From Necropsobacter rosorum (GTDB taxonomy: Bacteria > Pseudomonadota > Gammaproteobacteria > Enterobacterales > Pasteurellaceae), in contig CCMQ01000008.1 in NCBI GenBank assembly GCA_000751835.1, positions 1 to 64,000 on the forward strand: DNA of 64,000 bases, given 5' to 3'. The position numbers were made by a program, and so were the translations under genes. Below are positions 1-64,000 of the stretch, piece after piece. The notes beneath the pieces are model-generated. The model saw nothing but the letters and a program-made list of their open reading frames with translations. It had not been told where the DNA came from and made no database searches. The first letter of the stretch is position 1; each line of letters starts with the position of its first letter.

Positions 1-641
1 CGAATAATTGCTATCCCCGCGCTGGCACCGATGCGGGTGGCGCCGGCGTCAATCATCGCCAGAGCGGTTTGGGTATCGCGAATGCCGCCGGAGGCTTTCA
101 CCCCGATGGTGCCGACCGTCCGTTTCATTAACGCCACATCTTCCGCCGTCGCACCGCCTTTATTAAACCCGGTGGAGGTTTTCACAAAGGCCACCTGTAA
201 GGCTTTACAAAGTTCGCAGGCCTGCACGATTTCCGCTTTGGTCAGCAGGCAGGTTTCCAGAATTACTTTCAGTGTGATGCCGGCACAGGCGTCCAGTACC
301 GCCTGAATATCCTCTTTCACCGCCTGCCAGCGGTTGGATTTTATCCAGCCCACATTAATCACCATATCGATTTCATTGGCTCCGGCTTTAATGGCCTCGC
401 GGGCTTCAAAGGCTTTTACCGCACTCAGATTCGCACCCAGCGGAAAACCGACCACTGTGCAGATTTTCACATCGGTACCGGCTAATTTTTGTTTTGCCAG
501 CGGAATATAACCCGAATTGATACACACCGAACAGAAACCGTGTTCAACGGCTTCGTCACATAGCTGAATAATATCCTGTTCGGTTTTTTCTGCGCTCAGT
601 GCGGTGTGGTCAATATATTTTGCAATGTCTTTTGCCTGCAT
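1..641 (-). CDS. deoC: Deoxyribose-phosphate aldolase, 3' end cut by window edge
   Basis: Cleaves 2-deoxyribose 5-phosphate to glyceraldehyde 3-phosphate and acetaldehyde in the cytosol. 213 codons are present from the ATG at 641; the family is about 220 residues, so only the last few residues are missing. The Schiff-base lysine lies in FVKTSTGF (about residue 154), the acidic relay in EIDMVINVG (about 90-98) and the second lysine in VKASGG (about 182). A GAGGGA ribosome site precedes the start. It is divergent from deoK-deoP-deoX, which would deliver its substrate, so the two transcripts probably share control in 642-811. Identity is secure. Confidence 0.96.
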
Positions 642-724
642 GTTGATTCCCTCGTTTTATGGTTTAAAGAATGGTGTTGCTTTTTTTCTATCATACACGA
701 AAAAAATGCACAAACTGTGATCTG

Positions 725-740
725 TGTAACTTTTTTCACA
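725..740. promoter_or_regulatory. Candidate CRP site in the deoC/deoK intergenic region
   Basis: TGTAA-N6-TCACA, matching the CRP consensus TGTGA-N6-TCACA at 9 of 10 core positions, between the divergent deoC and deoK genes. cAMP-CRP control of deoxyribose catabolism is expected. The binding call is inference from motif and position. Confidence 0.5.
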
Positions 741-775
741 TTTGCATTTTTATAAACTAAAAACAGATAATTTTG

Positions 776-789
776 TGTTAATTGTAACA
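776..789. promoter_or_regulatory. DeoR-like operator, TGTTA-N4-TAACA
   Basis: A perfect inverted repeat (arms TGTTA and TAACA, spacer ATTG) just upstream of the deoK ribosome site. Its arms equal those of the E. coli DeoR operator, which from memory has a 6-bp spacer rather than 4. It probably binds a repressor of the deo genes. No regulator gene lies beside it in the window. Confidence 0.4.
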
Positions 790-811
790 TTCATTGCTAA
801 AGGAGGATATT

Positions 812-1735
812 ATGGATATTGCCGTTATCGGTTCAAATATGGTTGACCTTATCACTTACATTGACGCAATGCCCAAAATGGGAGAAACCCTTGAAGCACC
901 TGATTTTAAAATGGGGTGCGGCGGAAAGGGCGCCAATCAGGCAATCGCTGCGGCCAAACTGGGTTCGTCGGTGATGATGATGACAAAAGTCGGCGATGAT
1001 ATCTTTGCGGACAATACTATCCGCAATTTCCAACATTTCGCCGTCAATACAGATTATGTCGAAAAAGTACCCGGCGTATCCAGCGGTGTCGCGCCCATCT
1101 TTGTCGATAAGTCGTCGCAAAACAGAATTCTGATTATTAAAGGCGCTAATGCGCATTTAAAACCAAGCGACATCGAGCGCGCAAAAGTGCGGTTGAAAAA
1201 ATGTAAATTAATTATCCTGCAACTGGAAATTCCTTTAGAAACGGTATATTACGCCATTGACTTCGCCAATCAACATCATATTCCGGTGATGCTGAACCCG
1301 GCACCGGCAAGTAAACACCTTGATCTCAGTTACGCGTGCAAATGCGATTTCTTTATGCCGAATGAAACCGAGCTGGAAATCCTGACCGGATTACCGGTGG
1401 AAACCATGGCACAGATTCAGACTGCCGCCGATACGCTGCTGGCAAAAGGGCTGAAAAACCTGATTGTCACCTTAGGCAGTAAAGGTTCCGTGTGGTTGCG
1501 GGAGAACAAAATCACCCATATTGAGCCCTATAAAGTCAACGCCATCGACACCAGCGGAGCCGGGGATGCCTTTATCGGCTGTTTTGCGCATTATTACATC
1601 ACCACCGGCGATGTTATGCAGGCTATGCAAATGGCGTCCTTATTTGCGGCTTACAGCGTTACCGGCCAAGGCACGCAATCCTCTTATCCGGATAAAGCAC
1701 AATTCGAACAATTTATGCAAACCGCTCGCAAATAA
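812..1735 (+). CDS. deoK: PfkB-family sugar kinase, probable deoxyribokinase
   Basis: Predicted to phosphorylate 2-deoxy-D-ribose with ATP, giving the DeoC substrate. The 307-residue protein has the ribokinase signature GCGGKGANQA (about 35-44) and the C-terminal DTSGAGDAF (246-254) with the catalytic aspartate and anion hole. The ATG at 812 follows an excellent AGGAGG site, so it is preferred over an in-frame TTG at 794. It is followed 9 bp later by a FucP-type permease and then a DeoX-like protein, the same set as the Salmonella deoKPX cluster. That context is why deoxyribokinase is preferred over ribokinase; the sequence alone would only say ribokinase family. Confidence 0.82.
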   Translation: MDIAVIGSNMVDLITYIDAMPKMGETLEAPDFKMGCGGKGANQAIAAAKLGSSVMMMTKVGDDIFADNTIRNFQHFAVNTDYVEKVPGVSSGVAPIFVDKSSQNRILIIKGANAHLKPSDIERAKVRLKKCKLIILQLEIPLETVYYAIDFANQHHIPVMLNPAPASKHLDLSYACKCDFFMPNETELEILTGLPVETMAQIQTAADTLLAKGLKNLIVTLGSKGSVWLRENKITHIEPYKVNAIDTSGAGDAFIGCFAHYYITTGDVMQAMQMASLFAAYSVTGQGTQSSYPDKAQFEQFMQTARK

Positions 1736-1744
1736 GGAAACGCT

Positions 1745-3034
1745 ATGAAAAATATTCAACAAATGCCCGACGGCTACCTCAACAGAACGCCGCTTTTTCA
1801 GTTTATTCTTCTCTCCTGCCTATTTCCCCTGTGGGGCGCAGCGGCAAGTTTAAACGACATTTTAATCACCCAGTTCAAAAGTGTCTTTACACTGAGCGAT
1901 TTCGCCAGTGCGCTGGTACAAAGCGCGTTCTACGGCGGTTACTTTTTAATTGCCATTCCGGCCTCTCTGGTGATTAAAAAAACCAGCTATAAAGTGGCGA
2001 TCTTAATCGGTTTAACATTGTATATCATCGGTTGTTCCATGTTTTATCCCGCCTCGCATATGGCAACCTATACCATGTTCCTGGCGGCGATTTTTTCCAT
2101 TGCTATCGGCCTGAGTTTTCTGGAAACTTCTGCCAATACCTACAGTTCAATGATCGGCCATAAGGATTATGCCACATTACGTTTGAATATCAGTCAGACG
2201 TTCTATCCTGTTGGCGCCATTGCCGGAATATTATTAGGTAAATATTTGATTTTCCAAGAAGGTGCCAGCCTGCATGAACAAATGGCAACGATGACACCCG
2301 AACAAGCGCATCATTTTAAACTGGCGATGCTGGAACATACCTTGCAGCCTTATAAATATTTAATCTTTATTTTAATTGCGGTCGCCATTTTGTTTTTAGT
2401 GACGCAATTCCCAAAATGTAAAGCGGTGAGCAGCGATAACCGGCAATCTCAAGTGAAATTTACCGATACGCTAACCTATCTGGCCAAGAATAAAGCGTTT
2501 AAAAAAGGCATTATCGCGCAATTTTTATACGTCGGTATGCAGGTTGCGGTCTGGTCGTTTACGATCCGTTTGGCGCTGAATCTCAGCAATATGAACGAAC
2601 GTGATGCGTCTAATTTTATGGTATATAGTTTTATCGGCTTTTTTGTCGGTAAATTCATTGCCAATTTTCTGATGACGAAATTCAAATCCGATGCGGTGCT
2701 TATGTGGTATTCCGTTCTCGGTGTCGTCACGCTGGGCTATACCGCATTTATCCACGATTTCTCCGCCGTGTATGCTGCAATCTTTGCCAGCGTATTATTC
2801 GGCCCCTGCTGGGCGACCATTTATGCCTCCGTGCTTGATACCGTCGAGCAAGAACACCGCGAAGTCGCAGGAGCGGTGGTCGTCATGTCAATTATCGGTG
2901 CCGCCGTCGTGCCGGCAATCCACGGCTATGTTTCCGACAGTCTGGGGTCACTGCAACTTGCGTTTATCGTACCGTTATTCTGTTTTGCTTATGTTGGCTA
3001 TTATTTTTTCGACAAAATGAAAAACCGTTACTAA
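1745..3034 (+). CDS. deoP: FucP-family MFS sugar:H+ symporter, probable deoxyribose permease
   Basis: An inner-membrane transporter of 429 residues with about 12 hydrophobic segments and features of the L-fucose permease family (N-terminal FQFILLSCLFPLWGAAASLN; FLETSANTYSSMIG near residues 126-139). It starts 9 bp after deoK with an AAGGAAA ribosome site and lies between the kinase and DeoX, so deoxyribose is the likely cargo. FucP relatives also carry fucose, glucose or galactose, so the substrate is inferred from the operon. Confidence 0.8.
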   Translation: MKNIQQMPDGYLNRTPLFQFILLSCLFPLWGAAASLNDILITQFKSVFTLSDFASALVQSAFYGGYFLIAIPASLVIKKTSYKVAILIGLTLYIIGCSMFYPASHMATYTMFLAAIFSIAIGLSFLETSANTYSSMIGHKDYATLRLNISQTFYPVGAIAGILLGKYLIFQEGASLHEQMATMTPEQAHHFKLAMLEHTLQPYKYLIFILIAVAILFLVTQFPKCKAVSSDNRQSQVKFTDTLTYLAKNKAFKKGIIAQFLYVGMQVAVWSFTIRLALNLSNMNERDASNFMVYSFIGFFVGKFIANFLMTKFKSDAVLMWYSVLGVVTLGYTAFIHDFSAVYAAIFASVLFGPCWATIYASVLDTVEQEHREVAGAVVVMSIIGAAVVPAIHGYVSDSLGSLQLAFIVPLFCFAYVGYYFFDKMKNRY

Positions 3035-3043
3035 GGAGATAAT

Positions 3044-4057
3044 ATGAAAAGCTATATTTATTTATATCCGGAACAGTTTTCCGCTAACGAACGGATAATC
3101 TTCCAAAATGAAAAAATAAGTGCGGTCGGTTTTAAATATAATTCCGGAATCGAGGCCGTCAGATTAACCAACAGTAAAGGCTTTATTACGGTTTTGCCGT
3201 TCTACGGACAAATCATTTGGGAAGCGACCTTCAACGGCCATGATCTCAAAATGAAAAATATGTTCGGCGAGCCGAAACCGGGCACTACGATTATCGATAC
3301 TTACGGCTGTTTTGCGTTTCATTCCGGCTTACTCCGCAACGGTTGTCCCGGCCCCGAAGATGATCATCCGTTACACGGCGAAATGCCGTGCGCCCAAATG
3401 GATCAGGCATGGCTGATGATTGAGGACGATGCCATAGGCGTAGGAGGACAATTCGAATATGTAAAAGGCTTCGGTGATCATTATTCAGCCCGCCCGGAAG
3501 TGGTGCTGCATGCCGACAGTTCGCTGTTTGACATAAAAATGCAGGTCACCAATCTGGCCAGCGTTGAAATGCCGTTACAATACATGTGTCATATGAATTA
3601 CTGCTATGAACACGGTGCGACATTCAGTCAGAATATTCCTGAGCACATTATTGAGTTACGCAAAACCGTTCCGGCGCATGTGAAGCCAACTCCCGAATGG
3701 CTGGATTTCAACGCTCAAATCCAGCAGGGCAAATATCAACTGACCGCGCTGAACAATGATCTTATGTATAATCCGGAAATCGTCTTTTTTATGGATGAAC
3801 TAAGCCGCTATCAGCCTATCTTGGAGTATCGCATGCACTCACCACAAGGCCATAATTATCTGACCCGTTTTTCATCCCGCGATTTTAATTATGCGACCCG
3901 ATGGATTCTGTATAATGCGGATCAACAAGTCGGCGCATTCGTTCTGCCGGCCACATGCCGACCGGAAGGATATTCGGCCGCGAAGAAAAACGGCTCGCTT
4001 ATTCTGATGCAACCGCACGAAACAAGATCGTTTGCCGTCACCACCGGTATTGAGTAG
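3044..4057 (+). CDS. deoX: DeoX-like aldose-1-epimerase-fold protein (DUF4432 type)
   Basis: 337 residues, cytosolic, resembling the DUF4432/galactose-mutarotase-like family; from memory the Salmonella deoxyribose operon ends in such a gene. Candidate active-site stretches are the histidines in HSGLLRNGCPG and DDHPLHGEMP (near 94-118). It probably interconverts sugar anomers to feed the kinase, but the biochemical role of DeoX is not settled. It has an AAGGAG ribosome site, starts 9 bp after the permease, and is followed by a terminator. An uptake sequence (3118-3126) lies inside the gene. Confidence 0.75.
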   Translation: MKSYIYLYPEQFSANERIIFQNEKISAVGFKYNSGIEAVRLTNSKGFITVLPFYGQIIWEATFNGHDLKMKNMFGEPKPGTTIIDTYGCFAFHSGLLRNGCPGPEDDHPLHGEMPCAQMDQAWLMIEDDAIGVGGQFEYVKGFGDHYSARPEVVLHADSSLFDIKMQVTNLASVEMPLQYMCHMNYCYEHGATFSQNIPEHIIELRKTVPAHVKPTPEWLDFNAQIQQGKYQLTALNNDLMYNPEIVFFMDELSRYQPILEYRMHSPQGHNYLTRFSSRDFNYATRWILYNADQQVGAFVLPATCRPEGYSAAKKNGSLILMQPHETRSFAVTTGIE

Positions 4058-4075
4058 TTTTCTTTATCGCATCAC

Positions 4076-4110
4076 ATCCCCCCGGATTTACGGTTCGGGG
4101 GGGATTTTTT
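4076..4110 (+). terminator. Rho-independent terminator after deoX
   Basis: A GC-rich stem (six C against seven G) with an A/T-rich loop, followed by TTTTTT. It closes the deoK-deoP-deoX transcript before hldD. Confidence 0.8.
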
Positions 4111-4177
4111 ATTACCTTTCCCGCTCAAAATCCTTTAAAATAGCCGGACTATCGACACTCAACAGAGGGCAATATTT

Positions 4178-5104
4178 ATGATTATCGTAACAGGCGGTGC
4201 CGGCTTTATCGGCAGTAATATCGTGAAAGCATTAAATGATCTCGGACGGCGGGATATTTTAGTGGTGGATAATTTAAAGGAAGGGACGAAATTTATTAAT
4301 CTGGTGGATCTGGATATTGCGGATTATTGCGATAAAGAGGATTTTATCGCCTCGGTGATTGCCGGTGATGAACTGGGCGAGATCGATGCGGTATTCCATC
4401 AGGGCGCCTGTTCCGCCACCACCGAATGGGACGGTAAATACATGATGCAGAACAATTACGAATATTCCAAAGAACTGCTGCATTATTGTCTGGAACGTGA
4501 AATTCCGTTTTTCTATGCCTCGAGCGCCGCGACTTACGGCGATAAAACCGAATTCATTGAGGAGCGCCCGTTTGAAGGCCCGTTAAACGTGTACGGCTAT
4601 TCCAAATTCCTGTTTGATGAATATGTGCGCGGAATTTTGCCGCAGGCCAAATCGCCGGTGTGCGGATTTAAATATTTCAACGTATATGGCCCGCGTGAGC
4701 AGCACAAAGGCAGCATGGCCAGCGTGGCGTTTCACCTGAACAATCAGATTCGGCAGGGCGAAAATCCGAAACTGTTTGCCGGCAGCGAACATTTCCTGCG
4801 CGATTTCGTGTATGTCAGCGACGTGGCGCAAGTGAATATCTGGTGCTGGCAGCACGGTATTTCCGGCATCTACAACTGCGGCACCGGCAAAGCAGAAAGT
4901 TTCGAGGCGGTGGCGGAAGCGGTATTGCAGTTCCACGGCAAAGGCCGGATTGAAACGATTCCGTTTCCGGATCATTTAAAAGCCCGTTACCAAACGTTCA
5001 CCCAGGCCAATCTGTCCAAACTGCGCGCCGCCGGTTATGACGCGCCGTTTAAAAGCGTGGCGGAAGGCGTGGCCGAATATATGGCATGGCTGAACCGGAA
5101 ATAA
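4178..5104 (+). CDS. hldD: ADP-L-glycero-D-manno-heptose-6-epimerase
   Basis: Last enzyme of ADP-heptose synthesis: NADP-dependent epimerisation at C6 to give the heptose donor for the LPS inner core. 308 residues, the normal family length. The Rossmann motif GGAGFIG (6-12) is at the N-terminus, and the SDR tyrosine/lysine pair lies in [13 protein letters not shown] (near 137-149). It is followed by the two heptosyltransferases that use its product. Identity is secure. Confidence 0.97.
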
Positions 5105-5174
5105 ACGTTCTGCCGGGCGCTGCCAATGCCTGCATTGAGATAAGATGTCCGCCGACACTCGGAAACAGACCATT

Positions 5175-6218
5175 ATGAATATATTAATCATCGGCCCGTC
5201 CTGGGTCGGCGATATGATGATGTCGCACAGTTTATATCAAACCTTAACGGCCCGTTATCCGGCCTGCGCCATTGATGTGCTGGCGCCGGATTGGTGCAAA
5301 CCGCTGCTGGCGCGCATGCCGGAGGTGCGCAATGCGCTGAGCATGCCCGTCGGGCACGGCACGTTCGGTTTGACGCAGCGCTATCGCATCGGTAAAACGC
5401 TGCGTAATCAATACGATATGGCAATCGTTCTGCCGAATTCGCTGAAATCCGCATTGATTCCGTTATTTGCTAAAATCGCCGTGCGGCGCGGCTGGAAAGG
5501 GGAAAGCCGCTATGGCCTGTTAAACGATCTGCGCGCGAATAAAAATGATTATCCGCTGATGGTACAGCGTTATACGGCGCTGGGTTATGAAAAAAATGCC
5601 GTTCCCGCCGCCGCGGCGCTTTCCCTGCCTTTACCGTATTTAACGGTAACGCAAAGTGCGGTAGAAAAAACAAAAGCATTTTTCTCCGCTCAGCTGACGC
5701 AGGCGGAAAATCGCCCGGCCATCGGGTTCTGTCCGGGAGCGGAATTCGGCCCGGCGAAGCGCTGGCCGCATTATCATTATGCCAGTTTGGCAAAACAGCT
5801 GATCGCGCGCGGATATGCCGTACATTTATTCGGTTCGGCCAAAGACAATGCAACCGGCGAACAGATTCGTTCCGCGCTGCCGCCGGCGCAGCAGCGTTAT
5901 TGCCTTAATCTGGCCGGGCAAACCGACCTTAACCAAGCGGTGGATTTAATCAGTGACTGCCGGGCTATCATCAGCAACGACAGCGGTTTAATGCACGTTG
6001 CCGCCGCGTTAAAACGTCCGTTAATCGCCCTTTACGGCCCGACCAGCCCGCAATATACTCCGCCGCTGTCGGATCAGGCGGTGATCATCCGTTTAATTGA
6101 CGGCGGGTTGATTAAAATCCGCAAAGGCGCGGACAGCGCGGAAGGTTATCATCAAAGCCTGATCGATATTACGCCGGCAATGGTCATGGAAAAACTGAAC
6201 GCGTTGCTCGCCCCATGA
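5175..6218 (+). CDS. waaF: ADP-heptose:LPS heptosyltransferase II
   Basis: Adds the second heptose to the LPS inner core on the cytoplasmic face of the inner membrane (GT9 family). 347 residues from the ATG at 5175 (MNILIIGPSWVGDMMMSHSL), the family's usual N-terminus; an in-frame ATG at 5145 adds ten residues that do not match it. The donor-site signature SNDSGLMHVAAALKRP is near the C-terminus. Its stop overlaps the start of waaC (ATGA), indicating translational coupling. An uptake sequence lies at 5654-5662. Confidence 0.95.
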   Translation: MNILIIGPSWVGDMMMSHSLYQTLTARYPACAIDVLAPDWCKPLLARMPEVRNALSMPVGHGTFGLTQRYRIGKTLRNQYDMAIVLPNSLKSALIPLFAKIAVRRGWKGESRYGLLNDLRANKNDYPLMVQRYTALGYEKNAVPAAAALSLPLPYLTVTQSAVEKTKAFFSAQLTQAENRPAIGFCPGAEFGPAKRWPHYHYASLAKQLIARGYAVHLFGSAKDNATGEQIRSALPPAQQRYCLNLAGQTDLNQAVDLISDCRAIISNDSGLMHVAAALKRPLIALYGPTSPQYTPPLSDQAVIIRLIDGGLIKIRKGADSAEGYHQSLIDITPAMVMEKLNALLAP

Positions 6219-7186
6219 AAGTACTGATTGTCAAAACCTCCTCCATGGGGGATATATTGCACACCCTGCCGGCGCTGACCGATGCCCGTCATGCGCTGCC
6301 CGACGTTCGCTTTGATTGGGTGGCGGAAGAGCATTTCGCCGAAATTCCGCGCTGGCATGATGCGGTGGATCAGGTGATCCCCGTGGCGATTCGCCGCTGG
6401 CGAAAACAGCCGTTTTGCCGCACCACCCGAAACCAATGGAAAACGTACCGCACTTTATTACGGCAAACGCCTTATGATGCGGTTATCGACGCGCAAGGGC
6501 TGATAAAAAGCGCGTTGCTGGCGACCCGTTTAGCGCGCGGCACAAAATACGGCTATGATCGCCGCTGCGCGCGCGAACCGCTGGCCGCGTTGTTTTATGA
6601 TCACAGGTTTTATATCGATTACCGGCAGCATGCCGTGGAACGAATCCGCCGTTTATTTGCTCAAAGTCTGGGCTATCCGCTGCCGTCCGAACGCGGCGAT
6701 TACGGGATCGCCCGCCGTTTTCAGCCCGCCGATACCAATGCTTCGCCCTATATTATGTTTATCCACGCCACCACCCGCGCCGACAAACATTGGGCGGAGG
6801 AAGCATGGCGGAAAACCGCACAAAAACTGACCGCACTTGGTATGCAGGTACGCCTGCCGTGGGGTAATCCACAGGAAAAACAACGGGCGCAGCGTATCGC
6901 CGAGGGGATCGAAAACGCCTTCGTGTTGCCCAAGCTGACGCTGACCGAACTGGCGGCGCAAATCGCCGGGGCACAAACGGTCATTTCCGTCGATACCGGG
7001 CTGGCGCACCTCAGCGCCGCGCTGGATAAACCCAATATCACCCTGTACGGCCCGACGGATCCGAAACTTATCGGCACCTACGGCAAAAATCAGTTTTATC
7101 TACAGCGGGAAAAAACCGACTTGATTAGCGCGCAGGATGTGGTTAATTTACTGCAAGACATTCTCCCGACAGGCGGAAAACTTTGA
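6215..7186 (+). CDS. waaC: ADP-heptose:LPS heptosyltransferase I
   Basis: Adds the first heptose to Kdo in LPS (GT9 family). 323 residues beginning MKVLIVKTSSMGDILHTLPA, typical of WaaC, with the GT9 motif SVDTGLAHLSAALDKP and TLYGPTDP towards the C-terminus. It overlaps waaF by four bases. hldD-waaF-waaC forms a compact heptose operon. An uptake sequence lies at 6830-6838. Confidence 0.95.
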   Translation: MKVLIVKTSSMGDILHTLPALTDARHALPDVRFDWVAEEHFAEIPRWHDAVDQVIPVAIRRWRKQPFCRTTRNQWKTYRTLLRQTPYDAVIDAQGLIKSALLATRLARGTKYGYDRRCAREPLAALFYDHRFYIDYRQHAVERIRRLFAQSLGYPLPSERGDYGIARRFQPADTNASPYIMFIHATTRADKHWAEEAWRKTAQKLTALGMQVRLPWGNPQEKQRAQRIAEGIENAFVLPKLTLTELAAQIAGAQTVISVDTGLAHLSAALDKPNITLYGPTDPKLIGTYGKNQFYLQREKTDLISAQDVVNLLQDILPTGGKL

Positions 7187-7271
7187 GCCCAACGAAAGAA
7201 TGCCTTATTATAGCAGCTGGTCTGAATAAAAACTGACAACTGGATAACATGATTTGCACGGAATAAACAAG

Positions 7272-7703
7272 ATGAATGAAACTCTTGATCTGTCAGCGTT
7301 AGAAAAAGCGCTTTCTTCGTTACATGAGGCGAACCACGTTGTACGACAAAGCGAATGGTTTAATGAACAGGAAGCAACCATTCAAAACATGTTAATTGCG
7401 GGATTGATCCAGAATTTCGAATTCGTTTACGAAATCAGCATCAAAATGATTAAACGACAGCTCGAAATCGACGCGCTTATCGCCACAGAAATTGATCACA
7501 GTAATTTTAGAGATATTTTACGCCTCGCCGCGGAAAAAGGACTGATAAACAATATTACCGCCTGGTTCGAATACCGTACAATGCGTAATATTACTTCGCA
7601 TACTTACGATGAAGACAAAGCGAAAACTGTCTGCGACGGGATTAGCGCATTTTTACAAGATGCGGATTATCTATTTAATCAATTAAGGACACGCAATGCT
7701 TGA
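7272..7703 (+). CDS. HEPN/HepT-like protein (HI0074 type), partner of a minimal nucleotidyltransferase
   Basis: 143 residues, all-helical in appearance, matching the nucleotidyltransferase substrate-binding/HEPN family of H. influenzae HI0074. It has the HEPN ribonuclease motif R105-x4-H110-x-Y112 (RNITSHTY). The ATG at 7272 is preferred; an in-frame TTG at 7254 lacks a better ribosome site. The gene overlaps the next one by 8 bp. In characterised HepT/MntA pairs the HEPN protein is an RNase toxin and the nucleotidyltransferase AMPylates the motif tyrosine to silence it. Whether this pair is a toxin-antitoxin or a housekeeping enzyme is not known. Confidence 0.85.
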   Translation: MNETLDLSALEKALSSLHEANHVVRQSEWFNEQEATIQNMLIAGLIQNFEFVYEISIKMIKRQLEIDALIATEIDHSNFRDILRLAAEKGLINNITAWFEYRTMRNITSHTYDEDKAKTVCDGISAFLQDADYLFNQLRTRNA

Positions 7704-8019
7704 TCTCTCCATGCTGGATGTAAAACCTGAACAGTTGCAAATCGTACGCGCCATTTTGCAAAAAAATATTCCGCACTACGAAGTCTGGGCTTTCGGCAGT
7801 CGGGTGAAGGGCAAGGCTAAACCTTATTCCGATTTGGATCTGGCGGTGATCGCCCCGGCTCCGCTTTCCTTATCCGAACACGCCAATCTGAGCGAGGATT
7901 TTTCCGAATCGGATTTGCCGTGGCGGGTGGATATTGTGGATTGGGCGACCACCGGCGAGAGTTTCCGCCGCATCATCCGGCAGCGCTATATCGTGCTGCA
8001 AGCCCCCGCCGTACGTTAA
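7696..8019 (+). CDS. Minimal nucleotidyltransferase (MntA/HI0073 type)
   Basis: 107 residues with the minimal nucleotidyltransferase signature GS-x10-DxD: G34-S35 and D46/D48 (FGSRVKGKAKPYSDLDLAV), plus a later acidic motif in WRVDIVDW. The catalytic site looks intact. It starts inside the last codons of the HEPN gene. It is predicted to transfer AMP to its partner, acting as antitoxin if the pair is a type VII system. It is convergent with ytfE; an uptake sequence lies at 8035-8043 just after the stop. Confidence 0.88.
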   Translation: MLDLSMLDVKPEQLQIVRAILQKNIPHYEVWAFGSRVKGKAKPYSDLDLAVIAPAPLSLSEHANLSEDFSESDLPWRVDIVDWATTGESFRRIIRQRYIVLQAPAVR

Positions 8020-8050
8020 ACTTGCGCGATTTGCACCGCACTTTTGCCGG

Positions 8051-8725
8051 TTACGGCTGATCGCCCTGCAATGCGCGCGGGAAGAGAACGTTGTTTTCCA
8101 GATGAACGTGTTCCATCAGCTCGGCGGCAAATTCATTTAACCCGCTGTAAAGCGCCCGCCAAGTATTACAAGCCTCCGCCGGCACGGTGAAATTAGCGGT
8201 CAGTTTTTTGATATCTTCCAGATCATTGCCCGCTTCGTCATGTTCGGCTTCCATCACCGCAATCGGTGCCGCCGCCATCGGCCCTCTGCCGGCTTTGATT
8301 AACGGAAACAGAATCTGCTCTTCTTTGCTCATGTGATTGACAAGATCGTCATAAATTTTACGCACAATCACCGCCAGCCCTTTCGGACAGTCGGGCTTAT
8401 CGGCGTGCACGCTTTCCACTTTTTCCGCCATGTCGATTAACCCCGGTAGTTGAGCGCGGTGTTTATCGTGGAAATTCGGAATAATGAAATCGATAATTTC
8501 GCCCAACGGTGCGGCGCGCCAGTCTTTACCGCTCTGCGCCGGCTGTTGTGCCAGCACCTCCAGCGAGGCTTCCAGCACCGTAACGTCCAGCCCTTTTTCA
8601 GCGGCCGCTTCGGCTAAAGTTTGCTTGCCACCGCAGCAGAAATCCAGCCCCAGTTTTAAAAACAGCTCGGTGGAACGCGGCAATTGTGCGGCGATGTCGC
8701 CCAAAGAAAGATCGCGATATGACAT
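8051..8725 (-). CDS. ytfE: Iron-sulfur cluster repair di-iron protein (RIC)
   Basis: Repairs Fe-S clusters damaged by nitric oxide or oxidants. 224 residues: an N-terminal ScdA domain with the CCGG motif (near 30-33), then a hemerythrin-like four-helix domain with di-iron ligands in [22 protein letters not shown] and MEHVHLEN. Length and motifs match YtfE/ScdA. The upstream region holds a perfect TATAAT and a 13-bp palindrome, suggesting repression. The gene is monocistronic and convergent with the nucleotidyltransferase gene. Confidence 0.95.
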
Positions 8726-8748
8726 ACATGACTCCTGTAAGTAAAAGC

Positions 8749-8754
8749 ATTATA
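8749..8754 (-). promoter_or_regulatory. ytfE: -10 box of the ytfE promoter
   Basis: A perfect TATAAT on the minus strand, about 24 bp upstream of the ytfE start. No good -35 is evident, consistent with an activated or regulated promoter. Confidence 0.55.
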
Positions 8755-8757
8755 GTT

Positions 8758-8770
8758 GAGTAAATTACTC
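8758..8770. promoter_or_regulatory. 13-bp perfect palindrome, probable operator of ytfE
   Basis: GAGTAAATTACTC is a perfect inverted repeat sitting 3 bp upstream of the -10 box, inside the spacer where a repressor would block RNA polymerase. An NO-responsive Rrf2 regulator (NsrR-like) is one possibility; the motif does not clearly match a consensus I know. Confidence 0.45.
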
Positions 8771-8824
8771 GGGAATTATATGCCCGTCAGACAGACCGCA
8801 CCATACTTAAAAAGAAGTAATCCG

Positions 8825-9757
<933 letters not shown>

Positions 9758-9767
9758 TTAAACATTC

Positions 9768-10883
9768 TCAGGACGGCGAAAAAAACGCGCCCAAACCGAC
9801 CGCACTTTGTGCGCCGGTGACACTCGGCAGATTGCCGGCTAATCCGTTGCGATAGCGATACGCCAGCCACGCGAACGCCGCGGCTTCCACATAATCGACA
9901 TCCAGACCGTACTCCGTGGTGGTCGCCACCGTCCAATCGGGCAGCGCCTGTTTAAACCGCGCCATCAATAACGGATTTTTCGCCCCGCCGCCGCAAACCA
10001 GCAACCGGCAAGGCAGCGCAGTTTGCCGGCGGATTGCCGATAACGATTGCAGCGTGCTTTGCAACGTAAATTCCAGCAACGTGGCCTGCACATCACAAGG
10101 CGAAAGTGCGGTGTGTTTTTGCCGTTTTTCGGCCAGCCACGCCGCATTAAACAATTCGCGGCCGGTGCTTTTCGGCGGCGGCAGCGCAAAATAAGGGTCG
10201 TCCAGTAAATCCTGCAGCAGCGCGGCGTTTACCTGCCCGCTTTGCGCCCAGCGGCCGTTTTCATCATAGGGTTTGCCCAAATGGCGCTCAATCCAATCGT
10301 CCATCAGTGCGTTGCCCGGCCCGGTGTCATAGCCGATCACCGGCTGGCCGGGAATTAATACCGAAATATTACTGATCCCGCCGATATTCAGCACCACCGT
10401 TACCCGCTCCGACGTGCCGAACAGGCCCTGATGAAATGCCGGCACCAACGGGGCGCCCTGCCCGCCGTAAGCCATATCTTTGCGCCGGAAATCCCCGATA
10501 ACCGCAATGCCGGTTTTGGCCGCCAGCAGATTCATATCGCCAAGCTGCATGGTAAACGGGTACGGCCCCTGCGGGGCGTGCCAGACGGTCTGCCCGTGGC
10601 AGCCTATCGCCTGAATATCCCGCGCCGATAACCGTTGACGGCGCAGAAAATCGTTGACGCACTCGGCATAAAGCAATGCCAACTGATGATCGAGTTCGCC
10701 GAGGTGTTGCAGTGAAGTTTGTCCCGTACGCAAAAGTGCGGTCAGTTTTGTGCGAATTTCCTGCGGCATCGGGGTAAACGCCGCGGCAATCAGCCTTGAG
10801 CTGCCGGCGCTGAAATCCATCAGCGCCAGATCGACGCCGTCCAGACTGGTGCCGGACATTATGCCGAGATAATAATTATTCAT
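9768..10883 (-). CDS. anmK: Anhydro-N-acetylmuramic acid kinase
   Basis: Hydrolyses and phosphorylates 1,6-anhydro-MurNAc to MurNAc 6-phosphate with ATP, the step before MurQ. 371 residues of the ASKHA superfamily: N-terminal phosphate loop [14 protein letters not shown] (near 10-23), [13 protein letters not shown] in the middle and [11 protein letters not shown] as the sugar-binding region. It is the first gene of the anmK-murQ operon and divergent from glmU across 105 bp. Three uptake sequences lie within it (9799, 10104, 10734). Confidence 0.97.
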
Positions 10884-10988
10884 ACCGGTTCATCCTGCTG
10901 CTCATCATGAAACTGTTGATCGTTTTATTTAATCCGCTTTCTATTATAAAATAACGCTGATTTTTTACAGCATATAAAGAGAATTTCT

Positions 10989-12353
10989 ATGAAAAAACTG
11001 AGCGTCGTTATTCTGGCTGCGGGCAAAGGCACCCGCATGTATTCCGATTTGCCGAAGGTTCTGCACAAAATCGCCGGCAAACCGATGGTCAAACATGTGA
11101 TTGATACGGTCAAAAAACTGCATGCGGACAAAATTCATCTGATTTACGGTCACGGCGGTGACATCATGCGGGCGTATTTGCAGGACGAACCGGTAAACTG
11201 GGTGCTACAGGCCGAGCAGCTGGGTACCGGACACGCCATGCAGCAGGCCGCGCCGTTTTTTGCCGATGACGAAAATATCCTGATGTTATACGGTGACGGC
11301 CCGCTGATCACGCCGGAAACGCTGCAAAACCTCATCGCCGCCAAACCGGAAGGCGGCATTGCGCTGCTGACGGTTAATCTGCAGGATCCGACCGGTTACG
11401 GGCGTATTATCCGGCACGATGGCAACGTGGTGGCCATTGTCGAACAAAAAGACGCCGACGCGGAACAGCGCAAAATTACTGAAGTGAATACCGGCGTGAT
11501 GGTTTCCGACGGAGCGAGTTTCAAAAAATGGCTGGCGCGCCTGCATAACAATAACGCGCAGGGCGAATACTACATGACCGATGTGATCGGGCTGGCGAAT
11601 CAGGACGGCTGTCAAGTGGCGGCGGTGCAGGCGACGGATATCATGGAAGTGGAAGGCGCCAATAACCGCCTGCAGCTGGCGGCGCTGGAGCGCTATTATC
11701 AGCGTAAACAGGCGGAAAAACTATTGCTCGCCGGGGTCATGCTGGCGGATCCGGCGCGTTTTGATTTACGCGGTGAGCTGATTCACGGTAAAGATGTGGA
11801 AATCGATGTGAATGTGATTATCGAGGGCAAAGTTACGCTCGGCGATCGCGTGCGGATCGGAGCGGGCTGCGTGCTGAAAAACTGCGACATCGGCGACGAT
11901 GTGGAAATCAAACCGTATTCCGTGTTCGAAGATGCGGTGGTCGGCCGACAGGCGCAAATCGGCCCGTTTTCGCGTTTGCGTCCGGGTGCCGAACTGGCGG
12001 CGCAAACCCATGTGGGCAATTTTGTGGAAATTAAAAAATCCCGCGTTGGCGAAGGCTCTAAAGTGAATCATTTAACCTATGTGGGCGATGCGGAAATCGG
12101 GCGCGATTGCAATATCGGCGCCGGAGTGATCACCTGTAACTACGACGGTGCGAATAAATTTAAAACTCTGATCGGCGATAATGTGTTCGTCGGTTCCGAC
12201 GTGCAGCTGGTGGCACCGGTCAGCGTGGCGGACGGCGCCACCATCGGCGCGGGTTCCACCATTACCCGTGATGTCGCCAAAGACGAACTGGTGATGAGCC
12301 GTGTGCCGCAGCGCCACATTCAGGGCTGGCAACGTCCGAGTAAGAAAAAATAA
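10989..12353 (+). CDS. glmU: Bifunctional UDP-GlcNAc pyrophosphorylase / glucosamine-1-phosphate acetyltransferase
   Basis: Makes UDP-GlcNAc for peptidoglycan and LPS. 454 residues: the N-terminal uridylyltransferase has [18 protein letters not shown] (about 9-26), and the C-terminal half is a left-handed beta-helix of hexapeptide repeats ending with the acetyltransferase site ([19 protein letters not shown]). Its divergence from anmK-murQ puts amino-sugar recycling and UDP-GlcNAc synthesis side by side. Identity is secure. Confidence 0.98.
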
Positions 12354-12365
12354 TCCCTTGCCGAC

Positions 12366-12394
12366 CGCCGCACCCTAAAGTGCGGTGCGTTTTG
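12366..12394 (+). terminator. Terminator built from an inverted uptake-sequence pair after glmU
   Basis: CCGCAC (12368-12373) pairs with GTGCGG (12380-12385) across a 6-nt loop, with a short T-run after. The right arm is a full uptake sequence (12378-12386). Pairs like this commonly serve as terminators in Pasteurellaceae. Confidence 0.6.
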
Positions 12395-12487
12395 GCAAGG
12401 TTTTGCGCAACCTGCGTAAATTTTAGCGATTGCGGCGCCATGGGTGCTGGAATCACTTTTTATCATTGACGTTTATAAGGAAAATTT

Positions 12488-13393
12488 ATGACTGCTGAAG
12501 CAAATAACACGCCGGAAATTGATATTCAGGCGCAAACCGCCGAGCTTATCGACAAAGTACAAACGCTGGATATGAATGCGTTGCTGCACGATTACCTCAT
12601 TCCCTACGGTACCAAACTGCTGCTGGCGCTGCTTATTTACCTCGTGGGTAAATTTCTCGCCCGCTTGTTAAGCCGTCTGCTGGGCAAAGCGGCGTTCCAT
12701 TCCACCAAAGACGAAATGCTGCAAGGATTCGTGCGCTCAATCAGCTATTTTCTCTTCCTGCTGATTGTGGTTATCGCCGCGTTATCGCAACTGGGCATCA
12801 ACACCACCTCACTGGTCGCGTTAATCGGTGCGGCAGGTTTGGCCATCGGTCTGGCATTACAAAATTCATTGCAGAATTTTGCCGCTGGGGTGATGATTTT
12901 AATTTTTAAACCGTTCCGCAAAGGTGATTTTATCGAAACCGGCGGCATCTCCGGTTCGGTGGAACAAATCGGCTTGCTGGTGCTGGAACTGCGCACCGGC
13001 GATAACAAAACCGTGCTGGTGCCGAACGGCAAAGTGTTCGGCGACAGTATTACCAATTATTCCAGCAATCCGACCCGCCGTATTGATTTTGTCTTCGACA
13101 TCGCCTATGAAGCGGATATTGAGCAGGCAAAAGCGCTCGTGGCCGATTGTCTGCACGCCGATGAGCGCATTCTGCAAACGCCGCAGCCGGCGATTGCCGT
13201 CGGTGCGCTTACCGCCAACAGCGTACAGCTGATCGTGCGTCCGTGGGTCAACACCGCAGATTACTGGGGCGTCCACTTTAATATTACGGAAAAAGTGAAA
13301 CTGGCTTTTGACACCGCCGGCATTACAATCCCATACAACCAGCTGGATATTCATCTCGCCGACAACCGCTCGCTTGTAGTGCATAAAAAATAG
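12488..13393 (+). CDS. mscS: Small-conductance mechanosensitive channel, MscS family
   Basis: An inner-membrane channel that opens under hypo-osmotic shock. 301 residues: a polar N-terminus (1-35), three membrane segments, and the pore helix TM3 with the Gly/Ala pattern GAAGLAIGLALQNSLQNFAA (about 117-136), followed by the cytoplasmic beta and alpha/beta domains. Size and layout match E. coli MscS. It has an AAGGAAA ribosome site. It is transcribed alone towards ppx. Confidence 0.93.
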   Translation: MTAEANNTPEIDIQAQTAELIDKVQTLDMNALLHDYLIPYGTKLLLALLIYLVGKFLARLLSRLLGKAAFHSTKDEMLQGFVRSISYFLFLLIVVIAALSQLGINTTSLVALIGAAGLAIGLALQNSLQNFAAGVMILIFKPFRKGDFIETGGISGSVEQIGLLVLELRTGDNKTVLVPNGKVFGDSITNYSSNPTRRIDFVFDIAYEADIEQAKALVADCLHADERILQTPQPAIAVGALTANSVQLIVRPWVNTADYWGVHFNITEKVKLAFDTAGITIPYNQLDIHLADNRSLVVHKK

Positions 13394-13438
13394 GTATATC
13401 GCGCACGAAAGTGCGGTCATTTTTTTACAAGAAAAAGC

Positions 13439-13474
13439 AAGCAATCCTCGCCCTAAAGCGGGGATTGCTTTAAA
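13439..13474. terminator. Bidirectional terminator between mscS and ppx
   Basis: AAGCAATCC-type stem with its complement GGATTGCTT around a short GC stem and CTAAA loop, with A-rich and T-rich flanks. It lies between convergent genes and just covers the ppx stop. Confidence 0.75.
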
Positions 13475-15014
13475 AGGCCAGCTCTAATCCCAATTCCTGC
13501 AGCAATCCCTGTTCGATAAGCAGTTCGTTTTTTATCAACGGATTGCGTGCCAGATAGCCGGGCGAGAACGTCAGTTTCCAGCGGGTTAAAGTGCGGTCGG
13601 TTTTCAGTTTGATTTGCTCGGTGGTTTCCGTCGCCTGACGGGATTTATTCAAAATTACGGCCAAACGCAGCAGGCGAACCAGCGCCAGCACGTCCTGCTC
13701 GGCATAACGGGCGAATTTGGCCAGATCCGTCGCTTTGAACGCATTGATCTGATAGCGCACCAGCGTCGCCAGTAAACGCTGCTGTTCTTTATCAAAGCCC
13801 GGCAGTTCCACATTCTGTAAAATATAAGCGGAATGTTTTTGCACGCCTTTGTGGTTGATCACAATACCTACTTCATGCAAGCGCGCCGCCCAAAGCAGAA
13901 TATCTTTCATTTCGGCGGCGCATTGAGTTTGCTGCCATGCCTTGTAACGCTCGCATAACAGCTGCGCCGTTGCAGACACCCGCGCTGATTGCGCCTGATC
14001 CAGATTAAATTGTTCCGCCAGACCTGAGGCGGTACGCTGGCGGATATCGCTGACCTGAAAATTCTTTTCCAGACTATACATCACCCCTTCGCGCAGGGCG
14101 CCGTCGGAATAACGCATTGTCTGAATCGCGAAGGTTTCAAATACCGCCGTTAAAATCGCCAGCCCGGGCACAAACACATCGGCCCGATCGTCGTTTAAGC
14201 CGGGCAGGCGCAGACCGTCGAAATGCGAAGCCTGCAGCACTTTTTCCGTCAGCTGCGCCAGACGCTGTGCGGTGATCACGCCGTTCGGATCATAATTTGC
14301 CATAATGACCTGATAAACCGTTTTGATGGTCCCCGATGATCCCAGCACCGATTGCCAGCCCAGATGACGGTATTCAAAGGCCAAATCTTCAATTTTATTC
14401 AGCGCACTTTGTTTGGCCCGCTGAAAATTGTCCGCCGAAATTTCGCCGTTCAGAAAAAACTTCTTGGCAAAACTGACACAGCCCATATGCCGGCTTTCGG
14501 CGATTAACGGGGTGAAATTGTCACCGATGATCATTTCGGTGGAACCGCCGCCGATATCCACCACGAATTTACGCCCGGTTTCCGGCTGAGTATGTGACAC
14601 GCCGGCATAAATCGTTTTCGCTTCGGTCTGTCCGGTAATAATGTTGATAGGATAAGGAAACACCTGTCGCGCCTGCGCTAAAAACTCCGCTTTATTGACC
14701 GCACTGCGTAAGGTGTAAGTGCCCACCACATTGACGTTTTCCGGCTTAAATCCCTGTAGCCGCTCGGCAAACAGCGCCAGACAATTCACACCGCGGCTGA
14801 TCGCCGCCTGACTTAATACATTGTGTTCATCCAGCCCTTCCGCCAGCTGCACTTTCTGTTTTAAGCGCGACAGCACCTGAATCGAGCCGTTGATAATCCG
14901 CGCCACAATCATATGAAAACTGTTGGAGCCCAAATCAATCGCTGCGATTTCACGCACTTCACCGCGGTGATGGGCAAACGCGGTGGCTTTTGCAATTAAA
15001 TTTTCGTTATTCAT
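13470..15014 (-). CDS. ppx: Exopolyphosphatase / pppGpp phosphohydrolase family (Ppx/GppA)
   Basis: Degrades inorganic polyphosphate and/or pppGpp. 514 residues; the ASKHA phosphate-binding motifs are IAAIDLGSNSFHMIVAR (near 23-39) and VVDIGGGSTEM (near 151-161), followed by a C-terminal HD-like domain (WAARLHEVGI). The length is closer to E. coli Ppx (about 513) than GppA (about 494), but one enzyme may cover both roles. It starts 8 bp after tamB, so tamA-tamB-ppx are probably co-transcribed. Confidence 0.87.
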   Translation of the reverse strand: MNNENLIAKATAFAHHRGEVREIAAIDLGSNSFHMIVARIINGSIQVLSRLKQKVQLAEGLDEHNVLSQAAISRGVNCLALFAERLQGFKPENVNVVGTYTLRSAVNKAEFLAQARQVFPYPINIITGQTEAKTIYAGVSHTQPETGRKFVVDIGGGSTEMIIGDNFTPLIAESRHMGCVSFAKKFFLNGEISADNFQRAKQSALNKIEDLAFEYRHLGWQSVLGSSGTIKTVYQVIMANYDPNGVITAQRLAQLTEKVLQASHFDGLRLPGLNDDRADVFVPGLAILTAVFETFAIQTMRYSDGALREGVMYSLEKNFQVSDIRQRTASGLAEQFNLDQAQSARVSATAQLLCERYKAWQQTQCAAEMKDILLWAARLHEVGIVINHKGVQKHSAYILQNVELPGFDKEQQRLLATLVRYQINAFKATDLAKFARYAEQDVLALVRLLRLAVILNKSRQATETTEQIKLKTDRTLTRWKLTFSPGYLARNPLIKNELLIEQGLLQELGLELAF

Positions 15015-15022
15015 AAGATTGC

Positions 15023-18000
15023 CTAAAATTCAAACTGGTAAAGGAGATCCACGGCCTGATTCACACCGGAAACCGATTGTAAATACAGCTGTGACATAAG
15101 TTTATAACGTACCGTAAATTCCGCCAGTCCGTCAAATACCCCGACGCCATATTTCACTTGCAAACGCGGAGTAATGTTGCCGCTGACCACCACTTTCGAG
15201 CTGTCACCTACGCCCTGCGTGCCTAAATTGAGATCCTGAATGCCGAACGCCTCGCCGATGCCGCCCACCAGTTTACCGCTTTTCGCCAGCCCCATACCCA
15301 GCAGCGCCACGCCGATAGAACCGCCGGAACCGCTTTCGCCGCTGTTTTCCAACGAACGCCCGGTCAACAGATAAGACAGCGCCTGATCCTGCGACATACT
15401 CGGTTCGGAAAAGACCGTGACGGTCGGCGCATCCGCAATGCCGATCACCTTCACCCCGGCAATCACGTTGCTGTTTTCCATCGCCGTCGGATTACGAATC
15501 GCTTCAATATTCAACATCGGCTGCGACGGCATACCGGAGAAGCTGATTTGTCCCTTACGGATGATCAGATCCTGTCCGAACGAGGCATAACGGCCGTTTT
15601 TCAGGTTAATTTGCCCGAATAATCCCAGCTTGCCCTTATCCTGCTGTACCGACAGCAAACCGTTTAAATCGGTATTCAGCCCGTAAGCGTTTAAATTCAC
15701 ATCATCGCCGATCTGAATTTTCAAATCGGAACGAATCAGCATTCCGCTGCGGGTTTCCGCGTTCAGCTGTCTGGCGGTGAGTTTATCCTTGGTTTTATCC
15801 GGGCCGTCGAGGATCACCTCGTCTTCGCTGACTGATACCGCGCTGTCCGGCAGGCTTTCAATCGCAATTCGCGCCCACGGCACATCCACCAGACCGGACA
15901 GTTCCAGCAATTTCGGCGTGGCTTTCATTTCCACATCCGGGCTGACCACCAGCTTCGCCATCGACGGAATATTGACCTTAAACCGATCCGCTTTGGCCTG
16001 TACGCGGGTTTCCCATTGCGCCAAATCTTTCCAGCTGGCTTCGCCGTGAATATCCAGCCGGCTGTCCGGCGTCTGCAGGCGACCTTGCAGGGTGGAGCTT
16101 CTGCCGTGAAATGCAATATCGATGCCGCTGTCTTTAATATCAAACGGCAGCGACTTCATCACCGCATTTAACCCTTTGACATTAAAGGTGCCGTTGATCA
16201 GCGGTGCGTTCAAATCACCGCCGAATGTCAGGGCGGCGACAATTTCCCCGCCGAGGCTTTCTCCGCCGGATAACAACTGGTTAGCCAGATTCAGATTAAG
16301 CTGCCGGATATTCAACGAACCGCCGAGGCTGCGACTGCCGGTTAAATCCTGCAATTTCAGATCAGTGCTGATACTGCCCTGATTTTGAATACTGATGTCG
16401 GATTTCACCCCCAGATTATTATTTTGCAACTCCGCGTTGACCGTTAATTTCGGCACCGCCAGCCGGAAAGTGCGGTAATCGATTTTATGCGCCAGCGCTA
16501 AATCGTTGCCGTCCAGCTGAAGATTGAGCTGCATCGGTTTATCCGTAAACCAAGCGACCTTACCGCTGCTGTGCAGTTGTCCTTTCAGCAGCTCCTGTTC
16601 AATCAGTCGGTTCACCAGATCCAGATTCAGCTTTTTCAGTTCAAAGGCGATGTCACCCTTTGCCCCCGCATTAAAGGCCTGCGGGAAACAAAACAGAATA
16701 TCCGGATTCGTCCAGCAATGTGCGGACACATTCACCTGCATCGCCCGGTTGTCATAATTCAGATTAACGTTGTGATCGGTTTTCCAGCCGCCCACTGGCG
16801 AATGAATGTCAATATTGCTCAGCACGCCTTTCCACACCTGCGAAGTGCGGTCGAAACTGCCGCTTAAATGCAAATTTGCCGCCGCCGGTTCGCCTTGCGA
16901 CTGTAATTGCAGGCTGTGATTTTTTTCATCGCCGCCGGCGGTAAGCTGCGCGTTGCTGATATGGATGTCATTGTAACTAAAACCGTTCAGCGCCAATGTC
17001 ATGTTGCCCTGAATCATGTTTTCCGCGCTGAGCCTGCCTTGCAGGGTGAAATTATTCAGATTCATATCCTGAAAACGGATATGATTGCCGACCAAATCCA
17101 TATTCACATTCGGCTCGCGAATATCGCCCGTCAGCGCTGCCGTGCCTTTCAGCGAGGCCGCTAAACCGGGCAGCAAACCGCGTAAATCAGGAGCATTAAC
17201 GGTCAGGGCTAAATCCGACTGCCGGCTTAACTGACCTTGCAGCGCGATGTTATTGTCACCGTAATTCAGCAGCAAATCCGGAACATCCAGCAGTTTATCC
17301 TGACTGGCACTCAGTCGCCCCTTCAGGCTCAGCGCACGCTGTGACAGCGAACCGTGCAGATTCAACTCCGGCAGCTCAACCGACCACTGTTCGCCGCTGA
17401 CCTGTCCGTTGCTTTGGATATTGCCGGAAACGACCGCCGGCATAGTACGCCAGTATTCCCCCACATTCATATTGGAGAAAGCCAGCTCTGTTTGCCATTG
17501 TACCCCTTGCCGCCAATCCGCCTTGCCTTGCAGGCTGGTGCTGCCGTTCAGCGCATTTAGCTGCAATTTTTCAATCTGCAAATGAGATAATCCTCCGTTC
17601 AGCGCACCGTCGATCTGTGTTTTCGGCGCGCCCATACCGGCGATACCGGCGGTTAAATTCGCTTGATAGCTGAGCAGATCACCGTTGACAGTCAGCGCGA
17701 AATCGTTGATTTTCAATGGATCCTGCGCTTTTTTATCAAACGGATACTGCAACTTCTGGCTGCTCAGATTGAGTGTAAACGGGGTTTTCGGTTCGTTAAG
17801 CGCTACTTTCGCGCTAAACAGCGCCGAGGCGGCACCTTGAGTTTGCACGGAAAGTGCGGTCTGTTTTTTCAGATTTCCGCTCAATTCAAGCCGGATATGA
17901 CTGTCCGGCAATAGCAGCTGATGGTTCTGCATCTCAGCGTGAATATCCGTTTGAATCAGAAAATCCAGCGGGAAATCACCGTCTAATCGCATATTTCCCT

Positions 18001-18964
18001 GCCCTTGCAGAGTGCCCAGCGAGCTTTCTATCCGCAATGTCTGTAATGCAACCGCATAGCCCGTGGCATCGGCCTGCACCTGAAGCAGCGGCACGCTGAC
18101 CTGCTGCACCGCATCGCCGATTTCATGCCGGTAAACCCAGTTTTTGCCCTGAATATCCTGAATGTGCATATCAAAAGGTAATTCGACCGTCACCAGCTCC
18201 GCCAACAACGGCGGCGTCAGGCGCTGTTCCAGTTCATCCCAGTTAAGCGCGTGATGTTCGGTTTGTGCCTCCGGCGCGCTCTGTGCCACGGTTTTCGTCA
18301 CTGCGGTTTCAACAATTTCGGCTTTGCTGACCTTGGTTTCCACCGATAAGTCATCAATGCGGGTCGGCAGTAACGTGAAACCGCTGTCATTATTTAATTC
18401 CAGCGCGGTATGAAACTGTTCCAGCGCGATCTGCGTGTTGTCCACATTCACGCTCAGATTGGTCACATCAACCCGGCGCACCGACACGGCGACCGGCAGC
18501 GTAATACGCTGCATCGGCGTATTATCCTGCACCTTTTCTTCCGTCGGCGGCAGAGCGGCGGTATCCACCTGAATCTGGCCGCCGCTGACGCTTAACTCCT
18601 CCACACAAATCCGCGCTTGCAGCAAACAGCCCAGATCCAGCTGTAGGCGCGCCCGTTCAATCAGACTGTCAACGCCCTGCGACTGAAAACGGAGATTTTT
18701 CAGCACCAACCCGTCCTGCAAGCCGCCTTCAATCTCTTCAATGGCAAGGCTATCCATGAATTTATCGACCATCCGGAGCGCATTTCGCTGGCCGGCATCG
18801 GTCGCTAACGCGGCGAGTAAGCCAAAAACACTACAAAAAACTACCGCACTTCCGATACACAGTATTCGCTTGCAGCGCTTTCTTTTGCCTGTTTTCGCTG
18901 CGCTCTCCGCCGTTTCGTCGCCTTTTTGCGCGCGCTTGTCCTGTTCTTCGATTTGTTCTGTCAT
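15023..18964 (-). CDS. tamB: Translocation and assembly module inner-membrane subunit TamB
   Basis: A very long AsmA-like protein that bridges the periplasm between inner membrane and TamA. It helps insert beta-barrel outer-membrane proteins and is implicated in phospholipid transport. 1313 residues: a charged cytoplasmic N-terminus, one membrane anchor (ILCIGSAVVFCSVFGLLAAL, near 34-53), a long beta-rich groove and the conserved C-terminal TamB/DUF490 domain ending in an aromatic-terminated strand (LLYQFEF). The stop-start distance to tamA is short. Five uptake sequences lie between 16468 and 18851 or beside it. Confidence 0.95.
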   Translation of the reverse strand: MTEQIEEQDKRAQKGDETAESAAKTGKRKRCKRILCIGSAVVFCSVFGLLAALATDAGQRNALRMVDKFMDSLAIEEIEGGLQDGLVLKNLRFQSQGVDSLIERARLQLDLGCLLQARICVEELSVSGGQIQVDTAALPPTEEKVQDNTPMQRITLPVAVSVRRVDVTNLSVNVDNTQIALEQFHTALELNNDSGFTLLPTRIDDLSVETKVSKAEIVETAVTKTVAQSAPEAQTEHHALNWDELEQRLTPPLLAELVTVELPFDMHIQDIQGKNWVYRHEIGDAVQQVSVPLLQVQADATGYAVALQTLRIESSLGTLQGQGNMRLDGDFPLDFLIQTDIHAEMQNHQLLLPDSHIRLELSGNLKKQTALSVQTQGAASALFSAKVALNEPKTPFTLNLSSQKLQYPFDKKAQDPLKINDFALTVNGDLLSYQANLTAGIAGMGAPKTQIDGALNGGLSHLQIEKLQLNALNGSTSLQGKADWRQGVQWQTELAFSNMNVGEYWRTMPAVVSGNIQSNGQVSGEQWSVELPELNLHGSLSQRALSLKGRLSASQDKLLDVPDLLLNYGDNNIALQGQLSRQSDLALTVNAPDLRGLLPGLAASLKGTAALTGDIREPNVNMDLVGNHIRFQDMNLNNFTLQGRLSAENMIQGNMTLALNGFSYNDIHISNAQLTAGGDEKNHSLQLQSQGEPAAANLHLSGSFDRTSQVWKGVLSNIDIHSPVGGWKTDHNVNLNYDNRAMQVNVSAHCWTNPDILFCFPQAFNAGAKGDIAFELKKLNLDLVNRLIEQELLKGQLHSSGKVAWFTDKPMQLNLQLDGNDLALAHKIDYRTFRLAVPKLTVNAELQNNNLGVKSDISIQNQGSISTDLKLQDLTGSRSLGGSLNIRQLNLNLANQLLSGGESLGGEIVAALTFGGDLNAPLINGTFNVKGLNAVMKSLPFDIKDSGIDIAFHGRSSTLQGRLQTPDSRLDIHGEASWKDLAQWETRVQAKADRFKVNIPSMAKLVVSPDVEMKATPKLLELSGLVDVPWARIAIESLPDSAVSVSEDEVILDGPDKTKDKLTARQLNAETRSGMLIRSDLKIQIGDDVNLNAYGLNTDLNGLLSVQQDKGKLGLFGQINLKNGRYASFGQDLIIRKGQISFSGMPSQPMLNIEAIRNPTAMENSNVIAGVKVIGIADAPTVTVFSEPSMSQDQALSYLLTGRSLENSGESGSGGSIGVALLGMGLAKSGKLVGGIGEAFGIQDLNLGTQGVGDSSKVVVSGNITPRLQVKYGVGVFDGLAEFTVRYKLMSQLYLQSVSGVNQAVDLLYQFEF

Positions 18965-18976
18965 GCCGCAACCCGT

Positions 18977-20734
18977 TTATAATTCCGAACCTAATCCGAT
19001 ATAAAACTGAATATTTTTGCTGTCATCTTTATCGCGTACCGGAGTGGCGATATCCAGCTTAATCGCCCCGACCGGCGATGCCCAGCGTACGCCGAAGCCG
19101 GCGCCATAACGCAGCTCGCCGGTACTGAACGCGTTGGCGGCCAATCCGGTATCGGCAAAGGTGGCCAGCCACCAGCCGTCATACACCTGATATTGGTATT
19201 CCAGCGAGCCGGTGGCCAGCCGTGAAGCGCCGACGAGTTTCCCCGCCGCGTCTTTCGGTGAAATTTTTTTATAGCCGTAACCGCGCACACTGCGATCGCC
19301 GCCGGCAAAAAAACGCAGTGCGGGCGGAATTTTATTAATATTCGCCGTATGCAGCCAGCCGACTTCGGCGCGGGCCACAATGCGGTGATTGTCCGCATAT
19401 GTGCGGATCCACGCCGTCGATGCCTGAATTTTCAGGAAGTTGACATCCGACAGCCACATCTTTTGTCCGATATCGACCGTAATCCGCTGCGAATCGCCCC
19501 AAGTGGGAAACAGCCCGCCCTGCAACCGGGTACGCGAGGCCGATGCGGTGGGATACAGTAAAAATGTGGTATCCGATACGCTGGCCTGGGTAAAGGAATC
19601 ATAACGCATGCGCAGCCCCAGAGAATGCTGCCAGCCGGTCGGGCGGTTCCAGTAACGCAGGGCGGCAAAGGTGGCCGCCGTGGTATCGGTATCATTATCG
19701 TTTTCCCGTTCAAAACCGGTCGAAAATTCATAATAATATTTCAGCGGATTTTTCAGCAGCGGCATTTTATAAGTGGCTTCCAGCGTCTGCTTGGGAGCGG
19801 ATAAATACAGATTAGTATGAAAACTATGTCCGCGGTCGTTGATCCAAGGTTTGGTCCAGCCGAACTGAAAGCGCGGCCCCACATCGGAAGAATAGCCGAT
19901 CCCCACGTCCATCGCATTTTTCTTGCGCGGATACAGCAGCACATCCACATCGACCACTTTTTTCGTTTCGTCCAGCGTCGGCTGCAGCAAGACGGAGCTG
20001 AACCAGTTAGAAGACGTATAATCGTTGGTCAGTGCGGATAATTCGTTGATGGAATAGGGATCGCCCGGTTTAATCTGCATAATATTGCGCAGATAATCCT
20101 CACGGATCTGCGAACGGGCAAAGGTAAAGCGGCCGAAACGATAACGTTCGCCGCTGTCGAATACGATTTTCCACCATGCCTGATCGGTGGACGGTTTGAC
20201 TTCCAGACGCGCCTGTTCAAATTCGGCGTCAAAATAGCCGCGTCCCTGCGCAAGGGATTGCAGGCTGCTTTTATAACCGTCATAAACCGAGTGATACAGC
20301 ATATCGCCTTTTTTCGGTAGTTTTTTATCCAGCGCACGAAAGGCGTCATCCTCTGCCGCCTGTCCGAGCAGCGTAATCTCGGTGGCCTCAATTAACACCG
20401 GTTTGCCGGCGTTGACATCCGCCACCAGCAGCGGGCGTTTGCCACCCGATTTTGCCGGCTGCAACGAGAAATCAATCTGCACATTATAATAACCGTACAC
20501 CCGCAGGGCTTTGTTGATCGCCTCCCGCACCAATTGCTGATAACGTTCGGAACCGTCGGCTTCTTCTTTATCAATCATGGCGGTATAAATATCGACGTTT
20601 TCGATCGCCTTAACCCCTTTTACCCCGATGACCTTCAGGTCAACCGTCTGTTCGGCAAACGCGGACAAACCGAGCGCACAACAGGCACATAGCACGGCAA
20701 AACGGGCCGTTAAAAACTTTTTATCGTGATTCAT
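18977..20734 (-). CDS. tamA: Autotransporter assembly factor TamA (Omp85 family)
   Basis: Outer-membrane partner of TamB. The ATG at 20734 gives 585 residues with a Sec signal ([20 protein letters not shown], cleavage after AFA). A GTG five codons upstream is in frame, but the ATG has the better GGGGA ribosome site. POTRA domains fill roughly the first 250 residues; the C-terminal 16-strand barrel carries the Omp85 motif [14 protein letters not shown] near 475-488. It sits directly before tamB, as in other gamma-proteobacteria. Confidence 0.94.
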
Positions 20735-20821
20735 AAATTCCCCAAGCACAAGTTGCCCCTAGTTTACTTTTAAGATCAAGGGTTAGCAATGCAAAGTGCG
20801 GTCGGTTTTACGATAATTTAC

Positions 20822-20852
20822 ATAAAAAAACAGCCGGTAAATCACCGGCTGT
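20822..20852 (-). terminator. Terminator of narP
   Basis: ACAGCCGGT pairs with ACCGGCTGT around AAATC. Read on the minus strand it ends in a T-run (the A-run at 20824-20830). It separates cyaA-narP from tamA. Confidence 0.85.
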
Positions 20853-20868
20853 GGCATCAGGATCACAT

Positions 20869-21498
20869 TCAGGTGCCATGGTGTTTAAAATACACTACGG
20901 TGGCGGCGACACGCGAATGCACGTTCAGTTTACGCAACAGGTTGCGGATATGCACTTTTACAGTCTCTTCCGAGATAAACAACTGCCCGGCAATCCGTTT
21001 ATTGGACAGTCCCGTGGCAATCAGCCGCAGCACGTCCATTTCCCGGTCGGTCAGCAAATGAATCGGATCCTGCTGCGGACGCTGCTCCAGCAATAAATCC
21101 TTAATCGAATCGCTTAAGATCACCTCGCCCTGTGCAATCCGTTTAATCTGCGCCAGCAGCGTATCCGGCTCGGTATCTTTCAGCAGATAGCCGTCCGCGC
21201 CGGCGTCAATCAGCTTGAAAATATCGTTTTTATCGTCGGACACGGTCAAAATCACGATCCGCGCGTCAATATTTTCATCCCGCAGCGCCTTAAGCGTATC
21301 CAGCCCGGACAGCCCTTTCATATTCAAATCCAGAATAATCAAATCCGGCGCATTGCGTAACGTCAGATTGATTCCTTCCGCCCCGTTGCCAGCATCGCCG
21401 ACCACTTCAAAAATATCATCCAGCTCAAGCAATTGCTTAATGCCGCGACGCATTAACGGATGATCATCGATGATGACAACTTTCATTTTATCAGACAT
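20869..21498 (-). CDS. narP: Nitrate/nitrite response regulator NarP
   Basis: A LuxR-type DNA-binding response regulator for anaerobic respiration. 209 residues: receiver domain with acidic pair D11-D12, phospho-acceptor D57 (LIILDLNM) and lysine in LLKD; the C-terminal GerE helix-turn-helix has LTDREMDVLRLIATGLSNK. Haemophilus keeps only NarP of the NarL/NarP pair. It starts 11 bp after cyaA with a GGGGGA ribosome site, so it is likely transcribed with cyaA. Its sensor kinase is not in the window. Confidence 0.9.
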   Translation of the reverse strand: MSDKMKVVIIDDHPLMRRGIKQLLELDDIFEVVGDAGNGAEGINLTLRNAPDLIILDLNMKGLSGLDTLKALRDENIDARIVILTVSDDKNDIFKLIDAGADGYLLKDTEPDTLLAQIKRIAQGEVILSDSIKDLLLEQRPQQDPIHLLTDREMDVLRLIATGLSNKRIAGQLFISEETVKVHIRNLLRKLNVHSRVAATVVYFKHHGT

Positions 21499-21509
21499 AT
21501 ATCCCCCGA

Positions 21510-24020
21510 TTATGACAATACCCGGCGGCTGTGAAACGGCAGAATCTTCACACCGTCGTCGCCGGATAATAATTGATAAAACTGTGGATAATTAAAGTTA
21601 CGTTGGACGATTTTATACGGATTATCGCCGCCGTCAAATCCTGCCGATTGGTAAATGTGATTAATCTCATGAATTTTGCGTTCTTTGGACCCCTCGCAAT
21701 GGCGGTAGATCTCAATCCGGTTGGCTTCATCCAGAATATACACATTGAACGATTTATTCGGATTGTCTTCAAAGAAGAACTGCAAAAAGCCTTCGCTGGC
21801 AAAGGCGTCGATTTCGTAAGGATAGCGTTTTTTATTGGCCAGCACCTCGGCTTCTTTTTCTTCAATGGTGCCTTGCAGGGCGGTATTAAAATCCTGATTG
21901 CAAATTTGTGTGTTTGCGCCCTGTATTTCCTGCAGGCTGATGCCGCGTTCCTCAAAGAAAAACTGCCAGTTTTTACCGGCCACGCGCAATAAATTGTTCT
22001 GCGGTACATCGCTGGTACCGATTTGAATACTAATACATTTATTGATTAACGCGGTGACGATATTACGCAGCGTGTTCTGGTAATAGCGGCTGTAACAAAA
22101 AACATGCACCGATTGCGGTGAGGCGGCGCCGCGATAGATTTTATTCGACAACACCTTTAATGCCAGCAAAATGGCATTCGGCCCTTCAAAATGCAGAGTG
22201 CGGATTTCGTTCCAGACATTGCGGTAAGTCAGATCAATACTGCCGACCAGACTTTCTTCCGCCGGCCCGAAACTGAACAGATCGCTCGGTACGATGGTGG
22301 ATTTCGCCTGTTGCAGGTGAACGGTCGGATCCGACACCAGATTAATCGCCACCACCAGATTACGGATTTCACAATTGCGGTTTAATTCGCCGTTGCTGAC
22401 CGACGGCACGCTGACCGGCAGCGATAAACGCAGATCGGTGACAAAGCGGCGCAATGTCTCTTTACTCAGATTCGGGCTGGAAATATGCAGTCCGGTATTG
22501 GAGGTCAGCAGGCGGTTAAAATACGCCCACGCCACCAGTTTATTCAGACTTTCGCCGTATTCGACATAACGCTGCTGTTCAAATCCTTTAATATCGGGGG
22601 TTTGATTTACCATATACCAGCCGTCTTTAAAGAATTTATTGTTTTTAACCTCAATGAACGTGAGGTTTTTCTCCGATAAGTCGGCGGAAATCATGGAATT
22701 CAGTAAGGTGATTTTGCCCGGTAGCTCTTCAAAGGCGGTGTATAATTTACGCGTCAGAATGCTGATATCCTGCGGCATAATTGCGGAATTGACTTTATGT
22801 TTGCGCGCAAACTGCACCAAATGGCGATAACTGTGCATTAAAAATTTAATCAGATTATTATAGCTTTCGCGCGCCCGTTTAATTTTCCAGCAGGCATGGC
22901 AATTCAGCTCCGCCACCACATCATCCGACCAGCCCCATTTTTTCACCAGCCGGTTCAGTTGCACAAAGCGCCAGTTGCTTTCGCGCGGGCTTTGCCCGTA
23001 TTCGTTGGATTTAATATAGAAACAGCGGCGCAGAAAATCCAGCCGTTTAAATTCGTTTAAACTGTTCAGGTATGCGCTCGCCCGTTCCAGCATCGTCAGA
23101 TAAGGGTCGAAATGATGATTGCGTTCGCCGCGCAGTAACTGATGTTTAAATTCCTGCGCGATCAGATAGGTGTTCGGGTATTCCCACGAATAGGTTTCCA
23201 GCAGCAGGATTTTCAGGACGGACTTATAAGGCGCGTCAATCCCTTTATACAACTGCCACAGCGTAGCGCCGAAATATTCATTGGCGGAAAAGGCGCCCAG
23301 CCCGCCGAAATCGACCCAATCGTCCATATTGATGAGCTTTTCCCGCGCCAGACGTTCCACTTCCGCTTCGTAATCCTGTTCCTGCTCCACCGCCAAATGC
23401 AGCCACAGCAGCGGCTTGCCCGCCAGACGGATGACCGAGCGGTAAAATTCGTCCAGCAACAGCATATATTGCGCCGAACCACAATTATCCGCGGTCAGCG
23501 GCTCCACATAGCGGAAACTGCGGAAACGCTGTTGATCCATAAAATACAGATTCATTTCGACCCCAAGCCCCAACGCCCAGCGGCGCAGCAAATCGGCTTT
23601 TTTCAGCAGCAAATTTTTTGCCTCCGGGCTCAGATCTTCGCGGTGACATATCCAGATGTCCAGATCCGAGCTTGGCGTCTGGCTGACGGAGGCGATGCTG
23701 CCCATCACATACACACCCAGCATCGGCGCTAAAGTGCGGTCGGAAATCGCCTTAATTCCGGCTTCCAGCGCCGCGGCTTCATGCTCAGGCAAATGCAAAA
23801 ACAGATAATGATGCTGATAGGCGGATAATTTGAAATCAGCAATCCCTGCCGGCGCATTTTCGACATAGCCCGGTAAATTGGGATGATTAATATTTAACAG
23901 CAAGGTAATGACTTGAAACACTTGTCGGAACTGTTCCGAGGCTCCCGCTAAGGCACGTTCGGAACGCAATTTATCCAAGTATTCCACTTGTTTTCTTGCA
24001 CGCTTAAAATCGTAATTCAA
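21510..24020 (-). CDS. cyaA: Class I adenylate cyclase, UUG start
   Basis: Makes cAMP from ATP for CRP signalling. 836 residues, as for enterobacterial CyaA: the N-terminal catalytic domain has GS (107-108) and DLDIW (119-123), and the C-terminal half is the regulatory domain. The only usable start is TTG at 24020: reading upstream in frame, a TAG comes before any ATG or GTG, and AGGA lies about 8 bp before the TTG. E. coli cyaA also uses UUG. It is divergent from hemC, the conserved arrangement. Confidence 0.97.
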   Translation of the reverse strand: MNYDFKRARKQVEYLDKLRSERALAGASEQFRQVFQVITLLLNINHPNLPGYVENAPAGIADFKLSAYQHHYLFLHLPEHEAAALEAGIKAISDRTLAPMLGVYVMGSIASVSQTPSSDLDIWICHREDLSPEAKNLLLKKADLLRRWALGLGVEMNLYFMDQQRFRSFRYVEPLTADNCGSAQYMLLLDEFYRSVIRLAGKPLLWLHLAVEQEQDYEAEVERLAREKLINMDDWVDFGGLGAFSANEYFGATLWQLYKGIDAPYKSVLKILLLETYSWEYPNTYLIAQEFKHQLLRGERNHHFDPYLTMLERASAYLNSLNEFKRLDFLRRCFYIKSNEYGQSPRESNWRFVQLNRLVKKWGWSDDVVAELNCHACWKIKRARESYNNLIKFLMHSYRHLVQFARKHKVNSAIMPQDISILTRKLYTAFEELPGKITLLNSMISADLSEKNLTFIEVKNNKFFKDGWYMVNQTPDIKGFEQQRYVEYGESLNKLVAWAYFNRLLTSNTGLHISSPNLSKETLRRFVTDLRLSLPVSVPSVSNGELNRNCEIRNLVVAINLVSDPTVHLQQAKSTIVPSDLFSFGPAEESLVGSIDLTYRNVWNEIRTLHFEGPNAILLALKVLSNKIYRGAASPQSVHVFCYSRYYQNTLRNIVTALINKCISIQIGTSDVPQNNLLRVAGKNWQFFFEERGISLQEIQGANTQICNQDFNTALQGTIEEKEAEVLANKKRYPYEIDAFASEGFLQFFFEDNPNKSFNVYILDEANRIEIYRHCEGSKERKIHEINHIYQSAGFDGGDNPYKIVQRNFNYPQFYQLLSGDDGVKILPFHSRRVLS

Positions 24021-24236
24021 ACAATATCCTAGAAAATGGGGAAGGTTCTACAATCACTGAAAAAATAATATTTATTGTGACGGAAAATCACCGTCCGGCA
24101 AAACGGAATCCGTTTATTGTCGGCTCTCTACTCTATCACTTGGTTCTGACGAAAGCAAAAAATTTAAATCAAAACTGACATTTTTCAGCAACAATGATAG
24201 GATAAGCCTAACATTGATAACCGGATCCGAGTTTGT

Positions 24237-25169
24237 ATGACGCTGAAAAACACGCTGAAAATTGCGACCCGACAAAGCCCGCTCGCCCTGTGGCAGGCAA
24301 ATTATATTAAAGATCGCCTGCTGGATTTATATCCCGCGCTACAGGTGGAACTGCTTCCGCTGGTGACTAAAGGCGATGTGATTTTAGATACCCCGCTGGC
24401 GAAAATCGGCGGCAAAGGGTTGTTTGTAAAAGAACTGGAACACGCCCTGCTCAACGGCAGCGCGGATATCGCCGTACATTCAATGAAAGATGTGCCGATG
24501 CAGTTTCCCGCCGGCTTAGGTTTAAGCGTTATCTGCAAACGTGAAGACCCGCGCGATGCGTTCGTCTCCAATAGGTACCGCAGTCTGGCGGAATTGCCCG
24601 CCGGCGCCGTTGTCGGCACCTCCAGTCTGCGCCGCCAATGCCAGCTGAAACAGCATCGCCCCGATTTAGTGATCCGCTCGCTGCGCGGCAACGTCGGCAC
24701 CCGCCTGAATAAACTGGATAACGGCGAATACGATGCGATTATTCTCGCCGCGGCCGGTTTAATCCGGCTGGAATTGTCTGCACGTATCGCCTCGTTGATC
24801 AAGCCGGAAATTTCACTGCCCGCCGCCGGCCAAGGCGCCGTCGGTATCGAATGCCGTACCGCAGACAGCCGGGTGCAGCAATTACTGGCGCCCCTTGCCG
24901 ATCCGGAAACCACTTATTGCGTCAGCGCCGAACGCGCCATGAATAATCGTTTGCAGGGCGGCTGTCAGGTGCCGATTGGCGGCTATGCCGTTGTGCATAA
25001 GGGCGAACTCTGTCTGCGCGCGTTAGTCGGCGATGTGAACGGCACACAGATTCTCCGGGCGGAAGGAAAAAGTGCGGTCGAAAATGCCGAACAATTGGGC
25101 ATTGAAATCGCTGAACGATTATTACATCAGGGGGCGGATCGGATTTTACGCTCAATTTATCAAGACTGA
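24237..25169 (+). CDS. hemC: Porphobilinogen deaminase (hydroxymethylbilane synthase)
   Basis: Polymerises four porphobilinogens to hydroxymethylbilane in haem synthesis. 310 residues; N-terminal [13 protein letters not shown], the active-site aspartate region [10 protein letters not shown], arginine-rich [10 protein letters not shown] and the dipyrromethane-cofactor cysteine in [10 protein letters not shown] (near 240). First gene of hemC-hemD-hemX-hemY, divergent from cyaA across 216 bp. Identity is secure. Confidence 0.98.
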
Positions 25170-25185
25170 GGCAGAGGAAAAACTC

Positions 25186-25932
25186 ATGGCAGTGCTTATT
25201 ACCCGTCCCGACCAACGAGGCGAACAATTGGCCGACATGCTGAATAAAGCCGGTATCGCAGCGATTCACTTACCGCTGTTTACTATTGAACCCGGTGCCG
25301 AGCTGAACGATTTGCCGAATAAAATCAATCAATTAAAAAGCGGCGACTATGTTTTTGCCGTATCCCGGCATGCGGTGGATTATGCCGCCGCCACCTTAAA
25401 ACACACCGGCTTTCATTGGCGCAGCGATTTACATTACTTTACTGTCGGTCAGCGAACTGCCGCATACTTTGCCGGTCAAAGCGAACAGTGCGTGGCTTAT
25501 CCCCTCGCTCAGGAAAGCAGCGAGGGCTTGCTGGCGCTGCCGGCAATGAGCGATCTGAGCGGAAAATCCATCCTGATTTTACGCGGTAACGGCGGCCGGG
25601 AATTTTTCGCCCAGCAGGCCGCCATGCGCGGTGCCGAAGTCAGCTGTGTGGCATGTTATCAACGCATGCCGATCGCTTATCATCATGCGGAGCAAACCAG
25701 TTTGTGCAAACGCGCCGGCGTCAATACGATTGTCGCCACCAGTATGGATATTTTAACCGCACTGATGGATTTTGTGCCTGAAAACGAACATAATTGGCTG
25801 ACCGGCTGCCGGCTGATTACGGTCAGCCGCAGAATCGCGCAGTTTGCCGAGCAAGCCGGTTGGAAAAATGTCATCATATCGCCGCGAGCGGATAACCAGA
25901 CGTTATTACACACTTTATTGCAATCAAATTAA
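25186..25932 (+). CDS. hemD: Uroporphyrinogen-III synthase
   Basis: Closes hydroxymethylbilane to uroporphyrinogen III with inversion of ring D. 248 residues from the ATG at 25186 (MAVLITRPDQRGEQLADML), preceded by GAGGAAAA. The open frame extends upstream into hemC, but that part has no family match. The family is weakly conserved; ITRP at the N-terminus, ILRGNGGREF in the middle and the position after hemC support the call. Confidence 0.95.
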   Translation: MAVLITRPDQRGEQLADMLNKAGIAAIHLPLFTIEPGAELNDLPNKINQLKSGDYVFAVSRHAVDYAAATLKHTGFHWRSDLHYFTVGQRTAAYFAGQSEQCVAYPLAQESSEGLLALPAMSDLSGKSILILRGNGGREFFAQQAAMRGAEVSCVACYQRMPIAYHHAEQTSLCKRAGVNTIVATSMDILTALMDFVPENEHNWLTGCRLITVSRRIAQFAEQAGWKNVIISPRADNQTLLHTLLQSN

Positions 25933-25969
25933 TTGCATTTCATTTTCAATAATCATTAAGGAATAGGAC

Positions 25970-27361
25970 ATGGCTGAAAAGAACGCAACCACTTCTGAAA
26001 ACAATGAAGTCACGAAATCGCAAGCCGCCGAGACGAATAACGGAAAACATGCGCAAACGGAGAAAGGAAACCGGGAATCCGACGCGGCGATGAAACAAGC
26101 CCCAAAAACCGAGAACAAAGCCAAAAGCGACAAGGCGCCGGCTGATAGCGCGCCGCACCGTTCTCATGACACCGTGATAGTGAAAAAAGGCGGTAGCGGC
26201 TTAGCGCTGCTGGCCATTCTCATTGCGTTAGGGCTGGGCGGCGCCGGATATTATTTCGGTCAGCAACAGGTCGCCGAATTTCAGCAAAAACTGACCGCAC
26301 TTGAGAACGCAGTACATACAAACGCCGCCGCGCACTCACCGGCCTCACAGGATGCCGGCGAGCTTGAGCAACAACGCGCGCAGCTGGCCAAACTGACCGA
26401 TTCCGCCCAGTCTGCCGACGGCAAACTTGCCCAGCTGGAAAAAGAGCTGTCCATCAAAACTCAGGCCATTGACGCGCTACAAACCCAAATCAATCGGCTG
26501 AATTCGGAAACCAAAGCGGAACAGCCGAATGACTGGCTGTTATCGGAAGCGGATTTTCTGCTCAACAACGCCTTAAGAAAACTGGTGCTGGATAACGATG
26601 TGGATACGACGGTTTCCTTACTGAAAGTCGCCGACGAAACCTTGGAGAAAGTCTCCGATCCTCATGTGATGACCGTACGCGCCGCAATTAACAGCGATCT
26701 GAAACAATTATTATCGCTGAACAACGTGGATCAGAACACCATTATGCAGAGTTTGTCCCAGTTGGCCAACAGCGTCGATGAACTGACCGTGCTGAACGTT
26801 AATTTTGACGATCCGAACGGCAGCGATCAACTGAGCGATTCATGGGCCGATTGGAAAGAAAATGCCGAAAAAAGTGCGGCTTCTTTTCTGAATCATTTTA
26901 TCCGCATTACGCCGAGAAATACCGATGCCAAAGCGCTGCTTGCGCCGAATCAGGACATTTATCTGCGTGAAAATATCCGCCTGCGGCTGCAACTTGCCAT
27001 TATGGCGGTGCCGCGTCAGCAAAACGGCTTGTACAAACAATCGCTGGAAACCGTGGCCTCTTGGGTCAGAAGCTATTTTGACACCAATACCGAGATCGCC
27101 CAGAATTTCTTAAAAGAAATCGACGAACTGGCGGAACAATCCATTTATGTGGACGTACCAAATCAGCTGAACAGTCTGAACGTACTGGACAAATTGCTGA
27201 ATAAACAGCCGCAGGAAATCCAGAAAATTGAAATCTCGGCCGACAAAGCGCTGACCGAGCAGAATGCCGACGCGGCGAAAGACGAAAAAGCGGAAAATGC
27301 CGAAGCGCAGGACGAAACACACCGCGCACCGGCCGCCCCGGAAGAACAAACACAACAGTAG
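25970..27361 (+). CDS. hemX: HemX-like inner-membrane protein
   Basis: 463 residues: a charged, low-complexity cytoplasmic N-terminus (about 1-70), one membrane segment (GLALLAILIALGLGGAGYYF, near 76-95), a coiled-coil stretch (about 100-175), then the HemX domain facing the periplasm, and a charged Glu/Ala-rich tail. It has been annotated as a uroporphyrinogen-III methylase but lacks that catalytic fold; its function is unsettled. Conserved third gene of the hem operon. The N-terminal tail looks fast-evolving. Confidence 0.93.
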   Translation: MAEKNATTSENNEVTKSQAAETNNGKHAQTEKGNRESDAAMKQAPKTENKAKSDKAPADSAPHRSHDTVIVKKGGSGLALLAILIALGLGGAGYYFGQQQVAEFQQKLTALENAVHTNAAAHSPASQDAGELEQQRAQLAKLTDSAQSADGKLAQLEKELSIKTQAIDALQTQINRLNSETKAEQPNDWLLSEADFLLNNALRKLVLDNDVDTTVSLLKVADETLEKVSDPHVMTVRAAINSDLKQLLSLNNVDQNTIMQSLSQLANSVDELTVLNVNFDDPNGSDQLSDSWADWKENAEKSAASFLNHFIRITPRNTDAKALLAPNQDIYLRENIRLRLQLAIMAVPRQQNGLYKQSLETVASWVRSYFDTNTEIAQNFLKEIDELAEQSIYVDVPNQLNSLNVLDKLLNKQPQEIQKIEISADKALTEQNADAAKDEKAENAEAQDETHRAPAAPEEQTQQ

Positions 27362-27373
27362 AGGAAATAGACC

Positions 27374-28651
27374 ATGTTCAGAACACTATTTTTAATGCTG
27401 GTGTTGCTTGCCGGCTTAATCGCAGGCCCTTATTTATCGGGCAAACAGGGGTACGTTCTTATTGAAACGACATCTTATAATATCGAAATGTCCATCACCA
27501 CGCTGGTAGTCTTTTTTGTGCTGGCCATGGCGATCATCTATGGTATTGAATGGATTGTCACCCGTTTTTTCCGCTTAAGCAGCGACACTTACGGCTGGTT
27601 CTCGCGCCGAAAACGGGTGAAAGCGCAAAAACAGACCCTTGAAGGTTTGATGCGGATGAACGAAGGCGATTATTCCAAAGCGGAAAAACTGATCGGCAAA
27701 AACGCCAAACATTCCGATGAGCCGGTGCTGAACTTTATTAAAGCCGCCGAAGCCGCCCAGCAGCGCGGTGACGAATTCAGCGCCAACGGCTATCTGATTC
27801 AGGCCACAGAGCTTGCCGGCACAGACAATCTGCTGGTCGAAATCGCCCGTACCCGTATTTTATTGCAGCAGAATAAACTGCCCGCCGCCCGCAGTTCCAT
27901 CGACAGCCTGCTGGTTATGACCCAGCGCAACAAAGAAGTGCTGAAACTGGCGGTGGAAATCTATCAAAAATCCAATGCGTTTCAGGCGCTGGCTAACATT
28001 CTGGATCAAGTTGAAAACGCAGCGCTTTATACCGCCGCCGATTTTACCACATTACAGCATCAGGTCGAAGACGGTCTAATGGATGAAAAAATGAACGAAG
28101 AAGGGGTCGACGGCCTGTTGACGTGGTGGGAAGCGCAAACGCGCAAACGCCGTAATGATCTGTATATTAAGGTCGGTTTAGTCCGTCGTCTGATCGACTG
28201 CAACGACCACGAAAGCGCTTATGAGCTGGCGATCGAGGCATTCAAAAAATCGGAAGCCGTGCCGGCGCTGAACCAAGAACTTTGCCGGCAAATTGCCCGC
28301 CTACAGCCGACGGATAACAGCAAATTGCTTAAACTGGTGGCAAAACGCGCGCGTCAGGCCAACGATAGCCAATGCTGCTGTCTTAACCGCGCACTCGGGT
28401 ATTTACATGTCCGCAACGGCGATTTTGCCAACGCCGCCGACGCATTCAAGAAAGTGATTGCCTGTGAAGATCACCTCGAACCGAATGACATCACAATGGC
28501 AGCTTATGTCTTCGAGCAACACGGCGATGCCGAGCTGGCGCGCAAAATACGCGAAGACAGCCTGAAATCGGCCATGGATCTCAAAATCGCGCCGGCCGAC
28601 GACAATCTGAAAACGGAACAAAAACCGACCGCACTTTTAGCCCAAAAATAA
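27374..28651 (+). CDS. hemY: HemY, TPR-containing inner-membrane protein
   Basis: 425 residues with two N-terminal membrane segments (about 3-20 and 40-65) followed by a cytoplasmic tetratricopeptide-repeat region; [29 protein letters not shown] is its start in abbreviated form ([25 protein letters not shown]). It is thought to work with HemX in late haem synthesis, but no reaction is assigned. Last gene of the hem operon. An uptake sequence (28628-28636) overlaps its 3' end. Confidence 0.93.
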
Positions 28652-28659
28652 CCGGTTTT

Positions 28660-28826
28660 CAGCCTATCAATAATCTCCACTACCTGCGCCTTGGTCTGAC
28701 TAAACACCGCCCAAGGTGCAGAACGTTATGCCGTGTACTTCCCCGCCCAATAAGTTTGTTAAACACGCTCACATCAATAAACACAACCGCTAAACCGCCC
28801 GCCGAGCATGTTGACTGACAATTAAA
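28660..28826 (-). pseudogene. Possible decayed gene fragment
   Basis: Read on the minus strand, one frame gives VVFIDVSVFNKLIGRGSTRH and, after a frame change and a stop, another gives APWAVFSQTKAQVVEIID. Both read like protein rather than noise, but they are in different frames with no start. I do not recognise the family. It may be the tail of a gene disrupted when the autotransporter region was inserted. Confidence 0.25.
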
Positions 28827-28974
28827 AATACCGAAGCGGCATAATCACTCCGCCTCGTTTTGCCAGTATAACGATGCTATCAAAACAAAATAATGGCTAA
28901 AACAGATAGCTGAAACGCTAAAGCATAAATCATATCAAACCAAAACAGAATATATAACTAGTAAAATTATAAAA

Positions 28975-28993
28975 ATTAGATAATATATCTAAT
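28975..28993. promoter_or_regulatory. 19-bp inverted repeat in the autotransporter upstream region
   Basis: ATTAGATA and TATCTAAT flank ATA. It lies about 240 bp upstream of the adhesin start in AT-rich DNA and could be a protein-binding site; no regulator family is recognised. Confidence 0.25.
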
Positions 28994-29172
28994 ATAACTC
29001 AATAATACAGGATAAAAGAACAAAATATAGCCAAAATCTTATTTTATATAAAAAAATAAAACAGATCAGACCACTATTAACTCATTGATTTTATTTAACA
29101 TACCTATTCCAAAACACTTGTCTCACACAACAGATATTGAAACTTATTTTCCGAAATGTAAAATGCGCGCAC

Positions 29173-29191
29173 TGCATATATCATATATGCA
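29173..29191. promoter_or_regulatory. 19-bp perfect palindrome just upstream of the adhesin gene
   Basis: TGCATATAT-C-ATATATGCA, 37 bp before the adhesin ATG. It may be an operator over the promoter or a hairpin in the 5' untranslated region. Confidence 0.4.
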
Positions 29192-29228
29192 TAAAAACAA
29201 TAAAACTTATAACTTTTAGGAGACAAAT

Positions 29229-30920
29229 ATGAAAAAATTAACCACAAATAAAACACTGGCACTTGCCTTATTAATTGGTTTGACATCAAGCTATGCGGTA
29301 GCGGATGTGACTGATGATCTGGATGAGATTGAACAACTTGAACAAAAAGTTCAACAAAATACAAAATCGATTGATAAAAATCAAAAAGACATTACAGCAA
29401 ATAAAAAAGCCATTTCGAAGCAAGAAAGCGATATCAAAGCTTTAGAAAAAAAGACTACAACATATGAAAATCAAGTCCTTTCTTTTGGTCAGAGACTAGG
29501 TAGTCTAGAGTTAAAAGCACAAACAAATGAAGAAAATATTGATAAAGTTCAAGAAACAGCAGATGTAGCAAAAGATATGGCTCAAAAAAATGCTCAGCAA
29601 CTTACTGATATGGCTAATAAAAATAAACAATATGAAAAATCGTTGACTCTGGCTCACCAAGCATTAGACCAAAATCGCGATCAAATTGATTCACTGAAAA
29701 AAAGCCGTGCACAACATGATAAAGATATCATTAAAAATAAAGAATCCATTGAGAAACTACAAAAATCGCTTGAAAATAACGGCAGTACAAATAAGAACTT
29801 ACAAGATGCCATAACAAAACACCAAAAGCAGCTTGAGGCACATCAAGGGGATATTGGAGCATTAAATGGCATAACTCAAAGTAATCAGATTAACATTGGA
29901 ACAAACAAAGCGCATATTGAAAAAAATAAAACAGATATCGCAGCAAATAAAACCGCTATTGACAAAAATAAAGCCGGCATCGCAGCAAACAAAACCGCTA
30001 TTGACAAAAATAAAGCTGACATCGCAGCAAACAAAACCGCTGTTGACAAAAATAAAGCTGATATTGCGACAAACAAAGCCGCTATTGCACAGAATAAAAC
30101 TGACATTGCGACAAACAAAACCGCTATTGCCAAAAATAAAGCTGATATCGCGGCAAACAAAACCGCTATAGCGCAGAATAAAACTGACATTGCGACAAAC
30201 AAAACCGCTATTGCCAAAAATAAAGCTGATATCGCGGCAAACAAAACCGCTATTGCGCAAAATAAAACTGACATTGCGACAAACAAAACCGCTATTGCAC
30301 AGAATAAAACTGACATTGCGGCAAACAAAACTGCTATTGCGCAGAATAGCGCTGACATTGCGACAAACAAAACCGCTATAGCGCAGAATAAATCTGACAT
30401 CGCGACAAACAAAACCGCTATTGCGCAAAATAAAACTGACATCGCAACAAATAAAACCGGTATTGCGCAGAATAAATCTGATATTGCAGCAAATAAAGCG
30501 ACGCTCAAAAAGCACGAAACCGCAATTGTGAACAATCATAACAATATCGCGGAAAACCGCCAAAATATTGCAACCAATAAAATGCGTATTGATGAATTGT
30601 ATAAATTCAACAACAACTTAAAAACCAGCGTAACGCAAAATACCGCGCGCATCAGCAATCTGGAAGGTCGGGTTGATCGGCTGGAGAAGAAAATGCAGCG
30701 TTCTTTTGCCGCACAATCCGCATTAACCGGTTTATTCCAGCCGTATAACGTCGGTAAATTTAACCTGAGCGCGGCAGTTGGAGGTTATAATTCGGAAACG
30801 GCGTTCGCCATTGGTACGGGTTACCGCTTTAACCAGAATGTCGCCGCCAAAGCGGGAATTGCAATGACTCCGAGCAGCAGTAGCATCAGCTATAATGCCG
30901 GCGTCAACTTTGAATGGTAA
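29229..30920 (+). CDS. Headless trimeric autotransporter adhesin (YadA/UspA-like) with N@d coiled-coil stalk
   Basis: A surface adhesin that anchors as a trimer in the outer membrane. 563 residues: signal peptide (1-26, cleaved near YAVA-DV), a continuous coiled coil from about 30 to 470, and the YadA-type anchor (about 470-563: [16 protein letters not shown], then four beta strands ending NAGVNFEW with terminal aromatic). Residues 226-421 are 28 heptads of the type I-x-x-N-K-x-x. No YadA-type head domain is visible before the stalk. The Asn at position d of a trimeric coil is known to coordinate anions. RBS TAGGAGA. Monocistronic with its own hairpins downstream. Codon use and composition differ from neighbours, and no uptake sequence lies in or near it. 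Confidence 0.93.
29904..30491 (+). repeat. In-frame tandem repeat encoding 28 heptads (14 x 42 bp) of the adhesin stalk
   Basis: The 42-bp unit codes for two heptads such as [14 protein letters not shown]. Units are imperfect, with a higher-order 84-bp duplication at 30121-30204 and 30205-30288 that differs at only two positions. Such repeats can gain or lose units by slippage or recombination and change stalk length without shifting frame. Confidence 0.95.
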
Positions 30921-30934
30921 TTTGCCAATAAAAC

Positions 30935-30971
30935 GCGGTGTGTACCGATTATCAGATCGGTCAAACACCGC
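30935..30971 (+). terminator. Long hairpin after the adhesin gene
   Basis: GCGGTGT pairs with ACACCGC, and inside them ACCGAT pairs with ATCGGT, with a TATCAG loop. There is no U-run, so it may stabilise the mRNA 3' end and act with the terminator at 31017. Confidence 0.5.
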
Positions 30972-31016
30972 ATATTAAAACGTCTCCTGCTAATCTCAAT
31001 ATCAACATCCTATGTT

Positions 31017-31041
31017 AAAAAAGCCCTGAACGGGCTTTTTT
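31017..31041. terminator. Bidirectional terminator between the adhesin and nfuA
   Basis: AAAAAAGCCC and GGGCTTTTTT around TGAAC: a classic symmetrical terminator between convergent genes. Confidence 0.92.
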
Positions 31042-31085
31042 ATTAGGCGGTAACGGTATTTTGCCGGAAAATATCCGCCGGCGGT

Positions 31086-31670
31086 TTAATAATAGGAATG
31101 TTCGCCGCGTTGATGTTCGGTAACGTCTTTGGCGCCCTTTAATTCGCCCGGGAACAAGCTGATTAACTGTTTTTCAACCCCGTCTTTGAGCGTGACATCC
31201 ACCATTGAACAGCCGTTGCAGCCGCCGCCGAACTGTAAAATGGCATTGCCGTCGTCGGTAATTTCAATCAAGGTAATATGCCCGCCGTGCCCGGCCAGCT
31301 GCGGGTTGATTTGGGTCTGAATCACATATTCCACCCGCTCGATTAACGGCGCATCATCCGCCACTTTACGCATTTTGGCATTCGGCGCTTTCAGAGTTAA
31401 CTGCGAACCGAGTTCTTCCGTCACATAATCGATTTCGGCATCTTCCAGAAACGGCAAACTGATTTCATCCACAAAGGCGGAAAAAGTCTCGTATTTCATT
31501 TCGGTATCGCTGGCTTCCACCGAGTTCGGCGGGCAATAAGACACGCCGCATTCCGCGCCCGGCGTACCCGGATTCACCACAAAAATACGGATATTAGTGC
31601 CTTCTTCCTGTTGATCAAGCAATTTGCGAAAATGCGCTTGCGCCGCGTCGGAGATAATAATCTGTTGCAT
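31086..31670 (-). CDS. nfuA: Fe/S biogenesis protein NfuA
   Basis: A carrier that delivers 4Fe-4S clusters to target enzymes. 194 residues: a degenerate A-type domain at the N-terminus and an Nfu domain at the C-terminus with the cluster-binding CxxC in [13 protein letters not shown] (near 149-152). It lies 77 bp downstream of comF in the same direction, an arrangement also found in Haemophilus. Confidence 0.97.
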
Positions 31671-31747
31671 AAATCGTTCCTATCAATACTTGAGCTATAT
31701 TGTCGGGAATGATACCCCCTGACGGACTTTTTTTCCACCTTTTCTTT

Positions 31748-32434
31748 TCAGGCTCTGGCCAATCCCCAAACCTGAATATGTTGGACACCGGCGTAACGCA
31801 AGGCTTTGGCGATTTCATTTAAAGTCGAACCGGTGGTGATCACATCATCCACCAGCGCAACGGATTGATAACCTGCGGTGATGATTTTATCGCTTACCTG
31901 AAACGCCTGTTGCAGATTGTTGCGCCGAGCCTTCGCCGTCAGTCCCCGTTGGGTCGGCGTATGTTTAACACGGCGAAGCAAATCGTTGCGTGCGGCAATG
32001 TTCAGCCATTTGGCCAGCTGTACAGCCAATAAATCCGCCTGATTATAACCTCGCAGCCACTGGCGCCAATGATGCAGCGGCACCGGCAAAATTACCTCCG
32101 GCAGCGAAAGCCCGTGATAGCGCCGCGCATCATACAACGCGAGCAGCAGCAAGCGGGCTAAAGTGCGATCCAGCCAGAACTGGCGGTTAAATTTAAAGCG
32201 ATGAATCAGCGTCGATAACGGTTCGGCATACCGCCCCGCAATCACCATGCGATCCCAGGCCGGTTCGTCTCGCAGACAATGTCCGCAGCGCAGCGGATAA
32301 TTGCCCACCGCCGCACCGCAACCGCCACAATAGGAAACACGGCGAATCAATCGGTTACACCGGCTGCACAGTCCGTGCGTCGCCACCGCCAGCCTGTGCT
32401 GACAGTGCACGCAACACAGTCCGAATAAATTCAT
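31748..32434 (-). CDS. comF: ComF, phosphoribosyltransferase-fold competence protein
   Basis: Needed for DNA uptake/transformation. 228 residues from the ATG at 32434 (MNLFGLCC); an upstream in-frame GTG lies in an uptake sequence and is less likely. The N-terminus has zinc-ribbon cysteine pairs (CVHC, CSRC, CGGC, CGHC; about residues 8-50) and the C-terminus a PRPP-type loop VALVDDVITTGSTLNE. In H. influenzae comF ends the comA-F operon; here comA-E are not upstream, and comF has its own CRP-S site at 32518-32533. Confidence 0.93.
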   Translation of the reverse strand: MNLFGLCCVHCQHRLAVATHGLCSRCNRLIRRVSYCGGCGAAVGNYPLRCGHCLRDEPAWDRMVIAGRYAEPLSTLIHRFKFNRQFWLDRTLARLLLLALYDARRYHGLSLPEVILPVPLHHWRQWLRGYNQADLLAVQLAKWLNIAARNDLLRRVKHTPTQRGLTAKARRNNLQQAFQVSDKIITAGYQSVALVDDVITTGSTLNEIAKALRYAGVQHIQVWGLARA

Positions 32435-32517
32435 GGCAATTTTCCACCGCACTTTTTAATTCTTCACCGTACAGCGTAAAGCAAATTGCTTTTTTCGCTA
32501 TTTTTGACATTTAGTTT

Positions 32518-32533
32518 CGCGATCCGGATCGCA
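32518..32533. promoter_or_regulatory. CRP-S (Sxy-dependent competence) site upstream of comF
   Basis: On the minus strand it reads TGCGA-TCCGGA-TCGCG; GCGATCCGGATCGC is a perfect 14-bp palindrome. The C at core position 3 with G opposite (TGCGA/TCGCA rather than TGTGA/TCACA) is the hallmark of Pasteurellaceae CRP-S sites that need Sxy/TfoX. Its centre is about 91 bp upstream of the comF start and 55 bp upstream of the divergent HAD gene. Confidence 0.8.
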
Positions 32534-32580
32534 ATAATGCTAAAATCAGCGCCGAAAATTCGCAATCATAAAGGTGTTAC

Positions 32581-33393
32581 ATGACGATTCCCAATTACCG
32601 CGACCAAATCAAACTGGTTTTTTTTGATATCGACGAAACCCTGTTCGTCAAAAACAAAAATCATCTTCCCGCCAGTGTCCTGCCCGCAATTCAAAAACTG
32701 CACGCCAACGGCATTCTGGTCGGCATTGCTACCGGACGGGCGCGCTGTAGTTTTCCGGACAAACTGAACCGAGTTATCGAAGCGCAAGGGGTCGAATTAT
32801 TCGTTACCATGAACGGGCAGGCGGTCACTTATCAAAATCAGGTTATCGAACGACATCCCATTGCAACGGACAAAATCCAGACTTTAGTGGATTTCTTTGA
32901 TGCGCATCGGATCGATTATGCCTTTGTCAGCAATGAGCAAATCTGCGTGTCCGCCATTACGCCGGTATTGCGCGCCGCGCTGGATGCGGTGACGCTGGAT
33001 TACCGTGTGGATAAAGCCTATTTTAAACGACACGATGTCTATCAAATACTGCCGTTTTACGACCAAAGCAAGGATCAATTGATCGCCGATGCGCAGATTT
33101 TAAACGGTTTGAAAACCGTGCGCTGGCATGAGCATTCGGTGGATATTTTTGATCAACACGGCTCGAAAGCGCGAGGCATTGCCGCGGCGGTGCGTCATTT
33201 GGAATTGAGCATGCACAATGTGATGGCGTTCGGCGACGGATTAAATGATCTGGAAATGCTCGGCGCGGTGGGGGTGGGCGTCGCGATGGGCAACGCCCAT
33301 GAGGCGCTTAAGCGTATCGCCACGCATATTACCGATCATATCGAGCAGGACGGCGTGTACCGTTTTCTGCAACAGGCGAGGTTAATTGACTAA
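32581..33393 (+). CDS. HAD-superfamily (Cof-type, IIB) phosphatase
   Basis: 270 residues. Motif I VFFDIDETLF (nucleophile and acid aspartates, near 13-22), motif II GIATGRAR, a C2B cap domain in the middle and motif IV MAFGDGLNDLEMLG (near 219-232) are all present, so it should be an active small-molecule phosphatase acting on sugar phosphates or similar. The exact substrate cannot be told. Divergent from comF across 146 bp, convergent with trmN6. Not obviously related to competence despite sharing the intergenic CRP-S site. Confidence 0.88.
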   Translation: MTIPNYRDQIKLVFFDIDETLFVKNKNHLPASVLPAIQKLHANGILVGIATGRARCSFPDKLNRVIEAQGVELFVTMNGQAVTYQNQVIERHPIATDKIQTLVDFFDAHRIDYAFVSNEQICVSAITPVLRAALDAVTLDYRVDKAYFKRHDVYQILPFYDQSKDQLIADAQILNGLKTVRWHEHSVDIFDQHGSKARGIAAAVRHLELSMHNVMAFGDGLNDLEMLGAVGVGVAMGNAHEALKRIATHITDHIEQDGVYRFLQQARLID

Positions 33394-33429
33394 CACCGGC
33401 AGATTGCGCGCTTTCACCGCTTAAAGGCG

Positions 33430-34143
33430 CTAATATTTCAAATAAAAATCCTTAATCAGCGCGATAAATTCCGCCCGATAGCGGTGATGTTCATCATAAA
33501 TGGTTAACCGGCTTTGCCGCATCATTCGCGCCTGTTTGGCGAACGTCAGCAGCAAACGCTGCGGCGGTTTGCCCGCTTTGGTCACCACCTCACAACGGTG
33601 AACGCAATAAAGTGCGGTGCGTTTGCGCAACGTTTCGCCGGCGTCAAAGGGCAGAATAAAATGAATGGTACCCGTCTCGCTCAAACAATCCGCCGCCAGA
33701 TTCAGCCAATCCTCATGACCTTGTTCAAGCAGATAACGCGCCCGGCTGCGCGACTCGGAGCGGCAGTCGGAACCCGCGTTGAAATAAGGCGGATTAGCCG
33801 TAATCCGATCAAATTTTTCACCGCACTTAGCGGCAAATTCGGCAATATCCTGATGATATAAGGTAATGTTATCCGCCCAAGGCGAGCGGCGTACATTTTC
33901 CGTCGCCTGCCAAAAGGCATCGCGGTCGATTTCCACCGCGCTGATACGACCATGCCCGGCGGTTCGCTGTGCCAGCATCAGTGCGATTAATCCCGTGCCG
34001 GTACCCAGATCCAACAGGGTTTTCGCCCCCGTAACATCCGCCCAGGCGCCGAGCAATACCCCGTCGGTGCCCACTTTCATCGCACAGCGATCATGATTAA
34101 TATGAAACTGTTTAAAGGTAAAACCGTTATTGACCGCCGCCAT
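33430..34143 (-). CDS. trmN6: tRNA1(Val) (adenine37-N6)-methyltransferase
   Basis: Methylates A37 of tRNA1-Val (E. coli YfiC/TrmN6). 237 residues from the ATG at 34143, preceded by GGGGAAG; an upstream in-frame start adds eight residues. SAM-binding motif LLDLGTGTGLIALML (near 43-57) and the catalytic N6-adenine motif ANPPYF (near 117-122) are intact. It is divergent from srmB, the same arrangement as E. coli yfiC/srmB. Two uptake sequences lie inside. Confidence 0.94.
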   Translation of the reverse strand: MAAVNNGFTFKQFHINHDRCAMKVGTDGVLLGAWADVTGAKTLLDLGTGTGLIALMLAQRTAGHGRISAVEIDRDAFWQATENVRRSPWADNITLYHQDIAEFAAKCGEKFDRITANPPYFNAGSDCRSESRSRARYLLEQGHEDWLNLAADCLSETGTIHFILPFDAGETLRKRTALYCVHRCEVVTKAGKPPQRLLLTFAKQARMMRQSRLTIYDEHHRYRAEFIALIKDFYLKY

Positions 34144-34186
34144 AAACTTCCCCAAAATAGACCGCACATCCGGCGGTAAAGTGCGG

Positions 34187-34192
34187 TATAAT
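34187..34192 (+). promoter_or_regulatory. srmB: -10 box of the srmB promoter, overlapping an uptake-sequence pair
   Basis: A perfect TATAAT begins at the last base of the uptake sequence at 34179-34187. ACCGCAC (34161-34167) and GTGCGGT form an inverted pair around it. No good -35 is seen. Confidence 0.5.
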
Positions 34193-34226
34193 CTGCCGCA
34201 ATTTTAGCGTAATAGTACCAAGAAAC

Positions 34227-35549
34227 ATGACAACAGCACAATTTGAAGATTTTGATCTCGCCCCCGAATTATTAAAAGCCGTGCGCCAAAAAGGTTACAC
34301 CCGGCCGACCGCCATTCAGGCTCAAACCATTCCGGCGGCGATGGAAGAACGCGACGTACTGGGCTCTGCGCCTACCGGCACCGGCAAAACGGCCGCATTT
34401 TTGCTGCCCGCCCTACAGCATCTACTGGATTACCCGCGCCGCAAACCCGGTGCGCCGCGAGTTCTGATTCTGACGCCGACCCGCGAACTGGCAATGCAGG
34501 TTGCCGCGCAGGCCGAGGCGCTGGCCGGCTTTACCCATTTCAGCATCGCCACTGTCACCGGCGGCGTGGCCTATCATAATCACGGTGAAATTTTTAATAA
34601 AAATCAGGATATTGTGGTCGCCACACCGGGACGCTTGCTGCAATACATTAAAGAAGAGAATTTCGATTGCCGCGCGGTGGAAATCTTAATCTTCGATGAG
34701 GCGGATCGCATGTTGCAAATGGGATTCGGTCAGGATGCGGAAAACATCGCCGCCGAAACCCGCTGGCGCAAGCAGACGCTACTTTTTTCCGCCACGCTGG
34801 AAGGCGACGTATTAACGGATTTCGCCGCCCGTTTACTCAACGATCCGGTGCTGATTGATGCCGAACCGAGCCGGCGTGAACGCAAAAAAATTCAGCAATG
34901 GTATTATCATGCCGACAGCAACGAACACAAAATCAAGCTGCTCGCCCGTTTCATCGAACAGGAACAGGTCAGCCGCGGCATTGTTTTCGTCCGTCGCCGC
35001 GAAGATGTACGCGAACTGTCGGAAATTCTGCGTAAACGCGGTATCCGCAGCACCTATCTGGAAGGCGAAATGGCGCAAACCCAGCGCAACAACGCCATTG
35101 ATAAACTGAAAACCGGCCTTGTCACGGTGCTTGTCGCCACCGATGTCGCCGCACGCGGTATTGATATCGATGACATCAGTCACGTTATGAACTTTGATTT
35201 ACCTTACAGCGCCGATACCTACCTGCACCGCATCGGCCGCACCGCCCGCGCCGGCAAAAAAGGCACCGCCGTCTCTTTTGTGGAAGCCCATGATTATAAA
35301 CTGTTGGGCAAAATCAAACGTTACACCCAAGAATTGCTGAAACCGCGCCTCATCGACGGTCTGGCTCCGCGTACCAAAGCCCCGAAAGACGGCGAAATCA
35401 AAACCGTCAGCAAAAAACAAAAAGCCCGGCTTAAAGAAAAACAGGCGGAAAAGAAAAAAACGGAACAAAAGAAAAAAGTCAAACTACGGCATAAAGCCAG
35501 TAAAAATATCGGTAAGCGTCGTAAAAGTCGTACTGCTGATAATGATTAG
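34227..35549 (+). CDS. srmB: DEAD-box ATP-dependent RNA helicase SrmB
   Basis: Helps 50S ribosome assembly. 440 residues: Q motif (TRPTAIQAQ, near 26-34), Walker A PTGTGKT (near 50-56), DEAD (near 156-159), SAT, and HRIGRTARAG (near 332-341); a Lys-rich basic C-terminal tail follows. Divergence from trmN6 supports SrmB over RhlE or DeaD. Confidence 0.95.
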   Translation: MTTAQFEDFDLAPELLKAVRQKGYTRPTAIQAQTIPAAMEERDVLGSAPTGTGKTAAFLLPALQHLLDYPRRKPGAPRVLILTPTRELAMQVAAQAEALAGFTHFSIATVTGGVAYHNHGEIFNKNQDIVVATPGRLLQYIKEENFDCRAVEILIFDEADRMLQMGFGQDAENIAAETRWRKQTLLFSATLEGDVLTDFAARLLNDPVLIDAEPSRRERKKIQQWYYHADSNEHKIKLLARFIEQEQVSRGIVFVRRREDVRELSEILRKRGIRSTYLEGEMAQTQRNNAIDKLKTGLVTVLVATDVAARGIDIDDISHVMNFDLPYSADTYLHRIGRTARAGKKGTAVSFVEAHDYKLLGKIKRYTQELLKPRLIDGLAPRTKAPKDGEIKTVSKKQKARLKEKQAEKKKTEQKKKVKLRHKASKNIGKRRKSRTADND

Positions 35550-35645
35550 GCAAATAAACTAACCGTACGAAAATATTTAGGCCATATTCTTATCATTTGG
35601 GGAAATGGCCAAAAACAAATCACTAACTCCGTGGTAGGTTATCAC

Positions 35646-36404
35646 TCACACCAACACCAACTCCACTTTCATTTCATGAATAGCGTCCTGTACGTTGGTT
35701 AGGAGATCTTTATCACAAATCACGCAATCGAACTGGTTCAGCGGGCAGATGTGGAAGGTTGCGCTTTTGCCGTATTTGGACGAGTCCGAAACCAGCACTT
35801 TTTTCTGGCTGGATTGCATAATGGCGCGTTTGACCGGGAGTTTGTTTTCATCCGGTGTGGTCAGGCCTTTCAAATTCCAAGACGAGGTGGATACAAAGGC
35901 GATGTCGAGGGAAATCTGGCGCAGCAGCTGGGCGGCAAGCTCGCCGACCGATGAGTAATTCGCTTTATTGATGCTGCCGCCGGTGTGCAGCAGCTCGCAT
36001 TTGCCGTTCATCATTAAAAAATTGGCAATCATAAAATCATTGGTGACCACCAGCAAATCATCCCGATCCACAATGCGGTGTGCAATTTCCAACGTGGTGG
36101 TGCCGGCATCCAGATAGACCGTAGTATTGCGCGGAATCGACTGCGCCGCCTGCATGCCGATATGTTCTTTTTGCCGCATGGATAATAAGGATTTATCCTG
36201 ATGGGTCGGTTCGGTAAACAGATGTTCCAGCAATTTCACGCCGCCGGAAACGGAAACCACGCGCCCTTCCTGCTCCAGTTTCTGAATATCACGCCGCACC
36301 GTCATATGCGATACGCCGAGAATCTCCACCAGACTGGCGATGCTGATAATATTATTCTGACTGATAAGGTTGAGTAACTGCTTTTGTCGTTCTGCGGGGA
36401 TCAT
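35646..36404 (-). CDS. DeoR/GlpR-family regulator of the threonate operon (HI1009 type)
   Basis: 252 residues: N-terminal HTH (ISIASLVEILGVSHMTVRRDIQKLE, shown in part as VEILGVSHMTVRRDIQKLE, near 20-45) and the DeoR sensor domain (VYLDAGTTTLEIA, near 93-105) that binds sugar phosphates. It is divergent from ltnD across 201 bp, as HI1009 is from HI1010 in H. influenzae. Probably represses the operon until a tetronate phosphate binds. Start preceded by a weak site; the ATG at 36404 matches the family N-terminus. Confidence 0.9.
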   Translation of the reverse strand: MIPAERQKQLLNLISQNNIISIASLVEILGVSHMTVRRDIQKLEQEGRVVSVSGGVKLLEHLFTEPTHQDKSLLSMRQKEHIGMQAAQSIPRNTTVYLDAGTTTLEIAHRIVDRDDLLVVTNDFMIANFLMMNGKCELLHTGGSINKANYSSVGELAAQLLRQISLDIAFVSTSSWNLKGLTTPDENKLPVKRAIMQSSQKKVLVSDSSKYGKSATFHICPLNQFDCVICDKDLLTNVQDAIHEMKVELVLV

Positions 36405-36479
36405 GATCGGTATCCGAATAGCTTTTTTCCTGATTATAACGGTTTCTGATAAAAAAGCATTGTTTTTAATTCACAAATT

Positions 36480-36506
36480 TTAACAATAAAAGTGAATAAA
36501 TGTTAA
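36480..36506. promoter_or_regulatory. Inverted repeat, candidate DeoR-family operator
   Basis: TTAACA and TGTTAA separated by 15 bp between the divergent regulator and ltnD. Spacing and AT-rich arms resemble DeoR-family half-sites; assignment is tentative. Confidence 0.35.
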
Positions 36507-36510
36507 TTTT

Positions 36511-36526
36511 TGTGATCTATATCGCG
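36511..36526. promoter_or_regulatory. Candidate CRP site upstream of ltnD
   Basis: TGTGA-N6-TCGCG with T-rich flanks. Its centre is about 87 bp before the ltnD start. A CATAAT at 36563-36568 could be the -10, putting the site near -57. Confidence 0.55.
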
Positions 36527-36605
36527 TTTTTTTGTACAAAAAAATGCCAGAATAAATGCCGACATAATACTTAAGGTCATTTTATTATTTCAGGAGAAAC
36601 ATATT

Positions 36606-37511
36606 ATGGGTAATCACTATTCAGTGGCCGTCGTCGGCTTGGGCGCAATGGGTATGGGTGCGGCAAAATCCTGTATTAATGCGGGCTTAACCACCTACGG
36701 CGTGGATCTTAATCCGGCGGCGTTAGCCGATCTGAAAGCCTTCGGCGCCAAAGACGTCGGCACAAGTGCGGTCGGTTTTGCGCCACAATTGGATGCCGTG
36801 ATGCTGTTGGTGGTCAATGCTCAACAGGTGAATGCGGTGTTATTCGGCGAAAACGGTCTGGCCCCGCAGCTGAACGCCGGCACCGCGGTCATGGTATCGT
36901 CCACCATCTCCGCGCAGGATGCGCAAGCGATTTCACAAAAATTAACAGATTTAGGTCTTATTATGTTGGATGCGCCGGTTTCCGGCGGTGCGGCAAAAGC
37001 GGCCGCCGGTGAAATGACCGTAATGGCATCCGGTTCTCAGCAAGCCTTTGACAAATTACAGCCGGTGCTGGATGCGGTTGCCGGTAAAGTCTATCGCATC
37101 GGTGAAGCCATCGGTCTGGGCGCAACGGTCAAAATTGTTCACCAGCTGCTCGCCGGCGTCCATATCGCTGCCGGTGCGGAAGCCATGGCGCTCGCGGCCA
37201 AAGCCGGCATTCCGCTGGACTTAATGTATGAGGTCGTCACCAACGCGGCGGGTAATTCCTGGATGTTTGAAAACCGCATGAAACATGTGGTGGACGGCGA
37301 CTACACCCCACTTTCCATGGTCGATATTTTCGTTAAGGATTTAGGCTTGGTCAACGATACCGCCAAATCGCTTCATTTCCCGTTACATTTAGCCAGCACG
37401 GCCTATTCCATGTTTACCGAAGCCAGCAATGCCGGACACGGCAAAGAAGATGACAGTGCGGTAATTAAAATTTTCAGCGGTATCGAACTGCCAAAAAAAG
37501 GAGAACATTAA
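36606..37511 (+). CDS. ltnD: L-threonate dehydrogenase
   Basis: Oxidises L-threonate at C2 to 2-oxo-tetronate with NAD. 301 residues of the 3-hydroxyisobutyrate dehydrogenase family: GLGAMGMGAAKS (near 11-22) binds NAD, DAPVSGGAAKAAAGEM (near 122-137) is the substrate motif, and the catalytic lysine lies in TVKIVHQLL (near 177). RBS AGGAGAAA. First gene of ltnD-otnK-otnC-otnI, the order reported for H. influenzae HI1010-1013. Confidence 0.9.
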   Translation: MGNHYSVAVVGLGAMGMGAAKSCINAGLTTYGVDLNPAALADLKAFGAKDVGTSAVGFAPQLDAVMLLVVNAQQVNAVLFGENGLAPQLNAGTAVMVSSTISAQDAQAISQKLTDLGLIMLDAPVSGGAAKAAAGEMTVMASGSQQAFDKLQPVLDAVAGKVYRIGEAIGLGATVKIVHQLLAGVHIAAGAEAMALAAKAGIPLDLMYEVVTNAAGNSWMFENRMKHVVDGDYTPLSMVDIFVKDLGLVNDTAKSLHFPLHLASTAYSMFTEASNAGHGKEDDSAVIKIFSGIELPKKGEH

Positions 37512-37512
37512 T

Positions 37513-38754
37513 ATGTTAGGTGTTATTGCCGACGATTTCACCGGCGCAAGCGATATCGCCAGCTTTCTGGTGGAAAACGGATTAAGTGCGGTGCAAATGA
37601 ACGGCGTTCCCGCCACGCCGTTGGCGGATAGGGTCGATGCTATCGTCATCAGTCTGAAATCCCGTTCGAACCCGGCACAGGAAGCCGTCGCACAATCGTT
37701 ACAGGCCTTGCGCTGGTTACAGCAAAACGGCTGCGATCAATTTTATTTTAAATATTGCTCCACCTTCGACAGCACCGAAAAAGGCAATATCGGGCCGGTT
37801 ACCGACGCGTTGCTGGACGCCCTACAGGCGGATTTTACCGTCGTCACGCCGGCCTTGCCGGTAAACGGACGCACGATTTTCAACGGCTATTTATTCGTCG
37901 GCGATGTGCTGCTGAACGAATCCGGCATGCGCAATCATCCGATTACGCCGATGAAAGACGCCAATCTGCTGCGGCTGATGGATGCGCAAGCGCGCGGTAA
38001 AACCGGTTTAGTGGCTTATGCCGATGTCATTTTAGGCGCACAACGGGTGAAAGCCCGCTTCGCCGAACTGCAAGCGCAGGGCTATCGCTATGCGGTGGTG
38101 GACGCGGCGGATAATTCGCAACTGGCGGTGCTGGCGGAAGCCGTTGCCGATTTAAAATTAGTCACCGGCGGTTCCGGGCTGGGCGCCTATATGGCGGCAC
38201 ACCTCAGCGGCGGTAAAAAAGGCACCAATGCGTTCACGCCAAGTAAAGGCAAAACCGTGGTGCTGTCCGGCTCCTGTTCGGTGATGACCAACAGTCAGGT
38301 CAATGCTTATAAAGCCAAAGCGCCAAGCTATCTGCTGGATGTCAAACAGGCCTTAAACAACCCCGATTATGCCGGCGAATTATACCAATGGGTATTAGCC
38401 CATTCGACACAACCGTTGGCGCCGATGGTTTACGCCACCGTAGCGCCGGATAAGTTAAAGGCCATTCAGGCTGAATTCGGCGCGGAGAAAGCCAGTGCCG
38501 CCATTGAAAAAACGTTCGCAAAACTGGCCGCACTTTTAAAAGCGGCGGGCTTTACCAACTTTATTACCGCCGGCGGCGAAACCTCCAGTATCGTCGTGCA
38601 GGAGCTGGGCTTCAGCGGTTTCCATATCGGCAAACAAATCGCGCCCGGCGTGCCTTGGCTGAAAGCGGTGGAAGAACCGGTTTATCTGGCGCTGAAATCA
38701 GGCAATTTCGGTAAACAGGATTTCTTTGAATTTGCACAGGATATGTTTGTATGA
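37513..38754 (+). CDS. otnK: 3-oxo-tetronate 4-kinase (DUF1537 family)
   Basis: Phosphorylates 3-oxo-tetronate at O4 with ATP. 413 residues: N-terminal substrate domain starting GVIADDFTGASDIASFL (near 3-19) and C-terminal ATP domain with SGSCSVMTNSQV and GGETSS. It starts one base after ltnD. The family was assigned by genome-context work on acid-sugar pathways; the neighbours fit exactly. An uptake sequence lies at 37584-37592. Confidence 0.92.
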   Translation: MLGVIADDFTGASDIASFLVENGLSAVQMNGVPATPLADRVDAIVISLKSRSNPAQEAVAQSLQALRWLQQNGCDQFYFKYCSTFDSTEKGNIGPVTDALLDALQADFTVVTPALPVNGRTIFNGYLFVGDVLLNESGMRNHPITPMKDANLLRLMDAQARGKTGLVAYADVILGAQRVKARFAELQAQGYRYAVVDAADNSQLAVLAEAVADLKLVTGGSGLGAYMAAHLSGGKKGTNAFTPSKGKTVVLSGSCSVMTNSQVNAYKAKAPSYLLDVKQALNNPDYAGELYQWVLAHSTQPLAPMVYATVAPDKLKAIQAEFGAEKASAAIEKTFAKLAALLKAAGFTNFITAGGETSSIVVQELGFSGFHIGKQIAPGVPWLKAVEEPVYLALKSGNFGKQDFFEFAQDMFV

Positions 38755-39383
38755 CGGAAGCAGAACAAAAACAACAAATGGTACGCTTAGCCAAATCGCT
38801 GTTTGATCGCGGCTACAGCGTGGGCGGCGCAGGCAATTTGTCCGTGCGGCTGGATTCGCAGCGCATTTTAGTCACGCCGACCGGCTCATCGCTGGGTCGT
38901 CTGGAAGCTGAGCGGCTGTCCGTACTGGATATGCAGGGCAATCTGTTAAGCGGTGATAAACCGTCCAAGGAATCGGTGTTTCATTTGGCTATGTACCGGA
39001 AAAATCCGGACTGTCAGGCCATTGTGCACCTGCATTCCACTTATCTGACCGCCCTGTCCTGTATCGAAAATATCGATACGGCAAACGCCATTAAAGCCTT
39101 TACGCCCTACTATGTCATGCGCGTGGGCAACTTGCAGGTGATTCCTTATTATCGTCCGGGCGATGTCAATATCGCGCGCGAACTGAGCGAACGCGCCCTC
39201 AGCGGCAAAGCCTTTTTGCTGGCCAATCACGGCATTGTAGTGACCGGTTCGGATCTGCTGGATGCCGTGGATAACAGCGAAGAGCTGGAAGAAACCGCCA
39301 AGCTGTATTTTCTCTTACAGGGACAAAAAATCCGTTATCTGACCGATAGCGAAATCAACGATTTAGCACACAGAGGAAAATAG
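38751..39383 (+). CDS. otnC: 3-oxo-tetronate 4-phosphate decarboxylase (class II aldolase family)
   Basis: Decarboxylates 3-oxo-tetronate 4-phosphate to dihydroxyacetone phosphate and CO2. 210 residues with class II aldolase features: zinc histidines in [13 protein letters not shown] (near 88-100) and the third in [10 protein letters not shown], acidic residue in PSKESVFH. It overlaps otnK by 4 bp (ATGA). Alone it could be read as fuculose-phosphate aldolase; the neighbours decide. Confidence 0.9.
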
Positions 39384-39385
39384 TT

Positions 39386-40162
39386 ATGCCTAAATTTGCA
39401 GCCAACCTCACCATGATGTTTAACGAAGTACCGTTTCTAGACCGCTTTGCCGCCGCGGCAAACGCCGGCTTTCAGTATGTGGAATTTCTCTGGCCCTATG
39501 ACTATCCGGCCGCGGAATTAAAAGCCAAATTGGATCAGTACGGTTTAAAACTGGTGCTGTTCAATACCCCGGCGGGCGATGTCGGCCAAGGCGAATGGGG
39601 TGTTTCCGCCATTCCGGGGCGGGAGTCGCAAAGCCACCAGCATATTGATCAGGCGCTGGAATATGCCCTTGCCCTCGGCTGCCCGAATGTGCATGTGATG
39701 GCGGCGGTGGTGCCGGAAGGTGCGGATCGCAACGCTTACCGCCAAACCTTTATTCAAAACGTGCGCTATGCGGCGGATAAATTCAAACCGCACGGCATTA
39801 ACGTTCTGCTTGAAGCGTTAAGCCCGGCGGTTAAACCGAACTATCTGCTGAAAAGCCAGCTGGATACGCTGGATATCGTCGAAGCGGCGCAGCGCGATAA
39901 CGTTTTCGTGCAGCTGGATTATTTCCACGCGCAGAATGTGGACGGCAATTTATCCCGCTTAACCGACAAGCTCAACGGCAAATTCGCTCATGTGCAGATA
40001 GCCTCAGTGCCGGATCGCCACGAACCGGACGAAGGCGAAATCAATTATCAGTATATTTTCGACAAACTCGACCAACTCGGCTATACCGGTTATGTCGGCT
40101 GCGAATACAAACCGCGCGCCGACACCGCCGCCGGTCTGGATTGGTTTGCAAAATATAAATAA
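39386..40162 (+). CDS. otnI: 2-oxo-tetronate isomerase (hydroxypyruvate isomerase family)
   Basis: Converts 2-oxo-tetronate to 3-oxo-tetronate, between LtnD and OtnK. 258 residues, a TIM barrel of the Hyi family: [21 protein letters not shown] at the start (abbreviated: [18 protein letters not shown]), glutamate in LLEALSP (near 142), metal residues in QLDYFHAQ and GCEYKP. The GAGGAAAA ribosome site lies in the end of otnC. Confidence 0.92.
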
Positions 40163-40202
40163 AAACGACCGCACTTTTATCAAGCGTATCGATTATAAAA
40201 TT

Positions 40203-40229
40203 AACGCGCTGCGTTAAGCCGCGCGTTTT
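40203..40229 (+). terminator. Hairpin between otnI and the GntP permease gene
   Basis: AACGCGC pairs with GCGCGTT across an 11-nt loop, followed by TTG rather than a long T-run. Probably a weak terminator or processing site inside the operon. An uptake sequence (40168-40176) lies just upstream. Confidence 0.4.
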
Positions 40230-40250
40230 GTTCCCTGTTCGGAGGGGTGT

Positions 40251-41603
40251 ATGTCAAATGAAATTCTTATTTTAATCGGCTTATCCAGCGTTATCGCGTT
40301 GCTGGTGATTATGATCAAAGGTAAAGTTCATCCGTTTCTCGCCTTAGGTCTGATCAGTATCGCCGTTGCCTTAAGCGCCGGTATTCCGATGAGCAAAGTG
40401 ATTCCCACCTTAATCAGCGGCATGGGCAGCACTTTAGGCGGCGTTGCGCTGATCGTGGGGTTAGGCGCAATGCTCGGTAAAATTATCGAAAAATCCAACG
40501 GTGCCGATGTATTGGCCACTTGGCTGCTCAACAAATTCGGCGAGAAAAACGCGCCTTTCGCCTTAGGGGCGACCGGCTTTATTTTCGGTATTCCGGTGTT
40601 TGTCGATGTGGGCTTTATCGTCCTGATTCCGATTATTTTCAGCGTGGCAAGACGTATCGGCGGCAATATGCTGGTCTATGCCTTACCGATCGGACTGTCC
40701 ATGTTGATGGTGCATGTGATGCTGCCGCCGCATCCGGGCGTGGTTGCCGGCGCACAGACGTTACAGGCGGATATCGGTCTGGTGCTGGGTATCGGACTTA
40801 TCGCCGCATTACCGGCTTATTTACTCGGTCAGCTGTTTATTCCGTTTTTCACCAAACGCAATTTCGTCAGCATCCCGACTTCCAGCGATTTAATTCAATA
40901 TCAAAAACAGGTGCTGCACGACGGCGGCTTACCGAAATTCAGCACCGTGTTAGGCATGATCGTGACACCGCTGATCTTAATCATGCTGGGCACCGTCACC
41001 GCCACCACTTTACCGCCGGAAAATATACTGCGCGAAGTGTTCAGTATGATCGGCAGCTCGCCGTTTGCGCTGCTGTTTTCCGTCTTTCTCTCTTCTTATG
41101 TGTTGGGTATCCGTCGCGGTTGGGATAAAAACAAACTGGAAGAGATTCTCAACTCCGCCCTTGCGCCGATTGCCGGCATTATCTTAATCACCGGTGCCGG
41201 CGGTATGTTCGGCAAAGTGCTGGACGCCAGCGGCGTCGGCAAAGCGCTTTCCGAAGTGCTGGCCAGTACCGGCCTGCCGCTGCTGGTGCTTGCCTTCGTG
41301 TTATCCTCGCTGCTGCGGGCGGCACAGGGTTCGGCCACCGTTGCCATCATCACCACGGCGACCATTCTGGCGCCTGCCATTGCCGCCGAACAGTATACCG
41401 GTATCCAAATCGCATTGCTGACTTCGGCAATCGGTGCCGGCGCGATGACGCTTTCCCATGTCAACGACAGTTTATTCTGGGTCTGGACAAAATTCTTCGG
41501 CATTTCTATCTCCGAAGGATTAAGAACCTGGTCCATTTTAACCACAATTTACGGCATATTCGCATTTCTCTTTATCTGTATTCTGTGGGCATTTTTCGGC
41601 TAA
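40251..41603 (+). CDS. GntP-family acid-sugar permease (HI1015 type)
   Basis: An inner-membrane symporter of 450 residues with about 12-14 hydrophobic segments and the GntP signatures GLGAMLGKIIEKSNGAD and HVMLPPHPGVVAGA. In H. influenzae the equivalent gene ends the same cluster. Likely carries L-threonate or related tetronates. RBS GGAGGGG. Followed by a strong terminator. Confidence 0.9.
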   Translation: MSNEILILIGLSSVIALLVIMIKGKVHPFLALGLISIAVALSAGIPMSKVIPTLISGMGSTLGGVALIVGLGAMLGKIIEKSNGADVLATWLLNKFGEKNAPFALGATGFIFGIPVFVDVGFIVLIPIIFSVARRIGGNMLVYALPIGLSMLMVHVMLPPHPGVVAGAQTLQADIGLVLGIGLIAALPAYLLGQLFIPFFTKRNFVSIPTSSDLIQYQKQVLHDGGLPKFSTVLGMIVTPLILIMLGTVTATTLPPENILREVFSMIGSSPFALLFSVFLSSYVLGIRRGWDKNKLEEILNSALAPIAGIILITGAGGMFGKVLDASGVGKALSEVLASTGLPLLVLAFVLSSLLRAAQGSATVAIITTATILAPAIAAEQYTGIQIALLTSAIGAGAMTLSHVNDSLFWVWTKFFGISISEGLRTWSILTTIYGIFAFLFICILWAFFG

Positions 41604-41614
41604 TGACACTGCGG

Positions 41615-41641
41615 CGGATCGGTTACGATCCGCTTTTTTTA
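41615..41641 (+). terminator. Strong terminator ending the threonate operon
   Basis: GCGGATCG-GTTA-CGATCCGC followed by seven T. It sits only 17 bp before the next start codon, so the downstream gene must rely on read-through or a promoter inside the terminator region. Confidence 0.93.
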
Positions 41642-41657
41642 TGACAGGAACGACATT

Positions 41658-43010
41658 ATGCGACAGTATTATCTTTTCCCCCTTTTGCTGTCGGCGGCCA
41701 TGCCGGTGACGGCATTTGAACCGGATTTCGCCCAAAAACCGACCGCACTTTCCGCCGTCTTACTGGCAGACATTACCGCGCAAGGACAAAAAATCAATGC
41801 CGTTGCCTTAGAATATGAGGACAATATTCTTTCCGGCAGCGATCTGACCTTACTTTATCAGGTGGAAACCCGGCTGGATCAGCAAGCGCCGGAAAAACGT
41901 ACCGTTCAACGGGCATATGTGAATGACCGCCCGCAGCTCGGCTCGCAATCAAAACCCGGAAAATTCGTCATCATCGAATTGAATACCCGCGACCCCAATG
42001 CCGCCCCTTACCGCCTGCGTAAAGAAAACACCCGCCCGCTGACATTCCGTGCGAAAGCCAACGGAGAAACAATCACTCTTGAAAAAGCCCAGCCGAATAG
42101 CGTTCCGGATTATTATAACGGGCGTCTGGTGTATCACATCCGGCAGCGGGGCAATCTCAAACTGACCAACGGAAAAACCCTTGCCACCACGGAAATTCAG
42201 CAAAGTGCGGTACAAAATCAGATAAAAACCCCGTTTCTGGATCAGTTCGCCGCCGCACAAATCACCCTGCATCATCCCGACAACCGCTTGCGTTACCGTT
42301 TATACCGCCCGCAGCCGGTCGCCGGGAAAAAATATCCGCTGACCGTTTTTCTGCACGGTTCAGGACAAATGGGCAAAGACAATCTGGCACAGCTGCTGTC
42401 CAGCAAAGGTGCGGTCGCTACGCTGCAATATGAAGACGGTTTTGTCCTCGCGCCACAATACGACGGCGTCTTTGATCCTTTCGACGACATTCGCAAAGGA
42501 CAACGGGGCGGTATTCACTGGCAAACGGAAAACCGTCAGCAATTGCTGCTGAAATTGATCGATAAAACCCTGAGCGACAATCCCGCCATCGATCCGGCGC
42601 GGATTTATCTTGTAGGGCTATCGCGCGGTGCGGAGGGGGCGTTAAATTTATTATTAAAACGACCGCACTTTTTCGCCGCCGCACTGCTGATGAGCGGACG
42701 GGAAGCCGGCACGCTGGAATGGATGGACGGCAATGCGACAGCGAACATGCTTGCGCCGCTCAAACAATTACCGATTTGGCTGTTCCACAGCAAAGAAGAT
42801 CAAATCGCCCCGGTACAGGGCTCACGGATCAATTACGACATTCTGCACCACCGGCTTAAGGCGCCCTTAGTGCGCTATACGGAATTCAGCAGCGAAAACG
42901 CCAGCGATAACGGTATTCTCAATCCTAACCCGCATAACACCTGGGATGCGGTATTTAACAGTCCTGAAGTAATTGGCTGGTTATTGCAACAAAAACGTCA
43001 TACCGATTAA
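41658..43010 (+). CDS. Secreted alpha/beta-hydrolase (esterase/depolymerase-like)
   Basis: 450 residues with a signal peptide (QYYLFPLLLSAAMPVTAF, cleavage near residue 19). An N-terminal about 190-residue beta-rich region is followed by an alpha/beta-hydrolase domain: oxyanion motif LTVFLHGSGQMG (near 222-233), nucleophile GLSRGAEG (Ser near 318), acid in HSKEDQIAP, histidine in NPHNTWD near the end. It resembles carboxylesterases and PHB-depolymerase-like enzymes. Predicted to work in the periplasm, cleaving an ester or lactone that then feeds the cytosolic genes downstream. Substrate unknown. Three uptake sequences inside. Confidence 0.75.
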   Translation: MRQYYLFPLLLSAAMPVTAFEPDFAQKPTALSAVLLADITAQGQKINAVALEYEDNILSGSDLTLLYQVETRLDQQAPEKRTVQRAYVNDRPQLGSQSKPGKFVIIELNTRDPNAAPYRLRKENTRPLTFRAKANGETITLEKAQPNSVPDYYNGRLVYHIRQRGNLKLTNGKTLATTEIQQSAVQNQIKTPFLDQFAAAQITLHHPDNRLRYRLYRPQPVAGKKYPLTVFLHGSGQMGKDNLAQLLSSKGAVATLQYEDGFVLAPQYDGVFDPFDDIRKGQRGGIHWQTENRQQLLLKLIDKTLSDNPAIDPARIYLVGLSRGAEGALNLLLKRPHFFAAALLMSGREAGTLEWMDGNATANMLAPLKQLPIWLFHSKEDQIAPVQGSRINYDILHHRLKAPLVRYTEFSSENASDNGILNPNPHNTWDAVFNSPEVIGWLLQQKRHTD

Positions 43011-43019
43011 GGAGTTAAT

Positions 43020-43694
43020 ATGAACTATCAATATTTATCCTATCCTCTTGATGTCAACGCCCCCGGTTTTCCGGGCGAACCGACGCTTAGTCTGGAAACC
43101 TGTAGCGATATCGAACTCGGCGATAGCTATAACAGCAGTAAAATCCATTTATTCAACCATTTCGGCACGCATTTCGACGCCCCGCGTCACTTTAATCCGC
43201 AAGGCTTAAGCATCACGCAACTGCCGCTCAGTCAGTTTATCTATGAACAACCGCTGCTGCTGGACATACCTAAACAGCAGGGCGAAATGATAGAACCGAC
43301 TGATTTAGCACCGCACTTAGCCCGGATTCAGCAAGCCGATTGCCTGCTTATCCGTACCGGTCTGGAAAAAGTGCGATCTGAAAATCCGTCGCAATATGCC
43401 GCCAACGGCTGTGCGGTCAGCATACAGAGCGCGCAATATCTGATTGATCATGCCGCAAATCTGAAGGCGATTGGGTTTGACTTTATTTCCCTTGCTTCGC
43501 CGGCCAATCCTGAACACGGCGTCAAAGCGCATCAGATAATGTTAGGCATGTTCAGCCCGAATTTTATTTGCATTATTGAAGATATGCGGCTCGCCGCTTT
43601 GATGAGCCGCAAACTTAAACGTATTTTCGCCCTTCCCTTACGGGTAATCGGTATCGATAGCGCACAGGTTACCATTATTGCAGAGGTGGAATAA
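43020..43694 (+). CDS. Cyclase-family metal hydrolase (kynurenine-formamidase fold)
   Basis: 224 residues, cytosolic, with the cyclase signature HFGTHFDAPRHF (near 42-53) that binds a divalent metal. Members hydrolyse formamides, lactones or cyclic amides. Its location between two esterase-like genes suggests it opens a lactone or cleaves an amide of the same substrate. RBS AAGGAG; its last base overlaps the next start. Not expected to be tryptophan catabolism, as no kyn genes are near. A second, distant paralogue is at 58730. Confidence 0.75.
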   Translation: MNYQYLSYPLDVNAPGFPGEPTLSLETCSDIELGDSYNSSKIHLFNHFGTHFDAPRHFNPQGLSITQLPLSQFIYEQPLLLDIPKQQGEMIEPTDLAPHLARIQQADCLLIRTGLEKVRSENPSQYAANGCAVSIQSAQYLIDHAANLKAIGFDFISLASPANPEHGVKAHQIMLGMFSPNFICIIEDMRLAALMSRKLKRIFALPLRVIGIDSAQVTIIAEVE

Positions 43695-45490
43695 TGAAAA
43701 AACATCACATCAGTGGGTTGTCTGCGGTTATTTTTCTGCTGTTAAGTCTAATCGGCGCCTATCTGGCGGCACAAGTGGAACGGGATTTCGGGCGCATTGA
43801 CGTTCGCATTATTAGTTTTATGACCGAAGAACAACAGCCCATGAGCGCCAAACTCTATCGTCCCGTCAGCGCCAGTGCCGACAATCCCAAACCCGCATTA
43901 CTGGCATTGCATGGCTATCAAAGCGATAAGGAGGCCACCAATACCTTTGGCGCATTAGAGCTGGCCAGACGCGGTTTTGTCGTGTTGGCGATTGATCATT
44001 TCGGCCATGGTTATTCCACTAAGCTGCCGGCGGCCAATAAAAATATGAGCGGCGCCAATAACGGTTATCGCTATTTGAAAAGCCTGCCTTTTGTCGATAA
44101 AGAACGGCTCGGTATTTTCGGTCACTCCACCGGCGCACTGAACGCGATACGGGTCGCCAAACTCAATCCCGATCATAAAGCCGTCAACGGACAAAGCAGT
44201 AACGGCGGTGATCCGAGCCTGCATAATTATCTGTTAACGCAAGGTTTATTTGAAGAAATCGGCGGCTACCGGGAAAAATCCTTCCCGGTGAAAAATCTGG
44301 TCAATCATCCGGCACGCTTAACGGCATTTTCCTTACCGGAAAACGACACCTTATTGTGGAATCACACTTACGGCGATATATCGCAAGGAACCGCACGCCG
44401 CGCGGCTTTGGTGAACGGAACGCATTTGGGCGTCATGATTGCGGAGCAAACCAATAAAGAAGCGGTTTTATGGTTTAATCAAACATTACAAAACGGCGAG
44501 CAGGATGATGATTGGCGAGATCCTGATGATCAGATCTACTGGTATAAAGAATTTGCCGGTTTATTTGCGCTGTCCTGCGCGCTTATCTCCGCCCTGTTCC
44601 TCGCCGATGCCTTATTACGAACCCGCTATTTTGCCTCCGCCACAAAAACACCGACCGAATCCACCGCACTTTCCCCGGCTAAATGGCGCTTATTTGCACT
44701 AGTGAATATTCTGGCAACCATCGTGCTTTATCCTTTATTGACCCAATGGGGCGGCGCCAATGAACCTATCGCCGCTCTTTTGCCGTTTATGCCGCTTGAA
44801 ATGGGCAACGGGATCATTCTCTGGTTGAGCGTCAGTGCGGTGATTAATCTGCTGTTTTTCTTACTCTGGAGACGCAAAAATCCGATTCCGTTAGCCGAAT
44901 TCGGCCTCACCGCTCAGCATGCGACGACCCGTCAGGTGATCGGTCGCAGCCTGATATTAAGCGTTATATTAATCGGCTGGCTGTATATTATCGCGCTGTC
45001 CGTTTATCACTTTTTTGGAGTGGAACTGCGTTTTCTCTGGCCGTTACTCAAACCATTAACCGTAGAGCGCATAGCGCTGTTTCCGGTTTACTGGCTGCCG
45101 GTATTTTTCTTCTTTTTCATTTTCAACGGGTTAATTATCGGTGTGCAAATGAAACTGCCGCTTCGTAAAACATTATCGGCCACCTGGCTGAACTGGACGG
45201 GCAAAACGGTCATTTTCGCGACAGGCGGCTTATTTATATTATGGGGATTTCATTTCATACCGGATTTTATGCAAATCGGCCCCGGTTTCGATCTGCTCGG
45301 TTTACCCCAATTCGGCGGGCGCTGGATGATGATGCTGGCGGTTATTATTCCGCAATTCATCGTCTTCATTGCGCTTAATCACTGGTGTTATTTGAAAACC
45401 GGTTATATCTGGTTCGGGGTGTTTTTTACCTCCATGCTGATGACCTGGATTTTGGTCGGCGGTCAGGTCATCGGACGATTTCTCGCATAA
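43694..45490 (+). CDS. Membrane-anchored alpha/beta hydrolase with C-terminal multispan domain
   Basis: 598 residues in two parts. The first (about 1-290) has an N-terminal anchor (about 8-26) and an alpha/beta-hydrolase domain: LLALHGYQSDKE (near 73-84), nucleophile GHSTGA (Ser near 143) and a histidine candidate in NGTHLGVM. The second (about 295-598) has eight hydrophobic segments. The fold of the membrane part is unknown to me. The hydrolase would face the periplasm if the anchor is a normal uncleaved signal. Together with the secreted esterase and cyclase it points to processing of an esterified or lactonised compound. No substrate is assigned. Confidence 0.7.
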   Translation: MKKHHISGLSAVIFLLLSLIGAYLAAQVERDFGRIDVRIISFMTEEQQPMSAKLYRPVSASADNPKPALLALHGYQSDKEATNTFGALELARRGFVVLAIDHFGHGYSTKLPAANKNMSGANNGYRYLKSLPFVDKERLGIFGHSTGALNAIRVAKLNPDHKAVNGQSSNGGDPSLHNYLLTQGLFEEIGGYREKSFPVKNLVNHPARLTAFSLPENDTLLWNHTYGDISQGTARRAALVNGTHLGVMIAEQTNKEAVLWFNQTLQNGEQDDDWRDPDDQIYWYKEFAGLFALSCALISALFLADALLRTRYFASATKTPTESTALSPAKWRLFALVNILATIVLYPLLTQWGGANEPIAALLPFMPLEMGNGIILWLSVSAVINLLFFLLWRRKNPIPLAEFGLTAQHATTRQVIGRSLILSVILIGWLYIIALSVYHFFGVELRFLWPLLKPLTVERIALFPVYWLPVFFFFFIFNGLIIGVQMKLPLRKTLSATWLNWTGKTVIFATGGLFILWGFHFIPDFMQIGPGFDLLGLPQFGGRWMMMLAVIIPQFIVFIALNHWCYLKTGYIWFGVFFTSMLMTWILVGGQVIGRFLA

Positions 45491-45559
45491 CCGCCGCCGA
45501 TACCGGCATGAAATGCCTCAATAACACAACATCAACCAAGCACTATTTAACGAAGGAGA

Positions 45560-46882
45560 ATGATGATGAGTGAAATCTATATTCTATGCGTTTTTATCAT
45601 TGCTATCGCGCTGATGATTTTAATGATATCGAAATGGAACGTCCATCCTGCGACGACATTGCTGTTAGTCGTGATTGCGTTAGGCTTTGCTGTGGGGTTA
45701 AGCGGTGAAAAAACCATGTCGTTGCTGAATAAAGGCTTCGGCGATACGATCGGGAAAGTCGGTCTGCTGTTTTTCCTAGGCTGTGTGTTAGGAAAATTGC
45801 TGGAAAGTACCGGTGCGGCAATAAAAATCACCAATGTCATGTACAAACTTTTCGGTAAAAAGCAGGCTATCTGGGCGATTGCCGTGGCTTCGGCCATTTT
45901 AGGCATTCCGATTCTTGCCGATACGATCGTGATTGTGTTAATTCCGATTATTTCCAATCTCGCCGTACAGACCGGTACCTCAATGGCGCAATACGGTACG
46001 GTTTTGTATCTGGGCGCTTATGTCACGGCCTCTGCCGTACCGCCGACACCGGGGCCGCTCGCCGCTGCCGCCTTTTTGAATCTGGATCTCTCGCAAGCTA
46101 TTTTATGGGGGATTTTAATTTCTATTCCGGGTATTTTTGCCGGCACCTTATATTGTAAATACATCGACATTCCCATCGCCCCTAAAGAGGAATTTCTCTC
46201 CAAAGGAAACGAAAACACCAAAATTTCATTATTTCAATCCCTGGCGCCGATTATCTTGCCGATTCTGCTGATTATGATGAGTTCGATCCTGGCCAATGTG
46301 GATATGCACGGCGGATTAAAAGAGTTCATTCTGATTTTAGGCAATCCGATCGTCGCGATGCTTATTGCCATCGCCTATTCGCTTTCTTTAACCGGCGAGC
46401 GCTGGAAAAGTAAAGAAGTGCTGAACGATTGGTTTGAAACCGGGTTGAGACTGGCGGCGATGCCAATCATTGTCACCGGGCTTGGCGGCAGTCTGGCGTT
46501 AATCATTAAAGATACCAAAGTGGCGGAAAGTATCGCCAACAGTATCGCCAACGTTAATATTCCGCCGGTGTTGATTCCGTTTATTATCGCGGCGTTAGTC
46601 AACACCATCACCGGTTCGAATACTCTCGGCGTATTAACCGGCGCCGCCATTGTCGAGCCTATGCTGGGAACGTTAAATCTCTCGCCGCTGGCCGCGTATC
46701 TGGCCTGTGCGACCGGCGCTCAGATATTTAAACATTCCAACTCCAGCGGATTTTGGGTCACCGTAAGTCTGTCGAATATGGATCTGGCGCAAGGGTTGAA
46801 ATCCGTCGGGGCGGCCACTGCCATCAGCGGGTTGACATCCGGCGTTGTGGTACTGTTATTAGATCTGTTTAATCTTATTTAA
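45560..46882 (+). CDS. GntP-family permease, second copy
   Basis: 440 residues with about 12 hydrophobic segments; GntP features include GKVGLLFFLGCVLGKLLEST and AVPPTPGPLAAAA. It differs clearly from the permease at 40251, so it probably has a different acid-sugar or hydroxy-acid substrate. Three ATGs lie together (45560, 45563, 45566) after GAAGGAGA; the second or third has better spacing. It likely imports the product of the periplasmic hydrolases upstream. Confidence 0.88.
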   Translation: MMMSEIYILCVFIIAIALMILMISKWNVHPATTLLLVVIALGFAVGLSGEKTMSLLNKGFGDTIGKVGLLFFLGCVLGKLLESTGAAIKITNVMYKLFGKKQAIWAIAVASAILGIPILADTIVIVLIPIISNLAVQTGTSMAQYGTVLYLGAYVTASAVPPTPGPLAAAAFLNLDLSQAILWGILISIPGIFAGTLYCKYIDIPIAPKEEFLSKGNENTKISLFQSLAPIILPILLIMMSSILANVDMHGGLKEFILILGNPIVAMLIAIAYSLSLTGERWKSKEVLNDWFETGLRLAAMPIIVTGLGGSLALIIKDTKVAESIANSIANVNIPPVLIPFIIAALVNTITGSNTLGVLTGAAIVEPMLGTLNLSPLAAYLACATGAQIFKHSNSSGFWVTVSLSNMDLAQGLKSVGAATAISGLTSGVVVLLLDLFNLI

Positions 46883-46904
46883 ATTCACATAATGAGGTAG
46901 CCAT

Positions 46905-48272
46905 ATGTTTTATAACCAATTATTTAATTTCTCCGCCTGTCCAGATATCCGAATTTCCATCTTAGGCGCTAACGGCGGCTTCGGTTATTCGTTACTGGCG
47001 CAATGCAAACTGATCAATAAAATTCACGTCGCCGTAGTCTGCGATATCGATACCGAAAAAACACAGCAAATTTTAACCGCACTTGGCTGGCATTCCGATG
47101 CCGTCAGACGGTGTTCGACCCTTGAAGAAATAGCGGAAACCGTCGCCCGACGCGGTACGGCGATTATCAACGCGCCGGAATTATTGCCCTTATGTCCGGT
47201 AGATATGCTGATTGAATCGACCGGCAATCCTGAACTCGGCGCAGTGATTGCGGAACGTGCGTTAATTCATAAACAACATGTAGGCATGGTTTCCAAGGAA
47301 ACCGAAGCGGTCGTCGGGCCTTATCTGGCCAAACTGGCGCAAACTCACGGCGTCACTTATACGACGGTGGACGGCGATCAACCCAGCAACCTGATTCATT
47401 TGTACACTTGGATTCATTCCCTCGGCTTAGAAATTATCGCTGCGGGGAAATCCAGCGAATACGATTACATTTGGTCTGCGCAAGAAAATAAAATCCGTTA
47501 TCTGGATAAAGAGGTTTCCGTTCCGGATTTTCGGCATTTATGGCAGCTGGAGGGCAATGTGGAAACGATACTCGCCCAGCGCAGTAAAATGCTGCACGCG
47601 CTGCCGCAATATGCCACGCCGGATTACTGCGAAATGAACGTTGTTGCCAACTCACTGAACCTGAGCGTCGATAAACCGGAGCTGCATTATCCGATCTGCC
47701 GCATAAACGAATTGGCCGATATTTTTATTCCGCAGCAAGACGGCGGGATTTTACGGCATCAAAATGTGGTCGAGGTATTCAATTGCCTGCGCCGGGAGGA
47801 TGAACTCAGTTTTGCCGGCGGCGAATTCGTGATCGTAAAATGCCATAATCAGGCCGTCTGGCAGATTCTTAAAGAAAAAGGGCATATCGTCAGTCGGCAT
47901 ACTCAATATGCCGCGATTATTCTGCCGTATCATTTAATGGGTGTGGAATCACCGATTTCTATCTTCTCCGCCGTGCTGCATAACCGAGCCAGCGGCAACC
48001 CTGAACAAAAACCGGTACTGATTATGGCCGGTCAGGCCGAACGGGATTTCAGCCAAGGCGAAACCCTCAGTATGGGCGGCCACCATCATGTGATTCATCA
48101 CGTCAGACCGTTACTATTGCCTCGTTCGGCGGAAAACCGCAATCTCGCGCCGTTCTATTTGATGTCGAACAAAACCTTGCGGCGGAATGTGGCCAAAGGC
48201 GAGCTATTTACCCTGTCCGATGTGGATTTAAGCGATTCCGAATTATATCGAATGTATAAACAGCTGGCTTAA
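46905..48272 (+). CDS. Homoserine-dehydrogenase-like NAD(P) oxidoreductase with C-terminal SAF-like domain (COG4091 type)
   Basis: 455 residues. An N-terminal Rossmann domain (ISILGANGGFGYSLLAQC, near 17-34) with catalytic features LIESTGNPELGA and VSKETEAVVG recalls predicted homoserine dehydrogenases that carry a SAF domain. The C-terminal about 80 residues (LPRSAENRNLAPFYLMSNKT, KGELFTLSDV) look like an SAF domain. It is likely to oxidise or epimerise a hydroxy acid imported by the GntP permease next door, not to make threonine. No substrate is assigned. Last gene of its module, followed by a hairpin. Confidence 0.7.
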   Translation: MFYNQLFNFSACPDIRISILGANGGFGYSLLAQCKLINKIHVAVVCDIDTEKTQQILTALGWHSDAVRRCSTLEEIAETVARRGTAIINAPELLPLCPVDMLIESTGNPELGAVIAERALIHKQHVGMVSKETEAVVGPYLAKLAQTHGVTYTTVDGDQPSNLIHLYTWIHSLGLEIIAAGKSSEYDYIWSAQENKIRYLDKEVSVPDFRHLWQLEGNVETILAQRSKMLHALPQYATPDYCEMNVVANSLNLSVDKPELHYPICRINELADIFIPQQDGGILRHQNVVEVFNCLRREDELSFAGGEFVIVKCHNQAVWQILKEKGHIVSRHTQYAAIILPYHLMGVESPISIFSAVLHNRASGNPEQKPVLIMAGQAERDFSQGETLSMGGHHHVIHHVRPLLLPRSAENRNLAPFYLMSNKTLRRNVAKGELFTLSDVDLSDSELYRMYKQLA

Positions 48273-48312
48273 CTCAGGCCACTTGTCGGAATTCTTTATC
48301 CGTCAAAATAAA

Positions 48313-48351
48313 AGCGGGTTCCATCGGTGCATGGGATACCGCTCTTTTCAT
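48313..48351. terminator. Bidirectional hairpin after the SAF oxidoreductase gene
   Basis: AGCGG pairs with CCGCT and CCAT with ATGG around CGGTGC, with A-rich left and CTTTT right flanks. On the minus strand it follows directly the stop of the coding remnant, as a gene terminator would. Confidence 0.6.
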
Positions 48352-48485
48352 GGTTTGCGTTGCGCGTTCTGCTGATTATTGCGAATAAAAACCTGATGAT
48401 TCAACGGCATAAAGCCGTCGCGATAACGGTGTTCTTTTAGCGCCCGCCACGCCGCTTTCTCAGGATCGAATAACCGCTCAAATAT
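48348..48485 (-). pseudogene. 3' remnant of an unidentified gene
   Basis: 45 codons ending in TGA at 48348-48350, with protein-like content (FDPEKAAWRALKEHRYRDGF) and no start codon apart from one internal ATG; a stop precedes it in frame. The terminator hairpin follows at once. I do not recognise the family. It suggests that a gene once transcribed on the minus strand was deleted when the catabolic operon arrived. Confidence 0.4.
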
Positions 48486-48512
48486 TCATTTCAATATCAA
48501 AAAATCATTTTC

Positions 48513-48538
48513 TGTTTTTCTGAAAAATGAGAAAAACA
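48513..48538. promoter_or_regulatory. Inverted repeat upstream of pdxA2
   Basis: TGTTTTTC and GAAAAACA separated by 10 bp. Possible operator for the SorC-family regulator encoded in the operon. Confidence 0.35.
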
Positions 48539-48548
48539 TCACACTTTT

Positions 48549-48563
48549 GTCATTTGAAATGAC
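48549..48563. promoter_or_regulatory. 15-bp perfect palindrome upstream of the pdxA2 promoter
   Basis: GTCATTT-G-AAATGAC, centred about 29 bp upstream of the CRP site. A likely binding site of the pathway regulator, probably the SorC-family protein at 54464. Confidence 0.5.
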
Positions 48564-48576
48564 GTAATGGCGAGAA

Positions 48577-48592
48577 TGCGATCCAGATCACA
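48577..48592. promoter_or_regulatory. CRP site of the large catabolic operon (class II spacing)
   Basis: TGCGA-TCCAGA-TCACA: one half canonical CRP-N, one half CRP-S-like. Its centre (48584.5) lies about 41 bp before the start point predicted from the -10 box, the normal class II activator position. Confidence 0.7.
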
Positions 48593-48612
48593 TTATTTTT
48601 TTATGAATTATG

Positions 48613-48618
48613 TATAAA
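48613..48618 (+). promoter_or_regulatory. -10 box of the large catabolic operon
   Basis: TATAAA with a nearby upstream TG, no clear -35 hexamer because the CRP site covers that place. Predicted transcription start near 48626. Confidence 0.55.
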
Positions 48619-48672
48619 TTAGCATAACAAAAGTTAATGCAATGTTCTTTTGAACAAAACTGGAGAGCCTTT

Positions 48673-49689
48673 ATGACAAAACCGACCTTAGCTTTATTAC
48701 TTGGCGATCCCGCCGGTATAGGGCCTGAGCTGGTTGCTAAATTATTAGCTCAGGATGCACAGCGCGCTAAAGCCAACATTGTGCTTATCGCAGACAGACA
48801 GGAATTACGCAAAGGTATGCAAATCGCACAGGCGGATTTTGAGTTTGATGAAATTTCAACGCAGGATTTACCGCACTATCATTTTAAACCCAATATTCCC
48901 GTTCTGATTCATCACCAATGTTCCCGCCCCGAACCGTTCGAATACGCTACGGCAACGGCGCAAAGCGGGGTTTATATGCTGGAAACCCTGAAAAAAGCGG
49001 TGGATTTGGCTCAGGCCGGTCATGTGCAGTCCATTTGTTTTGCGCCGTTAAATAAACAGGCGATGCATAAGGGAGGCTTGCAATATCGCGATGAGCTGCA
49101 TTGGTTTGCGGATCAAACGAATTATCGTGATTTTGTCTGTGAGCTGAACGTGGTCGATCGCATCTGGGCCGCCCGGGTCACGTCACATATTCCGTTTAAA
49201 GACATTGTGCCGAATTTATCGGTGCAAGCGGTTATCGACTGCATCTTACTGCTCTATCGTTCGTTAACCCGGGCCGGCGTTAAACAACCTAAAATTGCGG
49301 TGCAGGCGTTAAATCCCCATGGCGGCGAGGGCGGTGTGTTCGGTGATGAGGAAATCACCATCATTAAACCGGCCATTGAAAAGGCCAAAGCGGAATACGG
49401 CATTGATCTTTACGGGCCGTTCCCGAGCGATACGACCATGCGGGAAGTGCAGCGTTTGGCTCTCGACGGTGTGGTGTCCATGTATCATGATCAATTTTCG
49501 ACCGCCTTGAAATTGCTGGGCTTCGAACGCGGCGTGACGGTTCAGGGCGGCATTCCGATTCCGATTGCGACGGCCAACCACGGCACGGCTTATGATCTGT
49601 ACGGAAAAAACGTTGCCATTCCGACCGCACTTGAGACTGCGTTTAATATCGCGGTTCGGATGGGACAAGGCGTTCTTGAATCTCAATAA
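48673..49689 (+). CDS. pdxA2: PdxA2-type 4-phospho-tetronate dehydrogenase
   Basis: NAD-dependent oxidation and decarboxylation of 4-phospho-D-threonate or 4-phospho-D-erythronate to dihydroxyacetone phosphate in characterised PdxA2 enzymes. 338 residues from the ATG at 48673 (GGAGAG ribosome site). LLGDPAGIGPELVAK (near 10-24), NPHGGEGGVFGDEE and metal-site YHDQFSTALK are PdxA-family motifs. The context is sugar catabolism, not pyridoxal synthesis. A DUF1537 kinase normally supplies its substrate, but none lies in this operon; otnK is 10 kb upstream. First gene of the operon. Confidence 0.85.
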   Translation: MTKPTLALLLGDPAGIGPELVAKLLAQDAQRAKANIVLIADRQELRKGMQIAQADFEFDEISTQDLPHYHFKPNIPVLIHHQCSRPEPFEYATATAQSGVYMLETLKKAVDLAQAGHVQSICFAPLNKQAMHKGGLQYRDELHWFADQTNYRDFVCELNVVDRIWAARVTSHIPFKDIVPNLSVQAVIDCILLLYRSLTRAGVKQPKIAVQALNPHGGEGGVFGDEEITIIKPAIEKAKAEYGIDLYGPFPSDTTMREVQRLALDGVVSMYHDQFSTALKLLGFERGVTVQGGIPIPIATANHGTAYDLYGKNVAIPTALETAFNIAVRMGQGVLESQ

Positions 49690-49719
49690 CATTCAGATAT
49701 CACACAGGGGAGATACATC

Positions 49720-50727
49720 ATGAGCAGTAGAAAACCGAAAAAATTATTGAATAATCCGCATGATGTGCCGGCAGAACAGTTGGAAGGTTTGATTTACGCC
49801 TGCGGGGGAAAGCTGATTAAAGTTGACGGCGTCAGCGGGGTAATCCGGCATGATATTGCCGATGATCAGGTCGTTGTCGTCACCGGCGGCGGCAGCGGTC
49901 ACGAGCCGATGTTCGCCGGCTATGTGGGAAAAGGGCTGGCGGATGCGGCGGCATTGGGCGAGATTTTCGCCTCACCGTCGCCGGATATTATTATCGAAAC
50001 CGCAAAAGCGGCGCAAAAAGGCAAAGGCGTCTTATTTGTGTACGGTAACTATGCCGGCGATAACATGAATTTTGATATTGCCGCGGAATTACTGGAGGAA
50101 GAAGGCATTCCGGTCAAAACGGTACGGGTCAGCGATGATATTTCCGCCGCGCCGCTGTCGCGCATGACCGATCGCCGCGGGGTGGCCGGCGATATGTATG
50201 TGCTGAAAATCGCCGGTGCGGCGGTGCAGGCGGGCTATGATCTGGAGAAATTACATGAAGTCGCCGCCAAAGCCAACTTTAATACCAGAACCATGGGCGT
50301 GGCGCTCGGCGCCTGCTCGATTCCGCAAACCGGTAAATTTAATTTCGAATTGGCCGACGATGAACTGGAACTCGGTATGGGAATCCACGGCGAGCCGGGC
50401 GTGCGCCGTCAGAAAATGGCTGCCGCAGACGACATTAACGGCGAAATCATCGACGCCATTTGTCATGATATCGGTTTAACTGCCGGAGATCGCGTTTGCG
50501 TGACCGTTAACAATCTCGGCGCATCAACCTATAGCGAACTGTTTATTGCCTACAGAAAGGTTTATCAGGAATTGACCCAGCGCGGTATCGACATCTATGA
50601 CACGCTGATCGGCGGTTATTGCACCTCACAGGAAATGGCGGGTTATTCGATCACGCTGTTCCGTTTAGATGACGAGCTGCAAAAACTTTACGATATGCCT
50701 TGCGACAGTTTCAAATGGAGAAAATAA
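49720..50727 (+). CDS. dhaK: DhaK-type kinase subunit (dihydroxyacetone/tetrulose kinase)
   Basis: Binds a short ketose covalently through a histidine for phosphorylation by DhaL. 335 residues: GGGSGHEP (56-63), YAGDNMNFD (111-119, with the catalytic aspartate) and the covalent histidine H223 in GMGIHGEPG. Two bases separate it from dhaL. No DhaM gene is in the window, so the pair may use ATP, as do relatives that phosphorylate erythrulose. The downstream isomerases make L- or D-erythrulose (or apulose-like ketose) a likelier substrate than dihydroxyacetone. Confidence 0.88.
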   Translation: MSSRKPKKLLNNPHDVPAEQLEGLIYACGGKLIKVDGVSGVIRHDIADDQVVVVTGGGSGHEPMFAGYVGKGLADAAALGEIFASPSPDIIIETAKAAQKGKGVLFVYGNYAGDNMNFDIAAELLEEEGIPVKTVRVSDDISAAPLSRMTDRRGVAGDMYVLKIAGAAVQAGYDLEKLHEVAAKANFNTRTMGVALGACSIPQTGKFNFELADDELELGMGIHGEPGVRRQKMAAADDINGEIIDAICHDIGLTAGDRVCVTVNNLGASTYSELFIAYRKVYQELTQRGIDIYDTLIGGYCTSQEMAGYSITLFRLDDELQKLYDMPCDSFKWRK

Positions 50728-50729
50728 CC

Positions 50730-51359
50730 ATGAACGTGACAGAAACCAAAGCCTTACTTTTATATACGGCGGAAAAAATGGTGGAAAGTGAACCGCACTT
50801 AACCGAACTTGACCTGAAAATCGGTGACGGCGATCACGGTTTGGGCATGCAGCGCGGGTTTGCCGCAGTCCGCGATTTACTACGCAGCGAGACGTTCCAA
50901 CCGAAAGACATCGGCGAGTTATTATTAACCGCCGGCACCAAAATGATGTCCAGTATGGGCGGTGCCTCCGGTGCGATTTTCGGCACTTTATTCCGGGCGG
51001 GCGGCAAAGCATTGGCCGGTAAAGCGGAATTTAACGCTGAGGCTCTGTCGCAGTTTCTCAGCGCCGGCGCCAAAGCGGTATTTGAGCGCGGCGGGGCAAA
51101 ACCGGGAGATAAAACCATGATCGATGCCTTGGCCGCCGCGGACGCGCAATCCCAGACAGTGCGGGAGAACAGTTTAAAAGACGCGCTGAGTGCGGTGGCA
51201 AAAGCCGCGGCACAGGGTGCGGAAAACACCCGCAACCAGATTGCCGTTTTCGGCCGGGCGAAAAGTCTGGGCGAACGCTCTTTAGGCTATGTGGATCCCG
51301 GTGCGGTGTCCATGTCGTTGATTCTGCAATATATGTCCGATTATGTGAATCAGCATTAA
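50730..51359 (+). CDS. dhaL: DhaL-type kinase nucleotide-binding subunit
   Basis: 209 residues from the ATG at 50730, which is 2 bp after dhaK; an open frame extends upstream without a better start. Mg-ADP/ATP aspartates D28, D33 and D35 lie in DLKIGDGDHG. GGASGAIFGTLF is the phosphate-binding stretch. Works with DhaK. In PTS-linked systems ADP stays bound and DhaM rephosphorylates it; in ATP-dependent ones it exchanges. Sequence alone does not decide. Confidence 0.88.
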   Translation: MNVTETKALLLYTAEKMVESEPHLTELDLKIGDGDHGLGMQRGFAAVRDLLRSETFQPKDIGELLLTAGTKMMSSMGGASGAIFGTLFRAGGKALAGKAEFNAEALSQFLSAGAKAVFERGGAKPGDKTMIDALAAADAQSQTVRENSLKDALSAVAKAAAQGAENTRNQIAVFGRAKSLGERSLGYVDPGAVSMSLILQYMSDYVNQH

Positions 51360-51406
51360 CCGGTTTTTAGTCGGGCATCAAGAGATGTCAGTCAAGCGGA
51401 GGAACC

Positions 51407-52669
51407 ATGATGAAAGAAAATGCATCCCATGTTCGTTGGTTTGTTTTCGGCATTATTTTCCTGCTGGTGGTTATCAACTTAATCGACCGCATTTCCCTGT
51501 CCATTGCGATGCCGACCATCGCGCAGGAATTTGATCTTTCGCCGCAGACTCAGGGCTTGATATTAAGCAGTTTTTTCTGGGCCTATGCCCTGCTGCAAAT
51601 TCCCGGCGGCTGGTTAATCGATAAATACGGTCCGCGCAAAATTATCACCGGTTCCACGGTATTATGGGGGATTTTTCAAACCTTAGCGGCATTTTCAACC
51701 GGCGGACTTTCTTTGCTGGCGGCGCGTTTTATGCTCGGCGCCGCCGAAGCGCCGCTGTTTCCTTCCGGCGGAAAACTCAATGCCACCTGGCTGTCCCCTC
51801 AGGAACGCGGACGCGGCGCAGTGATTATGGATTGCGGCGGCCCGCTTGGTGCTGCGCTGGGCGGTATTATTATCGCCTATATGCTCGCCGGGATCGGCTC
51901 CTGGCGCATTGTGTTCGCTATCGCCGGTATCGTCACGGTGCTGTTAGGCTGGGTTGCCTGGGCATTTTTACGCGATACGCCGCAGCAGCACCATGGGGTG
52001 AATCAGCAGGAATTGCGCTTAATTACCCATCAGACCGCTCAAAGTGCGGTGGATTCTGAGCCGGTTTCGCCGGGCATCGGGGTGGATTTTCCGTCACTTG
52101 CCGCCATTCTGTGCGGTCGCGCCGCTTGGGCGATGATGTTTTTCGGTTTACTCACTTGGGGACCAAGCTATCTGGCTCAGGCGAGAGGATTCGACATTAA
52201 AGGCATCGGCAATGCCACCTTCATTATTTTTCTGTGCGGCGCCGGCGGTTCATTGTGCGGCGGGTTTATTGCCGATATGCTGGTGAAACAGGGCCTGGCA
52301 CAAAAAGTGGTTTTAAAATCCGTTTTAACCTTATCCGGCCTCAGCACCCTTGTCGCATTTTATCTGTTACCGACCATGCAGGATCCTGTCGTGGCGATAG
52401 TCATTTTATCCGTCGCCGCCTTTTTCTTAATGTGGGGTAGCCTGTACTGGAGTTTTCCGGCGCTGTTGGCACCGAAAAACAAAGTCGGCATCGTCGGCGG
52501 CATCATGAATATGGCAGGCAGTGTCGGCGGCATTGCGGTACCGATTTTAGTCGGCATGATTTTAGGCCGCTCGCACAATTATGATCATGTCCTGCTGTTT
52601 TTTGCCGGCTGCTCACTGGTCTATATCTTAGGCACTTTAAGCATTAAGCTAAGCCAAGAAAATAAATAG
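51407..52669 (+). CDS. MFS transporter, anion:cation symporter family, copy 1
   Basis: 420 residues with about 12 membrane segments and ACS-family signatures near the start: NLIDRISLSIAMPTIAQEF, SSFFWAYALLQIPGGWLIDKYGPRK (in part) and RGRGAVIMDCGGPLGAALGG. ACS members carry glucarate, galactonate, hexuronates and similar acids by H+ symport. It is a clear paralogue of the transporter at 60574. Likely imports an acid sugar or lactone for this operon. GGAGG ribosome site. Confidence 0.88.
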   Translation: MMKENASHVRWFVFGIIFLLVVINLIDRISLSIAMPTIAQEFDLSPQTQGLILSSFFWAYALLQIPGGWLIDKYGPRKIITGSTVLWGIFQTLAAFSTGGLSLLAARFMLGAAEAPLFPSGGKLNATWLSPQERGRGAVIMDCGGPLGAALGGIIIAYMLAGIGSWRIVFAIAGIVTVLLGWVAWAFLRDTPQQHHGVNQQELRLITHQTAQSAVDSEPVSPGIGVDFPSLAAILCGRAAWAMMFFGLLTWGPSYLAQARGFDIKGIGNATFIIFLCGAGGSLCGGFIADMLVKQGLAQKVVLKSVLTLSGLSTLVAFYLLPTMQDPVVAIVILSVAAFFLMWGSLYWSFPALLAPKNKVGIVGGIMNMAGSVGGIAVPILVGMILGRSHNYDHVLLFFAGCSLVYILGTLSIKLSQENK

Positions 52670-52679
52670 GAGACACCGT

Positions 52680-53606
52680 ATGAATACCGAGTTATACCAC
52701 GGCCCGATGATCGACGCGCACCAGCATTTCTGGCAACCGCAGATTAATCCGCATCCCTGGCTGGCGAAAGATGTGCTGATTCCCTTCAGATACGGCGATT
52801 ACAGCGCCATTAAAAAAGAATATCTGCCGCCGGATTATTTAGCCGACGCCACGCCGAAGCATAATGTGGTGGCCACCGTTTATATTGATGCGGAATGGGA
52901 TCCTGATGATCCTATCGGCGAAACGGCTTATATTCATACCGTTGCGGACAAATTCGGCATGCCGAACGCAGTTGTAGCACAAGCATGGCTGCACCATGAC
53001 GATATCGACGAGGTGTTACAACGACAAGCGCGCTATCCGCTGGTCAGAAGCGTTCGGCACAAACCGGCGGGGCCGGCGACGCTAAGAGAAGCGGAAATGG
53101 GATTCAGAACGCTGATGAGTGATGACAAATGGCGGCAAGGTTATCAACTGTTACAGAAATATCGGCTGCATTTTGATTTACAGACACCGTGGTGGAATCT
53201 ACACGAAGCCAAACAGTTGGCGCTGGATTTTCCGGCAACGCTGATTATCTTAAATCATACCGGATTACCGGCGGATCGCTCGGCGGAAGGGTTGCGCGAA
53301 TGGCATAAAGCCATGTCGCAGCTTGCCGATATTGCGAATATCGTGGTGAAAATTTCCGGCCTCGGATTAGCGGATAAACGCTGGAATATCGAAGACAACC
53401 GCTGGATTATTCAGGAAACTGTCCGCATGTTCGGCACCGATCGCGCCATGTTCGCCAGTAATTTTCCGGTTGACAGTTTATGCGGTAACTTAGACACCAT
53501 TTTCGACGGTTTTAAAGACAGCGTGAAAACATATAGTTATGATGAACAATACCAACTGTTTTTCGCCAATGCGCAAAAATATTACAACATCCATGTAGAG
53601 GCATAA
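52680..53606 (+). CDS. Amidohydrolase-family lactonase (COG3618, fuconolactonase-like)
   Basis: 308 residues, cytosolic. The metal/catalytic motif IDAHQHFW (near 12-19) and later NHTGLPADR and MFASNFPVD match the L-fucono-/rhamnono-lactonase and 2-pyrone-dicarboxylate hydrolase branch of amidohydrolases. Predicted to open a sugar-acid lactone. It starts 10 bp after the MFS gene, which may import the lactone or acid. Substrate unknown. Confidence 0.8.
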   Translation: MNTELYHGPMIDAHQHFWQPQINPHPWLAKDVLIPFRYGDYSAIKKEYLPPDYLADATPKHNVVATVYIDAEWDPDDPIGETAYIHTVADKFGMPNAVVAQAWLHHDDIDEVLQRQARYPLVRSVRHKPAGPATLREAEMGFRTLMSDDKWRQGYQLLQKYRLHFDLQTPWWNLHEAKQLALDFPATLIILNHTGLPADRSAEGLREWHKAMSQLADIANIVVKISGLGLADKRWNIEDNRWIIQETVRMFGTDRAMFASNFPVDSLCGNLDTIFDGFKDSVKTYSYDEQYQLFFANAQKYYNIHVEA

Positions 53607-53609
53607 TCG

Positions 53610-54446
53610 ATGACGAATACACTGAAACTTGCGGTAAATACTTCGATTTACGACGGTTACGATATGGAAACCGCCTTGGCTTCAATTAAAAAGTGCGGTT
53701 TTAATTACTTCGAATTAGCCTACAACCAAGGCTATGTCGGTAATCTGAAGCAGGATTTATTCGGTGAGGAAAATGCTGAGAAAATCAACCGGTTAAAACA
53801 AAAATATCAGCTCTCCACCCTTGCTTTGGGCTGTACCATGGATTTGGCGGCGGAAAATTTTGCAGACATCTTCGCACCGCGCATTTATTTTGCCGAATCC
53901 ATCGGGGCGAAATACCTCAACGTCTGCACCACGACACGCCAAAAATATAAACAATTAGTGGCGAATCTGACATCGTTAAAACCGATATTGCAACAAACCG
54001 GCTGTATTTTATGTCTGGAAAACGCCGGAGATGCGAATTTCGATGCCTTCGTCACCTTAAACGACGGGATCGAATTACTCACCGCACTGGATTCGCCGCA
54101 TTACTCAATCAACTTCGATCCGGGCAATATGGTGACGTACGACAGAAACCTGCCTGTTACGGAGCAAGCGATACAGTCGCTTAACTATTCGCGGCATTTT
54201 CATATTAAAGACGTGGCCGTCATCGATCATAAATTCGAGTTTATTCCGATTGAAGGCAACGGGCTGATTGATTACGCCCAAATCATACCGGCGGTAAAAC
54301 AAAAAGATCTGCCTTGCAGTTTTGAAATTCCGTTGAGAATTTACCGCGATTTAGACGCCACGCCGCGCAGAAAAGCCAGCCCCGCGGCGCTTTCCGTCAT
54401 AGAAAATACCTTGATGAGATCAAAAAATTATATTGATTCACTTTAA
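53610..54446 (+). CDS. TIM-barrel sugar (phosphate) isomerase/epimerase
   Basis: 278 residues of the AP-endonuclease-2/xylose-isomerase-like barrel family. LAVNTSIYDGYDMETALASI (start), ILCLENAGD (metal Glu near 132), INFDPGN (near 167-173), HIKD and the last glutamate in CSFEIPLR give the usual metal-binding set. Relatives include UlaE and tagatose 3-epimerase. Starts 3 bp after the lactonase gene. A second, different member is at 61881. The reaction (epimerisation or aldose-ketose change) cannot be told. Confidence 0.82.
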   Translation: MTNTLKLAVNTSIYDGYDMETALASIKKCGFNYFELAYNQGYVGNLKQDLFGEENAEKINRLKQKYQLSTLALGCTMDLAAENFADIFAPRIYFAESIGAKYLNVCTTTRQKYKQLVANLTSLKPILQQTGCILCLENAGDANFDAFVTLNDGIELLTALDSPHYSINFDPGNMVTYDRNLPVTEQAIQSLNYSRHFHIKDVAVIDHKFEFIPIEGNGLIDYAQIIPAVKQKDLPCSFEIPLRIYRDLDATPRRKASPAALSVIENTLMRSKNYIDSL

Positions 54447-54463
54447 CAACAACAGGAAGACAC

Positions 54464-55417
54464 ATGAAATCTGAAGATGGTGATTTATTAACCGAGATTG
54501 CAATTGCCTATTATGAACATGAGCTGACGCAGGAAGAAATTGCGCAACGCTTTAATATTTCACGGGTTAAGGTCGGGCGCTTATTAAAAAAAGCCCGCCA
54601 GGAGGGCATTGTCGAAATCAATGTTAAATATCACCCGATATTCACGTCTCAATTAGAGAAAAAATTAATCGAACAATTCGGTATTCAGCGCGCCTTAATT
54701 GCCGTTGACGAATACAGTGAAAAAGAACAGCGCAAACAGGTGGCCGCGCTGGTGAACGGTTATCTGGTGAATGTGTTAAAAGACGGCATGACCGTCGCCG
54801 TCGGTCAGGGACGCAATGTCGCCGCGATCGGAGAATATATCGGCATTTCGCCCGAACGAAACTGTAAATTTATTTGCAGTATCGGCGGCACTCAACGCAT
54901 CGGCCCGCCGGTGGATGCGGATCATATTTGCCGTAATCTGGCCAAACGCTTTAACGGGAGCTATGAAACCTTGTATGCGCCGGCCTATCTGGAAAATAAA
55001 GAATTCAGAAGTATTTTCATGAAAAACGGCGTGATTAAAGACACGCTGGATCGCGCCCGCAAGGCCGATATCGCTTTAGTCGGTATCGGCGATATGAACG
55101 AAAACAGCTACATGGTGCAATTGGGCTGGTTCACGCCGAAAGAAATCACCGACGCCCGCATCAACGAAGGGGTCATCGGCGAAATTGCGGGCTACGGCTT
55201 TTTTAATTTGCAGGGTGAATTGGCCGATACCGTGATGAGTAACCGCGTCATCGGTCTGAGTCTGGAAGATTTGCGGGATATTCCCTGCGTTATCGGCATC
55301 GCCTCCGAAAATACCAAAGCGATGGCAATTCTGGGTGCACTCAGAACGGGGATTATTAACGTGATTGCCACCACGGCGACAAATATTAACAGTATTCTTA
55401 ATTTCACCAAAATTTAA
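54464..55417 (+). CDS. SorC-family transcriptional regulator
   Basis: 317 residues: N-terminal HTH (HELTQEEIAQRFNISRVKVG, near 18-37) and the sugar-phosphate-binding SorC domain (MTVAVGQGRNVAA, ICSIGGTQRIGP, VGIGDMNENS). SorC regulators sense phosphorylated sugars made by the pathway they control. It is inside the operon, so autoregulation through the palindromes at 48513-48563 is likely. Confidence 0.92.
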   Translation: MKSEDGDLLTEIAIAYYEHELTQEEIAQRFNISRVKVGRLLKKARQEGIVEINVKYHPIFTSQLEKKLIEQFGIQRALIAVDEYSEKEQRKQVAALVNGYLVNVLKDGMTVAVGQGRNVAAIGEYIGISPERNCKFICSIGGTQRIGPPVDADHICRNLAKRFNGSYETLYAPAYLENKEFRSIFMKNGVIKDTLDRARKADIALVGIGDMNENSYMVQLGWFTPKEITDARINEGVIGEIAGYGFFNLQGELADTVMSNRVIGLSLEDLRDIPCVIGIASENTKAMAILGALRTGIINVIATTATNINSILNFTKI

Positions 55418-55447
55418 ATGACGATCAACCGATAAGGAGAAATCACG

Positions 55448-55903
55448 ATGAAAATTGCGATTGGTTGCGATGAAGCCGCTTACAATTTAAAAGTCGAATT
55501 AATGAAGTATCTGGATTCGCTCGGCATTGAATATCAGGATTTCGGCGCCGATGCCGGTGCGGTGGTGCTTTATCCGGACGTCGCTGAACAGGTGGCGCTG
55601 GCGGTGGCCGACGGCAAATACGAACGGGGAATTTTAACCTGCGGAACCGGTATCGGTATGGCGATTACCGCCAATAAAATCCCGGGGATCCGAGCGGCCG
55701 TTTGTCACGATGTGTTTTCCGCCGAACGGGCAAGAAAAAGCAACGATGCGCAGATTATCTGTTTCGGTGAACGCGTGATCGGCGTCGAGCTGGCCAAATC
55801 GTTGCTCAAAGTCTGGCTGGAATCGGATTTCGCCGGCGGCGGATCGGCACCGAAAGTCGCAAAAATCAAAGCGATTGATGCGAAATACAGCAAACAACGT
55901 TAA
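55448..55903 (+). CDS. RpiB/LacAB-family sugar-phosphate isomerase, possible D-erythrulose-4-phosphate isomerase
   Basis: 151 residues. It has the base cysteine C65 in TCGTGIGMAI and the substrate motif at the start (GCDEAAYNLK, near 6-15). Compared with ribose-5-phosphate isomerase B, the start motif has Glu where His is usual (D-H-A-G), and the conserved ring-opening His before N-D-A is Ser here (ARKSNDAQ, about residue 98). An enzyme without the ring-opening His fits an open-chain tetrose phosphate, as in erythritol-type pathways (EryI/DerI). RBS AAGGAGA. Confidence 0.85.
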   Translation: MKIAIGCDEAAYNLKVELMKYLDSLGIEYQDFGADAGAVVLYPDVAEQVALAVADGKYERGILTCGTGIGMAITANKIPGIRAAVCHDVFSAERARKSNDAQIICFGERVIGVELAKSLLKVWLESDFAGGGSAPKVAKIKAIDAKYSKQR

Positions 55904-55942
55904 ACAACCCGCCTGTCATCACTCATTCAATGGAGGTGTAAT

Positions 55943-56920
55943 ATGCCAAAAACGACTCTGATTTCCACCGCACTTTTTAGCGCATTATTGTCCGGTTCCG
56001 TGTTCGCTGCGGGACAACATACCTTCGCCTTAAGTCATTACGGCTCGCCGAGCGATACGGTTACCAAAGCCACCGAATTTATGGCCAAACGGGCAAATGA
56101 ACTTTCGAACGGGAGGATCACGATTAAACTGCATCCGAACAGCGAACTGGGCAACTCGGACACGCAAATCGACGGCACCCGCATGGGCACCATTGATATT
56201 GTGGTGGTCGGCAATCCGTATTACACCACATTTAATGAAAAGCTGAATTTACTGGATTTGCCTTTCCTGTTCAGAGACGAACAGCATGTAGAAAAAGTAC
56301 TTAACAGCGACGTGGGCGAGCAGCTGTTAAATTCGCTGGAAGAATCCAATTTAAAAGGGCTGGCGTTTTATGAAATCGGTTTCCGCGATATTACCAACAG
56401 CAAAAAGCAAATTAACACGGTGGCGGATCTGTCCCATTTAAAACTGCGCACCACGCCGAACCCGGCGCATATCGCCGCCTTTAAGGAATGGGGCGCCAAT
56501 CCGACCCCGATGCCGTTTAACGAAGTGTATTTCTCGTTAAAAACCGGCGTGATCGACGGTCAGGAAAATCCGGTGCATCATATTTATAACAACAATCTGC
56601 AGGAAGTGCAGAAATACCTTTCGCTAACCCATCACGCTTATACCGCCGCCCCGATGTCGATGAATCTTGACCGCTTTAACAGTCTGGATCAGGAAGATCA
56701 GGCGATTTTATTGCAGGCGGCGAAAGAAGGCGCCGAACTGGAGAAAAAACTGAACATAGAGGAAAACAAAATTTATCTGGATAAACTCAAACAGCAAGGC
56801 ATGGAGGTCGAAACCCATCCGGATGTGGCGACATTCCAACGCGGTGCGCAGAAAGCCTGGGATGACTATGCGCAAAAATTCGGCCGGGAGATGATTTCCA
56901 AAGTGACGGAAACCCAATAA
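55943..56920 (+). CDS. TRAP transporter substrate-binding protein (DctP family)
   Basis: 325 residues with signal peptide (about 1-22, cleaved near VFAA-GQ). DctP-family features: HYGSPSDTVTKATEF near the start, the carboxylate-binding arginine in LKLRTTPNPAHIAAF (near 150), and MPFNEVYFSLKTGVIDGQEN. The arginine means the ligand probably has a carboxylate, so an acid rather than a neutral tetrose. First of three TRAP genes. RBS TGGAGG; an uptake sequence lies in the signal region (55967-55975). Confidence 0.93.
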   Translation: MPKTTLISTALFSALLSGSVFAAGQHTFALSHYGSPSDTVTKATEFMAKRANELSNGRITIKLHPNSELGNSDTQIDGTRMGTIDIVVVGNPYYTTFNEKLNLLDLPFLFRDEQHVEKVLNSDVGEQLLNSLEESNLKGLAFYEIGFRDITNSKKQINTVADLSHLKLRTTPNPAHIAAFKEWGANPTPMPFNEVYFSLKTGVIDGQENPVHHIYNNNLQEVQKYLSLTHHAYTAAPMSMNLDRFNSLDQEDQAILLQAAKEGAELEKKLNIEENKIYLDKLKQQGMEVETHPDVATFQRGAQKAWDDYAQKFGREMISKVTETQ

Positions 56921-56952
56921 CGGCAGGTTCAGGCTAACGGGGACAAACGATT

Positions 56953-57429
56953 ATGATCGAGCAATATGAAAAATTCATCAACAAAACCTTTTTATCATTG
57001 GGGTGCGTCTTTTTTCTCGTTATTGTCGTCATGACATTTATCCAGGTCATCACTCGGTATGTGGTGAACATTTCCTTTCCATGGGCGGAGGAATTTCTCC
57101 GCTTCTGCTACACCTGGATGATTCTGTTCGGCATATTAACCACCACGCAAATACAGGTTCCGCTGTTGAGAATTATGATCTTTGAGAAATTTAAATACGG
57201 CTGGTTATTATCTTCTCTGCTTTACATCATCATGCTGATTTGCCTGTTTTTATTAATCAAAGGCGGTATCAAAGTCTATTCGATGAACCTGAAAAGCTAT
57301 TATTCGGCGTTCAAAATTTCAAAAGCCTGGGTATATATTCCGTTTATCATCTGCCTGTCTTTGGAGATGATCAGAATCGTTATCGCCTCGGTGTCCTTGG
57401 TTAAAACGCATAAAGTGAGGGAATTATAA
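56953..57429 (+). CDS. TRAP transporter small membrane subunit (DctQ family)
   Basis: 158 residues with four hydrophobic segments (about 15-37, 50-65, 85-107, 125-147). WAEEFLRFCYTWMILFG is the typical DctQ motif near 46-62. Its stop overlaps the start of the large subunit by one base. Confidence 0.92.
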   Translation: MIEQYEKFINKTFLSLGCVFFLVIVVMTFIQVITRYVVNISFPWAEEFLRFCYTWMILFGILTTTQIQVPLLRIMIFEKFKYGWLLSSLLYIIMLICLFLLIKGGIKVYSMNLKSYYSAFKISKAWVYIPFIICLSLEMIRIVIASVSLVKTHKVREL

Positions 57430-58721
57430 TGTCATTTATTGTCTTGCTCGGCGTAATGTTCGTTCTGACGGTGTTAGGTCTGCCGCTCTTTTACAGTATT
57501 ATCTTCGCCTCAATCGTCACCTTATTTTATTTCCTGCCGACCATTCCGATCACCATTGTGGCGCAACAGGTCATGCAGGGGCTGGATACCAATGCGCTAC
57601 AGGCGCTGGCATTCTTCTTCCTGGCCGGCGAGTTAATGAGCGTCGGCGGCATCACCACCCGCATTATCCGTTTTGTCACCGCATTAATCGGACGCTGGAA
57701 AGGCTCCCTTGCCTATATCAATATTTTTTCCAGCCTGTTTTTCGGCTCCATCAGCGGTTCGGCGGTGGCGTCAACTGCGGCAATCGGCAGTTCCTTAATT
57801 CCGGCGATGAAAAAAAACGGCTATCCGGCGGATTTTTCCGCCGCACTGACGCAGTCCGCCTCGATTATCGGCCCGATTATTCCGCCCAGTGTGCCGATGA
57901 TTGTGTTTGCCGCTCTGGCCGGCGCCGGTGTGTCGGTGGGTAAAATGTTTATGTCGGGCATTATTCCCGGCATCATGATCGCATTAACCCTGATTCTGGT
58001 GACGTTCGTACTAAGCAAAATCTATAAATACGGCAATCCGGCCACGCCGTTTGACTGGCAGGAAGTAAAAGCAAGCGCCAAAGATGCGCTGTGGGCGTTA
58101 CTTTGTCCGATCATTATTCTGTACGGCATTATTTCCGGCATTTTTACCGCCACGGAAGCGGGAGCGGTCTCGGTAGTTTATGCCTATCTGGTCGGTACTT
58201 TCGTGTATAAAGAGCTGAGTATCGAACTGCTGAAAAAAGCCCTGTTTTCTTCACTGAAAGGCACCATCACCGTGATGCTGATTGTCGGCGCGTCCTCCAT
58301 TTTCGCCTGGCTGATCGCCCGTTTACAAATCAGTCATCAGGTCGCGTTATGGGTATCCGCCGTGTGCGACAGCCCGCTGGAAGCGCTGATTCTGATTAAC
58401 GTCATCGTGCTGTTTATCGGCATGATTATGGATCCGACCGCGGCACTGACCATTCTGGTGCCGGTATTTATGCCGATCGTCAATCAGTTCGGTATCCATC
58501 CCGTGCATTTCGGTCTGGTGATTGTGTTAAATCTGATGATTGGGCTGGTCACCCCGCCGGTGGGCTATTTAATTTTTCTCTCTGCCAACATTGCCGAATG
58601 CGAACCGATGCGGGTATTAAAAGAAAGCCTGCCGTTTTTACTGTCGCTGTTCGCGCTGTTGATCCTGTTAATTCTAGTCCCTGAATTCAGCACCTGGTTG
58701 CCGAATCTGTTGTTCCCGTAA
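57429..58721 (+). CDS. TRAP transporter large permease subunit (DctM family)
   Basis: 430 residues with about 12 hydrophobic segments. DctM motifs include FFLAGELMSVGGITTRI, SGSAVASTAAIGSSLIPAM and GMIMDPTAALTILVPVFMPI. With DctP and DctQ it makes a Na+-driven high-affinity importer for a carboxylate substrate. Confidence 0.94.
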   Translation: MSFIVLLGVMFVLTVLGLPLFYSIIFASIVTLFYFLPTIPITIVAQQVMQGLDTNALQALAFFFLAGELMSVGGITTRIIRFVTALIGRWKGSLAYINIFSSLFFGSISGSAVASTAAIGSSLIPAMKKNGYPADFSAALTQSASIIGPIIPPSVPMIVFAALAGAGVSVGKMFMSGIIPGIMIALTLILVTFVLSKIYKYGNPATPFDWQEVKASAKDALWALLCPIIILYGIISGIFTATEAGAVSVVYAYLVGTFVYKELSIELLKKALFSSLKGTITVMLIVGASSIFAWLIARLQISHQVALWVSAVCDSPLEALILINVIVLFIGMIMDPTAALTILVPVFMPIVNQFGIHPVHFGLVIVLNLMIGLVTPPVGYLIFLSANIAECEPMRVLKESLPFLLSLFALLILLILVPEFSTWLPNLLFP

Positions 58722-58729
58722 GGAGAAAA

Positions 58730-59407
58730 ATGATGAATAAGTGGATTGACCTCAGCATGCCGATTTGCGCCGATCACATTCGCTGGCATGCCGATATCAC
58801 GAAAAAAGGCCGTTTTGCCCAAGGCGATTTATTCGAAGCCACGCAATTACAGGTTTCCTGTCATGCCTTCACCCATATGGACGCATTAAGCCATATTCAA
58901 CAAGACGGCTACACTATTTTGGATATTCCGATCGAAACCTATATCGGCGAATTTCATGTTTTGGATTTATCCGCTCAAATAACCGATAATTTTGCCATCA
59001 CGGCACAGGTTCTGGATGCCGTCTTTCCCGCCGAGCCGGTCAGCAAAATTATTTTCAAAACCTGTTGGGATACCCATTACAGCTACAATTCAACCCAATT
59101 CTGGGGCAATGCGCCCTATATCACCGCCGACGGCGCGGCCTATTTGGCCGACAAAGGTTTAACCATTATCGCCTTCGATTTCCCGCAGGATTACCCAATT
59201 CGAGGCTGGCTCAGCGGCACCATGGAAAAGCCGCTGAGCAAACATGTCACCCATCATCATTTATTGCAAAAGGGCATCACTCTGGTCGAATATCTGTGCA
59301 ACACCCGAAAAATTACCGGTCGGACGGTTGATGCGTTAATGATACCTATCGCCATCGACAATGCCGACGGTTCTCCTTGCCGGGTGTTAATCAAAAATAA
59401 GGAATAA
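58730..59407 (+). CDS. Cyclase-family metal hydrolase, second copy
   Basis: 225 residues. The metal motif is SCHAFTHMDALSHI (near 43-56), a variant of the usual HxGTHxDxPxH in which Ala-Phe replaces Gly and Ala-Leu-Ser replaces the proline region, so the active site differs from the copy at 43020. Possible amide or lactone hydrolase for the substrate imported by the TRAP system immediately upstream (8 bp). Ends 3 bp before the isomerase-EIIB gene. Confidence 0.72.
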   Translation: MMNKWIDLSMPICADHIRWHADITKKGRFAQGDLFEATQLQVSCHAFTHMDALSHIQQDGYTILDIPIETYIGEFHVLDLSAQITDNFAITAQVLDAVFPAEPVSKIIFKTCWDTHYSYNSTQFWGNAPYITADGAAYLADKGLTIIAFDFPQDYPIRGWLSGTMEKPLSKHVTHHHLLQKGITLVEYLCNTRKITGRTVDALMIPIAIDNADGSPCRVLIKNKE

Positions 59408-59410
59408 GCC

Positions 59411-60502
59411 ATGAAAAATAAAAAAATTTATTTCGGTACCAATTTAAAAATGTACAAAGGTAATGCGGAAACGGTGAATTATTTGACCGCACTTTCTCAT
59501 CTGGCGGAACAATTGCCGTCGCACTATGACATCGAATTATTCGTGATTCCCTCTTATACCACGCTCAAAGACGCCACCACCCTGATGGCGTCCGAACACA
59601 TGCGCCGCAAAATCACCATCGGCGCGCAAAACCTCAACGCCAATGACAGCGGGCAGTTTACCGGGGATATTTCCCCGCTTATGCTGAAAGAAATCAATAC
59701 GCAGCTGGTTATGATCGGGCATTCCGAACGGCGGCATATTATGAAAGAAACCGATCAGGAAGAAAACGAAAAGGTGATTGCCGCATTAAAGCACGGCTTT
59801 ACCACGTTGCTTTGTGTCGGCGAAACGCTGGAGCAAAAAAATTATGCCATTTCCGATGAAATATTGCGCATGCAATTAAAAATCGGTCTGCACGGCATTC
59901 AGCCGCATCAGCTGGACAAACTTTGGATCGCCTATGAACCGGTATGGGCGATCGGTAACAACGGGGTTCCTGCCAGCGCCGAATATGCCGATGCAAAACA
60001 TGCCGTGATCAAACAGTGTTTATTTGAATTATTCGGCGCAAACGGCCGTGATATTCCGGTGCTGTACGGCGGCAGCGTCAATCCGGAAAATGCCAATAAA
60101 CTGATTGTAAAACCGCATATCGACGGGTTATTTGTCGGCCGCAGCGCCTGGGATGCCGATAAATTCTACGCCCTAATCCGGGATGCGTTGCACACCCTAT
60201 CCGAAGGAAAAACCGACGCAGCACCGCAAGCCTGCGAATTGACCGCCACCGCCAAGCAATTAATCGCCCTGTTAGGCGGGCAAGACAATATCGTGGCGTT
60301 GACCCATTGTGCGACCCGGTTGCGGGTCGTGTTGAAAAACGACGGCAAAATGGATAAATCCGGCATTGAAAAACTCAAGGCAGTGAAAGGATTATTTTCC
60401 ATTACCGATCAGTATCAAATCATCCTGGGCGCAGACATCGTGCATGTCGTGTATGCGGAAATGGTCAAACAAATGACCGCACCCCAACAAGTGGCGCACT
60501 AG
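59411..60502 (+). CDS. Triosephosphate-isomerase-like enzyme fused to a PTS EIIB domain
   Basis: 363 residues. Residues 1-262 are a complete TIM: N11/K13 in GTNLKM (where canonical TPI has GNWKM), H104 in IGHSERR, E176 in AYEPVWAIG, phosphate loops GGSVNPENA (220-228) and GLFVGRSAW (239-247). After a short linker, residues 281-356 are a glucose/beta-glucoside-type PTS EIIB domain: ALLGGQDNIVALTHCATRLR with phosphocysteine C300, then KAVKGLFSITDQYQIILG. The TIM part likely isomerises tetrulose phosphates (EryH/LerI-like). The EIIB part lacks EIIA or EIIC partners in the window and may control the isomerase. One open frame, no sign of misassembly. Confidence 0.88.
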   Translation: MKNKKIYFGTNLKMYKGNAETVNYLTALSHLAEQLPSHYDIELFVIPSYTTLKDATTLMASEHMRRKITIGAQNLNANDSGQFTGDISPLMLKEINTQLVMIGHSERRHIMKETDQEENEKVIAALKHGFTTLLCVGETLEQKNYAISDEILRMQLKIGLHGIQPHQLDKLWIAYEPVWAIGNNGVPASAEYADAKHAVIKQCLFELFGANGRDIPVLYGGSVNPENANKLIVKPHIDGLFVGRSAWDADKFYALIRDALHTLSEGKTDAAPQACELTATAKQLIALLGGQDNIVALTHCATRLRVVLKNDGKMDKSGIEKLKAVKGLFSITDQYQIILGADIVHVVYAEMVKQMTAPQQVAH

Positions 60503-60573
60503 CGTGCCATATCGACGCAGTCAACGCGCTTTCGCCGGCGATTAATTGACCCTTTCATACTGATAAGGAGTGA

Positions 60574-61872
60574 ATGATGAACGAACCTGCAACAACTGAA
60601 AAACCGACTTATTTCCGTTGGATCATTTTCGGCGTGATGTTTTTTCTGATGGCGGTTAATCTGATGGACCGAATCACCTTGTCCATCGGCATGCCGTATA
60701 TCAAAGAAGAGTTTAATCTTTCGCCCGTTATGCAAGGACTGATTTTGAGCAGTTTCTTTTGGTCGTACGCCTTGCTGCAAGTGCCGGGCGGCTGGCTGCT
60801 GGATCGGTACGGGCCGCGCAAAGTGATTACCGGTTCTCTTGTGGGCTGGGGCTTTTTTCAGGCGATTATCGGTCTGGCGACCGGCGGTATTTCCATGATT
60901 CTGGCCAGAATCGGATTAGGCGCGACGGAAAGTCCGATTTCACCGAGTGGGGCGAAACTCAGCTCCGCCTGGTTAACTTCCTCGGAACGGGGACGCGGCG
61001 CGGTGATTATGGATTCCGGCAGCCCTTTAGGCGTGGCCTTAGGCGGTATTATCGTCGCCCATTTAATCATTTTGTTTGATTCCTGGCGCCTTGCGTTTAT
61101 TGTGGTCGGGCTATTTACCATGTCGTTGGGCATTCTGTCCTGGTGGCTACTGCGCGACAAACCGAGCGAACATCATCGTGTAAACCGTGCGGAGCTGGCT
61201 CACATTGAGGCGGGCAATAAAGTATCCGGTACCGGCACTGACAACAAGCCGACAAAAGGCATCGGCATTTCTTGGTTTACCATGACCGCCATTATGCTCG
61301 GCCGCGCCTCCTGGGGCATGGTATATTGGGGCTTATTAACCTGGGGGCCGAATTACCTTGCTCAGGCACAGGGATTGGATCTCAAAAGCATCGGCAACTC
61401 GACATTTTTAATTTTTATTCTGGGCACGCTGGGCTGCTTATTCAGCGGCTTCTTTGTCGATTTTTTGGTCAAAAGGGGCGTTAGCCATAATATTGCGTTG
61501 AAAAGTTTATTATCCCTGTCCGGCATCGTCGGCTTGACCGTGTTCTTAATGCTGCCGTCAACCTCGGATCCGTCAACCGCCGTATGGCTACTCGGCATCG
61601 CCGCATTCTTTATGATGTTCGGCAGCTTATACTGGAGTTTTCCGGCAATTCTGGCGCCGAAAGACCGGGTCGGGATCGTCGGCGGCTTTATGAATATGGC
61701 AAACAGCTGCGCCGGCATTCTGGTACCGATTTTAGTCGGCGTTATTCTTGAATATACCGGCAGTTTCGCCGGTGTCTTAACCTATTTCGGCATTTGTGCG
61801 GGCTGTTACATTTTGGGAACGCTGTGCATTAATTTTAATAAAGTGCCGTGTTCGGCGAACGCACAAGCCTAG
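60574..61872 (+). CDS. MFS transporter, anion:cation symporter family, copy 2
   Basis: 432 residues, about 12 membrane segments, with the same signatures as the copy at 51407 (NLMDRITLSIGMPYIKEEF, SSFFWSYALLQVPGGWLLDR, RGRGAVIMDSGSPLGVALGG). The two are clearly paralogues, diverged across substrate-facing helices. It starts 71 bp after the isomerase-EIIB gene, the largest gap in this operon, so a minor internal promoter is possible. No terminator in the gap. Confidence 0.88.
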   Translation: MMNEPATTEKPTYFRWIIFGVMFFLMAVNLMDRITLSIGMPYIKEEFNLSPVMQGLILSSFFWSYALLQVPGGWLLDRYGPRKVITGSLVGWGFFQAIIGLATGGISMILARIGLGATESPISPSGAKLSSAWLTSSERGRGAVIMDSGSPLGVALGGIIVAHLIILFDSWRLAFIVVGLFTMSLGILSWWLLRDKPSEHHRVNRAELAHIEAGNKVSGTGTDNKPTKGIGISWFTMTAIMLGRASWGMVYWGLLTWGPNYLAQAQGLDLKSIGNSTFLIFILGTLGCLFSGFFVDFLVKRGVSHNIALKSLLSLSGIVGLTVFLMLPSTSDPSTAVWLLGIAAFFMMFGSLYWSFPAILAPKDRVGIVGGFMNMANSCAGILVPILVGVILEYTGSFAGVLTYFGICAGCYILGTLCINFNKVPCSANAQA

Positions 61873-61880
61873 GAGGCCAT

Positions 61881-62780
61881 ATGCAAAAAACCGTTTTATC
61901 GCCCTCGTTACTGATTCCGGAACTCTTTTTTCCGTTAATGACGAACGAACGGAATGTGCTGGATATCGTCAATAACATCATTACGTTCGATTTTTACCGC
62001 ACAATCGAACTCGGCATGCTCACCCAGCCGCCTGTCATCCGCCGCCTCCGACAGCTTGCGGAACAGCATCACCTGAACATCGTGCAATGGATGACCTTTG
62101 AATTATTGAAAGACAATCTGAATTTAGCCAGCTTAGACCCCGCGCTGCGAAAAAAATCCGTCCGACGGGCCAAACAACTCGTTCATCTGGCGGCAGAAAC
62201 GGGCACCGGTAAGCTGTCAATTGTCAGCGGTGCGAAACCGGCCGATGCCCATTTACAACATGAGGCGAAAAAATGCCTGGCGGATTCGCTGATAGAACTC
62301 AGTCAGGAAACTAAACAATTCCGGATGGTATTACAAATCGAACCGTTAGACTGTTTTGCGCACAAAAAACAGTTAATCGGTTTAACCGGCGATACCGTCG
62401 ACTGGATTCAACAGTTCCGCAACGAATGCCCGAATTTATATATTGCCTGGGACAGCGCGCATACCGCGTTGAATCGGGAAGATATGATCGAATCGTTACA
62501 AACCGCCGCGCCTTTTATTTCTCAATTACATTTGTCTAACGCCGTGTTAAATTGCGATGATCCGCTGTACGGCGATTTTCACATGCCACTGGGCGCGCCC
62601 GGTTTTCTCACCGAAGAGACAGTGATACCGATTCTAACGGCAGCGCAACAATTAACCATCCCAAGCGTATTTGATGAACTGACGGTTGCCGTCGAAGTCC
62701 GAACCACGGAAACCGACAATCTCTGGCAGCATGAAAAACAATGCCGACATTTTCTTAACGCGGCATTAACCGCACTTTAG
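61881..62780 (+). CDS. TIM-barrel isomerase/epimerase-like protein
   Basis: 299 residues from the ATG at 61881 (TAGGAGG ribosome site); the frame extends upstream into the MFS gene. Features are of the AP-endonuclease-2 barrel: VLQIEPLD (Glu near 151), IAWDSAHT (near 191-198), QLHLSNAV, VFDELTVAVEV. It is quite different from the barrel at 53610. Probably isomerises or epimerises a free acid sugar or ketose. Ends with an uptake sequence in its last codons (62769-62777). Confidence 0.72.
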   Translation: MQKTVLSPSLLIPELFFPLMTNERNVLDIVNNIITFDFYRTIELGMLTQPPVIRRLRQLAEQHHLNIVQWMTFELLKDNLNLASLDPALRKKSVRRAKQLVHLAAETGTGKLSIVSGAKPADAHLQHEAKKCLADSLIELSQETKQFRMVLQIEPLDCFAHKKQLIGLTGDTVDWIQQFRNECPNLYIAWDSAHTALNREDMIESLQTAAPFISQLHLSNAVLNCDDPLYGDFHMPLGAPGFLTEETVIPILTAAQQLTIPSVFDELTVAVEVRTTETDNLWQHEKQCRHFLNAALTAL

Positions 62781-62792
62781 AGGTAATTAAGT

Positions 62793-63740
62793 ATGACAAA
62801 TCCCCCGATTTTAAAAGTGGAAAAAGTCCCTGAGCTGGTGGTGGATATGCTGTCGGCCGACTACACCGTCCTTGCCTATGAAACCATGACCGCCGCGCAA
62901 TTCGCCGAGGTCGCCGAAACGGTGCAGGTTATTCTGGCAAGCGGCGAGTCCAGCGTGCCGGCAAATCTGATTGAAAAACTACCGCACTTAAAGCTGATTG
63001 CCGTTTTCGGGGTCGGATACGACGGTGTGGATATGCCGGCAGCGTTGGCAAAAGGGGTAAAAGTCACGCACACCCCGGACGTATTAACTGATGATGTGGC
63101 GGATTTAGGCATGGCGCTTATGCTGGCAACGGCGCGCCGAATCGTGGCGGCGCAGCGTTTTATTGAAAGTCAACAATGGGGCAAACAGCCTTCTCCGCTC
63201 GCCACCAAAGTCAGCGGCAGCCGTCTGGGCATCGTCGGCTTCGGCCGTGTCGGTCAGGCGGTCGCCAAAAGAGCGGCGGCGTTTAACATGCAAATCGGCT
63301 ATTTCTCGCTGGAACAGGTGCCCGATTCGCCCTATACCTACTATGCCGATTTAAGCGCATTAGCGCGGCAGAGCGATGTTTTAATGCTGTGCCTGTCCGG
63401 CGGAACAACCACCAAACACATAGTAAACGCCGATATTTTGCAGGCGCTGGGTAATAAGGGGATTCTCATTAACATCGCCCGGGGCAGTGTTGTGGATGAG
63501 CAAGCCTTGGTACACGCCATTGAAAACCACATTATTGCCGGTGCCGGGCTGGATGTTTTCGCCGACGAACCGCATGTTCCGCCGGCGCTGCTGCATAATG
63601 ACAGGGTCGTCGTCACCCCGCATATCGGCAGCGCAACGCTGTCCACCCGCACGGCAATGGGACGCTTGGTGGTCGACAATATTGATTTATTCTTTGCCCG
63701 GAAAGCGTTGAAAACGCCGGTGCCTGAATGCCGGGAATAA
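62793..63740 (+). CDS. D-2-hydroxyacid dehydrogenase (glyoxylate/hydroxypyruvate-reductase-like)
   Basis: 315 residues with all catalytic elements: NAD motif GIVGFGRVGQAVAKR (near 147-161), arginine in NIARGSVVDE (near 230), glutamate in FADEPHVP (near 259) and histidine in TPHIGSAT (near 277). Closest in style to GhrB and related 2-ketoacid reductases. In this operon it may oxidise a 2-hydroxy acid to a 2-keto acid or reduce a pathway ketoacid. Starts 12 bp after the barrel gene. Confidence 0.88.
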   Translation: MTNPPILKVEKVPELVVDMLSADYTVLAYETMTAAQFAEVAETVQVILASGESSVPANLIEKLPHLKLIAVFGVGYDGVDMPAALAKGVKVTHTPDVLTDDVADLGMALMLATARRIVAAQRFIESQQWGKQPSPLATKVSGSRLGIVGFGRVGQAVAKRAAAFNMQIGYFSLEQVPDSPYTYYADLSALARQSDVLMLCLSGGTTTKHIVNADILQALGNKGILINIARGSVVDEQALVHAIENHIIAGAGLDVFADEPHVPPALLHNDRVVVTPHIGSATLSTRTAMGRLVVDNIDLFFARKALKTPVPECRE

Positions 63741-63788
63741 ACACCTTATTCATATTTATCAATTTAAAACACATTGGGAGAAAAACCT

Positions 63789-64000
63789 ATGACAACACAA
63801 TTAGACGCTCTGCGCGGCATGACCGTGGTGGTTGCCGATACCGGCGATATCGATGCGATTAAACAATACCAACCGCAGGATGCCACCACCAATCCGTCCT
63901 TAATTCTAAGCGCCTCCGCCCTGCCGCAATACGCCGCGCTGATTGACGAGGCGATTGCTTACGCCAAAACGCAAAGCCAGGACCGCGCACAGCAACTGAT
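63789..64000 (+). CDS. tal: Transaldolase, 5' part only
   Basis: 70 codons before the window ends. The N-terminus ([20 protein letters not shown], then [11 protein letters not shown]) matches TalB-type transaldolases; the full enzyme is about 315 residues. GGGAG ribosome site, 48 bp after the dehydrogenase. It would use D-erythrose 4-phosphate, the expected end-product of the RpiB-like and TIM-like steps, and link the pathway to fructose 6-phosphate. Confidence 0.93.

Follow-up and report, generated by a model that had tools for sequence, protein, structure and literature searches.

A sucrose-type EIIB domain without EIIC stays with one Pasteurellaceae operon while its carrier protein changes

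The known routes by which the PTS is coupled to non-PTS sugars use EIIA-Glc, HPr, or the EIIB domains of permeases and regulators, and an EIIB without an EIIC exchanges phosphate with EIIA-Glc and cannot hand it to a sugar. The closest described cases in which the phosphorylation state of an EIIB is read by a regulator, or acts within one, are EIIB-Glc with Mlc and the EIIB-like domains of MtlR (of EIIB-Gat type) and of PRD regulators. In those cases the domain is part of a permease or of a transcription factor, whereas at the locus described here it sits on a metabolic enzyme. In PMC3901232, Mlc reads EIICB-Glc, a precedent for a regulator that sees the phosphorylation state of an EIIB, and a title cited in PMC8560693 supplies MtlR as an EIIB-regulator precedent. 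The EIIB of the sucrose permease ScrA (EIIBC) belongs to the same subfamily as the one at this locus and shares about 50% identity with it, but ScrA has an EIIC and the protein studied here does not.

On the enzyme side, the protein can be likened to Brucella EryH (TpiA2), a D-3-tetrulose-4-phosphate/L-erythrulose-1-phosphate isomerase with a TIM fold, a loop 6 containing GIPAS, and an RpiB-type partner, EryI. EryH carries no EIIB, and the kinase in Brucella is EryA, whereas the operon studied here has DhaKL. Passages of PMC5992420 describe EryH and EryI as tetrulose-phosphate isomerases named TpiA2/RpiB, and cite homologues of these isomerases as acting on L-erythrulose after dihydroxyacetone kinase.

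We analysed a window of 64,000 nucleotides of Necropsobacter rosorum (the whole stretch of DNA under study), in which a single open reading frame with an ATG start (59411-60502, + strand, 363 amino acids) joins a TIM domain to an EIIB domain. Pfam matched TIM at residues 9-257 (E 7.7e-71) and PTS_EIIB at residues 282-315 (E 3e-14), both above their cut-offs. The active-site residues N11, K13, H104 and E176 of TIM are present, as is C300 of EIIB within THCATRLR; Pfam and alignment thus bore out a sequence-only reading of the frame that had pointed to these residues. The PF00367 match and the phosphocysteine place the C-terminal part among glucose-family EIIB domains. In searches of solved structures, the best relative of the whole protein was the L-erythrulose-1-phosphate isomerase 11ef (E 1.5e-55), which we take to be Brucella EryH, and the C-terminal 90 residues matched the PTS IIABC component 3ipj (E 4.3e-18) and EIIB-Glc entries. 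The AlphaFold2 model (mean pLDDT 83.5) fell below 50 at residues 267-274 and stood at about 90 over most of the EIIB part, a pattern that predicts two folded domains joined by a flexible linker. The fusion is the last enzyme gene of an operon that also encodes DhaK, DhaL, RpiB and a TRAP transporter; the features of the operon are as follows.

48528-48592, +: two CRP-like sites (putative; 48528-48543 and 48577-48592), upstream of pdxA, one mismatch each
48637-49689, +: PdxA-family dehydrogenase, first operon gene as drawn (family match, synteny of relatives)
49720-50727, +: DhaK subunit (family match)
50700-51359, +: DhaL subunit, placed with the DhaM-less type (family match, tree)
51407-52669, +: MFS transporter, nearest to galactonate-type models and below their cut-offs (family models)
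52680-53606, +: lactonase-like Amidohydro_2 protein, which some relatives lack or replace (Pfam, NCBIfam, synteny)
53610-54446, +: AP_endonuc_2 TIM-barrel protein (Pfam)
54464-55417, +: SorC/DeoR-type sugar-binding regulator (Pfam, NCBIfam)
55448-55903, +: RpiB-family isomerase, D-erythrulose-4-phosphate isomerase-like (NF051858 at 166 bits, below its cut-off of 240; above the RpiB cut-offs)
55943-58721, +: TRAP transporter P, Q and M genes (family match for P and M, position only for Q)
58730-59407, +: cyclase-like protein (PF04199), the EIIB carrier in one relative, G326 (Pfam, relatives)
59411-60502, +: TIM-EIIB fusion of PRK14905 type, 363 amino acids (NCBIfam NF011497 over the full length, 620 bits against 485)
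59411-60181, +: TIM-barrel part, residues 1-257, a putative EryH-like tetrulose-phosphate isomerase (Pfam TIM, 11ef, loop 6)
60182-60238, +: linker, residues 258-276, disordered in the model and fast-evolving (pLDDT below 50 at 267-274; dN/dS 0.30-1.04)
60239-60466, +: sucrose-type EIIB domain, residues 277-352, phosphocysteine C300 (Pfam, NCBIfam, structure match, selection, tree)

Three other stretches of the window were recorded. At 29229-30920 lies a YadA-anchored surface protein containing a long series of almost identical NKTAIAQNK-type repeats, and 36606-41603 holds a cluster that we take to resemble a D-threonate/erythronate pathway (DUF1537 kinase, aldolase, isomerase, GntP). A 455-residue DRL_cat-family oxidoreductase at 46905-48272 adjoins a GntP-type transporter and had no NCBIfam match at E 1e-10.

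The frame had been put forward as an architecture without a described counterpart. A domain-architecture search, suggested along with that claim, overturned it: NCBIfam NF011497 (PRK14905), named 'triosephosphate isomerase/PTS system glucose/sucrose-specific transporter subunit IIB', spans residues 1-355 at 620.1 bits against a cut-off of 485, with the same domain order. This is the protein's own family, and novelty of the architecture was therefore rejected. The entry consists of a name only, which gives the EIIB no function and implies a substrate that is probably wrong. Against PRK15492, the model of a stand-alone TIM paralogue, the fusion scored 455.5 bits, below the cut-off of 509, while a stand-alone copy in G333 passed (527.9). 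In annotation of Pasteurella multocida the fusion carries the gene name tpiA. A literature search over titles and abstract openings, with most subscription journals outside its scope, yielded no paper that we recognised as dealing with the function of a TIM-EIIB fusion.

We then assessed how widely the fusion occurs, using 295 genomes of the order, 140 of the family and 398 of the phylum, plasmid records, and the best 80 of 170 named relatives. NF011497 was exceeded in 3/295 genomes of the order (all three in Pasteurellaceae), in 16/140 Pasteurellaceae genomes and in 1/398 genomes of the phylum, the window's own, with 0/14 controls in each case; below the cut-off, nearly all genomes matched through TIM proteins (294/295 in the order, 140/140 in the family). 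Fourteen of the 16 family genomes encode TIM-EIIB fusions, and the remaining two (G326 and G327) encode a free-standing TIM at that locus. Among the genomes searched, the fusion was thus seen only in Pasteurellaceae (14/140 family genomes). The best 80 of the 170 named relatives comprised 12 Pasteurellaceae loci (nine fusions, one cyclase fusion, one separate form and one second stand-alone copy) and 68 others; none of these 68 matched beyond residue 283 of the fusion, and their flanks contained no EIIB among open reading frames of at least 80 amino acids, overlaps pruned. Named carriers of the fusion include Haemophilus massiliensis, Testudinibacter aquarius, Lonepinella koalarum, Gallibacterium, Pasteurella canis, Avibacterium and Actinobacillus, although the nine named fusion loci largely duplicate the 140-genome set and add names rather than independent counts. 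In the plasmid collection, 3/906 matching records covered at least 80% of the fusion, all three from Pasteurella multocida at 96% coverage. One P. multocida 'plasmid' record (L238, NZ_CP113523.1) contains rpoD and dnaG together with the operon and is probably a mislabelled piece of chromosome. A strain-specific assembly artefact, which would have undone the earlier reading, was rejected, as the same fusion occurs in 14/140 family genomes and in the three P. multocida records.

The operon is syntenic in relatives over the stretches fetched, in the order pdxA, dhaK, dhaL, MFS, amidohydrolase or other genes, AP_endonuc_2, SorC regulator, rpiB, TRAP P/Q/M, cyclase-like gene and TIM. We used TRAP M as an operon marker (at least 85% identical) and found it in 17/140 family genomes; one of these, G123 (L229), was excluded when EIIBs were counted, as its contig stops within the cyclase gene. 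All 16 readable operons contain an EIIB, but not always on the isomerase: 14 have TIM-EIIB, one has cyclase-EIIB and one has a separate, broken EIIB. In Conservatibacter flavescens (G326), the cyclase-like protein carries the EIIB at its C-terminal end, and an internal Met occupies the very position at which an independent gene would begin. In Cricetibacter osteomyelitidis (G327), a separate EIIB frame begins a few bases past the TIM stop and then breaks off into transketolase sequence close to the end of the contig (L079, about 10088), which may reflect a deletion or an assembly chimera. In a tree of six operon proteins, with moderate support and weak deepest forks, these two arrangements sit among TIM-EIIB operons, so relocation of the EIIB looks derived. 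By gene arrangement, the EIIB is a component of the operon and not specifically of the isomerase.

Conservation was examined across the 14 aligned fusions. N11, K13, H104, E176, C300 and R303 were invariant in 14/14, which answers the question of whether C300 is kept across genomes, and R305 was kept in 13/14, with H in its place in G384. Mean identity among fusions was 72.2% for TIM, 37.2% for the linker and 60.6% for EIIB. By the Nei-Gojobori method (10 chosen pairs, 9 defined), dN/dS was 0.03-0.09 for TIM, 0.30-1.04 for the linker and 0.05-0.28 for EIIB, the last over only 77 codons; dS was near saturation in several pairs. These ranges suggest that the EIIB is maintained and the linker is not, and judged by them both domains are under purifying selection.

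The results also bear on what the TIM part does. Canonical TPI has IGTGK as its loop 6; the fusion lacks this GTGK loop and has IGNNGVPAS, the EryH-like form, against IGENGIPAS in 11ef. When 164 TIM-like frames of the fetched loci, duplicates included, were sorted by a text filter, 112 had an IPA-type loop, 30 had GTGK and 22 had another; the 12 of these 22 that were displayed read GKPA or GLPA. An RpiB-type partner lies within the operon, and the four TIM catalytic residues are kept in all 14 fusions, as expected of an EryH-type enzyme. Against a tetrulose reading, the fusion passes the general TPI model TIGR00419 (tim), though barely, at 138.6 against 130.6 bits. Overall, the TIM part looks probably like an EryH-type tetrulose-phosphate isomerase rather than a glycolytic TPI; the label triosephosphate isomerase given to it earlier probably names the wrong substrate, as loop 6 and the neighbouring genes point to a tetrulose phosphate. 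A second stand-alone TIM of the same type was seen in G206, G332 and G333 (L067 5623-6447, L080 9604-10389, L081 9310-10092), in a different operon with PdxA-like, OtnK-like and RpiB-like genes; the OtnK-like gene is presumably DUF1537.

The neighbouring genes suggest that the operon encodes a non-PTS catabolic pathway, probably ending in erythrose 4-phosphate. DhaKL would yield L-erythrulose 1-phosphate, the TIM part would convert this to D-erythrulose 4-phosphate, and RpiB would convert the latter to erythrose 4-phosphate. Transaldolase lies directly 3' of the fusion in 6/16 loci of other genomes (L065, L070, L072 and L077, with L075 and L076 cut by a contig end), and transketolase lies behind it in 5/16 (L065, L072, L074, L077, L078) and is broken in a sixth, L079; such neighbours would suit erythrose 4-phosphate as the product. 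In G377 (L071), a 1314-residue frame downstream of the operon (2308-6252) contains two segments matching transaldolase (83-85%), with another transaldolase match at 8-553. A D-apionate pathway, considered as a possible substrate route, was set aside after a literature search yielded nothing that looked relevant. In PMC9650167, pdxA, rpiB, the sugar-binding regulator, the TRAP binding protein, dhaK, dhaL and sucrose PTS IIBC of P. multocida are among 11 genes strongly increased in one isolate, a joint increase indicating that the operon is probably co-expressed.

To place the EIIB within the PTS of the organism, we searched its genome with PF00367, PF02378, PF00358, TIGR01417 and TIGR02364. The fusion EIIB was the sole match of these five profiles in the window, in agreement with the earlier statement that no other PTS gene lies there. 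The genome encodes six EIIC (PF02378), all with an EIIB: four in the same frame and two of fructose type with their own IIB (a fructose IIBC and a fructose-like IIC). PF02378 thus revealed no EIIC partner, fused or orphan, for the fusion EIIB in this genome. Beside the fructose-like IIC and IIB lies an 832-residue EI-like protein with a fructose EIIA part (L240 279-2777). EI and EIIA-Glc (PF00358) were each found in 16/16 operon genomes. The fusion EIIB was nearest to the sucrose type, and in a tree built on a short alignment the operon EIIBs grouped with sucrose- and trehalose-type EIIB.

The window's genome has a second EIIB without EIIC, a 108-residue frame immediately following the permease gene in an ABC operon of ribose type, and similar stand-alone frames behind an ABC sugar permease occur in four genomes in all.

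L204 8185-8511 (G000:C4:127184-127507, the window's genome): stand-alone EIIB behind ABC sugar permease
L205 8022-8309: the same
L234 5035-5313: the same
L235 5004-5294: the same

In the window's genome this operon also contains a ROK regulator, closest to the NagC and Mlc models and below their cut-offs, an FGGY kinase and a gene that we take to be an SDR. G326 has the same gene set, and G324 and G314 have the kinase, the ABC genes and the EIIB, the fetched stretch starting inside the kinase. The second EIIB grouped with NagE/PtsG-type EIIB in the same short-alignment tree, where neither EIIB set is cleanly monophyletic. Other stand-alone EIIB frames (G386-G389, G136) adjoin unrelated genes, so not every solitary EIIB sits in such an operon.

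Several explanations of the EIIB were weighed against these observations. The sequence-only reading had offered two: that the domain senses the PTS state and gates the isomerase, or that it docks the enzyme to a PTS permease encoded elsewhere. An intramolecular gate, in which phosphorylation of C300 directly alters the activity of the attached isomerase, fits the fusion in 14/16 readable operons and the selection on both domains, but it is weakened by the EIIB on the cyclase-like protein in G326 and in a separate frame in G327, and by a linker that is flexible in the model and hardly constrained in sequence; we regard it as unlikely. The sensing half of that proposal has fared better and, given a conserved C300 under selection, is part of the reading we prefer. 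Docking, in which the EIIB would pair with an EIIB-less PTS permease and bring the isomerase to the membrane, draws on the usual partnership of EIIB with EIIC and on cross-talk of PTS transporters reported in Bacillus subtilis (PMC6148471). It has lost ground, since each of the six EIIC (PF02378) of the genome has an EIIB of its own and uptake in this operon is by TRAP/MFS, and it now seems quite improbable. The slimmest chance goes to a functionless passenger left by a chance fusion: restriction to one family and the broken G327 copy agree with a relic, but purifying selection, the conserved active site and the presence of EIIB in 16/16 readable operons despite carrier changes do not.

It was also considered that the EIIB donates phosphoryl groups to the operon's DhaKL kinase in place of DhaM. 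DhaK and DhaL are common to the operon and to DhaKLM, and some relatives pair a similar TIM with DhaM (L146, L155, L159), but the operon has no DhaM gene and the EIIB is not a DhaM domain. The idea arises from this absence and from the failure to find DhaM in 9/16 operon genomes; in the window's genome, the DhaM domain (TIGR02364) matched only on contig C9 and not on contig C8, which carries the fusion. Among solved structures, the operon DhaL is closer to the PTS type (125 bits) than to the ATP type (62 bits), and an EIIB is kept in every readable operon. In the tree, however, the operon DhaL falls with the DhaM-less type and away from DhaL encoded beside DhaM, on a long branch that calls for caution about long-branch effects. 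The 'DhaM-less' label in this tree rests on flanks, and four loci so labelled (L112, L113, L133, L136) have nearby a 25-27% match to the long DhaM; G658 and G525 have DhaM, and their DhaL falls on the DhaM side. No DhaM was found in any of the eight relatives with DhaK/DhaL or a fused DhaKL near TIM, and two of these (Apibacter L130 and the MAG L137, which may be incomplete) had no EI at E 1e-50, indicating that the PTS is probably dispensable for this type of kinase. A donor role for the EIIB is therefore a long shot.

The explanation we favour, to which we give an even chance as a whole, is that a tetrulose-phosphate isomerase carries an EIIB that would serve as a PTS-state sensor or adaptor for a non-PTS catabolic operon. 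C300 would receive its phosphate by way of EI, HPr and EIIA-Glc, the route that serves sucrose EIIBC, and because no EIIC is there to take the phosphate, the occupancy of C300 would report EIIA-Glc~P and thereby show whether the cell is using preferred PTS sugars. The two states of the EIIB might then bind or release a partner, either the regulator or an operon protein, and the pathway might thereby be held back while PTS sugars flow. Fusion would set the dose and place of the EIIB, and gating of the isomerase would not be required. To our knowledge, regulators of the SorC type, the type in this operon, are not known to bind EIIB. Further observations count against this explanation: the EIIB is less conserved than TIM, R305 is replaced in G384, the separate EIIB of G327 is broken, and the two putative CRP-like sites may already provide catabolite control (four such sites in the window against 0.92 expected, with 2/100 shuffles as high).

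The fusion itself is ordinary, with a database name and a narrow range; what is unusual is a PTS domain maintained on changing carriers in non-PTS operons, and what is new here is that the EIIB is tied to the operon and not to the isomerase. For annotation, the results suggest a database correction, as Pasteurella multocida 'tpiA' is probably a tetrulose-phosphate isomerase. Taking the TRAP/DhaKL tetrulose operon and the ABC/FGGY-kinase operon together, we tentatively propose, while holding it somewhat likelier to fail than to stand, that EIIB domains lacking an EIIC serve as mobile adaptors for the PTS state. On at least two occasions, and from different PTS subfamilies, Pasteurellaceae would have recruited them into sugar operons that do not use the PTS, where they would swap carriers freely and tie those pathways to the phosphorylation state of EIIA-Glc. 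If this is true, an EIIB on a metabolic enzyme, on its neighbour, or free would be a new kind of PTS link.
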